Below are positions 1-64,000 of a DNA stretch of 64,000 nt, piece by piece (the first letter of the stretch is position 1; every line of letters starts with the position of its first letter). Location: NCBI GenBank assembly GCA_009829735.1, contig CM020620.1:18124354-18188353 (forward strand), written 5' to 3'. The notes under the pieces were generated by a model. The model did not search any database. It worked only from the letters and a program-made list of their open reading frames with translations, and was not told the origin of the DNA. The DNA comes from Pyropia yezoensis (taxonomy: Eukaryota > Rhodophyta > Bangiophyceae > Bangiales > Bangiaceae). A program made the position numbers and the translations under genes.

Positions 1-1418
1 CACGGCGCTTGCAGGGGACGGTGGTGGTGCGCCGGCGGGGGCGTGTCTGGGAATTGAACGCTACCACCAGGCGGGCACGGTGACAGGCCGCTGGCCGTCA
101 CCGCGATGCCAGCCGCGTCTAAGGGCGGGGGACGGGCGAGGGGGATGGGCGGGGGGGATGAGAGGCGCCGGGCGAACACGCCAGCAGGCGGCCAGGGCGG
201 TGGCGGTCGGAGCGGCGGGTCACGCCGCGCTGGACAGGCTGCCGCGGCGCAAAATTTGGGCGGCGGCACGGGTGGCGGCAGCGGCGGCGGCTGCACGCCA
301 CCCCCCCCCCCCCACCCCTCCCACCCACGCTCCCGCAGGCAAACACGAGCGCCGCCTCGGCGGGCCTGGCGCAGACGGGTTCGGGCACGCTGGCACGCAT
401 GGCAATCCATGCACTTGGCCGCGTCGGGCAGGAGGGGGGGTGCGTCGCGGCGTGGCACGGAGGGCATGTGGAACCTGGCAGCGGGGTGGGGGCAGGTGGT
501 GCGGATGCGCCAGCCAGATGTCAGCGAGTAGGCCGAGGCTGCGCCCGCGTGACAAAAAGTGCGGGTCTCCGGGAGGGGGCGGCGGGGGGGTTTTTCCCCG
601 CCAAACCCCGCGACCCCCGAGGTGGCGGTGACTGCCGCCGCCTGCTCCCACCCGCACAGAGAGCCTGACAGCAAACCGGCTGCCGGACGGGGGGAACAAC
701 CCCCCCCTTCTCAACGGCGGGCAAGCACAAACCCCAAACCCTCTGGCGACCACACCCCGACTGCCCGTATCTGCTGCCCCGCAGCCAATGAGAGGGCTCC
801 GACAGCGTGCATGCCCGGCCTGCAGGACAGCCGAGCCGTCACCGGGTGGAGGATGGCAACCCAATGATACTTGAGCTGCTCGCGGTCGCTGCCGTTGAGC
901 CACTCGTGGCTCCTTCAAGGGCGCCGCAGCTCAACGGAGATCAAGGCCTGGCACACCAACTGAGGTCCTCCTGACCACATGCTGGGCGGGTGGGGGGTCA
1001 ATGTGTTGGACGTGCATGGAAGGCAGTTGTGCACGCAGTCGGCCACCGAAGACGGACCCACTCGTGAACATACGTATTTGCTAGTGCTACCAACTTGACA
1101 GTCAACATCACACATCCCAATATTTGGTGGACGAAGTTCAATTCCGCAGTACGCTAGATCATACATACAGGAAGCAATACGATGGGCCACGTGGAGATAC
1201 CACCGTGTCGAACGGACGCAGGAGCTGTCACTGGGACGCGGGACGGGGCGATGCGAGCGCGGCCGCCGCCAAAGGCATAGGAAAGGCCCGCGCCCCGCCT
1301 CCCGACCGACGGACAGGCCCCAGTGACGACCCGCTCTGCGGCAGCTGTGAGGCGGCAGCAGCGGGCTGCGTGGACGATGGCGTCACGGAGGGGGAGGGAA
1401 CGGCGGACGCCGCTGAGG
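1..1418. other. No supported gene; GC-rich sequence
   Basis: This stretch is very GC-rich, with a 13-base C run at 301-313 and many overlapping open frames on both strands. Their translations are Arg/Gly/Pro-rich with no recognisable domain, as expected by chance at this base composition. I see no RNA gene or repeat in it. The right end may contain the 3' untranslated part of the minus-strand candidate gene that follows. Confidence 0.5.
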
Positions 1419-3217
1419 TCACCGGTCCCCTCCGCAGCGACCCAAGCCACCGCTTGGGCTGCCACCCGCGGGGGCATGCGCGGCAGCTGCTGCAAACAGA
1501 GTTTTCCAGTCCCCACCTATGCTGCTGCTGCCGATACCGGCACTGGCGCCACCCTCAACGCTACCACCCCCACCGGTGACAGTGCTTCCAAGGGGGGAGG
1601 TTGACCTTGTACGCCACCGCCGCCACACATGAGTGGCAGCGCCCATCGAGACCCCAACATATATGGCTGCCAGAATAGTGACCACCCTCCACACGGTCGC
1701 CGGCCGGTAGCCCGTGTGAGCTGCCAAAACCAGAAGCTCTGTGCGACGGGCCCTCTGGCCAACCCCACTCACTCCGCGGCCCACAGGGTCCGTGTCAAGG
1801 CGGGTGCGCACCCCGGAGGTGTGCCATCGGGGACCCATCGCCTCACGCAGAGCCAGCGAGGTAGCGCCGCCGAGAGAGACCAGGCCCGACACGAAGACGA
1901 GGAGATGAACCCGCAAGTCACGTCCACCCCAGTCTAAGGTGCCGATGAGGAGCTGTAGAAGAGCAACCAGCTCTCGGAGAACGAGCAGACCGGCCAGCAC
2001 GAGCTCCGCATCGGGTCTGCGGGGGGCTCCTTGCCAAAAAGACCTCTGTCATATGTCGCGGTCAAGCCAGTTAACCACTGAAGGTGGCTCGCCCCACTGA
2101 TGCTGATACCCGTCCCTGGCCATTCAGGTGGCCCAGACGCGCTCACTATCACGTACTTGCGGAGGAGGTGCTTGGCCAGAGCGATCTCGTCGGAGCTATG
2201 CGGGTTCACCTCCCTTTCACTGAGACCGGCCAACCAGCACGGGATGTTGGCAAGTACCGGCGACGGCGTCTGAGCTGGGTGGGTCTCTTCGAAAATATAT
2301 CGTACATGAACTGAGTCATGTCTCCGACCGGCATTGTCATGTTAGCGGTGAGAATTCTGGGCGCTCGTGTCCACGACACCTCGCGGCCATAGTCAGCGGG
2401 GGTTGTCCGTGAAGATACCGTCGCCCCGGAAACGGTTACCGATGCACTGCCCAGGTGGACCACCGATAAAATTGGACGGCTCCAGTAGTCCCACACATAG
2501 CTGCAGCGAGTCCAGTACGAAAGATTCCACGGGAGGTGCGCACAGCACATATGCTATAGCCTGCAACCACGGATTCGATCTGGAAGTTGAACGGCTGAAC
2601 GTACCCCATCGGAACTTTTGTAGAGGACGAGGCAGTTCATCCCATGGCCGCCCTGAAGACCAAACGCGTAAGGTGCACGGGCTCTCATGGCGCTCTGCAG
2701 CGACGTGTGATTGGAGAAACGACTAGGGTCGGCAAGCACCGCGTGGCCCAAAGACAAAAGACCCTTTTCCGAGTCCAGCACGCGCTGCGCACGCGCTTCG
2801 TCGCCGGTGCCATACGTTATTTGTATCCCCAAGTCGCCGCTGACCACCAGCCACGTCGACAGCGTATCCGGCACGGTACTGTTGGTCTGCGCACAGTGCC
2901 GCAGCACCGCGGACAACCGCCACGACGTCGTATGTGCCGGTCCTGTGCACCACTGCTCCATAGAGGGTACTACGGAGGAGGGCGAGGTGGGATATATTGT
3001 GCGCCTCTTGCATCAAAGCCGTATATTTCTTGTCCCTGTCGTCGGCCTTGTGTGTTGCAACACGCTCGCGTGCCGCCGCCACAACTCCGGGTACCCATTC
3101 TTTGCGGTCTTCTTCCGATCCCGTGGTGCGAGCCGGTTAGGTGAGCAGGGGAGCCTCTGTTGCCGTCACGTTGATGGCAGGGGCAGCCCCTGTTGCGGCG
3201 GCCACGGCGACTAATGC
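1419..3217 (-). CDS. Candidate host membrane-protein gene, 3' part, cut by Gypsy-1
   Basis: Product not recognised. On the minus strand open frames follow one another with protein-like composition, unlike the repetitive shadows elsewhere. The upstream part (about 3210-2210) carries several N-glycosylation sequons (NVT, NIS, NST, NHT, NMT), as in an extracellular domain. The downstream part (2000-1419) shows about three hydrophobic segments that could be transmembrane helices, then a Gly/Ala/Ser-rich tail. The frame entering from the 5' part at 14065-14882 continues here if one copy of the AATGC duplication at 3213-3217 is ignored. It meets a stop after about 25 codons, and other frames are needed further on. 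So this is either a multi-exon gene with introns I cannot place or a decaying gene. It is certainly separated from its 5' part by 10.8 kb of retrotransposon. Confidence 0.33.
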
Positions 3218-3917
3218 TGTAGCGTTATGGCCCTACTGGCCCAGGGTCCACACACACAAGAAGCCACAACGGGGTCAGGAAGGAAGGGGTAAAGGTCCCA
3301 GCGTGATCCACTCGCCCGCCCCTTCAGAGGCAAGGGTAAAAGGACAAAAGCCCGAGGGAGCAAGAACCCAAAGAACCGTTGATTTTACAAGTTGGCCCCG
3401 GGGAGACCCCGGAGCACCCCTCAAGAACCCCCCCCTTGGCCCCTCCAGGGGCCTAGAGCGGGGCCCCTAGAGGGCGCCTCTGGCGGGTCGAGCGCCAGCA
3501 AGGCGTCTGACCCCCACCAGGTCCTCCAGCGCATCCCCTACACCGGGGTTACACTGGGGCGCCGAGGGTCACCAATCAACCCCCGGTCGCCAAACACAAG
3601 CGAAAAGCAAGCGAAAATCCCCCCACACACAGATGCCAATCCCCGAAAAAAACCCAGTGGGAAAAAGGGGAAAGACACGAAAACACGCAGTGAAAACAAA
3701 TACGAAACAAATGGTCACAATGGCCAGTAAGGCCACCTCCACCGGCCAAATCCGCCTCCCTGGGTGGGACCAATCAGGATCCCGGGTGTGTCGCCACAGT
3801 CCCGAGTCACTGACAGAGGGGGCCCCGGCAAGAGAAGGGCTCCACGGAGGATAGCCCGCCGGGTCCCTAGTCACCTCCCCAAGGGCCCGCCTGTCCCCAA
3901 AGGCTCAGAACGCCACA
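3218..3917 (-). repeat. Gypsy-1 3' LTR
   Basis: A 700-bp copy nearly identical to 13365-14064. In plus orientation it begins TGTAGCGTTATGG and ends AACGCCACA, followed at once by element sequence with a G-rich tract on the minus strand (GAGGGGGCCA, plus 3918-3927), the likely polypurine primer. It holds short hairpins, for example CTGGCG/CGCCAG arms in the middle third. The base pairs just outside (3213-3217, AATGC) are the target duplication. Confidence 0.95.
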
Positions 3918-4299
3918 TGGCCCCCTCACAAAGGCCGAGCGTCCCGCCGGCCAAGAAGGTACAGGATTCGAGCGGGCCGAGGGGAGGAACCGATGGGTCC
4001 GGGGGGTGAGAACCGCACACAATGACTCGCTGGGCCAGTGTCTCCGACAGCGGTCGCCTTCTAGAAGGGGAAGAGGCGTGGTCCACGGGTGTCGGAGAGG
4101 GCCCGCCGAGAGGGGTCACAACGGGGGCCACACGCGCTAGAGAGAGGGAGGGGGGAGGGCGCGGTAGAGAGAGGGAGGAGGGAGCGCGCGGCAGACCACC
4201 CCCACGGCACGCTTGACCCCATCCCCCTCTGCCACAGAGCGTCAGGAGAGGGGTCGAGTGCTGTTGTACGGGAGGGGGTGGGTCAAACCTGCCGCGGCC

Positions 4300-6225
4300 A
4301 TGCCGCCGGGTCCGCCTCCTGTCTGGGAGGAAGACCCGGACATAAGCGGGCCCCCTCGGGTCCCTTCGACCGTCTCTACCCTGGCCACCCGACTCACTCA
4401 TACCCAGCGCGGGCCCTCGGACCCACGCGCGCCATCGCGTCGGCCGCCACCACCACCATACTCATCGGTCCCTCACCTGGCCAGCTACCTTGCGGATCCC
4501 CTGGCCCCTCCACCTCCTCTCTCACCTTCGGTCCCCCTGTTTTCCAAGGGTCCTCACGTTCCCGACGCAGCGGCGTCGCGGACCACGATGAACGTCGACG
4601 GCGGAGCGGTTCCTGATGGGCCCCTTGGTCACGATGGGCCCAACGACCACGGCGGACAAGAGGAGCCGGGGGCGGGCAAGCTGTACACCGACATCATCGG
4701 CGGGTTCCCGGAGCAGTTTGGGCCCGAGGGCCGTATTGCGTGGGACCGCGAGAGGGCCAGAGGTTGGGTCACTTCCACAAGGGCCCACACGACCCTGCGC
4801 TTCATCGGCGGGCCCTGTACTGGCTACTCCTTCTTCCGCCAGATGGTCACCATGCCCGAGGCCCGTGTTCCAATGCGGGCCGACCGGTCCGAGTCGATCA
4901 CCGTGGTCCGTCATGTGGACGAGGTGGGCTACGTGGTCCGGTTCAAGGAGGAGCGGGTCAAGGCGCTTGCCGGGTCCGCGTCGTTGCCGGCGGCCCCATC
5001 GGGCCAGTATGTCATCAAGGCCCATCCGTTTCTTGGTTACGACGGGTTCCAGCCGGCCCGTGAGTACCTGGTGACCAACCGGCACCACCGGGACAAGCAT
5101 CGGATCTTCGTGGACTGGCATCAACAAGAGTTCCCAAGTTGTCCTGCCATGGACCGTGGGGCCCACTATGTCCGGGTCCCTCAGTGGTGGGTTGGTGTCG
5201 AGGTCCCTTTTGGGGCCATCACGGAGCTGCCACCGGTCCTTTGTTACTTCAGGGACCTACTGCGGGCCAACGATACCTTCACCTGGGCCGTGTTTCGGTC
5301 CGAGTGGGCCGTGCACGCGTGGGTCCTTCTGCTCCGTACGGCCCGGCTATCCTGACAGTTGTGGCTCTTCTCCCGGACCCTTCGAACCTGGATCCGTCGT
5401 GTAGGGACCAAGGTGATCTGTCGCGCCCAGTCGGGGTTGGACTCCGTGGCCGAGCGGGAACTTGAGCTTCTTCTGGACCTGCTTGACAAGGTGTCCCCGG
5501 TCCCCGGTTTAGTGGCCCGTTTTCACAAGGTGAACTCGAAGGACCGTATCCGAACTTCCTGGGTCCAAGTGCGGTTGGAACCGACGGACGGGACCTGGGG
5601 GGTCCGTGTCGATGAGGACCTGGCTCCATTGGACCTACCTTATTCTTCCGACGTGTTGGAGGGTCGGGAGATCGCTGTGGACCTAGGGACCGAGGGTGCC
5701 GCTTCTCAAGGCGCTGCTCTTCCCTGTCCGGTCGTGGCCCGCGCTGCTGGGTCAGCCGGTTCCACGGGTCATCGCCGAGGGCCCTCCTCGGGTCCGGCCA
5801 TCCTTGTCGCCAACCTCATGGGCCACCGAGACGTCCCTGACTCCGAGTTGGCCCAATTGGAGGGTGGTATCCCACCGCAAGTCGTCGGGGCCCCTCGCGG
5901 TGTGGTTGGCGGCCCTATGGACAACCTGGAGGGGGCCCAGGTCGGACCTCTCCTCGCGGCTAGTCTCCATACGATGGTGAACCTTGGGACCCGTGTAGCC
6001 GAGTGGGCGCAGGGCCAAGTGGGCTCGGAGGTCCCAGACTACAAGTGGCTCCTGGACCTCGTGGACCGGCATGGGATCCGCCAGGACCTTGGGAAGGAGT
6101 TGGTCTTTGCGACCCGGGAGGCTCAGCGGGAGTGGGGGACCACGTCGGGGTCGCGCGTCCGTGGTCGGTCCGATGTGGACGACGAAGAGGAGGACCCTCG
6201 GGCCGAGAGTCGGGCCCGATACTGA
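4300..6225 (+). pseudogene. Antisense accessory gene of Gypsy-1
   Basis: An open region on the strand opposite to gag-pol, between pol and the 3' LTR. The ATG at 4300 has a good context (GCGGCCATGCC) and follows a Pro-rich leader. The region looks broken, about once. It is related to the antisense gene of Gypsy-2: both have a YLVT motif, an EFP motif, then PQWWVGVEVPFG here against PEWWPQVEVPYG there, followed by a similarly spaced run of hydrophobic residues and Trp. The C-terminal part is acidic and Arg-rich. I recognise no known domain; function unknown. The shared position, orientation and motifs argue that it is a real gene of this chromovirus group rather than a chance frame. Confidence 0.7.
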
Positions 6226-6599
6226 GTCAACTTGGGGTCGCTGTTAGATGGAGGGTTGGCCTTCTCTTTTAGTGGGGCCCATGTTGTCCATCATAAACCT
6301 GTGTTTGCTTGCCACCCGGGGGATGGGAGCAGTTCGAGTCCAGCGGAACTAGTGTCCAAAACAACTGAGACTTGTGGCCCTCCCAACACTGCACGAGTCC
6401 AAGGGATCAACCCCAGCTTAGTCAGGCATGGGACCCATAGCCTGTGGCAGTGTGGGCCCATACTCTCCACCATAGTCTCACGGACCATGGGCCTAGTGAA
6501 GGCCAGGAGGTGGGTCACGTGGGACAGGGCTAGAGCATCGAGGGCCAGGGTACTCCAGCGGTCCACCACGAGGGCACATGTCCGCCCCCGGCTCCAGAC

Positions 6600-9500
6600 A
6601 CCAGGGCCAAACAGAGTAGATGGCCTCCAATGGTTCCAGTAGAGCTAGGGCCCGTTCCTCCAGCATAGGGGGCTCGGTCCCGACTCGGAAACAATACTGG
6701 GTCACCTTGCGCCGGTCGAACTTGTACCAGGGTTCCCAAGTGTCCTCGCTGGGGGCGTACCCCACCAACGTACCTTGAGCCAGAGGTCCTCATCAGTGTC
6801 ACGGTCCGAAGCGACAAAGCGTTCCCAGGCAAAATGCTTCCCAGTGTCCTCATGGTCCAGTGGTACAACCGGTTCCTGCGGGCCATGAAGCATTGTTGAG
6901 GAGTCCATCTCTCCCGCTGGGGTCGGGGCTCGGGCCACATGGTCACTGCTGACTCTGTCAGGGAACCCCTTGGCCATCACCGTGAAGGTGTGGCCATCGC
7001 GTCTTAGGATCCGGTAGGGCCCTTCAACAATCTGGTCCAACTTCTTGCGCTCCTTGTCGTGAGTGTCCACATAGACCCAATCGCCGGCCTTGAGGGTCTC
7101 GTTGACCGTATTGACCCGACGATCATAAGTCTTCTTGTATCTATTCTGGGCCAGCTCGAGGTTGTTACGGACCTTAAAGGCCAGGTCACGAAGATGGGCC
7201 CGTCGAGCCTCACGCATCTGCTTAGCGGACCCGGTGAACTTCTTGGGATATGGAGAACTCGGCAACTGGTCCAAAGCATATGACCGGACCCTCTCTGGGA
7301 CCACGAACTCCAACGGGGCCACGCCTGTGCTCTGCTGGGGCCTTGAGTTGTAGGCCACCGTCAACACGGATACAAGCTCGTCCCATCGGTCCTGGTGGTC
7401 CTCAATGTAGGTCCTCAACTGGGCCACTATGGTCCTGTTGTAACGCTCAACCTGGCCCTGGGTCTGTGGGTGGTATGTGGTCGAGGTAAGATGCTTGATA
7501 CCACTCATACTACGCACGGCCCGGAAGTGAGTTGAGGTAAGCTGGGGCCCATTGTCGGTTAGCAAAGTGTCGGGGGGTCCATAGGAAGCTACCCAAGTGT
7601 CCAAAAAGGCCGACGCTACGGTCTCAGCGTCTTCACGGTCCACAGGGACAACACGGGTCAGTTTTGTGAAACGGTCCACCATGACCACCAGATACTTGTT
7701 GCCATTAATGGTCTCCGGTAAGGGGCCCAGCAGGTCAAGACACACATCGGTAAACGGTTCAGTGGCCGGGAAGAGCCGGAGTGGGTTGGTCTGCCGGCGC
7801 CCTTGGACCTTGCCTTTCGCACAGGCCGAACATCGGGACACAAAAGCGTACACGTCCGTGATCATAGAGTCCCAGTAAAAGGACCGACGGAGCGACGTGT
7901 ACATCTTATTGACTCCAGGGTGTCCCGCGTGGCCCGGCTCGTGCTCGAGCATAAGGATCTCCATCTGTAGGCTCTTCGGGACCAGTATCTGCACCGCACG
8001 GTCAAAGGGGGCCAGGCGAACAAGTAGGCCATCGGGCGTCTCCCCAAACCGAGAGTTAGCATTCTGGTTCACGTGGTCCCTTATCTCCTTGCATCGGGGG
8101 TCCTTGGCTTGGGCCTCAAGAATCCTCTGAACCGTCATGGGCGGGTACCGCTTGTCGCTCTTGAAACTCGGTTGGACCCAGCCCCTTGCGAAGTTGGCTA
8201 GGGTCAGTAGGGCCGGGATCTCTTCCGGTATGGGACCGCGATCCGCGCCCGACGTGGCCAGTCGCGACATAACGTCCACCGCGTGGTGGTGTTGACCGGG
8301 CCTTGACTCCACCGTATAGTTGAACTCTGCGAGCCTTAAGCGCCAGCGGGCCAGACGTCCATGAGCCCCATCCATATGTAGCATCCATTTGAGGGCCGTG
8401 TGGTCCGTGCGGACAATAAAGCGGGTCCCTTTAAGATAGGGCCTTAGCAAAAACAGGGCCCACACGACGGCCAGGCATTCCCGCTCCGTCTTGCTGTAGT
8501 TCCTCTCTGCCGCCGTCAGGACCCGACTCCAGTATCCAACGGGCCGGTAGGACCCGTCCTCTTGCTCCTGGAGCAAGACGCACCCAATTTGGGCTGCGCT
8601 GGCGTCGGTATCAACGATGTACGGACCCGTGCGTCTCGGTAGGGCCAGAATGGGAGTGCGGGTCAGGCGGTACTTGAGGTCCTCAAACGCGTCCATCTGT
8701 TCCGGGGTAAATGGTAGCAAGGGGTCAGGGACCTTAGTACTCGTCAGGGCCAAAAGGGGACGAGCGACCTTGGCGTAGTCCCTTACGAACCGACGGTACA
8801 CGTTGCACATACCAAGGAAACTTTGCAGGTCCTTCTTGGTCCTTGGGGCCTTGGCTTGACGGAGCCCGACCAGGTTCTTGTCATTGACCCGGAGCTGGCC
8901 CTTGCCGACGATGTGGCCCAAGTACTCAACTTCATCCTGGAACAGGTGACACTTCGTGGCCTTGAGGGACACACCATCCGTAGATAGCAACTCAAAAACC
9001 TCCTCAAGATGGGCCAGATGCTCCTCATGGGACCTAGAGAAAACAATCACGTCATCCAAGTAAACCAAGCACGTCTTCCACTTGAATCCAGAAAGGATCA
9101 TATCAAAGGCCCGTTGGAACGTAGCGGGCGCGTTAGTGAGACCAAAGGGGAGCCGGACGTACTTATAGGTCCCTTCGTGACAGGTGAATGTCGTCTTGTC
9201 CTGGTCCTCGAGGGCCACAGGGATCTGCCAATAACCAGCGTTGGCATCCAGCATAGAGAAAACGGTCGCCTCCCCCAGGAAGTCAATACAATCGTCCATC
9301 CGGGGGAGGGGGTAAGTGTCCTTGACCGTGAGGTCGTTGAGCCGACGGTTATCAACACAGAATTGGGGGGTCCCATCAGACTTAGGGACCAAAACGACAG
9401 GAAAGGACCATTCGGCTTGCGACGGCTCGATGACTTGGAGCTTCAGCTGCTTCTCGACTTGCTCCCTAATGAGGTCCCGATGATGGAGCCCAGTGCGATA

Positions 9501-11230
9501 CGGTTGGGACCTTATGGGCCGTGCCCCCTCCTTCAGCGTGATGCGATGAGGGGAGATGTCCAACCGGCCCAGCTGGCCATCCCAGAGTCCCTTGTATCGG
9601 TCCAGCAGTTCTCGTACCGCGCCGTGTAGGGCCAAAGGGATCAGTTCATAGGGCACCCGCGGCATAGGCTCCGGATCAACGTTGTCCATCTTGGGCCTCT
9701 CAATCGGGGGAACAGGGTCACCGGTCTGGACCATCTTGGCCCGCGGTTCCCCAAGTTCCGCCACTTGCGACGTGGCTCCCTCAGCGGGCACCAACGTGGC
9801 CAACGGGTCGGCCCCCTCACAAGGCCCTGGCAACTCCTCGAACGGGATCTCTTGAACCGGAATATCATATGGGACCGCGAGGCCCACTGCAAAGTTCTTG
9901 GGCAGGTTCACGGGCCTCTTGGACAGATTCGTCAGGTACAGTCGGAAATCCCTTCGGGTCTTAACATGGGCCAAAGCATTGTGGAGTCGTAGGCTCTTCT
10001 TGGCCATCTTGCGGGGCCGTTCGTACAACAGGCATCGGCCCTCGGTCCCGCAGCGTACGTAGACGGCCTGGATGGACCTTGGGGCCAACGTTACGCCCTT
10101 TGACAGGCACAGGGCGCTCAGATCATATCGGACCGGGTTCCCCTTGAGGGACAAGGCCTTCTGCTTCTTGCCGTCCCATGCCCGCTTGGCATACGTAAGG
10201 ATCCCACCGGACCAAAGTACCGACTCGGTCCCAGGGTAGATGGCCTTCACGTGCTCCTTCTGGAAGTCCATCCGAAGGATCACAGGTGTAGTGGTTTTAC
10301 GTACCTTTGGCGCCTAGCACCCAGAACACACAGAGAAACGACCCACCAAGAACGCGGGGAGACCGGAGAGATACAGAACCGCCGACCGCCTGGCTGGTTC
10401 ACGCGGGGATCCGCGACCAGGACGACAGTGTTCAAGCACACGCAAGTCTCTTTTTTTCGAAGGGGGAAGCAACGCGCACCCCCACGCACACTCTTACCCT
10501 CTCTCACCCGCACCCAGCAACCCTCCAACCCGGGCCACGTGCGAGCCAATCAAAACCCTCCAACATGTCCGGAGGGCCCCCTCCCCCACGGATCATCCCT
10601 GCCAGCGGGGCAGGAATCTCCAAGATACGGGGGAAGAGGAGCCCCGCCGGACACCAGTGCCAACACTCAAGATCTCCCCAATCTCACAATCACGCAAAAT
10701 ACACAATCAAAATCCAAACCCCAAATGCATCCCATCCCGGAATATTGACCAATGGCCAATTCCGGTCAGGGGAAATTCCCATACACTGGAAATCCCAACA
10801 TGGGCTCCAGAACCAATGGCGACCCGGTCCCATCTCCATAGGAGGGGACCAATCGGAAGCCAGTAAAATCCCAAGGGGCCAAATCGGCCCCTTCCTCCTC
10901 ACTAGGAAGGTGGGCACAGGGGTACGACGCGATCTCTTCGAGGTCCCCCTACGTGGAGGGCCCATAGGGTCCCTACAACAGGGACAGAAAGGGCCCTCAC
11001 GACCATAAACTCAAACGGCATGGCCCTTCCTTCCACAATAACGGATAACTCAACGAGTCCACGGGCCTTCAACAACAGGCCAGAGGTATCACAAACATGG
11101 GTCTTCATAGGGGCCCGCGCTGCCTTGTCTCTCCAGTCCTCAGGAAGCACGTCCTCCCTTACTACACTGGGCCCGGCTCCAGTGTCCAAGACCGCCATTG
11201 TCGGTCTCGGGTCCTCAGTATCCAGCCGGA
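6600..11230 (-). pseudogene. pol: Gypsy-1 pol region (PR-RT-RH-INT-chromodomain)
   Basis: Retrotransposon polyprotein fossil on the minus strand. Visible parts in order are an aspartic protease with DTGA (about 11190), reverse transcriptase with YLDD (about 9060), RNase H, the HHCC zinc finger and DDE core of integrase including TDNGPQ, and a C-terminal chromodomain of the form found in chromoviruses. The protease part is split by the solo LTR at 10287-10977. The region is otherwise mostly open, with a small number of breaks. Chromodomains of this group are known to steer integration toward particular chromatin. Confidence 0.92.
10287..10977. repeat. Solo LTR nested in Gypsy-1
   Basis: A 691-bp segment that begins TGTAGTGG, ends CCCTACA, and is flanked on both sides by the 5-bp duplication ACAGG (10282-10286 and 10978-10982). 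It sits inside the protease part of Gypsy-1 and has no coding capacity. It is more AT-rich than its surroundings and has CCAAT-like words. The sequence is not the Gypsy-1 or Gypsy-2 LTR, so it is a third LTR family. It must be younger than the Gypsy-1 insertion. A solo LTR normally forms by recombination between the two LTRs of a full element. Confidence 0.85.
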
Positions 11231-11503
11231 CTCAAGCGTCTAAAGCAAAGTTTCTCTTGCGTAAAACGAGCAGTGTCCCCTTGAACCCATAGGGCCGTTT
11301 CATCCCCGCCCGGCGTTGACGCCACGTTTTGGACCGACGAGTCAGGTGGGGTAAATACGACTTGGGTCCCTTAGAATCATTTGTAGACGCAGTAGGTACA
11401 GGTACAGTAGGGCCCCGAAAGATCTTCGAGAAGCCCAGCGCAGAGGCAATCGAACATGAACTATCGGGCCGACGGGGAGTGGACCTCTTGGGCCCGCCCC
11501 CCC

Positions 11504-13219
11504 TTACTCTTTTCCCAGGGGCTCGGGGTCCTCAGGGCCATCGTTCTCGGGATCATCACGGTCCGCCTCGTCGTCCGAGAGGTTGATCCCCTCGCACAGC
11601 GCCTGGAACATAGCGATCCGAGTCTTACGATGGAACTCGTGGTCCGCCTTAGGATGGACCTCGGTAGACTGACTCCGGCCCCGTTTGGCTCCACGGAAAT
11701 TATCACGGGCCTTCTGGACCATCTTGCGTTGCGCCTCCGTCAGGGTGGGACATTGGTGGGCCATGTGGCCCGTCTCCCAACAGAGGTAGCACCGAAAGGG
11801 GAGTCGACTGTCCAGAGTTCGGCCCCTGACATACGAAACCGTGGGGGCCTTGAACCCATACGTCCTGCCAGGGTCAATCTTGTCCGTTTCCTTTCCCACG
11901 GGCCGCTGCAGAACCGTCGTAGGGCCCTTCGAGTCCACCGTCAGCAGCGGTTCAGAATCAGTGGGCTTCCGGGGCTTGAAGTGAACGGGCCGACGTGTGG
12001 CCCCAGATGTAGAGCCCCGCGAAGAAGACGCTTGGCCCTGGGCCATCTTGATCACGTCGGTGGCCGCCTTGTGCTTCCCAGAAGCAAAGGTAACGAGCTG
12101 CTGATAGGTCCGTTTCGGACCGTTAAAGACGTACGCATCGGTCCGTAGGAACTCAGGGAGCCCTTGGATCAGTTGCTGCTTCATGGTCCCTTCCGAGTGG
12201 ATGTTTCCAACCGACTCGGTGAGCCAACGGAGCCGCAGAGCAAAGGCCTCAATAGTCTCATCCGGTTCCTTTGTGGCCCTGCTAAACTTGTCCTGGGCCA
12301 CAGCGAGCGCATGGGGTTCAGCATAGGTCTCCAGGAACCAATTGACGGCCTCTGGGTAACTAGTGATCGAAGCGCCCCCCGACGCGCTTGTGGAATCAGG
12401 TAGGGCCCGTGAGTACCGCAACTCCGCGTCGCCCGAGAGGAACTGAGGGATCACATAAAGGGCCATACCTATAGAGACCCCATTGTCGTTACAGGCCTTC
12501 ACCAGCTTACGGAGCCAGGTAAACACTTTGAGCCCATCCTTACCGGAGAAGTTCGGATAACCGGCAAAAGAGTGTCTCATGTTACGGGCCACACGGCCCA
12601 TCTTCTTCGCTTCACGGGTCCCATACGTGTTCTTCTTGTTCAGGAGTCGATAGGTACGATTGTCTAGGACCTTGGAAAAGCGATCATCGGAACAGCTAAG
12701 GATCTCGGGGCCAGGTCGCACGCCATCCTGCGCGCCGGTGGACTCCGCACTAGAGGAAGAGGACCCAGGGTTCCCGGAAGATGATGAGGAGCCCGATGAA
12801 CGGCGACGTCGGGACCGACGGCGACGGGAACTAGTACGATGGGACCGTCGGGAACCAGGGGATCGTTCGGGACCGACGGACCCACCCTGACCAGCGGGGC
12901 TCTGGCTCAGGGCCTGCGATACTGTGGCCAAAATCTCGTCACGGAAAGTCTCATGGACCGAATGAAGCTCTGTCGGCCCGGAATCTTCTGCGGGACCGGG
13001 GACACGGGTTCCACCTCGAACCCCGGTCCCTTCGTCTCGACGCGAATCAGAAGGAATCACAGCCGGCGGCGTCTGACGCCGGCGCGGAATACCAGAGGGC
13101 CCGCCTCCGACGTGAATCTGAGGACCACTAGGGGCCCCACGATTACGACCAGCGGGTGTCACCATCGATGCGTCCGAGGGCGCACCGCGGCCCCGCCCAC
13201 CAGGGGTAAGGTCCGCCAT
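11504..13219 (-). CDS. gag: Gypsy-1 gag
   Basis: Gag protein of the chromovirus, 571 residues from the ATG at 13219, whose context GCCAACATGGC matches that of Gypsy-2 gag. The N-terminal third is Gly/Ser/Arg-rich, with an RRRSRRRR-type basic stretch. The middle is the retrotransposon Gag (capsid-like) domain with a conserved Trp-Phe-rich helix block. Near the C-terminus is one CCHC zinc knuckle (CYLCWETGHMAHQC, around 11790-11750). Gag packages the RNA into cytoplasmic particles. It ends in an acidic tail. The frame is uninterrupted. Confidence 0.9.
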   Translation of the reverse strand: MADLTPGGRGRGAPSDASMVTPAGRNRGAPSGPQIHVGGGPSGIPRRRQTPPAVIPSDSRRDEGTGVRGGTRVPGPAEDSGPTELHSVHETFRDEILATVSQALSQSPAGQGGSVGPERSPGSRRSHRTSSRRRRSRRRRSSGSSSSSGNPGSSSSSAESTGAQDGVRPGPEILSCSDDRFSKVLDNRTYRLLNKKNTYGTREAKKMGRVARNMRHSFAGYPNFSGKDGLKVFTWLRKLVKACNDNGVSIGMALYVIPQFLSGDAELRYSRALPDSTSASGGASITSYPEAVNWFLETYAEPHALAVAQDKFSRATKEPDETIEAFALRLRWLTESVGNIHSEGTMKQQLIQGLPEFLRTDAYVFNGPKRTYQQLVTFASGKHKAATDVIKMAQGQASSSRGSTSGATRRPVHFKPRKPTDSEPLLTVDSKGPTTVLQRPVGKETDKIDPGRTYGFKAPTVSYVRGRTLDSRLPFRCYLCWETGHMAHQCPTLTEAQRKMVQKARDNFRGAKRGRSQSTEVHPKADHEFHRKTRIAMFQALCEGINLSDDEADRDDPENDGPEDPEPLGKE

Positions 13220-13343
13220 GTTGGCCCTGCGGCAATCGACCTGAACCAAAGGGTACCTCAAACAGGGTCAAGGGACCAAAAGAACCACAGCGCCACCAAG
13301 GATAGGAGAGGGCCTTCCCGATAAGAGAGAAGAATATGGCCCT

Positions 13344-13360
13344 CCCCTGTTGCTCCACCA
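13344..13360 (-). promoter_or_regulatory. Gypsy-1 primer-binding site
   Basis: On the minus strand, four bases after the 5' LTR, lies TGGTGGAGCAACAGGGG, complementary to a tRNA 3' end finishing in CCA. The same 17-mer with one base changed lies in the same place in Gypsy-2 (26368-26384). This is the site where the primer tRNA would start minus-strand cDNA. The tRNA would begin GGAGCA; I cannot name it. Confidence 0.75.
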
Positions 13361-13364
13361 AAGA

Positions 13365-14064
13365 TGTAGCGTTATGGCCCTTCTGGCCCAGGGTCCACAC
13401 ACACAAGAAACCACAACGGGGTCAGGAAGGAACAAGTAAAGGTCCCAGCGTGATCCACTCGCCCGCCCCTTCAGAGGCAAGGGTAAAAGGACAAAAGCCC
13501 GAGGGAGCAAGAACCCAAAGAACCGTTGATTTTACAAGTTGGCCCCGGGGAGACCCCGGAGCACCCCTCAAGAACCCCCCCCTTGGCCCCTCCAGGGGCC
13601 TAGAGCGGGGCCCCTAGAGGGCGCCTCTGGCGGGTCGAGCGCCAGCAAGGCGTCTGACCCCCACCAGGTCCTCCAGCGCATCCCCTACACCGGGGTTACA
13701 CTGGGGCGCCGAGGGTCACCAAGCAACCCCCGGTCGCCAAAAACAAGCGAAAAGCAAGCGAAAATCCCCCCCCACACAGATGCCAATCCCCGAAAAAAAC
13801 CCAGTGGGAAAAAGGGGAAAGACATGAAAACACGCAGTGAAAACAAATACGAAACAAATGGCCACAATGGCCAGTAAGGCCACCTCCACCGGCCAAATCC
13901 GCCTCCCTGGGTGGGACCAATCAGGATCCCGGGTGTGTCGCCACAGTCCCGAGTCACTGACAGAGGGGGCCCCGGCAAGAGAAGGGCTCCACGGAGGATA
14001 GCCCGCCGGGTCCCAAGTCACCTCCCCAAGGGCCCGCCTGTCCCCAAAGGCTCAGAACGCCACA
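13365..14064 (-). repeat. Gypsy-1 5' LTR
   Basis: A 700-bp partner of 3218-3917, with the same termini. It is followed by the target duplication AATGC at 14065-14069. In the minus orientation this is the upstream LTR, so the element's own promoter should lie in it. The few differences from the partner copy are scattered and fit ordinary ageing after insertion. Confidence 0.95.
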
Positions 14065-14882
14065 AATGCCACCACGTCTGTTACAGGGGCGTCGCACGTT
14101 TGCTTCCCACGGGGAACCCAGACCGCGGCGGCTGCACCTGGCAGGAGCACTGTCAGACCATGTTGGCCACCTGCGGGAGCCGCCGGGCTAACTGTGTGAC
14201 AGGCAAGGGCGGAAATAGATTGAAAGCGCCCGAGGTGGGCGACATCCGCGAGTGGCGTTGGGATGGGGATGATGGTCCCATTGTCGATGGCGTCTCGTGC
14301 GGCTGCCGTCGAGATGGTCGATACCACCGCGACCAAGCACACCGCCGATAGCGCTCCTGAAAATCAGGGGTCCGCTTTCAAGCGCGCACGGCCACGACCG
14401 AGTTGGAGAGGAGGTCTGAGATGTGCGGTACACATTGGTTGTAGAAAAAAGTACACAAAATCCGCAGAAAATAGTCTGGAAGAATGGGGCTGGGAGCAGA
14501 GCGAAGCACTGGACGAGGCGCGAGGGTCAGCACCATGCGGGCGCAGCGTGCGACGCAACGAATGGCAATAATTGCTCACCTGTGCGTGGATGCGGTAATT
14601 TTGGTCAGACTGGAACGGGCCGTCGTCCCATGCTAGAACGCGATTGGGGCAGGCACTATGCGGGACGATCCTGACCGTTGTAGAGGGCATCCCGCCGTCG
14701 GTCGCCGCCACTGCCCCCGCTGCCGCTGCTGCAGTCGCCCACATCGCGGGCGACGACGTGCTCTTCGAGTCGGGTCGGCTGGGCGGCATCAGTAAACCCT
14801 CGGTGCTCCTGGCAACGTCCCCAGCCGCGGTGGCCACTTTGAGGGAGGACGGCGTAGAGCAGGCCCTCCCGGCCGTGTACAT
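14065..14882 (-). CDS. Candidate host gene, 5' part, with an intron
   Basis: Upstream portion of the minus-strand gene split by Gypsy-1; product not recognised. A Ser/Ala-rich first exon candidate (from 14882) ends at a donor-like CACAG|GTGAGC near 14577. An acceptor-like TTTTCAG lies near 14362, giving a possible intron of about 215 bases. Just downstream, near 14360-14290, is a hydrophobic Ala/Val-rich stretch that resembles a signal peptide or membrane anchor. After this the frame stays open to the insertion point at 14069. I could not make the phase of both exons agree with this stretch, so exact boundaries are uncertain. Together with 1419-3217 it suggests a secreted or membrane protein inactivated by the insertion. 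Confidence 0.33.
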
Positions 14883-15617
14883 ACCTATGGTGGGGGCCGC
14901 GGGGAGCAGCTGCCGCCGCCGCCGCAGCCGCTACCGCCGCCGCCGCCGACCCGCCTAATGGACGTGGGCGGCGGCCGCTGGGAGGTGTCCACGACATGCT
15001 GGTCGTGCTAGATCGGTGGGCACAGCGGTGAGGCCGTTCGTTACAGAACGCCAGGCGGGGGGCGGGAGAGCGAGAGGCGAGGGAAGGAAAGCGACAAGTG
15101 CGAGGGGGGGAGAGAATGGACCCACCATGGAATGGTGACGACTGTGGCCTGCATGCCCAACCCACTGTCAGCTGAATGAACTTGCGTGTATATTACGTCC
15201 TCTGGGCTACATTATTCTACGCGCTTTCCTGGAATGGTACATCCTTCCGCAGAGGGTGCCGCCGCCGCATCGGCGCTTGCCGCAGCAAGCGCTGGCGCCG
15301 TTCCTGGTATTACGCACACGGCTTGTTAGGGATGCCTGATCATCTTTCTATGTTGGGCCATCTCGTCACATTGCCGCACCCTGCAGCACCGTTAGTACAC
15401 TCTGAGTACAGCGTATCTAACAAGCTCATGTGGCTATCAACCAAAAGGGACGCGCAGTAGTTTGCGCTGGGTAACTCTAAAAGTGTCAGCCAATATTGAT
15501 GTCTAAAAAAGCCAACTTTCCAACACAGCAATATCAGTTTTTGGACCCTGCTGACTTCTTGAGATAGAGTCGAAAAAATCATCGTTCGCATCATGCCGCT
15601 TGAGTCCCTGTCCCATT

Positions 15618-15732
15618 GTGCGTCCCGTAAAAAGTGGACGTGCACAGGTCGTTCAGTGTGGATTTGATTGGTCCAGTGGCCGATATTTGACTTGATCACG
15701 ACACGAGCACGTCCACTTTTTACGGGACGCAC
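15618..15732. repeat. Short inverted-repeat element (MITE-like)
   Basis: Two perfect 26-bp arms (15618-15643 and 15707-15732) face each other around 63 bases. Each starts GTGCGTCCCGT from the outside. The same 11-base word occurs at about 62102-62112. No clear target duplication is visible at the ends. This looks like a miniature DNA-transposon relic, but a plain fold-back repeat is possible. Confidence 0.6.
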
Positions 15733-15956
15733 TATAACGCGCACGTGAAGGTGAAGGATCGTGATCACGCAGGTCCAACAACTCCTATATTGATGCACGT
15801 TGCATCTTAGCAGCCGCGAAGGCAATCCTGGCAAGTCGATGTTCGAGAATCTCTTCCTCACAGCTGGAGAACGTTACAAAAACAGTCATGTTGGTTATTT
15901 CAAATGATCTGGCCGCACCAACTGCCTGCTTAATGTTGTACAGTGGGTTTGAATAA

Positions 15957-16035
15957 TGCTGACTTCTGAGTTCTGCCCTAGGGGACCGAGACTGACTCTC
16001 TCATGTCTCGGTCTCGGGCCAGGACAAAACTCAGC
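15957..16035. repeat. Imperfect inverted repeat
   Basis: The core arms GACCGAGAC (15984-15992) and GTCTCGGTC (16005-16013) are perfect. Homology extends outward imperfectly to about 38 bases per side, with TGCTGA and TGAGTT words mirrored. It could fold into one long hairpin. Origin unknown. Confidence 0.45.
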
Positions 16036-16228
16036 AAGCACCAACACTGCTGTGCTTTGTGTCTTCGATGCTTCTTTTTGTATGATGCCCGTCACAGTGT
16101 GCAAGAACCATGCCCTGGACCCAGCCACGTCCGTGCAACTCCCGTCATGCTTCCAGTGCGTGGGCTGGTCCGGCGAAGGACGGGCGGTGGGGGGAAGTCA
16201 GGGTGCTGATGGAATGAGCGGAGGTGAG

Positions 16229-16696
16229 TGTGGCAAAAACCACTCGGACACGCGACACCCAAGTTGGGGCGGTGCGCAAGGGCTGCCTCCCGTGTCGGGG
16301 GAACGGGAAGAAGTGCAAGTCGCACACACTCTGTCCCTGTTGTGGGGCAATCCCCCCACTAACAAACAAGAAGATGGTGCGTGGGCCAACAGTTTCTTGG
16401 TCGGGACGGGGACGCAGGGCCAAGCCCCGCTGTCCCTCCCCTTATCCCCCCAGGGTCCCCTCAGAATCTCGCCACTCAAAATCTCCCACCCCAGCACCTG
16501 CCCACCGGGCCACACGAAAATTCAAGACGATAAATGCAGAAAACCCTCAAATCCACGTTGGATTTACTACTAAGCTAACTATCCCAAACTTAGGGAATAT
16601 GGACCCAAAGGCAGGGGGAGGAACGGGTAAGGCTAGTGGCCTGCCGCCCCTTGCATGGCACGTGTTGCCCCCTACCTGGGTGTCAATACTGCCACA
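16229..16696 (-). repeat. Solo LTR of the Gypsy-2 family
   Basis: A 468-bp copy of the Gypsy-2 LTR, beginning TGTGGCAAAAACC and ending ACTGCCACA in plus orientation. It is clearly more diverged from the Gypsy-2 LTRs than they are from each other. The flanking pentamers differ (GTGAG on the left, AAGGC on the right), so there is no target duplication. The right side passes directly into truncated copia sequence. The missing duplication suggests recombination between two separate insertions, with loss of the DNA between. Confidence 0.9.
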
Positions 16697-17478
16697 AAGG
16701 CAGGCGCGGCAGACACCGACACTAAGGCGGATTTTGCGACGGAGGAGTGACTCGTCGCCTTTCCTCCATTTGCAGACGCCGTCGGGGCCGGCCGCCCCGC
16801 GCCCACGTGGAGGCCAACGTGTCAGAGTGCCTGCTAGCTGCCGCCGCTGATACAAACGTGTTTCTTGGCGCATGCCTGGACACCGGGGCGGAGTGGACCG
16901 TGATTGGCCGCCGGCAGGCAGCCGCCTACGCGCACTTTGCTGGCAAGGAGCTGCACCTGGCGGAGCCCAAGAACGCCGCCTTCCGATTCGGTGGCTCGGA
17001 CTACCCCAGCCTCGGTGTGTTGTCAATTTGTGTGCCGCTGGCTGGTGACCTGTTTTTACCTATGGACGTGGACGTAGTCGACGTCAGCGTACCGTTCCTG
17101 TTTTGCCTCGATGCCCTGGACGCGAACGAGATGTACGTCAACACCGTGACCAATGAGCTGGTATGTGTCGCCTACAAGTTGTCGGTCCCCGTGACGCGCA
17201 AGTACGGGCATGTTTTTCTCGAGTGGAGTCGTGACACCCTGTACACCATGGTGGAGGCGGAGCGACTCCATCGCCACTTTTGTCACCCAACACCTGCGCG
17301 TTTGTTCGCTGTGTTGCGGCAGGCCAACGACCCACACGCCAACAAGGAGACCCTAAGCCCGCTGGAGGAGGTGACCGCAACCTGTGACACGTGTCAACGG
17401 CTGGCCAAGGAGCCGACCCGCTTCCGCGTAGCGCTGCCCGCGGAGGACATCGTGTTCAACAGGACCGTCCTGGTCGAC
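16697..17478 (+). pseudogene. Copia fragment 1: protease and integrase zinc finger
   Basis: The aspartic protease motif DTGAEW lies near 16880. After it comes the pre-integrase zinc-binding part, with LHRHF near 17265 and CDTCQR near 17385. The fragment ends exactly at the Gypsy-2 insertion, with TCGAC at 17474-17478 as the left duplication. Sequence upstream of the protease is short and cut off by the solo LTR. Confidence 0.85.
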
Positions 17479-17947
17479 TGTGGCAAAAACCACAAGCACA
17501 CACGGCAACCAAGTTGAAGCGGTGTGCTAGGGCTGCCTCCCGTGTCGGGGGAACCGGAAGAAGTGCAAGTCGCACACACTCTGTCCCTGTTGTGGGGCAA
17601 ACCCCCCACGGACAAACAAGAGGATGGTGTGTGGTCCAACAGTTTCTTGGTCAGGACGGGGACGCAGGGCCAAGCCCCGCTGTCCCTCCCCTTATCCCCC
17701 CAGGGTCCACTCAGAATCTCGCCACTCAGAATCTCCCACCCCAGCACCTGCCCACCGGGCCACACGAAAATTCAAGACGATAAATGCAGAAAACCCTCAA
17801 ATCCACGTTGGATTTACTACTAAGCTAACTATCCCAAACTTAGGGAATATGGACCCAAATGCAGGGGGAGGAACGGATCAGGCTAGTGGCCTGCCGCCCC
17901 TTGCATGGCACGTGTTGCCCCCCTACCTGGGGGTCAATACTGCCACA
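17479..17947 (-). repeat. Gypsy-2 3' LTR
   Basis: A 469-bp LTR, TGTGGCAAAAACC...ACTGCCACA in plus orientation. Its short terminal inverted repeat TGTGGC/GCCACA also ends the copia LTR. It is nearly identical to 26387-26855, and a third, older copy stands alone at 16229-16696. Confidence 0.96.
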
Positions 17948-18262
17948 CTCCCCTCTCGTCAGTTCCGACCGACCCGGTCGGCCCTGTGAGGGGGTGCGTA
18001 AATGCACGTCTCGGCGTTGGGGGCGCGACTTGCTGTCCCCCATCGAGTACGTAACACGGATGTGGAGGCGGTCACGTTGACCGCCCCTCTCCTCAAGCTT
18101 GCCCACTCGGCAGCTTGCTCTCCTCAGCTCACACTTCACCATCACCACCACCTCCCCTTCACCTTCCACTGGGCCGCCCCACGCTGGGGAGGCCACCCGT
18201 ATACCCACGATCCGAGTCCCCCTCAACTCGAGGCGGGTCTCGTGCTGCGATAGCCAGAGCGT

Positions 18263-18283
18263 CTCTCCCCAACTTGGGGAGAG
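18263..18283 (+). promoter_or_regulatory. Perfect hairpin just before the antisense ATG
   Basis: Arms CTCTCCCC (18263-18270) and GGGGAGAG (18276-18283) around loop AACTT; the stem ends two bases before the ATG at 18286. It belongs to the element-wide hairpin family. In the antisense mRNA it would be a stable stem at the start codon and could affect initiation or bind a protein; that role is inference. Confidence 0.6.
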
Positions 18284-18285
18284 CC

Positions 18286-20229
18286 ATGGCGACTCCGGGA
18301 GTGGAGACGGACTCTCTTGACGAGCGCATGGAGGACACCTCCTACGGGGCAGCACCCGCCGGGACTTCCGGCGGGGGCTCCGCGATCGCTCCGGGGGACG
18401 GGACTCCCGCGTCACCCGGCTTTGGGTTGACGGCGGGGTCTCCCCCAGTGGCGGGACAAGTTGTCCCGCGTGAGGCCTTGGGGCGGTGGTTTTACCCCGC
18501 TTGGCCTCTCTATGAGGAGGGGCTGACTGTTCTTCGCTGTGGCCGACTTGGCGCAGCGATGGGCCGGGTATGGGACCGCCTACGGGAGAAGTATCCCCGT
18601 AGGGTCGGGTTCCCTGCCGGCTTCAGGACGGACCAGTTTGCCTTCCTGGACAATGAGGAGGTTGAGGACGTTCAGCGCGCCAAGGCCATGGTGGACCGCG
18701 GGGGAACTATCCCGGGTCCCGGCGACTTGCCGACCTTCACGTGGGACGCTGTGGCAACTCGCCCACCGTACCTCCACGAGGCCGATCCGCACACTCATCA
18801 CTTTGATGTGCGGATGGAGAAAGACTTCCGGCGAGGTCCCTACTTGGTGACCTCGGCTCAACTTGAGTTTCCTCAACAGTCTGCTGCCAGTAAGGAGCAG
18901 TACTATCCGAAGAAGCCCGAGTGGTGGCCTCAAGTTGAGGTCCCCTACGGGTTCCCGGCGTTGTTGCCACGGTTGCTTGACCACTTCGGCTCCGTCATGT
19001 TGACGGCTGCCCCTGATCACCTGGTGTGGGCCATGTTGGCCACCCAGTGGCTCCTCGAGGTCATGTCGACCTGGGTGTCCTGTGTTCAGCGGCGGGGGAT
19101 GCTCTGGCATCTCCCCCTCCGGCTCCTCCAAGGTTTGGAACAGCTCACCCCTCAGCTAGTTGCTGAGGGGTGCTCATCAGGACAACTCACTCTACTTGAG
19201 GAGATGCTCCGGCTCCATAAGTTTATCGAGTGGGAGAGCATTGAGCACAAGTTGCGCCGCCCCACTCGTGGGCCCAAGGACGATGGCGCACTTCGCCAGT
19301 TCGTGTGGGTCGCTCGTGAACTTCACGACGGCCGTGTGGTCCTACGAGAGGGGTTGGGCATCGGGGACTACCCGTATGCCCCGGGGGTGGATCGCCACAC
19401 TGCGCCACCCCCGGACAAGCCCATAGTTATGGCCGTGCCGTCCTATGATGACCATATGACTCAACCCACTGCGGGGGCCCCAAGTCGGGGTCGCAGTTAC
19501 ACCCGGGTACCGCCACCTCGGCGGGCCCCTCCGCTTCCTCCTGTTCCTTTCCAACCTCACGGGAACATCCCGATCAGCGTGGCCGTGGAGTCTTCCACCC
19601 CGGTGTCCCCCAACTTGGGGGCCACCCTCCTGACGGTATACCCCAAGTTGGTGTTGCCGCCCACGCCTCTAACCTCAGAGATGATGATCACCACGTTGAA
19701 GCGCACCATTTCCTGGTTGGCCGCGTCGACCGCAACCCTACAGAGTTCCGAGACTCCTCAACTTGAGGAGCGCGTTCGTACTGCAGTGGCGACCGCGAGT
19801 TGCGATTCGGTGGCGGAGTTTATGACAGCCGAGTTGGCTCGCATTGGGGCTATTATGCCCCAGCCAGCCCCACTTGGGCGTGGCAAACGTCGCGCGAGCC
19901 GGGCATACTCGCCTCCTCGCCGTCGTCGCCGACACTCGCGGCGATCTCCTTCCGTATCGGAAGACGAGTTGTCTTATTCCGTTTCGGAGTCCTCTACCCC
20001 GTCGGAGACGGAGTCTGTCCGGCGTCTGCGTCGCAAACTTGCGCGCAAGACCAGGCAGAAGAGTGGCCACGGTCGGCGCCACTTGCGCGACCGTGAGGGA
20101 CGCGACGGTTCCGACTTGCAGCCGCCGCCCCCTCCAACAAGTGGAGACCGTTATCGGCGTGGGTCTCGCCGCTCGCCTCCACGTGAGGGCGAGGGCCGTG
20201 GAGTGGGAGAGTCTAGCATGCGTGCCTAG
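18286..20229 (+). CDS. Antisense accessory gene of Gypsy-2
   Basis: A 647-residue uninterrupted frame on the strand opposite to gag-pol, lying between pol and the 3' LTR. The ATG at 18286 has a strong context (GAGCCATGG); an open stretch upstream lacks another ATG. The N-terminal third is Gly/Ser/Pro-rich. The middle (about residues 60-360) is a folded-looking region with many Trp and Leu, including PEWWPQVEVPYG, which matches the Gypsy-1 antisense product. Next is a Pro-rich linker. The C-terminal 130 residues are Arg/Ser-rich, with RS and RRRRR stretches like splicing-factor RS tails and likely nuclear localisation. I know no family for it. Possible roles are RNA binding, control of silencing, or regulation of sense transcripts; none is shown. 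Confidence 0.72.
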   Translation: MATPGVETDSLDERMEDTSYGAAPAGTSGGGSAIAPGDGTPASPGFGLTAGSPPVAGQVVPREALGRWFYPAWPLYEEGLTVLRCGRLGAAMGRVWDRLREKYPRRVGFPAGFRTDQFAFLDNEEVEDVQRAKAMVDRGGTIPGPGDLPTFTWDAVATRPPYLHEADPHTHHFDVRMEKDFRRGPYLVTSAQLEFPQQSAASKEQYYPKKPEWWPQVEVPYGFPALLPRLLDHFGSVMLTAAPDHLVWAMLATQWLLEVMSTWVSCVQRRGMLWHLPLRLLQGLEQLTPQLVAEGCSSGQLTLLEEMLRLHKFIEWESIEHKLRRPTRGPKDDGALRQFVWVARELHDGRVVLREGLGIGDYPYAPGVDRHTAPPPDKPIVMAVPSYDDHMTQPTAGAPSRGRSYTRVPPPRRAPPLPPVPFQPHGNIPISVAVESSTPVSPNLGATLLTVYPKLVLPPTPLTSEMMITTLKRTISWLAASTATLQSSETPQLEERVRTAVATASCDSVAEFMTAELARIGAIMPQPAPLGRGKRRASRAYSPPRRRRRHSRRSPSVSEDELSYSVSESSTPSETESVRRLRRKLARKTRQKSGHGRRHLRDREGRDGSDLQPPPPPTSGDRYRRGSRRSPPREGEGRGVGESSMRA

Positions 20230-20340
20230 TTGGCAGCTGCCTTTGTTGTGAGAGTGTGAGGGTTAGGGCTGTAGTTAAAAGCCACTCTGCGTACCACTTC
20301 GACTTGAAGCACTCTCTTGGCACTGTTACTCGGCCTTCCC

Positions 20341-23300
20341 TCACGTTGAGGGAGGGCTGTTAGGGTCTATCTCATTCCGGGCACAGTACGCCCGGACCTT
20401 CTCAGCGGGAAGGTCCTCCACATACTCCCACGTATCATCCTTGGCTTTGTAGCCAAACCAACGCACCCTCAACATGAGGCGGTCAGTGTCTTCATCCCAT
20501 CCGTGGTCGATGTACTTATCGAACACGTACTCCTGTGGGCCCTGTTTGGCCGCAGGCAGTGAGGGGAGGCGCCACGATTCCAACGCACGCGCCCAAGCTG
20601 GGTCTCCTGCAGGCGGTGGTGCAACTTTGACCACGTCCTGTCCGTTCACTGTGCGGACCCCATCATAACTTTCGATGGTGAAGCGCCGCCCATCAGTACG
20701 AAGGACCTGGTACGGTCCCTTCGTCTGGAATACCAGCTTACCCCCAGTTGGGGTGTGCGAGTGTACCAGCACCCAGTCACCCTGCTCGGGGACATGTTTA
20801 GCATTGCGCACCTTTTTGTCAAAGGTACGCCTGTAGCGCTTTTGTGCTTTGTCCATCTCAGCCCTGACTTTAGGGATGAGGTTTTCAAGCCTAGCGGCGA
20901 ACTCCGCCTTACTCTCAGTAGGAGTAGGCGTACTGCCACCATCCTCCCTAGTTGGGAGCGACCGCCGCACGGCAATAGACCGCACGCGACGGGGGGTCAC
21001 AAAAGCGAGGGGTACTTCCCCTGTAGATGAGTGAACCTGCGAATTGTAGGCAGTAGTAAGGATAGAAATGTATTGGTCCCACGTCTTTACGTGCTCACTC
21101 ACATAGTGGCGTAGCTGCCTAACAATAGTTTTGTTGAAGCGCTCCACCTGCCCATTAGTTTGTGGGTGGTAGGGGGTGGCATAGTTTGCCTTAACCCCCA
21201 ACATATCCAGCACTCCCTGAAACAATACGGACGCAAACTGCGGTCCATTGTCCGATAGTGTACTATCTGGAATGCCATACGCGGCAACCCAGTGATCTAG
21301 GAAGGCTGACACGACCGACATGGCCGTGATCTCTGCCAGTGGGATCGCTCGCGTAAGTTTCGTGAAGCGGTCACAGATGACCAGGAGGTACTGGTTGCCC
21401 TCCTCGGTCACGGGCAGTGGCCCAAGGATGTCCATCGCCAACGCGGCGAAGGGCTCCTTGGCCGGGAACAATAGCATAGCCGTACTAGGCCGCCGTTCCA
21501 TCAGACGATTCTGTGCACAACTTGTGCAGGCAGCCACCCAACTGTACATGTCCACCACCATGGACGGCCAGTAGTACCTGGTCCTCAGGGTCTGGTACAG
21601 TTTACTAGACCCCAGGTGTCCACCCGTGGGAGCGTTGTGCTCCCTTTCAAGGATACTGTCCTTGAGGGATGCGGGGACGACAAGTTGTTCGGTCCCCTGG
21701 AATACCCCCCTCCTCATGAGGAGGCCATCGTCTCCCAGAAAGAAGCGCGTCTCAACCACCGTATCCAGTATATCCCTCTGCGACTTGCAGAAGGGATCCT
21801 CGGCCTGGGCCTTCACCACCTCGTCCAGGGACAGGGGCAAGTACTTCTTGTTCCCTGGCGCCTCGGGGTTCAACGCCTGACCCGAGCGCGTGACTACCCC
21901 CACGATGGGGATGTCCTCATCGACTGGGTTAGTGTCCAGCCCCTCGGTAGGTACCCGAGAGAGGCCGTCGGCAAGGGCATGTTGCCTGCCAGGTCGGTAC
22001 TCAATGTCAAAGTTGAACGGTGCCAGTCGCACCCTCCACCGGTTGAGACGAGTGTTCGTACAGTCCGTCTTAAAGATGAACTGCAACGCGCGGTGGTCAC
22101 AGCGGATGAGGAACTTCTCACCCTCCAGGTAGTGACGAAGTGACGTCACCGCCCACACCACTGCGAGTCCTTCCAACTCGGTGACTCCGTAGTTCTTCTC
22201 GGCCGAGTTCAGCCCCTTACTAAAGTATCCCACCGGCAAGTACTCCTTGTCCGGCTGCTGCTGAAGCAACACACAACCAAGTTGGTCGTAGCTAGCGTCC
22301 ACATCCAGGATGTAGTGGCCTCCCAACCTGGGAATAGCCAAGATGGGGGGCTTCAGCAGAAGGTCCCGAAGAGTCTCAAAGTATTCCTGCTCCACCCGAC
22401 TTGGGGGAGGCAGGTTCTTCGGTAGCGTTGAGCTCACTAGCTCATTCAACGGCTTCGCCACCTTGGCGAAGCCCTTGGTGAAACGTCGGTACACGTTACA
22501 CATCCCGAGGAAGCTCCTCATCTGGGTCTGGGTCCGGAGGTACTGAGCCTTACGAATGGCCCTCAAGTTCTTCTCGTTAACACTGAGACGCCCCGGATGG
22601 ACAACATGTCCCAAGTACTCCACCTCTTGAGTAAAGAGGTGGCACTTACTCGCCTTCAGTGACACACCGGCGTCAGCAAGTAGCTTGAACACCTGGCCAA
22701 GATGGCCAATGTGTTCCTCCGGACTTCGGGAGAACACAATGATATCGTCTAGGTACACAAGACAGATCTGCCACCGTACTCCGGCCAGAATCATGTCCAT
22801 AGCGCGCTGGAAAGTTGCCGGCGCGTTACACAGACCAAACGGTAGACGCTTGCACTGGTAGGTACCACAGTGACAGGTAAAGGTAGTTTTATGCCTGTCC
22901 TCCGGGGCAATGGGAATTTGCCAGTACCCCGCGTTACAGTCCAGGGTAGAGAACACGTTTGCCTCCCCCAGAGAGTCCAGACAGTCATCCATCCTAGGTA
23001 GGGGATAACTGTCCTTCACCGTGCTCTCGTTGAGCTTACGGTAGTCGATACAAAACCGGGGGGTCCCATCAACTTTGGGGACGATAACCACCGGACTCGC
23101 CCACTCGGCGTTGCTGGCCTCGATCACATCGAGGGCCTCCATGCGAGCAACTTGCTCCTTAACGAGGGCCCTTGAACGAGGTCCTCCCCTATACGGTTGT
23201 TGGCGTATAGGGGGTGCACCGGGCTTCAACTCGATCCGGTGTTGGGTGGCTCTCATGAGTCCCAATTGACCATCCCACAGCTTGTGATATTGGTCCAAGA

Positions 23301-24324
23301 GGCGTTCAACTTGAACCCTCAACCTGGGGGGGACACCCTCCATGTTCACATGGGGTCGAGGAGAGGCGGCCGACTTGGTTTGATGCTTCTCCTTTCCGGA
23401 CTTCGGGTCGCTACTTGCGCCCGCGTTGAGGGTGACCGCTACTACCGGTCCCTCGTGTTGGTCGATATAGCCGAACTTGGCTCCCGACTTGAAGTACTTG
23501 GGCGTCGGGCTCAGGTTCATCACCTGGATCCTCCACGGGACTCCGGCTTTGGAGTCCATCGTGCCAAGGGCAACATGCACTTGGTGCTTGCGAGCAAGAC
23601 GGGGGTGAGGGTGCACCAACCCGTTCCCCGTAAAATCAGTTACAACATCAACGTGCGCCACCGAGTTGGGGGACAACGTGACTTTGCGGGCTAAACGCAG
23701 GGTAGCAGTAAACCCTTCCCTCACAGAGCAAACAGGCTTCGACTGTGAGACTGTCACAGGAGCCACAGACTTTCCCTTACCAAGGATGGGGATAGTCTCC
23801 CCATTCATCAACTTGACCCAGTACTCAGGGCCACAAATCAAAGGCACTTGTGTAACAACATAAGGGGTACCCAGAAGCAGGGGTACCGATATATTCTCAA
23901 CTACGCCATAGGTCACGTCGACCTCATGGGTCCCCAACCTAGTTGGTAGGGTCACGGCACCAACGATGGGAAGTACCCCACCATTGATGTCAATCATATG
24001 GTCAGCTTTGGACCTCCAGCGTTGGAGCTTCACCTCCTTTGGTAATAGCGACTTGCGTATCAAGGAGGCTCCTGACCCGGTATCAAGTACGATACGGGTA
24101 CAGCATGCACGGCCGGGGGCAAGTTGCACCCGTCCAGCCACCTGGAAGTTCTCACCCGTCAGCACCGCGATGACCCGACGTGGGTTTACGTTCTTGGGGA
24201 GTCCTACCCGAGGTGGGCGGACTCCCTTAGGTCGCCGCAGTATCCGGCACGGTTGGTTCGTCCTCCTGGCCCACTTGGCCGAGGCTGCCGTTGTGAGCTT
24301 CGGACGACCAGCCCCAACGGTCAT
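20341..24324 (-). CDS. pol: Gypsy-2 pol polyprotein
   Basis: A 1327-residue uninterrupted polyprotein. In order: protease with DTGSGAS (near residue 80), reverse transcriptase with YLDDIIVFS (near residue 530), RNase H, integrase with the HHCC finger, DDE core (SDNGPQF and a later HPQTNGQVER), and a C-terminal chromodomain. Its ATG overlaps the gag stop as ATGA at 24321-24324. Pol is therefore probably made by stop-start reinitiation rather than frameshifting; that is inferred from layout. The C-terminal end lies just before the antisense gene's end, tail to tail, 111 bases apart. Confidence 0.95.
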   Translation of the reverse strand: MTVGAGRPKLTTAASAKWARRTNQPCRILRRPKGVRPPRVGLPKNVNPRRVIAVLTGENFQVAGRVQLAPGRACCTRIVLDTGSGASLIRKSLLPKEVKLQRWRSKADHMIDINGGVLPIVGAVTLPTRLGTHEVDVTYGVVENISVPLLLGTPYVVTQVPLICGPEYWVKLMNGETIPILGKGKSVAPVTVSQSKPVCSVREGFTATLRLARKVTLSPNSVAHVDVVTDFTGNGLVHPHPRLARKHQVHVALGTMDSKAGVPWRIQVMNLSPTPKYFKSGAKFGYIDQHEGPVVAVTLNAGASSDPKSGKEKHQTKSAASPRPHVNMEGVPPRLRVQVERLLDQYHKLWDGQLGLMRATQHRIELKPGAPPIRQQPYRGGPRSRALVKEQVARMEALDVIEASNAEWASPVVIVPKVDGTPRFCIDYRKLNESTVKDSYPLPRMDDCLDSLGEANVFSTLDCNAGYWQIPIAPEDRHKTTFTCHCGTYQCKRLPFGLCNAPATFQRAMDMILAGVRWQICLVYLDDIIVFSRSPEEHIGHLGQVFKLLADAGVSLKASKCHLFTQEVEYLGHVVHPGRLSVNEKNLRAIRKAQYLRTQTQMRSFLGMCNVYRRFTKGFAKVAKPLNELVSSTLPKNLPPPSRVEQEYFETLRDLLLKPPILAIPRLGGHYILDVDASYDQLGCVLLQQQPDKEYLPVGYFSKGLNSAEKNYGVTELEGLAVVWAVTSLRHYLEGEKFLIRCDHRALQFIFKTDCTNTRLNRWRVRLAPFNFDIEYRPGRQHALADGLSRVPTEGLDTNPVDEDIPIVGVVTRSGQALNPEAPGNKKYLPLSLDEVVKAQAEDPFCKSQRDILDTVVETRFFLGDDGLLMRRGVFQGTEQLVVPASLKDSILEREHNAPTGGHLGSSKLYQTLRTRYYWPSMVVDMYSWVAACTSCAQNRLMERRPSTAMLLFPAKEPFAALAMDILGPLPVTEEGNQYLLVICDRFTKLTRAIPLAEITAMSVVSAFLDHWVAAYGIPDSTLSDNGPQFASVLFQGVLDMLGVKANYATPYHPQTNGQVERFNKTIVRQLRHYVSEHVKTWDQYISILTTAYNSQVHSSTGEVPLAFVTPRRVRSIAVRRSLPTREDGGSTPTPTESKAEFAARLENLIPKVRAEMDKAQKRYRRTFDKKVRNAKHVPEQGDWVLVHSHTPTGGKLVFQTKGPYQVLRTDGRRFTIESYDGVRTVNGQDVVKVAPPPAGDPAWARALESWRLPSLPAAKQGPQEYVFDKYIDHGWDEDTDRLMLRVRWFGYKAKDDTWEYVEDLPAEKVRAYCARNEIDPNSPPST

Positions 24325-26267
24325 TCGTTTCCCGCCGACTTGGCGTCCGAATCTGAGGGCGGGGAGGAAGACGACGAGTCCGAGGACGACGTGTCCGCCT
24401 CCTCCGCCGAGGGTGTGGCGACCGCAACGACCGGTCGAGACCCACCCTCGCGGCGTGAACGTACTTCGTTCGTAGCCGACTTTTTACTCGCATTCCTAAC
24501 AAGTTGTTGGATGCGTTTACTCAACTTGGGGCAATCATATGCCCAGTGACCATCGGAGTTGCAGTTCCAACACCGATGGTCCGGTCCGGGAGGGGTCTTC
24601 CCAACTGGGGAAGACGAAGGGATACCCTGGGAAGTTCCCACGGCAGCTACCACCCTCTCCTTGCGGATTCGGCGTGCCTCTCTAAACGCTCTGGCATGGC
24701 GCGCCTCCTCCCGTTCCTTGGCCAACTCGGCCTGACGCTCCTGGCGTTGTTCCTCCCGCAACTTGCGGTAGGCCTCGCCTCTGCGATAGGCGAACCTGGC
24801 CAACTCGGCCAGGGTCGCCCGGGTAGTGTTATGCTCCCGGGTCTCCATCCGGACTGACCAATGGAGTCCCTCCACAAACCGACTCTTCACCACAGCTTGT
24901 GGATGAAGAAACCCACAAAGATTGTTGAGCTTACGGACTCGCTCCGCAAAGGACAACTCGTCCTCCGCCTCTTCCTGATGGGCTTGCGTAAACTCCTCGA
25001 CTTGAGAAGCCAACGCTGCCTCATCAACCATGGCTCTCAACAACCAGTTGACGAGCTCCAAATAGGACGTCACCTCCCCAGCGCCTCCACTTGAGGAGCT
25101 GGGCATGACGGACATAAGTTCTGTCCGTAGGTCGCCCTTCGTAAACTCCTGTAGCATGTAAAAAGCCATGCCTTCACTTATGGCATTGTCGTCACAGGCT
25201 TTTGTGAAACGACGTAGGAACTCAAAGACACGGAGGGGGGGAGTTCCGTCCCACTCCGCTTTGTGCCCAAAAGAATGAAGTGCATTCTTCTTGGCACGGC
25301 CCATGGCTCGGGCCTGGTCAGGACCATACGCCACCGACTTGTTGTGGAGGGCGTAGGTCTCACAGTCAAAGATCCTCTGGTAGACCGGGTTGGCTACCTG
25401 GATCTTGGGCGGCACCTCACGTTGAGGGAACAGCCGCTGTGGCACTGGGGTAAGTTCACTCTCAGTGCCTGTAGTCCGGCGCGGCGCGCTTGGTGTAGCC
25501 GCCGGCGTTTCCGGGGGGAACTCCCCCGTGAAGGGCGTACGCCCCACCGAGTATGGTGTGGCTCCCTCGTTGGGAGTCACAGGTGTCGCCCCCAGTTCGG
25601 GGCGACCAGAGATAGGCGTAAGGGGGGATTCCCCCTGCGCCTGCGGGCTCGAAAGCCCCAATCCGGTCTGGACATTAAGGCCATCTGGCAAACTCGCCAC
25701 AATCTGATTCAGAATAGTATTCGTCATCGTGACCACCAGGTCCGGCAAAGTCTGCCGCAACACATTGGTCGCCTCCCGACGGACAGTTTCCGCGAGGAGT
25801 GGATTGACGACTCCAGTTGAGTCTCGGTCCGCCTCCGGGAGTCCACCTGAGGGGTAACCACGTTCCTCAGGGGTCTCAACCGGGGGCATGGGCGCGAGCC
25901 CATCGCCGACCAACGGAGGTCCACCGTCCTCCGAAAGCCTAGTTGGCGACGACTCCAAGCCAAAGTTGGCTCCATCCCGAGTGGAACCCGCGGGGACAGT
26001 CCTCACCCCTTGGGACGTTCCCGTTGAGTATACCACGCGGTGGCCAGACTTCGGCCCACCCACATCAGAAGTGTCACCCGAGTGAACTCCCGACTGAGTC
26101 GGGGTGGCCTGTTGCCCGCCCGTACTTCCAGTCCTGCTGGCTTGAGGGACCTCTAGTCCCTCTGCGACCCCAGGTAAACCCACCTGTGTCTCACCAGTAT
26201 TCAAAGGCACTGAAGTACGTGCGTCACCCGTGTACTCCCCGGACGACGGGGGGTCCGAGCTAGCCAT
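24321..26267 (-). CDS. gag: Gypsy-2 gag
   Basis: Gag, 648 residues from the ATG at 26267 (context GCCAACATGGC, as in Gypsy-1). The N-terminal 300 residues are Gly/Ser/Thr/Pro-rich. The capsid-like domain follows, with conserved hydrophobic helices and a charged coiled-coil-like stretch rich in Glu, Arg and Gln. One CCHC zinc knuckle (CWNCNSDGHWAYDC, near 24560-24520) is followed by an acidic Ser-rich tail. The stop codon overlaps the pol start. The frame is whole. Confidence 0.93.
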   Translation of the reverse strand: MASSDPPSSGEYTGDARTSVPLNTGETQVGLPGVAEGLEVPQASRTGSTGGQQATPTQSGVHSGDTSDVGGPKSGHRVVYSTGTSQGVRTVPAGSTRDGANFGLESSPTRLSEDGGPPLVGDGLAPMPPVETPEERGYPSGGLPEADRDSTGVVNPLLAETVRREATNVLRQTLPDLVVTMTNTILNQIVASLPDGLNVQTGLGLSSPQAQGESPLTPISGRPELGATPVTPNEGATPYSVGRTPFTGEFPPETPAATPSAPRRTTGTESELTPVPQRLFPQREVPPKIQVANPVYQRIFDCETYALHNKSVAYGPDQARAMGRAKKNALHSFGHKAEWDGTPPLRVFEFLRRFTKACDDNAISEGMAFYMLQEFTKGDLRTELMSVMPSSSSGGAGEVTSYLELVNWLLRAMVDEAALASQVEEFTQAHQEEAEDELSFAERVRKLNNLCGFLHPQAVVKSRFVEGLHWSVRMETREHNTTRATLAELARFAYRRGEAYRKLREEQRQERQAELAKEREEARHARAFREARRIRKERVVAAVGTSQGIPSSSPVGKTPPGPDHRCWNCNSDGHWAYDCPKLSKRIQQLVRNASKKSATNEVRSRREGGSRPVVAVATPSAEEADTSSSDSSSSSPPSDSDAKSAGNE

Positions 26268-26367
26268 GTTGGCTGACGATCCGTATGACACGGTCCAAGA
26301 CCACCGTTCCTCTGAGACAGAGGGCCCCCTACACCCGGGTGCACCCGGAGGTAAAGTTTACCTCTGT

Positions 26368-26384
26368 CCCCTGCTGCTCCACCA
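26368..26384 (-). promoter_or_regulatory. Gypsy-2 primer-binding site
   Basis: Minus strand TGGTGGAGCAGCAGGGG, two bases after the 5' LTR. It is the same site as in Gypsy-1 with one base different, so both families probably use the same primer tRNA although their LTRs are unrelated. Confidence 0.75.
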
Positions 26385-26386
26385 AA

Positions 26387-26855
26387 TGTGGCAAAAACCA
26401 CAAGCACACACGGCACCCAAGTTGGGGCGGTGTGCTAGGGCTGCCTCCCGTGTCGGGGGAACCGGCAGAAGTGCAAGTCGCACACACTCTGTCCCTGTTG
26501 TGGGGCAAACCCCCCACGGACAAACAAGAGGATGGTGTGTGGTCCAACAGTTTCTTGGTCGGGACGGGGACGCAGGGCCAAGCCCCGCTGTCCCTCCCCT
26601 TATCCCCCCAGGGTCCACTCAGAATCTCGCCACTCAGAATCTCCCACCCCAGCACCTGCCCACCGGGCCACACGAAAATTCAAGACGATAAATGCAGAAA
26701 ACCCTCAAATCCACGTTGGATTTACTACTAAGCTAACTATCCCAAACTTAGGGAATATGGACCCAAATGCAGGGGGAGGAACGGATCAGGCTAGTGGCCT
26801 GCCGCCCCTTGCATGGCACGTGTTGCCCCCCTACCTGGGGGTCAATACTGCCACA
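26387..26855 (-). repeat. Gypsy-2 5' LTR
   Basis: A 469-bp partner of 17479-17947, followed by the duplication TCGAC at 26856-26860. It carries one member of the hairpin family in short form (CCC-AAGTT-GGG, 26416-26426). Confidence 0.96.
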
Positions 26856-26860
26856 TCGAC

Positions 26861-28750
26861 CTCATGTGGCTGGAGAGTGAGCCGGTTCTCCATGTGGTGG
26901 ACAAGGACACGGGCTTTAACGCGGGTGCCTTTAGGCGCGACGGTGAGACGGCCGACGCTGCCTGGAGCAGGTACCTCCGCATCTGGGTGTACCCCTATGC
27001 TGGGCACCCGGACGCGATGCACACGGACCAGGGGCCGCAGCTGACGTCGGCCAAGTGGCGGGCACTGCTGCAAGCCGTGGGCACGAAGCATCTTGAATCG
27101 GGCATTGAGTCGCACAACGCGTTGGGATCTGGCGAGCGCTATCACGCATTTTTGCGGCAGATCTACCGTCGCGTGCGGGCCGACCATCCAATGCTCGCCG
27201 CCGAGCACGCGCTCTCCCTCGCCGTCTCCGCGATGAACAACACCGCCGGACCTGCTGGGCTCGTGCCGACCCTGCTTGTGTTTGGCATTGTCCCACGCAC
27301 ACCGATCAGCCCTGTGGACCTGCCGGCACAAAAGGTGCGACTGAAGGCGATGAGAACGGCACGCGACGAGATGAGGCGGACTGTCGCGCGCGCCCGATTG
27401 CGGGCAGCTCTCCGCATGCGTGTACCGCGAGCCACCGACGCGGACGTCGCCGCGGGAATGGCCGTGCTTGTGTTTCGCGAGAACCCGGTCAACAGCTGGG
27501 TATGGCCCTACACGGTTATCAAGGCGGACGGCAAGCTCGCCTGGATCGACGTGGACGGTACTGCAAAGCTGTTCTCCGTTGATAAGGTGAAGCAGTTCCG
27601 ACACAGCGCCGTGCCTAGTGCTGAAAGGGGTGAGAGCGACCGAATCTCTCCAGAAGGATCTGACAACGCAGCACCGCCTCGACCTGAGGACGGGGAGCTC
27701 TCTGTGCGCGAGGTCGGAGACGAGGAGCTGGACCAGCTTATGGACGCCAAGCGCACCGGCGACCAACTGCTTTCCGACCTCTGTATTGGACTGCACACCT
27801 TCTCGGAGACTGCCCCGCCCTCTGAGCACATCTTTTCACAGTCGGGCGTGCTGATAACGGAAGTTCTCACCGAGGGTTACGTGCGCATCCAATCTGAGCC
27901 GTTTCGAGCGTCGACTCAGCGGGAGGTGGACGGCCTTTTGGGGCGAGGCACGACGAAGGTCATCAAAAAGCGATCCTTGCCCAAGGGGGCAAATATTGTC
28001 GGAGGCCGATTCGTCCACACCCACAAGCATGTCGGCTCCCCCAAGGAGCAGCCCAAGTCGCGCTACGTTGCGCAGGGGTACAATGACCGAGACAAGCGGT
28101 TCGTAGTACACAACCTGTCGACCTTGTGGCAACGGTCCACCAAGATGGTGGTGTCTACCAGCGCGGTGCGTGGGTATCGCCTTTTCGCGCACGACGTGAA
28201 CCAGTCCTACCTCCAGAGCATGGAGAATATGACCCGTGACGTCTACCTGCAGCCGCGGGCGGCGGACAGGGAGTACTTTGGGATCGGTGAGGACGAGGTG
28301 CCGCAGCTGGTGCGGCCGCTGTATGGGATCTGCGACGCTGGGGACTAGTGGGCCGCGACATTCACTGCACATGTGGAGAACGACTTGGGCATGGCACCCA
28401 CAACGGGGGACCCTGCGCTGTACGTGCGGGTCGGAGCGGATGGTGTGGAAGGACTCCTGGGCACCTATGTCGACGACAGCATACTCGGCGGCAATGAGAC
28501 CTTCCAGGTGCTGACGGAGGCAACTCTACGTCAGTTTGACGCCAAGCCTCGGCAGTGGGACAACTTCGAGTTTCTCGGCGTCACCATCGCCTCCACCCGT
28601 GGCCCTGATTGGTGCATCGAGCCGACGCAGACGAACTACATCGCCGCCCTGAACCCCATGAACGTGTCAGCGACGTACGAGGAGTTTGCGTCCGTGCGTG
28701 CCGCCGTCGCTTGGCTCTCGCACACCCCGCCGGACTTGTGCTGCGCGATC
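26861..28750 (+). pseudogene. Copia fragment 2: integrase core and reverse transcriptase
   Basis: Continues the copia element after Gypsy-2. The integrase catalytic core is visible (HTDQGPQL near 27020, and the later Glu in SGERYH near 27130). An acidic linker leads to reverse transcriptase with DVNQSYLQ near 28195 and YVDD near 28470. It ends at the DNA transposon, whose duplication GATC is at 28747-28750. It is broken in a few places. Confidence 0.87.
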
Positions 28751-31700
28751 GTCGGCGACCGGAACCACATGCAACTCAATCACACACACTGCATGGCGTT
28801 GTATTTCACAATTTTCCACTGCAACGTACTGCAACATCACGCGAAGACCGTCCATTGATGAAAAAAAAGCACCACTGCAATACATGTCGTGACTTGTGTA
28901 TCGCCGCATCTTCTGGTATTTCCCTGCAACACAGATCCCTCATACACATCACCGCTCCTCACACACTGGCCATCGCGACTCCGACAGTCGCATCGGACAA
29001 GCTGGTCGAGTCACGGACGACGAAACATCGACCTTTCGTTCTCCACGCCTACACGCCCGGCCGCCAGTGTCGTCTTCGTTCAAAATACATCGCTGAAGAG
29101 TCCACCAATTCTTCCGACCCGACCAGATCGCGCGGTGCGGACGTTTCAGGACATCTGATTGACCACACAGCCTCGCCCGAGCCTCCATTCACGCAGGCTA
29201 CTTTTTGGCATCCCCTCCTGAACATGCTCATTTGCGCATCTACCGACGCCAGAGAGCTGATTCTGGACTCAGCTTGTCTTAAATCGCACCAAGATCCTCC
29301 ACAAGTGATGATCCAGTTCCCGGCTCGCACCCCTCCCACATCACCACGCGAAGCATCTCCCGAGAATCGTCCTTGGGGAGGGGCACGGTGCCTTCTGGGC
29401 CCAAGTCAGAGGACTGTCGACTTGGTGCAGTCAGCGAAGAGCAAGAGCCTGTACGTCTGCGTGTCCATGATTGAAGATTTCACCGAATCGCCTCTCCTTA
29501 ACACGTCCTGAGTAATCCCCACCCCTCTTTCCCAGAATTCTCATCTGACTCCCCAAATCCTAGTCAATCGCAGCTCCGGAAGCTCTCTGCCTCCCCGCCC
29601 CCCCGCGCCCCCCCAGCCCTCCCAGTTGCTCATGTTGACCCCCCCTCCAAGAAGGACTCTCAATACATCAATTCAGCTCCGGGAACTTGTTCGGGAGCAC
29701 GAATAACGACGGGAGCAAGACGCTGGGCTCATTCGACAGTGTGATCACCCGCTCCCGGGCAAGCTACTGCGACGTAAAAAAGTATCCCGCAGGGGCATGG
29801 AGGACTGACAAGCTACCAAATCGGTCTCACTTCAGATTTCTTCTCGAGAAAGTTAGTAGACCTTAGTTGTTCATGATAAGTCTCATTCGACACCACTATC
29901 GTGAATTTGCACAGGGGCACCATCGCGTTCTGGTTGGTCGATGTGATGATATGTTTTGAAAACGTTGCATTTCCGCATGTTCTCTTGATAACTTACGTTA
30001 GAATGCTCGAGCACTCCGAAACTGGGGATGCTTCAAGTACGTTTTCGTCAGTATTTGAACTTTCCGTGTGCGCAAGTACAGGATCTTTTGTTGAACTCTC
30101 ACAGAATCTGAACGGAGTGGGCAGATCCTTGCACGGGCTTGCTCCATATGAAGATTATTTGCTTGACCAATCAGCGCAATCCGCCACCACCACTTGGCGC
30201 CCAATGAATGAACTGGTGGCTACCGTCGCTGCGGTGGAGACCGCACGCCATTGGATGCGTGTGGAGCACGAACCGGGCTTGCCACACATTGCCCCCTCCA
30301 CCCACCGCCTTGCCTCCACCTCACCCCCCCCTCCACATCCCGCTCGCACTCTCCTCCATCCCCTGCAAGCGCTCTCCCGGACTGCCCCTTCTCCCACCGT
30401 GTCGTGTCACATTCCTTTCCTGCTCCCCCCCCACCCCCCCCCGTCTCAACCCCCCGCGCCCCCCTTCTCTCCATCTCCTCTCCCACTTCCCCGCACCCAT
30501 GCCCCCCCCCCCACCCCCCCCCCTCTCCACCCCTCGCGCCCCCCCCGCTTCCCTCCATCGCCTCTCCCGCTTCCCCGCACCCACGCTCTTCCTTTTCCGC
30601 GTACTCTTCTTGTCCATCCCTCAGGTATGTGCGGAGGATGCCATGGGTGGTGCATGTGGGTGGATCGGCTGGACGGAGCTGCTCTGGTGATGTACGTGGG
30701 TGTGTGCGCGGGGGGCTGCTCGCGCGGTGGTACGAGAGGGCGTGCGGGAAGGTGGCAGTTGCCGTGGTGGTGGCGGTAGGAAGACGATACACATGGGGGT
30801 GCCATACATGCACAGTTCCATGTCATGCGCTACATTGGCTTGCACTTCCCTGCAACTGCGTTGCGTTGGCTTGCAGCTATCTGCACTATCTTGCATATTC
30901 ACCAGTGTTCTACTCGCTACGCACCTTTCGCAGGTTCTTCTGGATCTTTTTCTTGTCGAGCTGGCGTCCTCCCTTCCCTTTCCACCTCCCGCACCCCCCC
31001 CGCTTCCCCCCATCGCCTCTCCCGCTTCCCCGCACCCACGCTCTTCCTTTTCCGCTTACTCTTCTTTTCTATCCCTCAGGTATGTGCGGAGGATGCCATG
31101 GGTGGTGCATGTGGGTGGATCGGCTGGACGGAGCTGCTCTGGTGATGTACGTGGGTGTGTGCGCGGGGGGCTGCTCGCGCGGTGGTACGAGAGGGCGTGC
31201 GGGAAGGTGGCAGTTGCCGTGGTAGTGGCGGTAGGAAGACGATACACATGGGGGTGCCATACGTGCACAGTTCCATGTCATGCGCTACATTGGCTTGCAT
31301 TTCCCTGCATGTGCGTTTCGTTGGCTTGCAATTACCTGCATGTTTTTGATATTCACGAGTTTTTTGCCCACTACGTACCTTTCGCAGTTCCTTCTCAATG
31401 TGCTCCTTACCGCGCTGGTGTCCTCTCTTCCCTTCCCCTCCGCCCCCGGCTTCCCGGCTCCCCTCCACGCGATTTCACACCCCCCGGCGCCCTCTCCCTC
31501 CTCCCCTTGGTCTTTCGGTGTACCCATCAGGTATGCGCAGAGTATGCCGTGTGTGGTGCATGTGGATGGATGAGCCGGACGCAGCTGCTATGGTGATTTA
31601 GGTGGGTGCGTCGGCGGGTGGATGCGTCTGCTGTGGTACGGGAGGACATGTGGGCGGGAGGCCGCGGGCGTAGTTGTGTGCGTCGGGTGACGGCGAGAAC

Positions 31701-32282
31701 AGGCGGCCGCGCGTGGGAGCACCAGCAGGCGTGCGGAGTGTCTGGCGGGATCCGTTGAACGGTGTGTCTGCCCACTGTGTCAGCGACGGCGGGTGTCTGG
31801 GGCGGCGCAGACAGTGCGGCGAGGCATTGACGTCGATGCGGCAAGTGGCTGTGACTGTGTCTGTCTCTGGTGTGTGTCTGTGCCTGTGTCTATTCACCTG
31901 GTCAGGCAGCTCCAGGTGGCCCGCCTCTGTAATACGTGTCCAAATGCTTTGAGAAGGTGCTGAGTAACTACTAAAGTGAACAAAAATGGATGAGCGATTC
32001 CACAAGGACCGGAATAAAAGGGGCCGTCATGCGGCGTCATCCGGACTGTGCCGGATACGCACTGTAGTGGCCTATTCAACTCTATGTGTTTCACACTGCA
32101 ATCTAGGTTGCATTGAGGTGTGTTACGGGATGCAATACACGTGGTGTATGGTGCATCACACCATTCTTGCTGCCCTTTTTCGGTGCCTGAGTTGCAAGCA
32201 TCTGCCTGTATCTACTGCATTTCAAACAGGCGTTGAAATACAGGAAAACATGCAGTGAAACACAGTGGTTCCGGTCGCCGAC
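28751..32282. mobile_element. Non-autonomous DNA transposon, 18-bp TIRs, GATC target
   Basis: The ends are perfect 18-bp inverted repeats, GTCGGCGACCGGAACCAC at 28751 and its complement ending at 32282. Both are flanked by GATC (28747-28750, 32283-32286). The insertion is in the copia reverse transcriptase/RNase H junction. Both subterminal regions are dense in TGCA words (CACTGCAAT, TACTGCAAC), as in transposase-binding subterminal repeats. Open frames inside are Pro/Ser-rich or featureless, and I find no transposase. A 4-bp duplication fits few superfamilies; I do not assign one. Internally it holds a roughly 455-bp block repeated about three times. Confidence 0.88.
30540..31600 (+). repeat. 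Tandem ~455-bp blocks inside the DNA transposon
   Basis: Each block has a long pyrimidine tract, then CAGGTATG, then a GT-rich body ending in TGCA-rich sequence. The CAGGTATG junction recurs at 30622, 31077 and 31528 (spacings 455 and 451). The first two copies are close to identical over about 300 bases and the third is degenerate. On the plus strand each tract plus CAG looks like a splice acceptor. A preceding 320-base CT tract starts near 30300. Confidence 0.8.
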
Positions 32283-32286
32283 GATC

Positions 32287-32967
32287 AACCGCGCGGCCCA
32301 GGCTACCTCCAAGTCGTACTGTAAGCGGCATATCCGAGATCTCAATAAGGCCATCAAGCGAGCTAAGTGTACCAGCGATTGGGCGCTGATTTACCGCCCC
32401 CTCCGACGTAGATCGCTGCGGCTCAAGGTGTACGCCGATGCGTCATTTGCGTCCAACGATGACGGGTCTTCCCAGCTGGGCTACATTATCTTGCTGTGCG
32501 ACGACCGCGGCGCCTGTCACGTGCTGTCCTACTCGAGCAAGAAGTCACGCCGAGTGGTGCGCTCCATCATGGCCGGCGAGGTGTACGCGTTTGCCAACGC
32601 ATTTGACGAGGCGTTCGTCATCAAGCACGGCTTGCAGTGTAACTACCACCAGCATGTCCCGCTCATAATGCTGACGGACTCCAAGCAGCTGTTTGACGTC
32701 ATCACGCGCGCGTCGCATCCGACGGAGAAGCGACTTATGATTGATGTGGTGGCGGCTCGAGAGGCGTACAACAACCAGGAGATTTCCAACGTCGGCCTAC
32801 TCAAGTCCGAGCACAACACCGAGGACGGGTTGACGAAACCACACCACTGCACTGCGCTCGAGCGCATCATGAGTACTGGCGAGGACAACAACCCGGTGCA
32901 GCAGTGGATCATCCGTGCTGCCGCGGCCCCCAAGCCCTCTGAGGAGGAAAGGGGGGAGTGTGGCTGA
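32287..32967 (+). pseudogene. Copia fragment 3: RNase H and C-terminus
   Basis: Copia-type RNase H after the DNA transposon. It has the YADASFAS motif near 32430, a Ser-Lys-Lys-Ser region, Glu in MAGEVYA near 32575 and LTDSKQL near 32670, then the usual closing block ending DGLTKP near 32830. The reading frame closes inside the first bases of the 3' LTR. Confidence 0.87.
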
Positions 32968-33534
32968 TTCCAACGTGGCTGCAGTGTGCTTGCGGCCGCG
33001 GCTATGGGCTGTCCGATGATGGCCAATGGTTGGCCGAGATTGCACGACGTCGGTGATTGCGTGTCACGCGGGGGTGGCTGATTGGCGCCTCCGGGGCGAG
33101 ATTCCCTGCGTCGACGGTGTGCTGGCCGTGCCCCTGCTGGCCTGTTGTCGACGTGTGTGGAGGGTGTCGCCCGTGCGTATCCCAGGCCCGTTGCGTGCGC
33201 GCACCTGCGTTTTTTGTGCGTGCACGAGGGGGGGGCTGGGCCCGTGAGTGTGTGTGCGCGCCCGCATGCCTGAGGGGGCCATGCGTGGGGGGGGGTGCCC
33301 GTGCGGGCCCGTGTGCGTGCCCTGGCGTGGGGGGGCTGCGCCGGCCCTACATGAGGGCGGGCACAGCGCGCCGAGGGGACGATTGCGAGGGGAGAGACAT
33401 CAAAAACGACGAAGAAGAAGGACTCTTGGATTGCTGTGTCTGGGGCGTGCACGGACGTCGGCTGCCCCATCTACACAGATCCGCGGTCGGTAGCAGGCCG
33501 TGAGTCTAATACGATTTCTGCCAATACTGCCACA
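32959..33534 (+). repeat. Copia 3' LTR
   Basis: Begins TGTGGCTGATTCC directly after the purine tract GGAGGAAAGGGGGGAG (32943-32958) and ends ATACTGCCACA. It is 576 bp, GT-rich in the second half. No second copy is visible in the window, so the limits rest on the tract, the TG...CA ends and the short TGTGGC/GCCACA inverted repeat. Confidence 0.65.
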
Positions 33535-34468
33535 GAGAAAGGAGTTGTTCGAATACAAAGAAAAAAAAGGAGAAGAGGTGGCCTCCCCTCAGTTGATCCG
33601 CGATCCCCGCTTCTCGGCGCGCGCACACCGACACCTCCCTGTTGACACGGTCCTTGCCAGGACGCCCCGTTGCGCGTGCACGCCCGTTTGCCCTAGGCGG
33701 TGGCGGTGGCGGGATGGGCGCGCGGCCACGGCGGGCCGCGCCCACGCCGCCCCTTTGCCCGTGGTGGGCAGCGTCGCGGCGGGGTCGCCTGCCCTTGGGG
33801 GGGCGCCCGCTCCTCCTCTCCGCCGCGGCCGCGCGCTCGCACCGCCGCTCGCGTGGCGACCGGCTGGGCGCGGGTGGGGTGCGCCGCATCCCCCCTGGAG
33901 CGTCGCCCCCCGCCGGCTCTCTCCGCGGCTCGGCGACGAGTTTGATTCCTCCCCCGTCATTTCGCCCCGCCCCCTTTGTACTCCCTCGCCCCTCCCTCTT
34001 TCGACACACCTCCCCCCCACCCCAACCTCCAACCGTCAGCCTTTTCCCGACGCCTCCCTTCCGCTAACCCCCACCCCCTTCCCCTTCAGGACCCATCGCC
34101 TTTCTCTCGCCGCGTTTTGGCGGCCTCCTCTTTCCCTTGCCCGCCCCTTTCACCACCGCTTCCCCCCTTTTTTTCCTTGCGCCCGCCCAGCGCCAGCGCC
34201 CCGCGCCTGCCCGCCCCCCCGCGTTGCAGGGTGCAGCCGGGGGGGCCGTGCCGCCCGCCACCCACCCACGGGCGGGGAGGGGGTGGGCGGGGCTGTCGCG
34301 CTGCCCCGCCGCAGCTGACAGGTCGGCCGCCGGGTGACGGGCGGCGGCGGGGCCTGCTGGGGTAGTAGCTGCTGGACAAGCGCCAGCAGCAGCCGCCGCA
34401 TCGGTGGCGGTGGGGGTGGTGGTGGGGGTAGGTCGGGGTGGTCTCGGCTGGTGCCAGGCGGCGGCGGC
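33535..34468. other. Upstream region of the Sel1-repeat gene
   Basis: No gene is supported. The first 90 bases are AT-richer; the rest is very GC-rich, with a strongly pyrimidine-rich plus strand at about 33945-34170. It may hold the promoter and 5' leader of the next gene. No TATA box is evident. The downstream frame stays open back to 34334, but without an ATG before 34469. Confidence 0.4.
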
Positions 34469-37400
34469 ATGCAAGGGGGTGGCGTCGGCGGCGACAGCGG
34501 CGGCAGCGGCGGGGGCGGCGTCGCTGCCACCGCCGGCGGGCGCCTTTTCATCGGTGGTGGCGGCGGCGGCGGCGGGGCCTCACAGGGCCTCTCGGCGAAC
34601 GCTGCGGCTGCCGAGGCTGCCGCCGCCGAAGCCGCCGCTGCCGCCGCCGCCGGCTGCAGCAGCAGCAGCGACGACGACGAGGTGGTGCTGGTGCCGATGG
34701 CCAGTGCCCAGTCGCTCCCGCCGCCTTCCCCGCCGCGACCGCTGCCACTGCCGCCGTCGTCGGCAGTGGCGGCGGCGGTGGCGGCGGCGGTGGCGGCGAC
34801 GGCGTCGCGGGGGGGGCAGGGGGGGCAGGGGGGGCAGGCGGGGCGTGGGGGGCGCGGGGGACGGGGGGGCGGCGCCGCGGCGCGCGGCGCGGCGACCGCG
34901 CCGCTACGCGTCATCAAGAGCCGCCCAAGGGACGGCCCAGTGGGGGGGAGCGCCCCAGCCGAGGCGGCCTCCACCACCTTTGCCGCCGCTGCAGCCGTCG
35001 CCGCCGCCCTGCAGGCAGAAACCAACCCGGTGGTGGATGTCAAGCCGGTGGTGTTGACGGCTGGCGTGACAAAACCGCCTGCTGACGGCTCGCTACCGGG
35101 TATGGGGGCGGCGACGGCACGGCCCGTGTCGTCGCGGCTGGTCGCACCGCCGCCGCCGCGGCCGCCGCCGCCGCCGCGGTCAACGCCGGTCGCGCCGTCG
35201 CCGCCACCGCCACCACGGCCGCCGCCACCGCTGCCACCACCGCCACCACCGCTGCCGCCGCCGCTGCAGCCGCTGCAGCCACTGCCGCCACTGCAGCCAC
35301 CGGTTGTCGCGGCTTCGCCAGTGGCGGCCACCCCGCTGCTACCGCCGCTGCAGCCGTTGCAGCTGCCGCTGGTTGCGGCGCCGCCACTGCGGCCGCTGCA
35401 GCCACTGCCGCCACTACAGCCGCCGGTTGTCGCGGCGTCGCCAGTGGCGGCCACCCCGCTGCTACCGCCGCTGCAGCCGTTGCAGCTGCCGCTGGTTGCG
35501 GCGCCGCCACTGCGGCCGCTGCAGCCACTGCCGCCACTACAGCCGCCGGTTGTCGCGGCGTCGCCAGTGGCGGCCACCCCGCTGCTACCGCCGCTGCAGC
35601 CGTTGCAGCCGCCGCCGGTTGCGGCGCCGCCAGCGGCGACGGCACCGCCCGCGGCGGCCGCTACGCAGCAGCCAATGACGGCCGCCGTGCAATCCCCGGC
35701 GGCGGGGTTGCCCCCTCCCCCGCCGGCGACGCCGGTGCGGCCGGCAGCGGGGGCCCCCGCGGTCACGGCGTTTGGTCCCCCCCGCCCTGTGGCCCCTCGG
35801 CAGCTGCGGGTGTCCCCGTCAACCCCCCCCCTGCGCCCGGGGGCCACCCCCTCTGAGGCATCCTCTTCCCCTCCGTGGGAGCCCGAGTGGACGCCCGCAG
35901 AGCCCCCCTCCGATCGCGCGGACGCCGCTCCCCTTCCGCCGGGTGTCACTGCCAGCGGGGATTGCGTGTCCCGGCGGCGCCCGAACGGGGACGTGCCCTC
36001 TCCTCTCTCTCGGCCTGCCACCGCCACCGCTCCCACCGCGGGCGGCGGTGGCGGCGTCGGCGGCGGTCGCAGCGGCGGCGGCGATGGCGGCGGCGCTACG
36101 TCGGCAGCCGCCGTCAAGGCATCGGCGGGGGCGGCGGCGGGCGCGGCGGGGTCGGTGGCGAGCTCGGCCAAGAGCGCAGCGGATGCGGCAGCAGCGGCGG
36201 CAAGGGGCGCGGCGGACGCAGAGGCTGTCGCGGGCGCGTCGCCCGTGACGCCCATGACGTCCCCGGCGGCGGCGCCGACGGACGCCGCGTCGCCGTCCCC
36301 GCAGCCGTCACCGCTGGCCGCGCGCCGCGCTCGTCGTGCCGCGGCGGGTAGGGGCTCCCGTGGTGGGCGGACGACAACGGCGGCGGCGGCGGGTCCGCTG
36401 GCAGGGGCGTCGCGGGCCTCCCCGCGGGGCGCCACCGACCTGCTCCTCGCGGCGGCGGCGGCGGCAGAGACGGCTGCAAAGGCGGGGCAGTCGGCGGTGG
36501 TGGCCTTGCCCAAACCGGCTGCGGCTGCCGTGCCCACGACGGCGGCGGCTGCCCCTGGAGCGGGGGCGGCCGCCACCTCTGGAGTGGGGTCGGGCCCCCC
36601 TCGGGCGGTGGCGTCCGCCCCAGAGGGGAAGGCAGCTGCCGGGTCAGCCGCTTTAGCGGTGATGGCCGCGGCAGCTGCGGCGGCGTCGGCATCGGCGCCT
36701 GCACCAGACGGGTCCCCTCGGGTCGCCCCGCCCGCCCCAGCGTCGACAACCACGCCGTCGCCGGCAGCCGCCCCTGCCACAGCGCCCACACCGGCCACGT
36801 CGCCTGTCCAAGCCGCGGCTTCCTCCTCGGCCAAAGCGCCGGCCAAGGCGCCCGCCTTGGCCACCGATGTCACTTTGACCGCGTCGGGCGACGTGGCGGC
36901 CTCCTCGTCCACAGCGGCGGCCATCCCCCCCCTCTCCGCTGTCGCTGGTGGCGTCGCTCCCCCTGCCGACACGACGCCCCCGGCGGCGCCATCCCCCCCT
37001 ACGACACCCCCACTCCCTCCCCCTGCCGACGTCGCGGCAACCCTGGCCGCGTTGTGCACCCAGATGCGGTCCGTCATGGACCGCCTCAACGGCAGTGGGC
37101 GTCGACGCCGCCGCGGCCGCCGCCGCGGAAGCGGCGACCCCGACGGGGGGAGGGCGTTGACCGGAGGGGCGGCGGCGGGGGCGGCCAGTACTGGCACCAC
37201 CACCCCTGCCGCTGGGGCCACCAGCGACCTGACGGGCGGCTCTGCGAGGGGCCCCCGCCGCCGGCGGTCGTCCTCCTCTTCCTCCCCCATGTCCTTCCTT
37301 CTCGACGACGAGGGTGATGGCGGCGGCCTGTCTGACCCGACCGACGACCTCGTGGACGAGCCCGCCCCGCCCCGCCCGCCGTTTGTCACGCCGACGCGGC

Positions 37401-40400
37401 CCGCGGGGCGGCCGGTTGTGCCGGCCTACCGCAGCACCCCCGTTGCTGCCGCGACACGCGCTGCTGCTGCCGCCGCCGCCGCCGCTGCGACGGCTGCGGC
37501 GACCCCAACGCCAGCGCTGCCGCCGCCGCTGACGCCGCTCCTGCCATTGCTGACGCCCCTCCAGCCTCTGGTGGGGGTCCCCCAAGCGGGGTCGCCCGAG
37601 GCGGCGGCAGCGCCGCCGCCGCCCCACCGCTGTCCCTCCCCTGCTGCTTTTTTCTCCCCCCCCTCCGAGCCACCACTCCCCTCTCCCGACGTGGACATCC
37701 CGCCGTACGTGGCGGCGGCGGCGCTCGCTTTTCGCCGCGCCGTCGGCCTCACTGCCCACCCCGCGTCGTGGCGCGGCTGCGTCGGCAGCGCATTTGACGG
37801 CGTCGGCAGCAGCCAGGGCCTTTCGGCTGGCACGTGGCCGCTGCCGCTTCCGCCGTCGCCCCTCCCTGTGGGCTTCCCGTACGTGGGCCTACGGTCGACC
37901 TTTACCTACCTCCCCGGCGGGCCGGCGGAGGCCACCCCCCCTGTGCCGCCGCGGGCGGCGCCGGCAGCGGCAGCCGCGTCGGCGGCGTCGGCACCGGCGG
38001 GGGTGGCGGCTGCGGCGACGGCGGGGGTGGCGTCGTCGGCGGGACGGAACGGCTGTGGCGGCCATGACGACGACGCGGGCGGTGGGGGGTCCCCGCCGCC
38101 GTCCACAGCCGTGACCCCGCGGCGGCGGTCCAGCCGCGGCCTGGAGGCGGCGGCGGCGGCGGCGGCGGCCATTGCGGCGTCCGTCGGTGGTGGCGACGGC
38201 GGCGGCGACGACGGCGACGGCGACGGCGGCGGCGACGGCGGTGGCGCCGGCGGCGATCCCCATCGGGCGGGGGAGGCGTCGAGTGACGTGCCAACGGTGG
38301 GGCGGGGGCGCAAGCGGCAACGACTGGCCACTGGCGCGGTCGCAACGACCGGCGCGGCGGCAACGACCGGCGCGGCGGCAACGCCGCCACAGCGCCGCCG
38401 CCGTCGACGGTTGTCGGCGGCCCCCCCTCCAGTGTCGACCGACGACGACTCGTCGGCGGCGCCGTCGTTTGCGCAGTCTGGCTCGTCGGCGGACGCGGCC
38501 GCGTCGTCCGCGTCGGCCTCCCCGTCGTTGGGTTTGTACGAGACAGCGCCGCGGGCGCGCGGGAGGGGGACCCCGTTCCGCGGTCGGTCGCCGGCGGCCG
38601 CGCACCGTGGGGGGGGGGAGGGTTCCATGCAAATGACCCCCGCCTCCCGCGGCGGCCGTCGGCCCACGTCGGGCGGCGGCCGCCGACCCCGTGGCAGCGG
38701 CCGCGACGGGCGTGGCGGGCGTGGCGGGCGTGGCGGACGTGGCGGCGGCCGCGGTAGCCGCGGGGAGGCGCCCCCGCGCGTGGCTGCCGACACCGCCGCT
38801 GCCGCCGCCGTGGCCGCGGCGACCGCCATCTTTGGCGACACCCCTCCGCCGGACTCGCCCAGCGCCGCGGCACGCGCGGCGGCGGCGGCGGCCATGGCCG
38901 ACGGCGGCGCCACCGGCGGTGACTGGTGGACGACCACCGACGGGCCGCTCCCGCCGCCGCCGTCGCGGTCCGCGGCGGCGGCGGCCGCCGCGGCGGCGGC
39001 CGTGGCCGCGGCGGCCGCGAACGCCGCGGCTGGCGACGGGCGTCCGGCGGCGGCGGCTTTGTCGGTCGGCGGCTCGCCCCCCCCGGACGGCGGGGTGGGC
39101 GATTTGGCCGCCGCCGTGGCCGCCGCTGCGTCCGTGGTTGGCGGCGCCAGGCCCGTTGGGGACGACGCTGGGCCCCGTGGCGACGACGTTGCTCCCGTGG
39201 CCGGCGGGGCCGTCCAGCCCGTTATGACCCTGGGTAGGACCGCCAACACGGCCGCCAACGCCGACACCGACGACAGCGACGCGAGCGGCGCCCCCGACCG
39301 CCGGGGCGTGCCGTCTGCGGCGGGCGACACGGCGGGGGTGGCCCCCCCCGCGGTGCCATTCCGCTCCGCGCTGCGGACCCCGCCGCCGCCGGGAATTAGC
39401 GCGAGCCCGCTGGGCGTGGTCACCGCCGCCGCCGCCTGGGCCCGCGGCGTTGCGTACGTGGCGCGCGGGGCACGGGACGAGGCGGGCGCCGACGTGGCGG
39501 TCGACTGCCTGCTCGCGGCGGGCCGCCTCAGCGCGGCGGCGGTCGCGGCGCTGGCGCCGCCCCCCTACCTGGGCGGCGACCGCCGCGGCGTGCCCCCGGA
39601 TGACGCGGCGGTGCTGGCCGCGGCGGCCGTGGCGGGCGGCGACGGTGGGCCGCCGCTGCCACCGCCGCGGACGCCCGGCGAGGCGGTATCGGCGGCGGCA
39701 ACGGCGGCGGCGGTGCCGGCGCTGCGGCGGCTGGCCGCGGCCAAGGCGCCGCTGGCAGTGGTGCTGGTCGACGAGCTCCGCGCTGCGGGCCTCGTCACCC
39801 CCGCCACGGGCCCGTCGCTGGTGGCGCTCGCCGCCGCCGCCGACGCGCTCGTCGACCCGCCGTGGCCGGTGGCGCCCGTCCCCGAGCCGCCCCTCCCAGC
39901 GGGCGCCCCCGCCGCCAGCAGCGACGAGGACGATGACGACGATGTTGATGGCGGCGGCGGTGCGGGCGACGCTGCCGCCGGCGCCGCCGCGGCGATTGCC
40001 GACGCGGCCGCGGGCGGGCCCGCCGCCCGCGCGCGGCGGCTGCGGGGGATGGCCCGCGCGGCGGCTCGGCTCCGCCGCCGCGCCGGCACCCTTCTGGCGC
40101 CGGCGGCCAACCCGGCGGTGCGGCGGCCCGGCGCGGGCATAGCGGTGGCGCTGTGGTCAGCCGCCCTTGGGGTGGTGCCCGCCAAGGGTGCCGCCGCCGT
40201 GTCGGCCCACTGGGGCCTCGGCACCGCGTCGCTTTTCGGCGCCGGCACGGCCTACGCCAAGGCCGCCGCGCGGTCGCACTTCGCCGCCGCGCTGCGGGGC
40301 ATGGCCGACGGCCCCGCCGTGTCGCGCTGGCGGTCTGCCTTTGTCAAGGACCTGGGCGGCGCGACGCGGAAGAGCCGGTCGGACATTGCCGCGATGGGGG

Positions 40401-41431
40401 CGTCCAAGGTGCTGGAGCATGAGCGGACCGCCCTCGCCGACGGCGTGCGGGCGGTGCGCCTGCTTGAGGCGGCCGCCGAGGCCGCCCCCGCCGCTGCCGA
40501 CACGCTCATCACGCTGGCGTTTGTGGCCGAGACGCCGCCGGCGTGCCTCGCCGGCGGCGCGGGCGCCGACCCGGACGCGGCCATTGACCGCCCCCGCACC
40601 GCCGTCTACACCCGCCGCGCGGCGGCGCTGGGGAGCATTGCGGGCATCAACAACCTGGGCACCTGCTACCAGGGGGGCTTTGGCGTGGCCGGGGGGGTGG
40701 ACCTGCCGCTCGCGACCGCCCTCTTTGCGCGCGCCGCCGCGGCGGGCCACGCCATAGCGTGGCGCAACCTGGGCCTGCTGTGCGAGGAGGCGACCAACGC
40801 GCTGGGCCTGCCGCTCGCCGCCGCGGCGCGCGTCATGTTTCGCTGCTACGTGTCCGGCGGGGGCGTGTCGGCGCTGCTCGCCGACTGCCCGGCCGCGGCG
40901 GCGGCGGCCGCCGCCGCCGCCGCATCGGGCACCACCCCGTCCCCCCACGGTCAGCCTGCCGGCGCGACCGGCGGCGGCGGCGGCGGCAGCGATGACGCAG
41001 GCGGCCATGACATGGACGACGACGAGGAGGCGGCGGACGCGACGGCGGTGGTGGCCGCCTGGGCGGGCATCCTCCCCGGCCGGGCGGTGGACGTGCGGGC
41101 CGCCGACGCAGACGCCGAGTGCATCGCGCTCGCCGCGCAGTGTGCAGAGCTGGGCGCCGGTTTGCCCCGGTCGGCGGGCCTCGCGCGGCGGCTGTATGAG
41201 CGGGCGGTGGAGGTGGCGACGGCCGCCGCCGCGCGGGCGCGGCGGGGGGGTGACCACGGCGCCGCGACGGTGGCGAATGACGTCAAGGCGCTGTGCCGTA
41301 ATAAGCTGGCGGGGGAGCTTGCAGAGGAGGAGGACGAGGGGGATGGCACTGAAGAAGGGGGGGGGGGGGGGGAGGGGGGGGGGGGGGGGGGGGTGGGGGG
41401 AGGAGTGATGTGGCAAGCGCGCGCGGACTGA
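34469..41431 (+). CDS. Giant low-complexity protein with RGG box and Sel1-like repeats
   Basis: About 2320 residues in one exon. Start chosen at the first ATG (34469); another in-frame ATG is at 34697. Most of it is Ala, Pro, Gly and Ser tracts. A 41-residue Pro/Leu/Gln-rich unit is repeated three times (nt 35250-35640). An RGG/RG box lies at about residues 1407-1432, often RNA-binding, and a basic GRKRQR stretch may be a nuclear signal. The recognisable part is C-terminal, near residues 2030-2130. There NNLGTCYQGGFGV and, 37 residues on, AAAAGHAIAWRNLGLL match Sel1 repeats, helical hairpins that scaffold protein complexes. The tail ends in Glu and Gly runs encoded by long G homopolymers. Function unknown; a Sel1-type scaffold is the safest description. 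Opposite-strand frames (up to 1079 codons) are shadows. Confidence 0.75.
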   Translation: MQGGGVGGDSGGSGGGGVAATAGGRLFIGGGGGGGGASQGLSANAAAAEAAAAEAAAAAAAGCSSSSDDDEVVLVPMASAQSLPPPSPPRPLPLPPSSAVAAAVAAAVAATASRGGQGGQGGQAGRGGRGGRGGGAAARGAATAPLRVIKSRPRDGPVGGSAPAEAASTTFAAAAAVAAALQAETNPVVDVKPVVLTAGVTKPPADGSLPGMGAATARPVSSRLVAPPPPRPPPPPRSTPVAPSPPPPPRPPPPLPPPPPPLPPPLQPLQPLPPLQPPVVAASPVAATPLLPPLQPLQLPLVAAPPLRPLQPLPPLQPPVVAASPVAATPLLPPLQPLQLPLVAAPPLRPLQPLPPLQPPVVAASPVAATPLLPPLQPLQPPPVAAPPAATAPPAAAATQQPMTAAVQSPAAGLPPPPPATPVRPAAGAPAVTAFGPPRPVAPRQLRVSPSTPPLRPGATPSEASSSPPWEPEWTPAEPPSDRADAAPLPPGVTASGDCVSRRRPNGDVPSPLSRPATATAPTAGGGGGVGGGRSGGGDGGGATSAAAVKASAGAAAGAAGSVASSAKSAADAAAAAARGAADAEAVAGASPVTPMTSPAAAPTDAASPSPQPSPLAARRARRAAAGRGSRGGRTTTAAAAGPLAGASRASPRGATDLLLAAAAAAETAAKAGQSAVVALPKPAAAAVPTTAAAAPGAGAAATSGVGSGPPRAVASAPEGKAAAGSAALAVMAAAAAAASASAPAPDGSPRVAPPAPASTTTPSPAAAPATAPTPATSPVQAAASSSAKAPAKAPALATDVTLTASGDVAASSSTAAAIPPLSAVAGGVAPPADTTPPAAPSPPTTPPLPPPADVAATLAALCTQMRSVMDRLNGSGRRRRRGRRRGSGDPDGGRALTGGAAAGAASTGTTTPAAGATSDLTGGSARGPRRRRSSSSSSPMSFLLDDEGDGGGLSDPTDDLVDEPAPPRPPFVTPTRPAGRPVVPAYRSTPVAAATRAAAAAAAAAATAAATPTPALPPPLTPLLPLLTPLQPLVGVPQAGSPEAAAAPPPPHRCPSPAAFFSPPSEPPLPSPDVDIPPYVAAAALAFRRAVGLTAHPASWRGCVGSAFDGVGSSQGLSAGTWPLPLPPSPLPVGFPYVGLRSTFTYLPGGPAEATPPVPPRAAPAAAAASAASAPAGVAAAATAGVASSAGRNGCGGHDDDAGGGGSPPPSTAVTPRRRSSRGLEAAAAAAAAIAASVGGGDGGGDDGDGDGGGDGGGAGGDPHRAGEASSDVPTVGRGRKRQRLATGAVATTGAAATTGAAATPPQRRRRRRLSAAPPPVSTDDDSSAAPSFAQSGSSADAAASSASASPSLGLYETAPRARGRGTPFRGRSPAAAHRGGGEGSMQMTPASRGGRRPTSGGGRRPRGSGRDGRGGRGGRGGRGGGRGSRGEAPPRVAADTAAAAAVAAATAIFGDTPPPDSPSAAARAAAAAAMADGGATGGDWWTTTDGPLPPPPSRSAAAAAAAAAAVAAAAANAAAGDGRPAAAALSVGGSPPPDGGVGDLAAAVAAAASVVGGARPVGDDAGPRGDDVAPVAGGAVQPVMTLGRTANTAANADTDDSDASGAPDRRGVPSAAGDTAGVAPPAVPFRSALRTPPPPGISASPLGVVTAAAAWARGVAYVARGARDEAGADVAVDCLLAAGRLSAAAVAALAPPPYLGGDRRGVPPDDAAVLAAAAVAGGDGGPPLPPPRTPGEAVSAAATAAAVPALRRLAAAKAPLAVVLVDELRAAGLVTPATGPSLVALAAAADALVDPPWPVAPVPEPPLPAGAPAASSDEDDDDDVDGGGGAGDAAAGAAAAIADAAAGGPAARARRLRGMARAAARLRRRAGTLLAPAANPAVRRPGAGIAVALWSAALGVVPAKGAAAVSAHWGLGTASLFGAGTAYAKAAARSHFAAALRGMADGPAVSRWRSAFVKDLGGATRKSRSDIAAMGASKVLEHERTALADGVRAVRLLEAAAEAAPAAADTLITLAFVAETPPACLAGGAGADPDAAIDRPRTAVYTRRAAALGSIAGINNLGTCYQGGFGVAGGVDLPLATALFARAAAAGHAIAWRNLGLLCEEATNALGLPLAAAARVMFRCYVSGGGVSALLADCPAAAAAAAAAAASGTTPSPHGQPAGATGGGGGGSDDAGGHDMDDDEEAADATAVVAAWAGILPGRAVDVRAADADAECIALAAQCAELGAGLPRSAGLARRLYERAVEVATAAAARARRGGDHGAATVANDVKALCRNKLAGELAEEEDEGDGTEEGGGGGEGGGGGGVGGGVMWQARAD
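35250..35640 (+). repeat. Coding minisatellite, 123-bp unit x3
   Basis: The word CGGTTGTCGCGG recurs at 35301, 35424 and 35547, exactly 123 bases apart. Each unit encodes 41 residues of Pro/Leu/Gln-rich sequence containing PPVVAASPVAAT. Copies two and three are almost identical. The unit length keeps the reading frame. Confidence 0.9.
41357..41400 (+). repeat. Poly-G runs at the gene's 3' end
   Basis: Sixteen G at 41357-41372, one A, then twenty G at 41374-41393, inside the last codons of the Sel1-repeat gene. Such runs slip in replication and sequencing, so the annotated C-terminus may shift frame between individuals or assemblies. They can also form G-quadruplexes. Confidence 0.85.
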
Positions 41432-42879
41432 TGGGCGCGTACAGGGCGGCGCAGTGGGGTGAAGAGCGTCTTCAGCGGTGCGGCCCTATACAGACCAACT
41501 TTAAGGGTCACATGTCCATGGCATGATACATACATGCTGTACATACGTGCTCGATGCAGAGTGGTTCGCCGCAAAAGTTGGTCTCGGTCGCAAAGGGACG
41601 CCTCTAACCTACCTATAAACTACATATGTGCCACTACCGTCAGTCGGGCCGGGTGATGAGCGCAAGTGGTGAGGGGGGCGAGTGGGAGCTGAGGTGGGGC
41701 GGGCGAGGGGGGGTCCGCCGATGACGGTGGGGCGGAAGGAGTGGGGATTGGGCTTGGGGCACTGGCGGCGGACGATGCACCGGGGCGAGTGGGATGGGTG
41801 GGGACGACGGCCGGTGGAGCAGCAGCAGCGGCATCAGTGGCGGGGGCTCCACTGACGCTTGGGGGCGAGGCGGTCCCCGTCGTTGTCACCGGCTGGGCGT
41901 CTGCGCGTCGCGGCGCGGCTGGCGGGGAATGGTTGGCGGCGGCAGCGAGGATGGGGAGGGGAGGGAGCTGTCTGGAGGGCGGGGGGTATCCTACCGTCCT
42001 GTGCTGCCGCCCCGTCGCGTTCTGTGTGGGGAGCGCTTGGGGGGCCGCCGCCGGCGACGGCGGCGGCGGCGGCGGCGGCCTGGGTGGTGGCGGCGGCGGG
42101 TACGCGCGGCGGCGGGACGGGCGGCCGCCCGCGGTGCCGTGTGTATGTATGGTCGTCGTCGCCCTGCCGTTCGACGACGCGGCGCACGGGGGCGGGGCCG
42201 ACCCACGCGGGCGGGGCGACGTGCCAGCGACGGCAGCGTCTGGCCGTCCGCCAGGCACAGCGAGCCCGCGCCGCCCGTGTTGCCACGACGCCGCGCGGGG
42301 GGGCGCGTGTGGACGGGAGCCCCCGCGGTCCCCCCCCCCAGCACGAGGCGGCGTGCCGGTGGCCGCGCCGCCGCTGGCGGCCGGTGGGGGAGGCGTCGGG
42401 TGCCGCGGCACCGCGGGCGTGGCGGGGGCCCGGTGGTGGTGGTGGTGGTGGGGGTGGCGGTGGTGGGCGTGACGGCGCGGGTGACGCGGGCGGGGCGCCG
42501 CGTCTTTCCATCGGGGGGCGGCGGCGGGGTGGGCAAGGTGCGCCGTGGGCCCCCGCGGTGGGGTGTGGCGCTGGTGCGGCCGGCGGCAGCGGCGGGGACG
42601 GAGCTGGCCCCGTCATGAAGGAGCCGCACCCGCGAGCGCGCTACCACTTCTTCCCCCCCCCTCCTACAGAGTTTGACATGGCGCAGCCGGCACCCTTGCC
42701 CACCGCTGGCAGACATTCCCCCCCCCCCCCCCCCCCCGCCGCCCTTACCCCCCCCCCCTCACTGTATTCTCGGGGACCCCCCCCCTGTCATCGTCACATC
42801 CCTCCCCGCGCTCGCCCTGACGCTGGCCAAAGCCGCGCGGGTGGTGGCGGCGCTCGCCACTGCCGCGGCCGCCGGGTGT
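41432..42879. other. GC-rich intergenic region
   Basis: No gene is supported with confidence. 41440-41640 is less GC-rich and may be 3' untranslated or promoter sequence. The rest is GC-rich with overlapping long frames on both strands whose products are Ala/Gly/Pro/Arg-rich. A run of twenty C lies at 42718-42737. The following candidate exon could extend back into this region. Confidence 0.4.
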
Positions 42880-43343
42880 CCGTTAGCCCGAAGGTGGCCC
42901 CCACATCCGTCTATCGCATCTTCAATTTCCGCGTCCTCCGTGGCTGTGGGGACGCCACCGTTGGCACCGTCAACTACTACAATGCAATGGTGACCCTACA
43001 CCTACACGACCAAGGCGCTGGGCCCGCCGCTGATGTCGGGCACGTCCGTGGACAGCAAGACTATGTCGATGGGATTGCTCACGATGGGGGGCTTCCTCCC
43101 CGACGGGTGTTACCGCGAGTTTGGGTGTCTCCGAAGCAAGACGGATATCTGTGCAACTCTCCGACGCCGTCTCGATTCAGTGAGTCTGGCCGCGCCTCAC
43201 CCCCTCTCTCTCCCCGCTCTCCCCTCCTCATCCCCCCCGCGGAGCTCTCGCCCCGCCCCTCTACCTGCGCCCTCCCCCCTGCCCCCCGCCCCTCTTTTCA
43301 GTACTTCACTCCCGGTCAAGCCGCACAACCTCCCGCCGTTTGA
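42880..43343 (+). CDS. Candidate exon pair, unknown protein, 3' end
   Basis: Composition between 42880 and 43179 is more balanced than its surroundings and encodes non-repetitive sequence, including MSMGLLTMGGFLPDGCYREF in the frame of 43033. It runs into a good donor (GATTCA|GTGAGT, at 43180). A long pyrimidine tract ends in CCTCTTTTCAG at 43301, which would give a 122-base intron. The second exon keeps frame for 14 codons to a stop. Another frame in the first half also looks protein-like, so upstream structure is unclear. I do not recognise the product. The end overlaps the convergent poly(A) polymerase gene by about 38 bases. Confidence 0.25.
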
Positions 43344-45393
43344 CCATCTGCGGGTCTGCAAAGAGGATGGTGGACAGGGGCGTCGGGTGCTCGGCGGTCG
43401 CGCCCGTTCGGCGCCACCCCCCCAGCGCGGCGGCGGCGGCGGCAAAGACTTTGCGGATCCGCGCCGCCGCGTACGAATTGCGGCCCAGCTCATTCCCCCG
43501 GTCATTTGGGTCCTCCAGTGAGTAGCGCAGCGTGTCCCCGTCGGCGGGCGCCCACCGCCGCGACTTAACCCGGTACCCGGGGGCGGGGGTGTCGCCAACG
43601 GCGATTGACGCAAACGCCACGTTGAAGAGGCGGCCGTAGAGGGTGAAAAAGGTGACGAGGGCGTCGCCCAGGTCGGCCGCCCCCGACGGGAAGTTGAACC
43701 GCAGCGTCTGTAGGTGGGACACGACGAGCAACAGCACCGAGTAGGAGCCGAGGCCGCCCGAGAAGACCTCGTTGAGGCCTCGCTGGTGGAGGAAAGCCTT
43801 GACCACCAACAGCAGCGGGTGCAACGCGGGGTACGCATGGAGGTACCGCCGAATGACGGGTACATTGGTCGGCCCGTTGGGTTGGTTGAATGAGATGTCA
43901 CACGCCACCCCCGACGCGGCGTCGGTGAGCTTGACGAGCGGCACCCGCGCGCGGATGACGCGGAGCGTGCGCACCAGGCCCGGCACTCGCCGCAGCGCTG
44001 ACGCGACCGTCTCGAGCATATCCCGGCCACGCGCGTCCTCGGGCGCGCCCATCACGCACACGTCCACGTCGCTGGTCGGCAGGTACAGGCGGGTGGCGTA
44101 GGATCCAAACAGCTCCACCTTTGCCGACGGCCACAGCTGCCCAATGACGCGGCGGAGGGTGGCGACGAGAGCCTCTCGCGCCGCCTCTTCGGCGGTGGTG
44201 GGCGCCATAAAGTTGGCAAACTGCAGCACCTCATAGTGCAGCGACACTGTCGGCGACCGAGCGTACGCGACCGCGTCGGCGCCGTCGCGGTCGGTGATCC
44301 ACGGCGGCATCGTCGAGTCGTCCCACGGGTCGTCGTCGGCGAGTGCGGCGGCGGCGGCGGCGGCGGAAACGCCATCCGACGGGAGCTCCCCGTCTTCCCA
44401 GTCGGGGTTATCCACGTCAATGGGTGCTTCAACATTGGCGATGGTGGACGCGGCGGCGGCAGTGTCGGCGGCCGCCGCCGCAGCGGCCGCGCGGCGCGCA
44501 CGGCGGCTGCCACTAAGGGGCGGCGACGAGGTTACCGCGTCGGCCGCCGTCGCGGCGGCGGCCGCCACCCCCGCGGCGTCGGCCGGTTCGTCCGTGTCGA
44601 GCGACAGGAATTCCCCAAGGTCAGGGAGCGCCACCCGCCGGCGCTTGGTCGAGGGGACCCTCCCGCCGCCTCCAGCCGACGCGCCCCCTTCCTCGCCGGG
44701 CGCGTCCCCAACGGCGGCCGCATCCCCGGCCATGGCCTTGCGTGCGGCCGCCAGCGCTGTCGCCACCGCCGCGGCGGCGCGACCCTCTTCCGCGGGCGTC
44801 TCGGTCATGAGGGCGTCCAGGTAGGCGTCGCCACCAGGGGCTGCCGTGTACCGCAGAGGCCCGTACGCGCCGTCGCCGTCCGAGTCGTCGCCCCTCCTGC
44901 CGGCAGCGGCAGCCCCTGATGGGGAGCCACTCTGTTGTTGCCGCTGCCGCCGCAGCCGCCGCCGCACGGCGGCCGAGCTCCCCGACGACCCGTCGCTGCT
45001 GTCCCCACCACCGCCGTTGCCGCCATCACTCTCCGAGTCAGACGGCCGGAGGATGTCGGCAAGGATAGCTTCGGCGGCGGCGGCCGACACGGCCATCGCG
45101 GCGGGGCGAGCTGGCGGTCGGGCCGCCGCCGCCGCCGCCGCGGACTTGGCGGCCTTGGCCGCGGCTGCGGTCGAGGCGGCGGCGGCGGCGGCGGCGGTGG
45201 CGGCCACCGCCTTAGCCGCCGCCCGCTCCTCGGCGCGCTTGCGCTTGGCCGCCTTGCGGCCGGGCGTCTTGGGCGGTGCGTCGGCGGGCGCGCCCTCGGC
45301 ACCGCCCGCAGGCGCACCGGCGGGCGCTCCACCGGCGGCGGGCGCCTCGGCCGGCACGGGCGCGCCCTCGTCCACGTCGTACACCTCGGCCAT
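43306..45393 (-). CDS. TRF4/PAPD5-type non-canonical poly(A) polymerase
   Basis: A 695-residue nucleotidyltransferase of the Cid1/TRF4 family, which adds short oligo(A) tails to nuclear RNAs for exosome decay or maturation. Residues 1-360 are Ala/Ser-rich low complexity with acidic patches. The catalytic domain starts near 365. FGSYATRLYLPTSDVDVCVMG spans about 428-448 and holds the G-S motif and the first two catalytic Asp; the third Asp is in ACDISFN near 498. A PAP-associated domain follows, with LEDPNDRGNELGRNSY near 626-641, very like TRF4 and PAPD5/7. No zinc knuckle or RNA-recognition motif is seen, so an Air-type partner may be needed, as in TRAMP. ATG at 45393 (GCCATGGCC) is convincing. 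One exon. Confidence 0.92.
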   Translation of the reverse strand: MAEVYDVDEGAPVPAEAPAAGGAPAGAPAGGAEGAPADAPPKTPGRKAAKRKRAEERAAAKAVAATAAAAAAASTAAAAKAAKSAAAAAAARPPARPAAMAVSAAAAEAILADILRPSDSESDGGNGGGGDSSDGSSGSSAAVRRRLRRQRQQQSGSPSGAAAAGRRGDDSDGDGAYGPLRYTAAPGGDAYLDALMTETPAEEGRAAAAVATALAAARKAMAGDAAAVGDAPGEEGGASAGGGGRVPSTKRRRVALPDLGEFLSLDTDEPADAAGVAAAAATAADAVTSSPPLSGSRRARRAAAAAAAADTAAAASTIANVEAPIDVDNPDWEDGELPSDGVSAAAAAAALADDDPWDDSTMPPWITDRDGADAVAYARSPTVSLHYEVLQFANFMAPTTAEEAAREALVATLRRVIGQLWPSAKVELFGSYATRLYLPTSDVDVCVMGAPEDARGRDMLETVASALRRVPGLVRTLRVIRARVPLVKLTDAASGVACDISFNQPNGPTNVPVIRRYLHAYPALHPLLLVVKAFLHQRGLNEVFSGGLGSYSVLLLVVSHLQTLRFNFPSGAADLGDALVTFFTLYGRLFNVAFASIAVGDTPAPGYRVKSRRWAPADGDTLRYSLEDPNDRGNELGRNSYAAARIRKVFAAAAAALGGWRRTGATAEHPTPLSTILFADPQMVKRREVVRLDRE

Positions 45394-46964
45394 GGCAGGC
45401 GGGGTGGTGGCAGCGGCAGCAGCAGCGGCGGCAGCGACAGCGGCGCGGGGTGCCCCCCCCCCCCCCCCTTATCCCCACCCCCACCCGCGGCACCCCCTTC
45501 CTCACGGGACCGCTTGACCCGCCGCGCCGCGCGGGCGCGGGCGCGGGAGCCCTTGGCCACCGCCCCTGCAGGGGAGAGGTCTACTGGAGTAGCTGGCGGC
45601 GCCACCGAGTGAACCGCCACCAGCGGGGGGGCGGAAGAGGCCGCGGCGGCGGCGGTGTGGGTCGTAGTCGCGGCAGCAGCGGCGGTGGTGGCAGCGGCCG
45701 CGGCAGTGGCACCGCTGTTGGATAATGATGCGGAAGAGGGGGGAGGAGCCCGCCGCCGCCGGCCGGTGCGCATCACAGAGGGCACGTGGGTGATGGGTGC
45801 GGGGCGAGGGGCGCGTGGGGGACGAGTGCTGGGGGGTGGGAGAAAACAGACGGGATGAGGGCGCGGGGAGGCGTGGCAGAGAGGAGGGCGAGATAGGGGG
45901 CAGCAAAGGGCCAGACAAGGGTGGGGACGAAGAGCCACGGGGCGAGGCGAGCGTGGGGAGCGGTGGCAGAGGAAGCCGACGAACTGGCGGCGGCCGACGC
46001 GCGCGCTGCACCGCACGGCCGCGGCGGTCGCCGCTGCGGGTCCCGTCGGCTTGCCAAAAAAAAACAACACAAAAACAAGGGTGGCTCAAAACTCCGCATT
46101 ACGCTCGCGTGAGGCTTAACTAGACCAGCAAGTACACTTCAGGGGTGAAAAATGAAAAAGACGGGTCGGGCCCACCGGCCGGCAGATTTGCACCCCGATC
46201 GCTCGCGCGCCATCCCCCCCGCCGGCGCGCGCGCGCGCGCGCGGCGCGCGGCTGGCCGCGGCGCTGCCGACCACATGTGCTGTGCAGCGGAGGATGTGGG
46301 AGGAGAGGAGCTGAGGGGAAGGGGGGGGCGGGGGTCTTCCCACCCGTCGGCCGGTGAGCAGGAGGAGCGCAACCGCCAGTGGGGCGTGGAGGGGGGGGGC
46401 TCCGTGGGCGCGAGGAATCCGCACGCCTCGCCTGCCGCGAGACACCTCACCTCGTGGTGGCGAGGGGCAGGGGGGGGGGGGGGGGGGGGGGGGGCGCGCG
46501 CTGTCGCGCCGCCAGGCCGCCAAAGAGGGGCGGGGCGAGCGAACGAGCGAGACCAGCCACCGGCCGCGTCGTGGCAGACCCCAGGAGCGCGCGGGGTGGC
46601 GCGCAGGAGCGTGTGGGGCGGGCGCGCATGAAGGGGCACAGCGCGACGCGTCATTCCCGTCTCTGTTGCCTCTTGCAAAGTGCTCCCGGCAAGGCCCAAG
46701 CGGCCGCCGTTCAGGACCGCCGGCCGCCAGTGTGGCTATTTTCCTTGGCAACTGCAGCCTGACTGCCGCGAAAAAAAAAAAAAGACACAGACCGCATCAT
46801 CCGCAGTGTTCCAAAACGGGGTCCCCGCGCACCGGACACCAAAGTTTGCTCCCCCCCCCGGAGCCCCCAACCGTCGCCACACCACCCACTCGCCCAACCC
46901 CCCCCCCACCCACCCATCCGGCCGCCCACATCCCCACCGCACCGTCCGCTGCGCGCACTCCGCG
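45394..46964. other. Intergenic region between poly(A) polymerase and RNase H1
   Basis: It should contain the poly(A) polymerase promoter and the RNase H1 3' end. There is an alternating GC tract near 46226-46250, a run of twenty-four G at 46471-46494 (likely quadruplex), and a run of A near 46771-46783. A minus-strand frame (46070 down into the next gene) gives Ala/Thr/Pro-rich peptide without a domain; I do not call it. Confidence 0.45.
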
Positions 46965-48515
46965 CTACTTGCCAATACCAGCCACGGCGAGCCGGTCGGC
47001 ACCCTCATTGCCAGCGAGACCCGCATGGCCCTTGACCCACTCCACCTCCACCCCCCGCCCAGGCCGCCGGGCGGCGGCGAGCAGCCAGTCGAGACGCTCC
47101 CACAGGTCCCGGTTCTTGACCTCCTTCCCTGCAGAGGTCTTCCAGCCTTTGGTCTTCCACCCCGCCACCCAGCTGTTGAGGCCCTTGCACGTGTAGGACG
47201 AGTCTGTCTTGATGACCACGGGGCGAAGGACGGGGGGGGCAGAGACCGGCACGCCCTGCCAGACCACGTGGCTTGCCGCAGAGGCTGGGCCACCGCCAAC
47301 GCTGCCACCATAAAGGCCATGGCCGCCGCCGTTGGCATAACCGTGGACACCGCCGTGGACGCCGCCTCCACTCGCGTAGCCGCTGTGGTCAGCGCCGCCA
47401 CTATAGCCACCGTGGCCACCACCGCCGCCGCTCACACCCCCGCCGCCACCGCCGTCAACGACGCCCACGTCCGCCCCACCCTGCAGTACCACCTCCAGCG
47501 CGCGGATCACACCCATCATTTCGGCCCGCTGGTTGGTCTGTATTGACCCCGGGAGCCCCTCCGACACGTTGCGTCCGTCGCCGTCGCCAAACCAGACCCC
47601 CACTCCAGCAACGGCACCCTCAAACCCATTGTTGGAGCACGCCCCATCGGTAAAAATAACCACCTTTCCCCGGTCCGCCTCCAGGCCCCGTGCCGCCGCC
47701 GCCGCCGCTGCTGCCACGTCTGCCTCGCTCATCGACTCCATCTGCCGCGGCTGGCCGGCCGCGGCGGTCGAGGACTGCTGCGCCGTCGAGTTGGACGAGG
47801 AGGCGTGGAGCCGCCGAACCCCGCGGGCGGCAGCAGCCGAAATGCCGCTGCTGCGGCCGCCGCCGGCGCCACCACTCAGACCGGGGAGCCCCCCCCGGAG
47901 CGCCGGGTCCATCCCCGGCACCAGCGCAGGAGTGGCTGACGCCGACGCGGAGCCCCCTCCCCCTCCGCGGCCCAACGGCCCGCCCGTAGCCGCAAACGAC
48001 TGCGCCTCGGCCAAGGTGCGGAAGGACTTGAAGCGAGCACCCGGCACGCCCTGCACCTGCCGCTGGCACTCAGCCCAGGTGGGGTAGACGGCGGGGCCGC
48101 CACGCCCGTGGGCGACCGCGTAAAACTTGGTCTTGGCAGGCTTCACCACACCCCCCGACACGCCCAACAGCCCACGGGAGGACGAGCCAGACGCCCCAGA
48201 CGCGGAGGAGCCCGCACTACGCGCGCCTCGGCTGCTAGCAGAGGCGGGCAGGGGGGGGGTCGGCGCCCCCGCCCGCGCACCCGGGTCCACCGGGAGGCCA
48301 TAGTAACCGCCGCCAACGCCGTGACCGTGGCTGTGACCGTGGCCATGGCCACGAACGGGCCGCGCGCCGGGCGTCATGACCGACGGCACCGGCCGCGCCG
48401 CCACGTGCAGAGGGGGGCGACGCAGCCACAGGTGACGCAACACCCCAGTCGCTGCCGTTGATAGAAAGGCCACAAGCGTTGATGAGGAATGGCCCACGAG
48501 CCGAGTCGGGAACAT
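46965..48515 (-). CDS. Ribonuclease H1, probably dual-targeted
   Basis: A 516-residue RNase H1, which cuts RNA in RNA-DNA hybrids (R-loops, primers). An N-terminal hybrid-binding domain lies near residues 131-175 (KFYAVAHGRG, YPTWAECQRQV, FKSF). The catalytic domain starts near 283, with Asp in FTDGACSNN, Glu in NQRAEMMG near 334, Asp in KTDSSYT near 436, His in KGHAG and Asp in EGADRLA near 506. All active-site residues are present. A Gly/His/Tyr-rich insertion of about 85 residues lies between the catalytic Glu and the third motif. The first 46 residues have Arg, Ser and hydrophobics and no acidic residue, like a mitochondrial leader. Met47 could start a nuclear form, as known for animal RNASEH1. 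One exon. Confidence 0.94.
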   Translation of the reverse strand: MFPTRLVGHSSSTLVAFLSTAATGVLRHLWLRRPPLHVAARPVPSVMTPGARPVRGHGHGHSHGHGVGGGYYGLPVDPGARAGAPTPPLPASASSRGARSAGSSASGASGSSSRGLLGVSGGVVKPAKTKFYAVAHGRGGPAVYPTWAECQRQVQGVPGARFKSFRTLAEAQSFAATGGPLGRGGGGGSASASATPALVPGMDPALRGGLPGLSGGAGGGRSSGISAAAARGVRRLHASSSNSTAQQSSTAAAGQPRQMESMSEADVAAAAAAAARGLEADRGKVVIFTDGACSNNGFEGAVAGVGVWFGDGDGRNVSEGLPGSIQTNQRAEMMGVIRALEVVLQGGADVGVVDGGGGGGVSGGGGGHGGYSGGADHSGYASGGGVHGGVHGYANGGGHGLYGGSVGGGPASAASHVVWQGVPVSAPPVLRPVVIKTDSSYTCKGLNSWVAGWKTKGWKTSAGKEVKNRDLWERLDWLLAAARRPGRGVEVEWVKGHAGLAGNEGADRLAVAGIGK

Positions 48516-49603
48516 GGAGGTCCCGCCGCCCGGTCGTTAACCTTGTGCGGAGGGGGCGGAGGGGGGGGAGGGTGGGGGCAAAAAACTCCACAGGTAGTAG
48601 GGTAAGGTGCGAAAAAAAAAAAACGGGTGGAAGGGGGGTGTACGGACAAAGGAAAAAAAAAAAGCCACGTTCCGAGCGGGGGGTGGGAGGAGACGGAAGA
48701 ACGGCGGCACGGGGCCAACGCGCCCGTGCCGCCCACCTACTGCCGCCCCACCGTCGCGGAGCGGAACGCGTCGCCGCGCCCGACCGCCCGCAGCCAGCAG
48801 CAAAATGGCAGGCAGCGCAAGCACGCCCACGCTCTCAGTTGCAAGCCGCGACGTAGGTCCGGGACCACGGACGGCGCAACACCGGCCAGGCAAGAACACG
48901 GCCGTGCGGCGGGTCGCGTGCACTTGGTCGTACGCGAGCGTGTGTGTGGTGCGCGGGGTGTCGCTCGCGGAGCCAGCGCCACACTGGTGTGCGCGGCGGG
49001 GACAGCCGCGCGGGGCCGCATCAAGTCCACTATGAAATTAATTAATTGTGCGACTCAGCAAGAAGTACGTCTAAATTAAGTTGCACCTTTCGTACGAATT
49101 CGTGAAGTCGTTCATGAAAGAAAGGCTAGCGTGCGCAAGTGTGACACCACAGAAGTATTTACGTCGCCGCCATCCCCCACGTTTCCACTGCGCTGTCTCG
49201 TCCTGTTGCATCATCGGTTGACTCGAGCGAAGAACAACCCTATGGTACGTTGCACAAAAAAGATACATCGAGCATTACTTTCTTTCTTCTCCGGCGTTGT
49301 TCGGGCCACACCCCTCGGCCAATCAGGTGCCTCGGGAATTTGCCCCGGTGTAATGGACTGGTCCTGCTTGATGGTGGGCTCCTTTCGGGTGTGGTGTGCA
49401 CGCTCATTAGTCAGGCTTTTGGGAAAGTGTGCAGGGTTTTGACGGCCGCCGCGGTGGCCACGCCAGGGGTGTCGCCGGTGCTGCGGTCGGCGTCGGCGAC
49501 GGCGGCGACGGTGGCGACGGTGGCGACGGGGGTGGCAGTGGCGGCGGCGGCGTCGGTGGCGACGGCCGTGGCGGTGGCGACGGTAGCGCCTGGGGCGGCG
49601 GTG

Positions 49604-49930
49604 GCGACGCGGTGGCGGGGGCGACGGCCGTGGCGGTGGCGACGGCGGTGGCGACGCGGTGGCGGGGGCGACGGCCGTGGCGGAGGCGACGGCGGTGGCG
49701 ACGCGGTGGCGGGGGCGACGGCCGTGGCGGAGGCGACGGCGGTGGCGACTGGGGTGGCGGTGGCGACGGGGTGGCGGGGGCGACGGCGGCGGCGGCGGCG
49801 TTGGTGGCGACGGGCGTGGTGGTGGCGACGGCGGTGGCGACGGGCGTGGTGGTGGCGACGGCGGTGGCGACGGGCGTGGTGGTGGCGACGGCGGTGGCGA
49901 CGGGCGTGGTGGTGGCGACGGGGGTGGCCG
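49604..49930. repeat. Compound minisatellite, 47-bp and 30-bp units
   Basis: A 47-bp unit starting GCGACGCGGTGGCGGGG recurs at 49604, 49651 and 49698. A 30-bp unit (GCGGTGGCGACGGGCG and so on) then repeats about four times at 49801-49920. GCGACG/GTGGC words extend the degenerate array from about 49440 to 49980. The 47-bp period is not a multiple of three, which argues against coding selection. Confidence 0.88.
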
Positions 49931-50906
49931 TGGCGACGGGGCTATACGTGGCGACGGGGGTTTTGGTAGCTTTGGCTGTGGAGTGGGGGGCTTGCGTTGG
50001 TGGCGGTGGAGACGGAGAGCTTTTTCTGACGGTGGGGTCGGCCACGTGTTTGGGAGAGGGGGGGAGAGGTTGGCAGTATGCGGGGGGGGGGGGTCGTGGG
50101 CGGTGTGATTTATGTGACGGGATGGGAAGCGTAGGTGGTGGCGGTGTTGCTGGTGGGGTTGTTAGGGGCGGTGATGCCGCCAGCGCTGGGTGAATCGCCG
50201 GCGTCGGCACGATTGTTTTTTTATAGTAAAGGAGGGCGGTCATGGGTGCCTTGTCGACGATGTCATAGCCAGGCAAGGTATCCCAGAATGTATCGTGCAG
50301 GAAATCGGTGGCGGGAGTGTGGGGCGCGGCGGAGCAACGCACAATGCATGCAGACTACCCCCTCTCTTGCACCCCCGCGCAAAAGAGAACAGGCGCTTGT
50401 TTTCCCTATTTTCTTTTGCGCCCCGGCCCTAGACCACAAGAGCCAAGCAGACCGTCGCGTTCCGCTTTTTCTTTTTTTTCCCTCCCGTCTGCCTCCCATT
50501 ATCATCCCCCTCCCCCCGCCTCGCCCACACGCCCGGGGTGCGTTTTCCTCACCCTGGCACGCCCACCACAGCTCATCTAACGTTGAGGCTGGCGGCACCT
50601 TCTCCCTGGTTACCCCGTCCCCCCATCCCCCGAGCCACGTTGGATGCACTGAGGCTGGCACCACCTAAGTCGCCAACAATGGACCTGTCGTGCCAGGCGG
50701 GAGGAAAGGGTGGAAGGGGTTGCTTGGCACTGGCTGGCGGGAGGGGCAGGACGATGAGAGGGAACCAGAAGGCGAGAGAGGCGCTCTCCGCTTCCTCATC
50801 GGGGACCGTCGGGGCGCACGCTAACGGTCTCGAAGCATGACTAACGCATGAGCACCAGTCTTGCTCATCGACCAATCACACGAGCGCATTGGTTGGAACT
50901 ATTTCC

Positions 50907-50942
50907 TCTCGCGAGACCATTTTATACACGAGGTCTCGCGAG
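50907..50942. promoter_or_regulatory. Paired TCTCGCGAGA-type motifs around a TATA-like core
   Basis: Perfect 11-bp arms CTCGCGAGACC (50908-50918) and GGTCTCGCGAG (50932-50942) enclose ATTTTATACACGA. TCTCGCGAGA is at 50907-50916, and a 9/10 match lies in the other arm. In animals this palindrome is a known core-promoter motif; its use here is unknown. A CCAAT word (CGACCAATCAC) lies about 40 bases upstream. Confidence 0.5.
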
Positions 50943-51288
50943 CGAAAAAAGAATCTGAAAAAAGTGCCCTCCAGCTGTCCCCGCGAAGCTCCCCTATCTC
51001 GACTACCCCCCTTCCAAGCCTCAGTTAGCACATGGGCCCGAATCAGCCCCCGAGCAGTGCAAATCAATGCGAAAAGAAAGGCCCCATTTCAGGTTCGTCA
51101 GCATCTGGTCCACTCAGGGTGTCCCTCAGAGCGGTACACAAACCAGGAGACCCAAGGACCTCATTAGTTCGCAAGGACCTCTATGATCCTTCTGTCAGCA
51201 TAGCGGCCGTGGACCCCGTCACGGCCGATGTCCTGCCCGGGCCCGAGCCGAGAAAAACCTCGATGTATCTTTTTTCTGCAACGGACCA

Positions 51289-51386
51289 TAGTGTCTAGTC
51301 TACCGCAAAAAAGGCTCAAATGAGCCTATGAAAAAAAGGGACCCGAAAAAGCGGCTCAAATGAGCCGGTTGGTAGACTAGACACTA
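51289..51386. mobile_element. 98-bp MITE with TA ends and two internal hairpins
   Basis: Terminal inverted repeats TAGTGTCTAGTCTACC (51289-51304) and its complement (51371-51386); the outer TA on each side fits a Tc1/mariner TA duplication. Inside, the palindrome GGCTCAAATGAGCC occurs twice (51313-51326 and 51353-51366). It is non-coding. 51387-51728, up to the SIN3 stop, shows nothing further. Confidence 0.78.
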
Positions 51387-51728
51387 GACCGACCCCGGGC
51401 ACTTGCAGCATGCAGGCGCTCAACGGCTGGAGTGCGCAGAAAGCACCAGACGACGAACAGGGGAAGAAAAAAAAACAGCAGAGGATTGAAAAAGCATACG
51501 CTGTCGCAAGACTCATACAAACGACAAAAAAAACAAAGCCGATCGCGGCATCAGCAGGGGCGACGTAAGAGACCAACCCCCAGCCCGACCAAAACAGTAC
51601 CAGTCCCCACTCAGGCCGCAAGAGCCTTCCCCACCCACGCCAGGTTTGTCAAGACGCCTGCTCACCACAAACACTCGAGGCGCAGATACCCGCGCAGCCG
51701 CCGACGCCCACGAGTCCTTCCATCCCCC

Positions 51729-54700
51729 TCACGCGCGGCCGTCACTGCTCGCCGAGGACCCTCCCCCGCCCGCCCCAGGGCGGCGGCCGTCGGCAGAGTT
51801 GGCGGACGTGCCGCCGCCACGGCGCCCACGGCGGGCCACCGCCGCGGGCCGGCGGTCACCAACGCCACTGCCGCTACCGCTGCCGCCGCCGCCGGCTCCT
51901 CCTCCGCCTCCCCCTCGCGGCGAGGCGCGCCGGCCGCCACGCCGCCTGCGCCCCGCCGCGCTGCCGTCCGGGGAGCTCACGTCCATGGCGTCCTCGTGGG
52001 CAGGCGCACGGCGGCCGCTGCTACCGTCAACCGACGGAGACGACGGCGAGCCGCGGCGGCGGCCACCGCCATCGCCACCGCCACTGCCATCGCCACCACC
52101 ACCACCATCGTCACCGCCACCCCCACCGCCGTCACTGGCGCGGCCGGCCGCTCCGGCCGTGCCCACCGGGTCGCGCCGGTGGTCCGTCGACGGCGCCGCT
52201 GTCGACGGCGCCGCGGGCGCCGGCGCCGGCGCAGGCGATGCCGACCGCCCCGCCCGGCCCGCCGCGGCGGCTGCGGGTGCCGGCGAGCCGCTCCGCGACG
52301 CCGACCTGCTGGGCGAGTGGGGCGGCGACACCGGAGCGGCCAGACGGGTGCGCGGCGGCGGCGGGGGCGCCACCGACGCTGCCGCGGCGGTGCCCCCCCC
52401 AGACGTCCCGCTTCCGCAGCCACCGCCGCCGCTGCCGCCCGCACCGCGCGGCGGCGGGGCGGCCGCAAACGGGTGGGGCCCCTCCTCGTCGTCGCTGTCC
52501 GTGGCCTCTCCCATGAAGCGCTGCATGTTGAGCAGTCGCTGCCGCCTCCGAGCGGGCGAGGACGCAACCACCCCACCGCCGCCACCGCCGCCACCGCCGC
52601 CGCCGCCACCGCCGCCGAAGCCACCGCCGCCGCTGCCTGCCGCAGCCGCGCCATCGTCGGCCGCGCGCTTGGCCACTGGCCCAGCAGAAGGCAGCGCATC
52701 GGCAGCCGGAGGCGACGACGGCGCCGGTGGCGCAGGCGACGACGGCGCCGGCGGTACGCCTGAGGGCCCGGCCGGCGGCGGCGACGAAGGCGGCGGCGTC
52801 GGAGGCGGCGTCGGCACCGGTGGCGGAGCAGCGGCGGCGGCGGCGGCGGCGGCGGCGGTGGCCTCTGCGGCGGCCGACGCGGCCGCGGCGGCGTCGGCCC
52901 AGCCTCGGAGCAACGCGTCCAGTCGCTCCCCGCGAGCGGCCGCGTCGGCCACCCCTGCCAGGCCGCCGCGGCCGCGTCGGCCGCCGCAGAGGCCACCGCC
53001 ACCCCCCCGACTGCCTCCGGCGCCACGGTACGGCCGCAGCGGCCGATAAAGGCTGTCCTCCGAGCCGTCCACGTAATGGAGCTTGGCACTCCCCACCGCC
53101 AGCCGGCACTCAATGCCATTGTGCATGACGACCTGCGGCCGCGGCGGCGGCGGCGGGGGCGGCGGCAGCGGCCCATTGGCGCTTGCCGCATCGGTGCCGG
53201 CGGCGGCGGCCGCGACAGCCGTCGGCCGCGACCGCGTCGCACGGCGGAGGATACGGGAGAGGGCGGTGGCGAGCGGGCACGGCCGCTCCCCCGGGGGGGT
53301 TGCCGCTGCCGTTGGCGAGCCGCCCGTTGGGGTGGCGCCGCGGCTGCCCCCCGAGCTGCCCGCGACCTCACCGTCTTCCAAGCCCCCGCCGCCGCCCACC
53401 ACGTCCCCCGGCACACTGCGGCCACGCAGCCGCCGCCGGCGGGGCGGATCCGCGGCCGCAGTCGTTGCAGGCACTACCACGGCCACGGCCGCGGCGGCAG
53501 TGCCACTGACACCCGCCCCCGCGTCCACGTCCATGGCCACACCGCCGTCCAACCCCTCTGCAGCAGCAGCAGTCCCCCCTGGACGCCCGTCGGCCGCCAC
53601 GGCGCCGCGCGCAAGGACGCTAGACCAGCCCGCCGCCGCAAAGCCCACGCTCGCCTGGACGGCCGCCCAGCCTGCGGCGGTCACCCCCGCTGCCGCGGCG
53701 GCGGCGGCCGGCTCCACCGCCCCCAGCAGGTGCACGACCAGGGCGCCCGCGCGGCGTTGGCGGGAGCGCGCGTCGGCGGGGGGTCCCCCAAAGGGGTCAC
53801 TGGGGGAGACGGGCAGGTGGTGGCGGCGCTCGGCTGTGGCGGCCGCCGCGGCCGGCGGCGCTCCACCGACACGCTGCAGGCGGTAGAGCTGACCGCCGCC
53901 ACCCAGCGCAGCGACCAGCGCCAGCAGCTCAGCCGCCGCAGCAGCGTGCGCAGCGTCCGCATCCGTACCGCCGTCCGCATTGACGCCCGCCGTGACGCGC
54001 CGGTGCTGCGCGTGGAAGAGGCCCACCAGCGCTGCCGTGCCCGCGGCGGCGGCGGCGGTGGGCGCTACGGACCCATTGCCACTACCGTTGCCGCCATTGC
54101 CATTGCCGCCGCCGCCATTCCCACTGCCATTGCCCCCGCCACCGCTAGCGTTGCTGTCGTGACCATTGCCGCCGCCACCGCCACCGGCGCCGGCGCCGCC
54201 ACCGCCACCACCACCAAACGCATAGGCCGTGCGCAAGACATCGAGCGCTGCCGAGAGCCCCGCACCACTGCCCCCGCCCCCTCGCGTCGCGATCATGGGA
54301 TTGGCCAACGTGGAGGAGACGTGCTTGGCCAGTCGCGCCACCGTCTTGTCCATGGTAAACACCGGGTACGAGTCCGGGCCGAGCAGCGCCCGCGTCGCGT
54401 CCTCGTACTTGGGAGGTTCCAAGGTGCCCGCCAGGAATGGCAGCAGCGCGGTATAATAGTAGGCATCCCACAGCGCGGCAGTCACGCGGGCTACGGAGGC
54501 CGCCACTACCACCGAAGGGGCACCAGGCAGGATCGCGGCGGGGTCCACCTCCCCGACGTTCGCCGCGCCACCACCAGCGACGGGGAAGTCAACGCTTCCA
54601 CTCGGCAAGGGTGGCGTCGCCGAGATGGCAACCGGCGGCAACCGGGCGCGACCGGGCAGGGCGGGCAGCTCCAGGAGGGCCGTCACATCCGCCGCCGCCG

Positions 54701-57700
54701 CGTTACGGCGAGCGCGCGCGTGGCGGAGCCGGGCCTCGCGGAGGGCAAGCCCCCACGCAGCGCTCATGCGCTCCATCATTACGTGCTGCAGTCTCCACAG
54801 GATGTACAGGGGGTCGTCGCCATAAAGGGCAGGCCATGTTGATCGACAATCACTGTCGGGCGCGCCAACAGGAGGGGAGCTGCCCCGTACCGATGATGGA
54901 GAGACCAGCGGCACAACCTGATCGCCATTCACCACGCACCGGGCGCCACGGATGGTGGAAGCGCCTGTCTCCTCGGCCACCCCCACCGCCGCCGCCGAGT
55001 CGGCGAGGTTGGTGTCGTAGCCGACACCGCTCTCGCTCTCACGGTCGCTGCCGTTCCCCCCGCAGACGCCCCCGCCACCGCCAATCCCATTCACGCCGTC
55101 ACCATCACCACCACCAACGCCACCACCACGGCCACCGACATTACCTTCGCGCGTAGCATAGGCCCCGTTCCCTGCTCCATGAACCTCTTGTTCACCCAAT
55201 GATCGCACCGCCACCGACGTCGCAGATGACCGGTCTGCCGTCGCCTTGCCATAAGCAACCGCCACAGCCACAGCGGCCGGAGAAAGCCCCCGCGTTGTCA
55301 CGTCCGAGGCACTAGGCAGACGCACACCCATTAGACGCCCAACCATCGTCTCGTAGCGCGCATACACTCGGCCGGCGTCGCGCGACGCAAGCGCCGCGTC
55401 GCCCGCAAGTGCATTGCGCAGCAAAGTCGCAATCCGCGGCAACACGTCGCCGGCAGTCAACGCATCGTGAACGAGCGGGAGCTCAAGCGCCACCACCTCC
55501 CCTCGACCAGTCGAGGCGGCCGCTTCGGCCACTGCCGCAACCGAGCCCGGCGCGTCGCTGCCCGGGGGTACCGCGTAGCCTCGCGCCGAGGTAGCAGCTG
55601 CCTCTCGTGTGGACGTGGACGCAACCGGATCGGCCATGTCATGGAGGAGCATCCGGGTGGAGAGCTCCTTGCGGTCAATGGCCTTAAAGAGTGTCGCCCG
55701 ATGGTCCAATGACGCACGGTAGTTGCGTTCCGACACATCCCGCCAGTCGCGATGCATCGATGACCGCGCCAGTCGCCAGGCCGCATCCTTCTGGCGAAGC
55801 CGAGCGAGCACAACAGGCACTGCTACTGCCGGGTTGGTGCGCACCTGGTCAACCACCTCAGGGCCATGCTCCCCATACAGACGCTCAATGGACCGAAAGT
55901 GGACAAGGTCCAGTGCAGACGCAGCCAGCGCATGCCGTGCCGCTTCCGCCGGCGGTAGCGATGCTACCGACGCAGCGATGGGCGCCAGCTTGGCAATCGT
56001 CGCCGCGTTTGTTTCAATGACCATGTCAAGCTCGTAGCGATCGTCCTCGCACCGGTGAAGGGAATCCTCCGCAGGATTACGACGGGCGTGTCGGAAGCTG
56101 TAGTCCTCAGAGCCAGTCGGCACGGATACCCACTTATCATTGAGCGTCGCCCGCTCCAGCGCTGTCCGCGAGGCGGCAGACGGTGACCAAAACGACGACG
56201 GCAGCCGCTTGTACGATGCGGTACACGTCTCAGTGCACTCCGCGGCAATCTCCGACATAGGTTTAGTCCGCCACACCGCCCGCCGCTGCTCCTCGTCAGG
56301 GTCTTCAGGGGCAGCTGTCACTGCAGAGCCCGCCGCGGCCACCCCCGCTGCCTGTGCACCGAGGCGGTCGTCGACGCAGCCGCCCACTGCAGCGGCACCA
56401 ATGCCAATGGCCATACCAGCCGGCCCGCTGGCGCCACCACCAGCTGCGCCAACAGCCGCGCCGCCACCGCGGGCAGCAGCCGCAGCACCAGCCACCCCGG
56501 CATTGCCACCTCCGCCGACACCGCCGTCGTCGCGCTGGACGGGCCGCAGAAAGGCACGAATATCGGCCAAAAGTGCTGGGCGCATGCACAACAGGTCGTC
56601 AAGCAGCTGCAGCAGCTCTGAGTGGCTGATAATGCATTGCGAGAAAAGAGACATCGTCTTGATGATATCCCGGTAGATAGCGGCGCCCTCCCCAGGACCG
56701 AGACGCCCGCGAACACTGCGGAAAAAGGCAAGCTCTTGAATGGACCGCGCGGGACTGGGGCCAGCTGCTGCCGCGTCTGCGCCACCGCCCACGCGAGAGC
56801 TCGTAGACGCAGCCGTGCCCGACCGGCGGTGGGGTGACGCGGGCGGTGGGCCGCCGGAAGCTGGCCCACCACCCCCGCTCGCCGTGACGGCGGCAGCAGC
56901 GGTCGCCGCCGCGCCCGCACCCGCACCTGCGCCCGCTGGACCACCTGCCGACGACAACACCCCCGACGAGCCAGGAGTGTTGGTCGTCACCGTTGCAGCC
57001 GCCGCCGCACGCGGCGCGGCCGCCCCGCCCTTGCCGGCCGGGCCAGCCACCCGCGGCCGCTTTACCGGCGGCTGCGAAGAGTGTGAGGTCGGCCCCGCGG
57101 CAGCGGCGGCGGCGCCGCGTGATGTCGAAGGCAGATGGGAGCTAGCACTCTGTTCCACAAGCGGCTTGTCATCTGAGCCACCGCCCGCACCACCCCCTGC
57201 CCGACTGCCGCCGGCGCGTGACAGGGACGAGTCGAACTTTGCGGCACCCCCGCCGGGCATAGCCGGAAGAAAACTCTCGAACGCCTCGAGAAGGTCCGGG
57301 TGGTCCCGAAACACCGACGCAAACGTTGAGTGAACCTCCCGCGGGTCACACACGTCTGTGTCCTGAGCATCGTAGCCACGGAGAACAGTGATAAACCGGT
57401 TGTAGGCATCGTCCGCACCACCGGCATTGTCTCCGGCCCCGTCACTGCTCGTGCCACCGAGGCGCTGCTTGATCAGGTTCACGTACGAGAGGGCGCGGTC
57501 AAACTCTTCCTGACGCCGAATCAGCTCTGAGTCGACAGACTCACCGCGGCTGCCGCTGTGGTGACGCTCACGGTCAGTAGATGCCGCGCCAGTCGCCGCC
57601 GCTGCTGCCGCTGCCAAAGACCCCGACCCCGCGGGCCGCTTGCCCGGTTTGCGGGGCCCAGTAACAGCCCGAGGATGACCAGCAGCACTGCTGCCGCCGG

Positions 57701-59550
57701 CGGTCGAGGCGTGGCCGGCACCACCCACGTCGGCTGATGAGCCCTCGGTTCGAGAGGTGGGCGCGCCGTCGTGGGGCCCGTGACCGGCCACAGCCCCCGC
57801 CGCGGTCGCCGCGGCAGGTCGCCGCGGGGGCGGTTGGATGCCCGAAGAGACGCCGGGCTTGCCGCCGCCGCCAACGCCCGCAACGCCAATGCCAGCTGCG
57901 CCGCCTTTGGGTCGCGGCGGCACCGGCACCGGCAGCGCGCGGTGGCCCGAGTCGGGTTTGACCGGCTGCGATGAGGAGGATGGTGGAGCGGCTGCAGCTG
58001 TCACCGCAGGCCCTGTAGGGGCCAGCGTGGCCGCAGGTATGGCAGGCGCAGCGGCATCTGGACCATCAAACACCGAGCCTTCGTTGAGGACGTTGAATCC
58101 CTCAGGACCAAGAAATCCGGTCTTGCTCCCCCCCGTCAGTGGGTCCTCACGGACCTGGATGACAAAGCCCGGCGGCAAGAAGGTGTTGAAGCCGAGGATG
58201 AGGTTTCGGTGACCGCGGAACAGCCCTGACACACGCTTGATCACTTCCGTGGTGTCGATCGACTGCGCCTTGAAGTCCTTCATAATGTCCAAGAAGTCAT
58301 TGTAGACGTGCGGCTGTTCGCTAAACTGAGCCTTGACCTGCTCCAGGTAGGCCAGAGCGTCCTCCACCTTGAGCTGCCGGCTCGCCACCGGCGACCCTGC
58401 GGGTGGGGGAGGTGGAGGCGGGAGGGGTTGAGGCGCTGGGACCGCCGCCGCACCCACGCCGGCTCCAGCCGCCGCCGCACCCACTGACGGCGGCGGCGGC
58501 GGCGGCGCCAATCCTGAGCCGAAGACGGTGCGACGGGGCTTGACGTCTTTCCGCGACTCCGTCGCGTAGCCGCGGCCACCGCCGCCGCCACCGCCCGCTA
58601 CTGCGGTGGCAGCAATCGGCAGTGGCGGCGCCGTGACATCGCGCTTGCCCGCCACCCCACCCTCGGCCAGTCGCACGCCCCCAACCTCGTCGTCGCGGAC
58701 AGAGGCCCCCATGTCGGCGCGACGGACTTTGGCCGGCTCCTCCCGGCCGCCCGCAGGAGCTGTGGGCGCCTTCCGCTTCTTGGGGCCCCCACCCCCACCG
58801 TGACCATCCGGTGCACCCGACCCCGGTGGCGGCGGCGGCGGAGGTGGGTGGGCCTTACCTCCATACCCGCCACTGGTCATGGCCCCGGGCGCAGCGGCCG
58901 GGACAAAGCGCCCGTCGTTGTGGCGACCGGACATGCCGCCCGCCACGCCGTACATTGGCCCTGCGGGGTGGGCTGGCGAAGCCGATCTCGCCTCGACGTC
59001 GGCAGCGGACGCACCCTTGGCCGTTGACCCGCCGCCAGCCTTGGCAGCTGCCTCCTTTTTGGGCGGCGGCGGCGGCGGCGGCGGGGGTGGCGGCGGCGGT
59101 GGTGGCGGCGGCGGTGGTGGCGGCGGCGGTGCGCCCACGGGAGCGTACATCCCCCCCGGTGGGACGCCCACCACATACCCCACCGATGGGGGTGGTAGCC
59201 GGACGCCCGCGCCAAGCCCAACAGGCAGCATGTGCCGCGGTACCGGGGGGATGGGGCCAGCCGCGCCGGCAGGCCCGACACTGCCGCCGCCCCCGCCGCC
59301 ACCGCCCCCGCCGCCGCCGCCACCGGCGCCGCCGCTGACGCCGCCGCCGCCACTGGGCGGGCCCGACCGGTGGAGGAGCGCACTCGGCAGCGGCACGAGC
59401 GGCCGATCCGCCCGCACGGGGACGACCGAGTGGAACGGCCGAGGCGGCGGCGGCTGCGACCGCGCCGGCGCGCCGCCGCTGCCCACTGCTGCAGCGTGGA
59501 GGCGGTCCCCCGTCGTGGCGGGCGACGCGGAACGCCCGGGCCGCGAGCCC

Positions 59551-59582
<32 letters not shown>

Positions 59583-60551
59583 GCCACCGCCACCGCCACC
59601 GCCACCAACGGGCGGCGGCGGGGCACGATGCGGCCAGCCGCCCCCAACGTCGATGCCATCGCGGACAGGGCCGGCAACGAGGCCATCCCCGCCGCCCGCC
59701 CCCCCCCCACCAGGGTGAGGTGACGCCCCCCCGTCGGGGTGCTCCCCCCCCTCCCGCGGGTGCCAGCCGCGGGGGGGGGGCGGCGCCCACGAGCGGGCGC
59801 CCATCAGGGGCGGGGGGGGCTTGCGCCACCCCCCCCCGCCGTCGGCGGCGGCGCCATCAGATGATCCAAGGTGGGGCCGCGGGGGCTCCATAACACCGCC
59901 CCCACCGCCGCCACCCCCACTCCCGCCACCGCCGCCGCCGCCACCGCTGCCACCACCACCACCGCCGTGGCCACGACGCCCGGCCGTGAGCGGGGGCGGT
60001 GGGGGCGATGTAGCCGGCACACCACCACCACCGCCGCCGCCGCCGCCACCGCCGCCACCGCCCCCACTAGCGCGGTCGCCGCCGCCGTGGGCAATCTTGG
60101 GCGGCGGCGGTGTCAGCCCCGTCCCGCGTCCGCCAAGCGGCGGGTAGTGGGACCGCGGGATGCGCGCCGCGGCAGCAGCGGCGCCGCCAAAGGCGCGCGT
60201 CAGCGACGATGCGCCCAGAGGGCCGCCGCCACCACCACCACCACCACCGCCACCACCGCCACCACCACCGCCTCCGCCGCTGCCGCCGCCGCTTCCGCCG
60301 GGGCCACTCCCTTCCTTGCTGCCGCCGCCGCCATACCCACCGCCGCCGCCGCCACCCCCCCCACTCCGCTCCTTGGGGGGGAGCGCCGCCGCCGCCGCCC
60401 CCGGTGGGGGTGGCCGCCGGCGTGGCGGCGGCGGCGCGGACACCCCCCTCGGGGGCGGGGGGGGGGGCGGCGGTGGCGGGGGGGGGGGCGATGCGGCGGG
60501 ACGGCCGCTGCCGCCGCCACCGTCGGGCGCGCGAAGGGGCACGCCCGTCAT
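51729..60551 (-). CDS. SIN3: Giant SIN3 transcriptional co-repressor
   Basis: About 2940 residues in one exon, roughly twice the size of usual SIN3 because of Gly, Pro and Ala tracts. SIN3 is the nuclear scaffold that joins DNA-bound repressors to histone deacetylase. Paired amphipathic helix domains: PAH1 near residues 725-795 (VEDALAYLEQVKAQF, NDFLDIMKDFK), PAH2 near 1015-1098 (FDRALSYVNLIKQRL, YNRFITVLRGY), PAH3 near 1271-1340 (ELAFFRSVRGRLG). The HDAC-interacting domain is near 1437-1640 (CTASYKRLPSSFW, NDKWVSVPTGSEDYSF). The SIN3 C-terminal domain is near 1902-2090, with a further conserved-looking CRLAVGSAKLHYVDGSEDSL piece near 2475. I see no PAH4. Start taken at the first ATG (60551); the frame is open upstream to 60647 without ATG. 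Confidence 0.93.
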
Positions 60552-62163
60552 CGCGGCAACGGAGGAGAGAAACGGGGGAGGAAAGGAAGGCGGGAAGGGG
60601 GGTGGGGGGGAGCCGCGGGAAAGGCGTTGATGCGGGGGCACGCGCACGACGTTGGTGACGACGCTGTCCGACTAGCTTAGCCGCGGTGGAGGCGATGAGG
60701 GGACGGGCACGCGCACGGCGTTGGTGACGGCACCGCCCGATAGCTCAAAAAAAAGGAGGTGGGGAGACAACGGCAGTGCAGAACCCGAGCTGTAGGTGGG
60801 TGGAAGAGGAGGGGCTTGGCGTGCCAGCGCGTCCCGCGACGGGGTGCAGTGTGCAACAGAGGACACGAGAAGGACGCGAGCGAGCGAGTCGCAGGCATGG
60901 ATGGCGGGGGTGCGGGCGGCGCACAGGCGGCTCACGGCGGGGGATGCCGGGAAAACGGGTGCGCGGGGTTGTCACGCTGCCAAATGCCGGCTGTGGTGCG
61001 TGGGGGGGCTGGCGCGGGGCAAGGTGCCGGCCCGGCCAGGAGGCGTGCAGATGGGATGGCCAACAAGTGGCGCTGTGGGGATTGTGTCGCCCAAAACGCC
61101 GCTCTGCAATCCCCTGCAGAAGGGCGGGGGACGCCCATTGGCCCAGCCTGCGAGCAGCGCCCTCGGGCAGGGGGAATGTCCCCTCAGCACACGTGGCCTT
61201 CATCCGGTAGACAAGTATATTGGATTGAGCGCTTGTGCTCTGGCCCGTCTAACTTCTGTCTCATTTTCAATAAGTGAGTACTTTCATACAAGAGCACAAG
61301 CGTCAGTGGAGCACCGAGAAAAATAGGAAACTACCAACTCAATGACACAGACGCTTCATGGGCCTGATCTGCGGATCACCGCTCAAGCAAGCGACGGGGG
61401 GGTGCAGTCCGTCTGTAGCTGTGTGTCATATATAGAGGTCCTCCCCGGCGGGCCGCCCCCGGCCTTATACAGCGCTCACCTGCGCAGGTAGCTAAATTTA
61501 GTAGGTGCCAAATGTCGACCAGTGCCGGAAATGTTGACCCGCCTGACGGCCCCAAGCAGGCCGATTCTTGAAGGATGTATTTTTCTCGGCTGCTTGCATC
61601 CAACAGCACAAGAAGCTCACATGACCTGGGCATGAGACCTTCCACCAGCAGATGGACATAGACGTTGTCCACTTTCTGGTCCAGCATCAACACCTGGGGG
61701 TCGACGCCCTCCACGCTGTGCTTTTTTCTCTACTTCAGAGTGTATTTCTGACGGCGTCAAATAGCACCCAGGTGGCCCAATGTGCGTGGTCGTGCTACAC
61801 TCAGCATGATTGATTCGCTCACCATGCACCGCAGACCCAGGTTGATCGCAGATCCGGGTGTTTCCATTGGCTTCATGGTCTAGTCGACATTCCCAGAGCG
61901 ACACTTACAGTCCGTTGGGCTTCTCTCGCTCGTAGCTTAGAGAAAACAGAAGCACTCAGAAAAAAAAAAAAAAAACGTCTTACTCTCCTCTACAAGCACG
62001 TGTGTTGTGCTTTTCTTGTAGTCCACGGGAACCTTGGATCTCAGCGAGAGTGGTCGACATTTGACACACACTAGCTAGGCCATAGGGCCCCCCCTTAAAG
62101 TGCGTCCCGTTACAAGAATATGCGATTTCGCTCTGTAACGTTACATTATAGTCCATTGTCGGA
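60552..62163. other. SIN3 upstream region and gene-free stretch
   Basis: 60552-61200 is GC-rich and probably includes the SIN3 leader and promoter. Perfect 12-bp arms CGCTTGTGCTCT (61230-61241) and AGAGCACAAGCG (61291-61302) form a loose hairpin. A TATATA word occurs near 61429 and a run of about sixteen A near 61959-61974. The word GTGCGTCCCGT near 62102 matches the ends of the inverted repeat at 15618. No gene is supported. Confidence 0.45.
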
Positions 62164-62165
62164 TA

Positions 62166-62394
62166 CAGTGCGACCCCTCACTTGGCCGCCCCGCAGTTGT
62201 GCCGATCGGCACAACTGAGGGGGGGGTACGCGTGAAGTGGCCCGGCCGGGCGGCTCATATTCGGGCGATTGACGGGCGCTGATTGGCTCATACCGTCCAG
62301 ATCGCTGAAATCCGAACATCCCAGGACAACTGTCGGACACTGGAAGGGGGGCCACCTCCTTGGTCTACCCCAGGGCAAGTGAGGGGTCGCACTG
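62166..62394. mobile_element. 229-bp Tc1/mariner-like MITE
   Basis: Perfect 19-bp terminal inverted repeats CAGTGCGACCCCTCACTTG (62166-62184 and complement 62376-62394), flanked by TA on both sides (62164-62165, 62395-62396). The CAGT start and TA duplication are those of Tc1/mariner-derived MITEs. A perfect 24-base palindrome, CAGTTGTGCCGA and its complement, sits inside at 62194-62217. There is no coding capacity. Confidence 0.9.
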
Positions 62395-62396
62395 TA

Positions 62397-63137
62397 GTCA
62401 CGTTGGTGGGTACGCCCTAACCCCCTGGATAACCCTTGGACAACATGCCGGATGAGATTTCGGTTTATCCAAGGTGCACATGTTGGCGACGATCCATCCC
62501 CGCGGCCTCGTCGTCTGGCACGTCGGGTCTCTCGCGAGGATCCAGTCGCGTGTCCTGCCCCGCAGTCTGTGGCTGTGGCCCACGGCCGGCGGAGGGGGGG
62601 GCGGAAGGTGGGAAGGGGGGTGGGGGGGGCCCGCCGGCGGGGGAGCAACGACCGTCACGGTGACCGTCGCCGCGCGTTGGTGGCCCGCACAGCAGCTACT
62701 GGGGGGGGCGCTCCCGTGACTGGCGGCTGCCCAACAGCCCATGATGACCCCCCAACGCTCCGCCCATGTCAAGAAGACTCGGATGCTTTGGGCGGCCGCC
62801 TCAGACCTCTTCCCCTCCCTCCCCCCCCACCCTCGCGCACACCACGTCTGGTTCTCTCTTCCTCGGCGGCCATGGCCCAGCCGGCCGCGTGGCCAGCAGC
62901 CGCTTCTCGGGCTGAGCGCCACTGGATTTTGAATGGCCGCCGTTGCGTCGCGCGCCGTCTTTCCCACCCCCCCCCCCCCCCCCCCCCCGCCGCCTCCTCG
63001 GACCCCACCCTCCTAAGCTTTGGTCCCCCTCTAGATTGAGAGGGGACCGACGGGAGCCCCCCCATCCCCCGTCAGAGCCAGTATGGTCTGGGGGCGGCAG
63101 CCAAGGCAATGCGCCTGAGACTCCCTCCCATCGCAGT
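62397..63137. other. Gene-free stretch with a C run
   Basis: No domain-bearing frame on either strand. A homopolymer of twenty-two C lies at 62967-62988, and G-rich runs near 62595-62645. Frames here give Pro/Gly/Ala-rich peptide. Confidence 0.5.
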
Positions 63138-63503
63138 GGGGTCTAAAGGGGGACCACCGATTTCTTGCATTCCGGGTGTTTTCCGCTTGCGCAAGAATTT
63201 GCAACCCCCTCTCATGGCATGAAGGACGCCGATTTTGAGCACTTTCGTTGCTTTACGCTTGCAGTTGCCAGTTGCACAAGCCCGCATGGATGGTGCCCGT
63301 CTGCGCCGGAAGTGTACGACCCTCGGCTGCCTGGTGGTACCAACAGAACAACGTGCGGGCTTGTGCAACTGGCAACTGCAAGCGTTAAGCAACAAAAAGT
63401 GCTCAAAATCGGCGTCCTTCATGCCGTGAGAGGGGGTTGCAAATTCTAGCGCAAGCGGAAAACACCCGGAATGCAAGAAATCGGTGGTCCCCCTTTAGAC
63501 CCC
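63138..63503. mobile_element. Long fold-back inverted repeat
   Basis: Arms of about 150 bp (63138-63286 and 63354-63503) are nearly perfect complements around a 67-base loop. Differences are few (for example near the CGCAAG and CAAAAAG stretches). The ends read GGGGTCTAAAGG inward, and similarity continues weakly outside (CGCAGT against CGCAGC). The element is non-coding; the apparent frames are mirror copies. It is probably a fold-back DNA element or large MITE. I see no certain target duplication. A transcript would form a long double-stranded hairpin. Confidence 0.85.
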
Positions 63504-64000
63504 GCTGCGCAGGCTGCGCAGTGATCCTCAAAGCGGGATCCACGACAAGCCCGTCTTTGCCCGGAAAAGCTTGTACGCGGCTTGTCAAGTGGCCCCCTGA
63601 ACCCCCCTCAACACCCCTATACAGGCCGATTTTTTATTGTCCTTTTCTTTGAGGCTTGTCAAATTCCCCTAGACGTCGCTCCCACACGATTATGATGGTA
63701 TGACAAGACGCGCAGCGACGGTGCGCACCAGAAGATGTAAAAAGAGTGTGTTCTGTCGTCTTTCAGGACCATCCAACAACACTTGGCAAGCATCGTACAA
63801 GCACTTCGGCGTGGCAGCATGTCGGTCGCAGGCCGCGTATAGGCCTGTTCGGCCCGAACTAAGAGGAAGTACCGCTTGAGAAGGAGGCCCGACTGGCATC
63901 TGGCCTGGTATTGTTGGGACTATTGCAGTTTTCTGAATTTTGTCCCATGTGGACAAGAGCAAGAGCAAGTGTACAAGAGCAAGGGCCAATCGCATGCTCG
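63504..64000. other. Gene-free right edge
   Basis: Moderate GC. CTTGTCAA words recur near 63579 and 63655. The final 80 bases carry AGAGCAAG repeats. I see no gene or RNA feature. Confidence 0.45.

Follow-up and report, generated by a model that had tools for sequence, protein, structure and literature searches.

Several Gypsy retrotransposon families of a red alga are packed with strand-symmetric hairpins whose loops differ between families

Retroelements must discriminate their own RNA and cDNA, and to our knowledge how they do so is open beyond a few retroviral leaders. Ordered RNA structure on a genome scale is a property of persistent RNA viruses, in which folding energy lies under that of shuffled controls genome-wide. 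We know of no Ty3/Gypsy element with an antisense open reading frame (ORF) that carries a hairpin architecture such as the one described here, and our search of the literature for a described counterpart of hairpin-packed retrotransposons found none. Among the closest described systems are hepatitis B virus and the single-stranded RNA viruses with their dispersed packaging signals, short stem-loops spread across the coding sequence and read by the coat protein (PMC6281560).

The element studied here, Gypsy-2, lies in a 64,000-nucleotide stretch of the genome of Pyropia yezoensis, a red alga (nori seaweed); this whole stretch is referred to as the window. Its layout is as follows.

17479..17947, minus strand, LTR (3' relative to gag-pol), repeat family D1, ends TGTGGCA...TGCCACA
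18115..20229, plus strand, antisense ORF, 704 aa from TTG, first ATG at codon 58
20341..24324, minus strand, pol ORF, 1327 aa, RT-RNase H-integrase (Pfam), 12 NASTT hairpins
24321..26291, minus strand, gag ORF, 656 aa, one CCHC zinc knuckle (Pfam zf-CCHC 2.2e-05), 14 NASTT hairpins
26387..26855, minus strand, LTR (5' relative to gag-pol), from repeat comparison

Paired LTRs, TG...CA ends and a 5-bp target duplication (TCGAC) flanking 17479-26855 identify an LTR element, and its pol domains follow the Ty3/Gypsy order RT, RNase H, integrase (Pfam). The antisense product has an Arg/Ser-rich tail; public contigs encode one protein 96% identical to it, and a Pfam search with it returned no domain; its ORF holds 16 NASTT hairpins, so that gag, pol and the antisense gene all carry them, as the first-pass annotation had said. 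Besides its 12 NASTT hairpins, pol contains long variant-loop hairpins within and close to RT.

An exhaustive scan of one LTR plus the internal region (17479-26855) found that 46 of 159 NASTT/AASTN cores are flanked by perfectly complementary arms 4 bp or longer, 44 of these hairpins falling inside 18221-25823. The first-pass annotation had counted 29, an underestimate. All 16 that it placed by coordinates are present, including the ACGTT- and TCGTT-loop variants at 20337-20353, 25415-25427 and 25562-25576, and the one at 19148-19170 is longer than it stated (11 bp, 19146-19172). It had also given the LTR a 3-bp form; the LTR additionally contains a 4-bp hairpin (17563-17575) and a 6-bp variant (17799-17815). 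The hairpins are listed below without strand, by loop sequence; all come from the scan unless another source is given, and "checked" marks sites of the first-pass annotation that were also verified.

17563..17575, hairpin gtgc AAGTC gcac, in LTR
17799..17815, variant hairpin, 6 bp, in LTR
18221..18233, hairpin AACTC
18263..18283, hairpin, 8 bp, AACTT, checked
18355..18375, hairpin, 8 bp, GACTT
18451..18469, hairpin, 7 bp, AAGTT, checked
18720..18732, hairpin GACTT
18928..18940, hairpin AAGTT
19146..19172, hairpin, 11 bp, TAGTT, checked
19284..19298, hairpin CACTT
19314..19328, hairpin AACTT
19478..19490, hairpin AAGTC
19607..19621, hairpin AACTT
19754..19770, hairpin, 6 bp, AACTT, checked
19827..19839, hairpin GAGTT
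19867..19879, hairpin CACTT
19961..19975, hairpin GAGTT, checked
20076..20088, hairpin CACTT
20223..20235, hairpin TAGTT
20297..20309, hairpin GACTT
20337..20353, variant hairpin, 6 bp, ACGTT, checked
20740..20754, hairpin CAGTT, checked
20896..20908, hairpin AACTC
20944..20958, hairpin TAGTT, checked
21008..21022, hairpin TACTT
21121..21135, hairpin TAGTT
21178..21190, hairpin TAGTT
21514..21528, hairpin AACTT, checked; outer pair T-A to C-G in L056 (copy comparison)
21647..21665, variant hairpin, 7 bp, TACTG; third pair G-C to A-T in the derivative (L041) and L059 (copy comparison)
21777..21791, hairpin GACTT, checked
21838..21850, hairpin TACTT
22451..22473, variant hairpin, 9 bp, ACCTT, conserved coding stretch in the RT/RNase H interval
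22620..22642, variant hairpin, 9 bp, GAGTA, within RT
23145..23157, hairpin AACTT
23304..23316, hairpin AACTT
24268..24280, hairpin CACTT
24333..24345, hairpin GACTT
24457..24471, hairpin TACTT
24595..24615, hairpin, 8 bp, AACTG, checked
24628..24640, hairpin AAGTT
24720..24732, hairpin AACTC
24756..24768, hairpin AACTT
24795..24813, hairpin, 7 bp, AACTC, checked; five more pairs past one mismatch
24950..24964, hairpin AACTC
25084..25096, hairpin CACTT
25271..25289, hairpin, 7 bp, AAGTG
25512..25528, hairpin, 6 bp, GAACT, checked; shifted register 25515-25527 is AACTC
25743..25757, hairpin AAGTC
25780..25792, hairpin CAGTT
25809..25823, hairpin CAGTT, checked
26144..26162, variant hairpin, 7 bp, CTCTA
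26237..26251, variant hairpin GACGA; outer pair C-G to T-A in the derivative (copy comparison, source of this entry)
26348..26364, hairpin, 6 bp, AAGTT

These hairpins lie far over chance. Dinucleotide shuffles of Gypsy-2 contain 98 cores and 0.48 hairpins on average, with a maximum of 3 in 60 shuffles, in agreement with the earlier estimate of fewer than one with 4-bp arms. Arms of at least 4 bp surround none of 281 cores in two other parts of the window (1-16000 and 27001-64000), while eleven random stretches of the genome yield 5 such hairpins among 695 cores. Synonymous-codon shuffles predict 0.49 hairpins in the antisense ORF, 0.77 in pol and 0.63 in gag, against 16, 12 and 14 observed; thus neither of the controls that the first-pass annotation had proposed, keeping codons or dinucleotides, reproduces the excess. 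The hairpins occupy all three codon frames and specify differing peptides. The NASTT excess is strong, and Gypsy-1 lacks the feature. Hairpins with other cores are also about 2-fold in excess in Gypsy-2 (92 versus 41). The local folding z averages -2.5 on both strands alike and -2.4 to -3.1 in five parts of the element, below shuffled controls throughout, compared with about 0 for Gypsy-1. An origin in chance, composition or protein repeats has a negligible probability, being refuted by the dinucleotide and synonymous shuffles, the window and genome controls and the use of three codon frames.

The loop preference is real but looser than the NASTT core with a shifted GAACT form first proposed. 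Of 317 sites with an A[C/G]T centre, 56 are flanked by arms 4 bp or longer, versus 79 of 8571 other sites, and ACGTT, ATGTT and other loops are also used. The plus-strand bias reported earlier (about 15 to 5) did not hold: the actual 23 to 11 arises because the cores themselves are more abundant in that orientation, and both orientations are used equally (hairpins at 23/79 versus 11/42 cores). Pairing is essentially Watson-Crick. G-U pairs are not favoured, sense G-U stems numbering 45 versus 38.9 expected while perfect stems number 236 versus 31.5 (summed counts); in Gypsy-2 all types of single mismatch are over-represented to a similar degree, and the folding z becomes slightly stronger once G-U pairs are forbidden. 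Strand-symmetric loops and stems free of G-U pairs argue against a signal confined to the single-stranded sense RNA, and satisfy the needs of a signal read in both polarities.

One explanation is that duplex DNA is what matters, the palindromes extruding as cruciforms or binding a dimeric factor such as integrase, a chromatin protein or a recombination protein. Stems in which G-U is not preferred over other mismatches, the equal use of both loop orientations, and loop rules that by inspection equal their own reverse complement (C[NASTN]G in Gypsy-2, G[DYRH]C in the 4-nt family below) would all fit, although arms of 4-7 bp are short for cruciform extrusion, and the integrase-target version fares poorly at the three sites compared, whose duplications TCGAC, CTAAG and GAAGT match the loops in length (5 bp) but misfit the loop-sequence rule. 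We regard this explanation as rather unlikely.

Contrary to what had been supposed, the feature is not special to Gypsy-2. Three further structured gypsy groups are equally hairpin-rich, with different loop lengths. In one family, 4-nt-loop hairpins number 72 versus 6, 59 versus 9 and 50 versus 9 in shuffles, with a G-C closing pair in 59/72 and 49/59 and a loop tending to DYRH; L050 has 22 3-nt-loop hairpins versus 2. The preferred loop length is family-specific, and two families add a loop-sequence rule, strand-symmetric in both; L049 and L050 have a loop-length preference only, with no loop-sequence or closing-pair rule. Hairpin enrichment is absent from Gypsy-1 and its sister family (L033), and in the RT tree this unstructured branch is nested among the structured Gypsy-2, 4-nt family and L049-L051. 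Hairpin positions mostly turn over among families, and the architecture stays.

The folding of L049 and L050 without a loop-sequence rule, together with pervasive local folding of both strands and the existence of an antisense ORF, is what would be expected if the hairpins were a structural shield, keeping sense and antisense RNAs folded so that they evade sense-antisense duplexes and RNA silencing, as in RNA viruses with genome-scale ordered structure. This would not account for the precision with which Gypsy-2 and the 4-nt family fix their loop sequence and closing pair, and it too seems a minority prospect. Alternatively, the loops of genomic RNAs of one family may kiss and so multimerise them, which is possible since the reverse complement of each loop rule is the rule itself: the middle bases of NACTN and NAGTN complement each other, and one DYRH loop can pair with another. 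Kissing through two G-C pairs in a retroviral RNA is the title of a paper cited in PMC7599994. The two to four mostly A-T pairs available here would be weak, however, and tolerated G-U pairs would be predicted in the stems; we consider kissing improbable.

Comparison of copies indicates that the stems are conserved in the two families compared across usefully diverged copies. In Gypsy-2, 12 of 440 stem sites vary versus 507 of 5466 elsewhere (p=1.7e-7), and 16 changes were observed among 556 where trinucleotide context predicts 46.1. Other-core stems are likewise less variable (26/502), so part of this conservation is independent of the NASTT loop. A derivative that has shed most of gag-pol retains hairpins; the genome contains 66 exact matches to its junction. 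By eye, two inner pairs of the hairpin at 26144..26162 seem doubly changed in this derivative, in a region where a gap makes the alignment uncertain and which is unscored in the formal count. The covariation anticipated by the first-pass annotation appears as an excess in the 4-nt family, where pairing-keeping double to one-sided changes stand at 5:19 versus 87:2788 in controls (p=0.0008), 3:38 versus 71:3800 (p=0.04) and 2:21 versus 65:2795 (p=0.10) in three overlapping comparisons. It is weak in Gypsy-2 (4/106 pairs, including one change that was counted twice among the four, versus 76/3134 in controls; p=0.04, for the ratio only), and no excess of compensatory changes was found between families. 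In the comparison of L050 with L051, which are 99.4% identical, changes were more frequent at hairpin pairs than at controls, 8/242 versus 163 one-sided changes in 13,224. Selection on strand-symmetric structure is well supported, and the shuffles, the less variable stems and the double changes, weak as these are in Gypsy-2, uphold the original proposal of selection on structure with a favoured loop.

The same changes bear on a mutational origin, in which reverse transcriptase would switch template at imperfect palindromes and perfect them, with a loop style per enzyme. Such an origin would directly account for arms that pair perfectly by Watson-Crick rules, for the symmetry between strands and for the lack of hairpins in the other scanned stretches, and bacterial template switching at quasipalindromes has been described (PMC7202029). 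Half of stem mutations should then reach the partner arm: with about 180 one-sided changes expected at control rates and 78 seen, about 50 double changes are predicted across the three overlapping 4-nt-family comparisons, but 10 were found. Gypsy-1, without hairpins, moreover aligns to the Gypsy-2 RT piece without gaps of its own, so the hairpins there came by substitutions. We consider this origin doubtful.

We tentatively favor, at a probability of roughly 0.3, a reading from sequence in which the hairpins are dispersed, family-specific recognition sites, or self tags, read by a nucleic-acid-binding protein that the element itself encodes; the nucleocapsid end of Gag is the likeliest candidate. 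Such a protein would bind either polarity of the element, the genomic RNA on one side and complementary cDNA or antisense RNA on the other, and each family would thereby package and reverse-transcribe its own copies; the requirement would be for many sites, with no single position essential. By pattern, a single CCHC knuckle occurs in every one of four Gags, two from structured and two from unstructured families, and that of Gypsy-2 alone passes the Pfam cut-off, so the knuckle does not track the hairpin trait. Were genomic RNA alone the target, G-U pairs and a single loop orientation would be predicted; neither is seen, which counts against the self-tag reading in that form. More broadly, a clade of LTR retrotransposons may perhaps use for its entire sequence, coding parts too, a palindromic code, symmetric between strands and with a dialect for each family, that would serve self-recognition in both polarities, the dialect shifting at family splits and being lost once (Gypsy-1/L033); we advance this as a tentative possibility. 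A family-specific hairpin vocabulary in coding sequence, present in some related families of a single genome and missing from others, makes self-recognition directly testable and, if the reading is true, a second code constrains synonymous sites and parts of these elements' proteins.

Gypsy-2 resembles elements of the Ty3/Gypsy type with an antisense ORF in its LTR-gag-pol order, RT-RNase H-integrase, 5-bp target duplication and antisense ORF near the 3' LTR. Like genome-scale ordered RNA structure, it folds below its shuffled controls from end to end; unlike it, the strands are equal, the units span about 13-30 nt and the loop style is set per family. Such ordered structure needs no loop sequence, which is contradicted by Gypsy-2 and matched by L049 and L050. 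Small hairpins with self-complementary loops are shared with retroviral dimer-initiation and psi hairpins, which nucleocapsid binds; the retroviral hairpins are few and in the leader, whereas here tens per element run through gag, pol and the antisense gene. Finally, with dispersed packaging signals, as presented in PMC6281560, Gypsy-2 shares many stem-loops with a common loop motif and differing stems (46 NASTT hairpins), and it differs in a strand-symmetric rather than single-orientation loop rule (23/79 versus 11/42), in not favouring G-U, in its carrier, an LTR retrotransposon, and in having neighbouring families with different loops.

Gypsy-2 is a Ty3/Gypsy retrotransposon that extends from 17479 to 26855 of the window, in a genome of 107.5 Mb with three large contigs of 43.59, 34.33 and 29.39 Mb. 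Pyropia yezoensis is a red alga cultivated as nori; its published description gives 65% GC and three scaffolds of 43.6, 34.3 and 29.4 Mb (PMC7423979). The element comprises:

17479-17947 and 26387-26855, LTRs, flanked by the target duplication TCGAC
minus strand, gag with a CCHC knuckle
minus strand, pol (RT, RNase H, integrase)
18115-20229, plus strand, antisense ORF of 704 codons

Gypsy-2 is abundant: the genome has 1729 occurrences of CCCCAACTTGGGG, a sequence shared by two hairpins of the element, versus 11 of the reversed control. The antisense protein has a tail rich in Arg and Ser and no Pfam domain, and its sole match in public contigs, among 7999 candidates scored, is one 576-aa protein of 96% identity. 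A further Gypsy-2 LTR copy (16229-16696) precedes the first LTR of the element by 1250 bp, and no clear duplication was seen in its flanks; a lone sequence near 33534, identical to the end of the LTR (ATACTGCCACA), is perhaps a decayed LTR remnant. The window also holds long direct repeats at 30516-31721 (spacing about 450 bp) and 35151-35632 (spacing 105-123 bp), and an inverted repeat at 63132-63509 with 114-nt arms that are 97% complementary and separated by 150 nt.

The first-pass annotation had held that the hairpins of Gypsy-2 share a loop and not their stems, and all those that it located are present. In a complete scan for perfect arms of at least 4 bp around an NASTT/AASTN core, 46 of 159 cores form hairpins, and the shuffled controls that the annotation had proposed leave this count far above expectation: dinucleotide shuffles give 0.48 hairpins (maximum 3), and synonymous-codon shuffles of the antisense ORF, pol and gag give 0.49, 0.77 and 0.63 versus 16, 12 and 14 observed. 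Elsewhere in the window (1-16000 plus 27001-64000), 0 of 281 cores lie in hairpins. Among 13 random 10-kb stretches of the genome, the 11 without Gypsy-2 have hairpins at 5 of 695 cores, and the two carrying Gypsy-2 copies, L036 and L045, at 54 of 177 and 12 of 134, respectively. Hairpins surround the loop centre A[C/G]T at 56 of 317 sites and the other centres together at 79 of 8571, with ACA and ACG reaching 4% and the remainder at most 2.2%; the closing pair is mostly C-G (31/46). The RT-RNase H part has no NASTT hairpin at its 21 cores and holds two 9-bp stems with loops near the consensus. The hairpins occupy all three codon phases and encode dissimilar peptides, and among copies of the element 16 of 556 stem sites vary where trinucleotide-context rates predict 46.1. 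Together, the shuffles, codon phases and context-rate tests rule out chance, composition, codon usage and protein repeats as the cause.

Local folding, scored as z in 150-nt windows with pairing restricted to bases at most 30 nt apart, has a mean of -2.51 on the plus strand and -2.52 on the minus strand of Gypsy-2, is similar in all parts of the element, RT included, and becomes slightly stronger on both strands when G-U pairs are disallowed. The corresponding means are -0.27 and -0.09 for Gypsy-1, another gypsy element, and -0.32 to 0.34 for two regions of the window that lie beyond the gypsy elements. Cores of either loop orientation are equally likely to form hairpins (23/79 and 11/42), and in Gypsy-2 stems of four pairs that contain a single mismatch are more frequent than expected by chance, similarly in all classes (G-U 6 vs 1.3, A-C 5 vs 1.3, other 19 vs 5.5). 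When stems mismatched at a single one of pairs 2 to 4 were pooled over five sequences, no class was in marked excess: sense G-U stems number 45 vs 38.9 expected, other mismatches 198 vs 188.9, and A-C stems, which are G-U on the opposite strand, show a slight excess (65 vs 50.6) owed mostly to L042, a random stretch of the same genome (18 vs 7.6). Perfect stems in this pool number 236 vs 31.5. A strand-specific RNA motif was rejected, since a clear preference is absent both for G-U over A-C mismatches and for loop orientation.

Across 34 aligned pieces from other Gypsy-2 copies, whose shared ancestry makes the counts non-independent events, variable sites number 12/440 in hairpin stems, 44/520 in six-base flanks, 26/502 in stems around other cores and 507/5466 outside. 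Near-identical copies have conserved stems and no double changes. Against old relatives, 106 hairpin pairs show 4 double changes compatible with pairing, two of them the identical change seen in two relatives, together with 16 one-sided changes and 3 double changes that break pairing; the figures for 3134 control pairs are 76, 1122 and 149, and 78% of hairpin pairs are unchanged versus 57% of controls. The first-pass annotation had looked to stem covariation for support; here the excess of paired changes is weak (p=0.04). In L045, a diverged copy, several stems have been lost through single changes, as expected without selection after insertion. A non-autonomous derivative (L041:583-5599) lacks most of gag-pol and retains the LTRs, antisense region and hairpins; its junction has 66 exact matches across the genome. 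It is 81% identical to the window element in the leader and 73% at the junction, with paired differences of tcaaGga/tcCttga against tcaaAga/tcTttga and of Ccccg/cgggG against Tcccg/cgggA. A solo Gypsy-2 LTR (L054:58-526, reverse strand, 5-bp duplication GAAGT) is nested within a derivative leader, and L053:1-455 is a rearranged element in which two diverged versions of one pol segment adjoin.

The fold scan, covering the window and 18 loci, also revealed strong local folding in the first 6 kb of L042, in L046, L047 and the start of L045, all random stretches, and in L049, L050 and L051, hand-picked as 3 among the 150 RT matches listed. L042, L046 and L047 form one family (RT 89-94% identical), which the start of L045 joins with 97% DNA identity to L042. 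Loci without Gypsy-2 or structured families, including the L033 family, L048 and L032, have mean z of -0.6 to 0.4, and Gypsy-1 is likewise flat. Loop lengths in excess over shuffles are 3 nt (44 vs 10) and 5 nt (36 vs 7) in Gypsy-2; 4 nt in L042, L046 and L047 (72 vs 6, 50 vs 9 and 59 vs 9), with lesser excesses at 3 and 5 nt; 3 nt (22 vs 2) and 4 nt (20 vs 5) in L050; and 4, 5 and 6 nt (17 vs 4, 15 vs 3 and 18 vs 4), with some longer, in L049. In L042, L047, L049 and L050, the loop preference is not accounted for when the longest sense ORF is shuffled synonymously, and in Gypsy-1 pol the synonymous-shuffle test shows no loop excess. The 4-nt family closes its loops with G-C (59/72 hairpins in L042, 49/59 in L047), and these loops tend to D-Y-R-H, which by inspection is its own reverse complement. 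Three overlapping comparisons within this family give ratios of pairing-keeping double to one-sided changes of 5:19 vs 87:2788 in controls (p=0.0008), 3:38 vs 71:3800 (p=0.04) and 2:21 vs 65:2795 (p=0.10), and in two of them stems change less than controls (p=1e-9 and 7e-7). The shortage of double changes in these comparisons disfavors simple template-switch mutagenesis as the source of the hairpins. The hairpins are selected, essentially Watson-Crick and strand-symmetric, with a loop style that varies by family.

Between families, 15 of 52 L050 hairpins coincide with a hairpin at the corresponding position of L049, where shifted controls average 4.4 and reach at most 9, and the other structured pairs share positions within the shifted-control range. 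Covariation or conservation of pairing between families was absent overall, with one of 11 comparisons (Gypsy-2 with L047) at p=0.04. The hairpin L050:1657-1671, at the homologous place to Gypsy-2 21514-21528, has the same arms and a different loop; its arms draw on two Cys codons of pol. In the RT tree, the unstructured Gypsy-1/L033 branch is nested among structured families, beside Gypsy-2, with supports of 0.98 and 0.97 and a single basal node at 0.53. This topology suggests that the hairpins were gained once and lost once.

Since the loop rule and the pairing apply equally on either strand, any factor that reads the hairpins would encounter both, be it as genomic RNA plus cDNA, sense plus antisense RNA, or double-stranded DNA; this reader is probably element-encoded, given that each family has its own loop style. 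We give the proposal that the hairpins are self tags, read by an element-encoded protein, a probability of roughly three in ten. The absence of a loop-sequence rule in L049 and L050, where one was looked for, and the unconserved stems of the near-identical L050 and L051, whose hairpins changed more than controls (8/242 vs 163 one-sided/13,224), slightly weaken both this proposal and a palindromic-code reading, which we hold just as tentatively. The same observations slightly strengthen the idea that folding shields the element from RNA silencing, which we nonetheless consider unlikely. Mimicry of integrase targets fits in that loop length equals duplication length, and is disfavored by the duplication sequences themselves. 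A CCHC knuckle as a correlate of the trait was dismissed, as by pattern 4/4 Gags, from structured and unstructured families, have one. For an element-encoded reader, the simplest candidate would be a putative Gag nucleocapsid; retroviral Gag nucleocapsid binds both genomic RNA and cDNA. Many sites would then work jointly, as in dispersed packaging signals. Among the open-licence PMC papers listed on retrotransposon packaging stem-loops, hairpins from palindromes, template switching at quasipalindromes and ordered structure at genome scale, none is described as reporting this architecture. In a passage of one review, packaging-signal-like assembly is considered possibly more widespread, for example with Gag-like proteins (PMC6281560).
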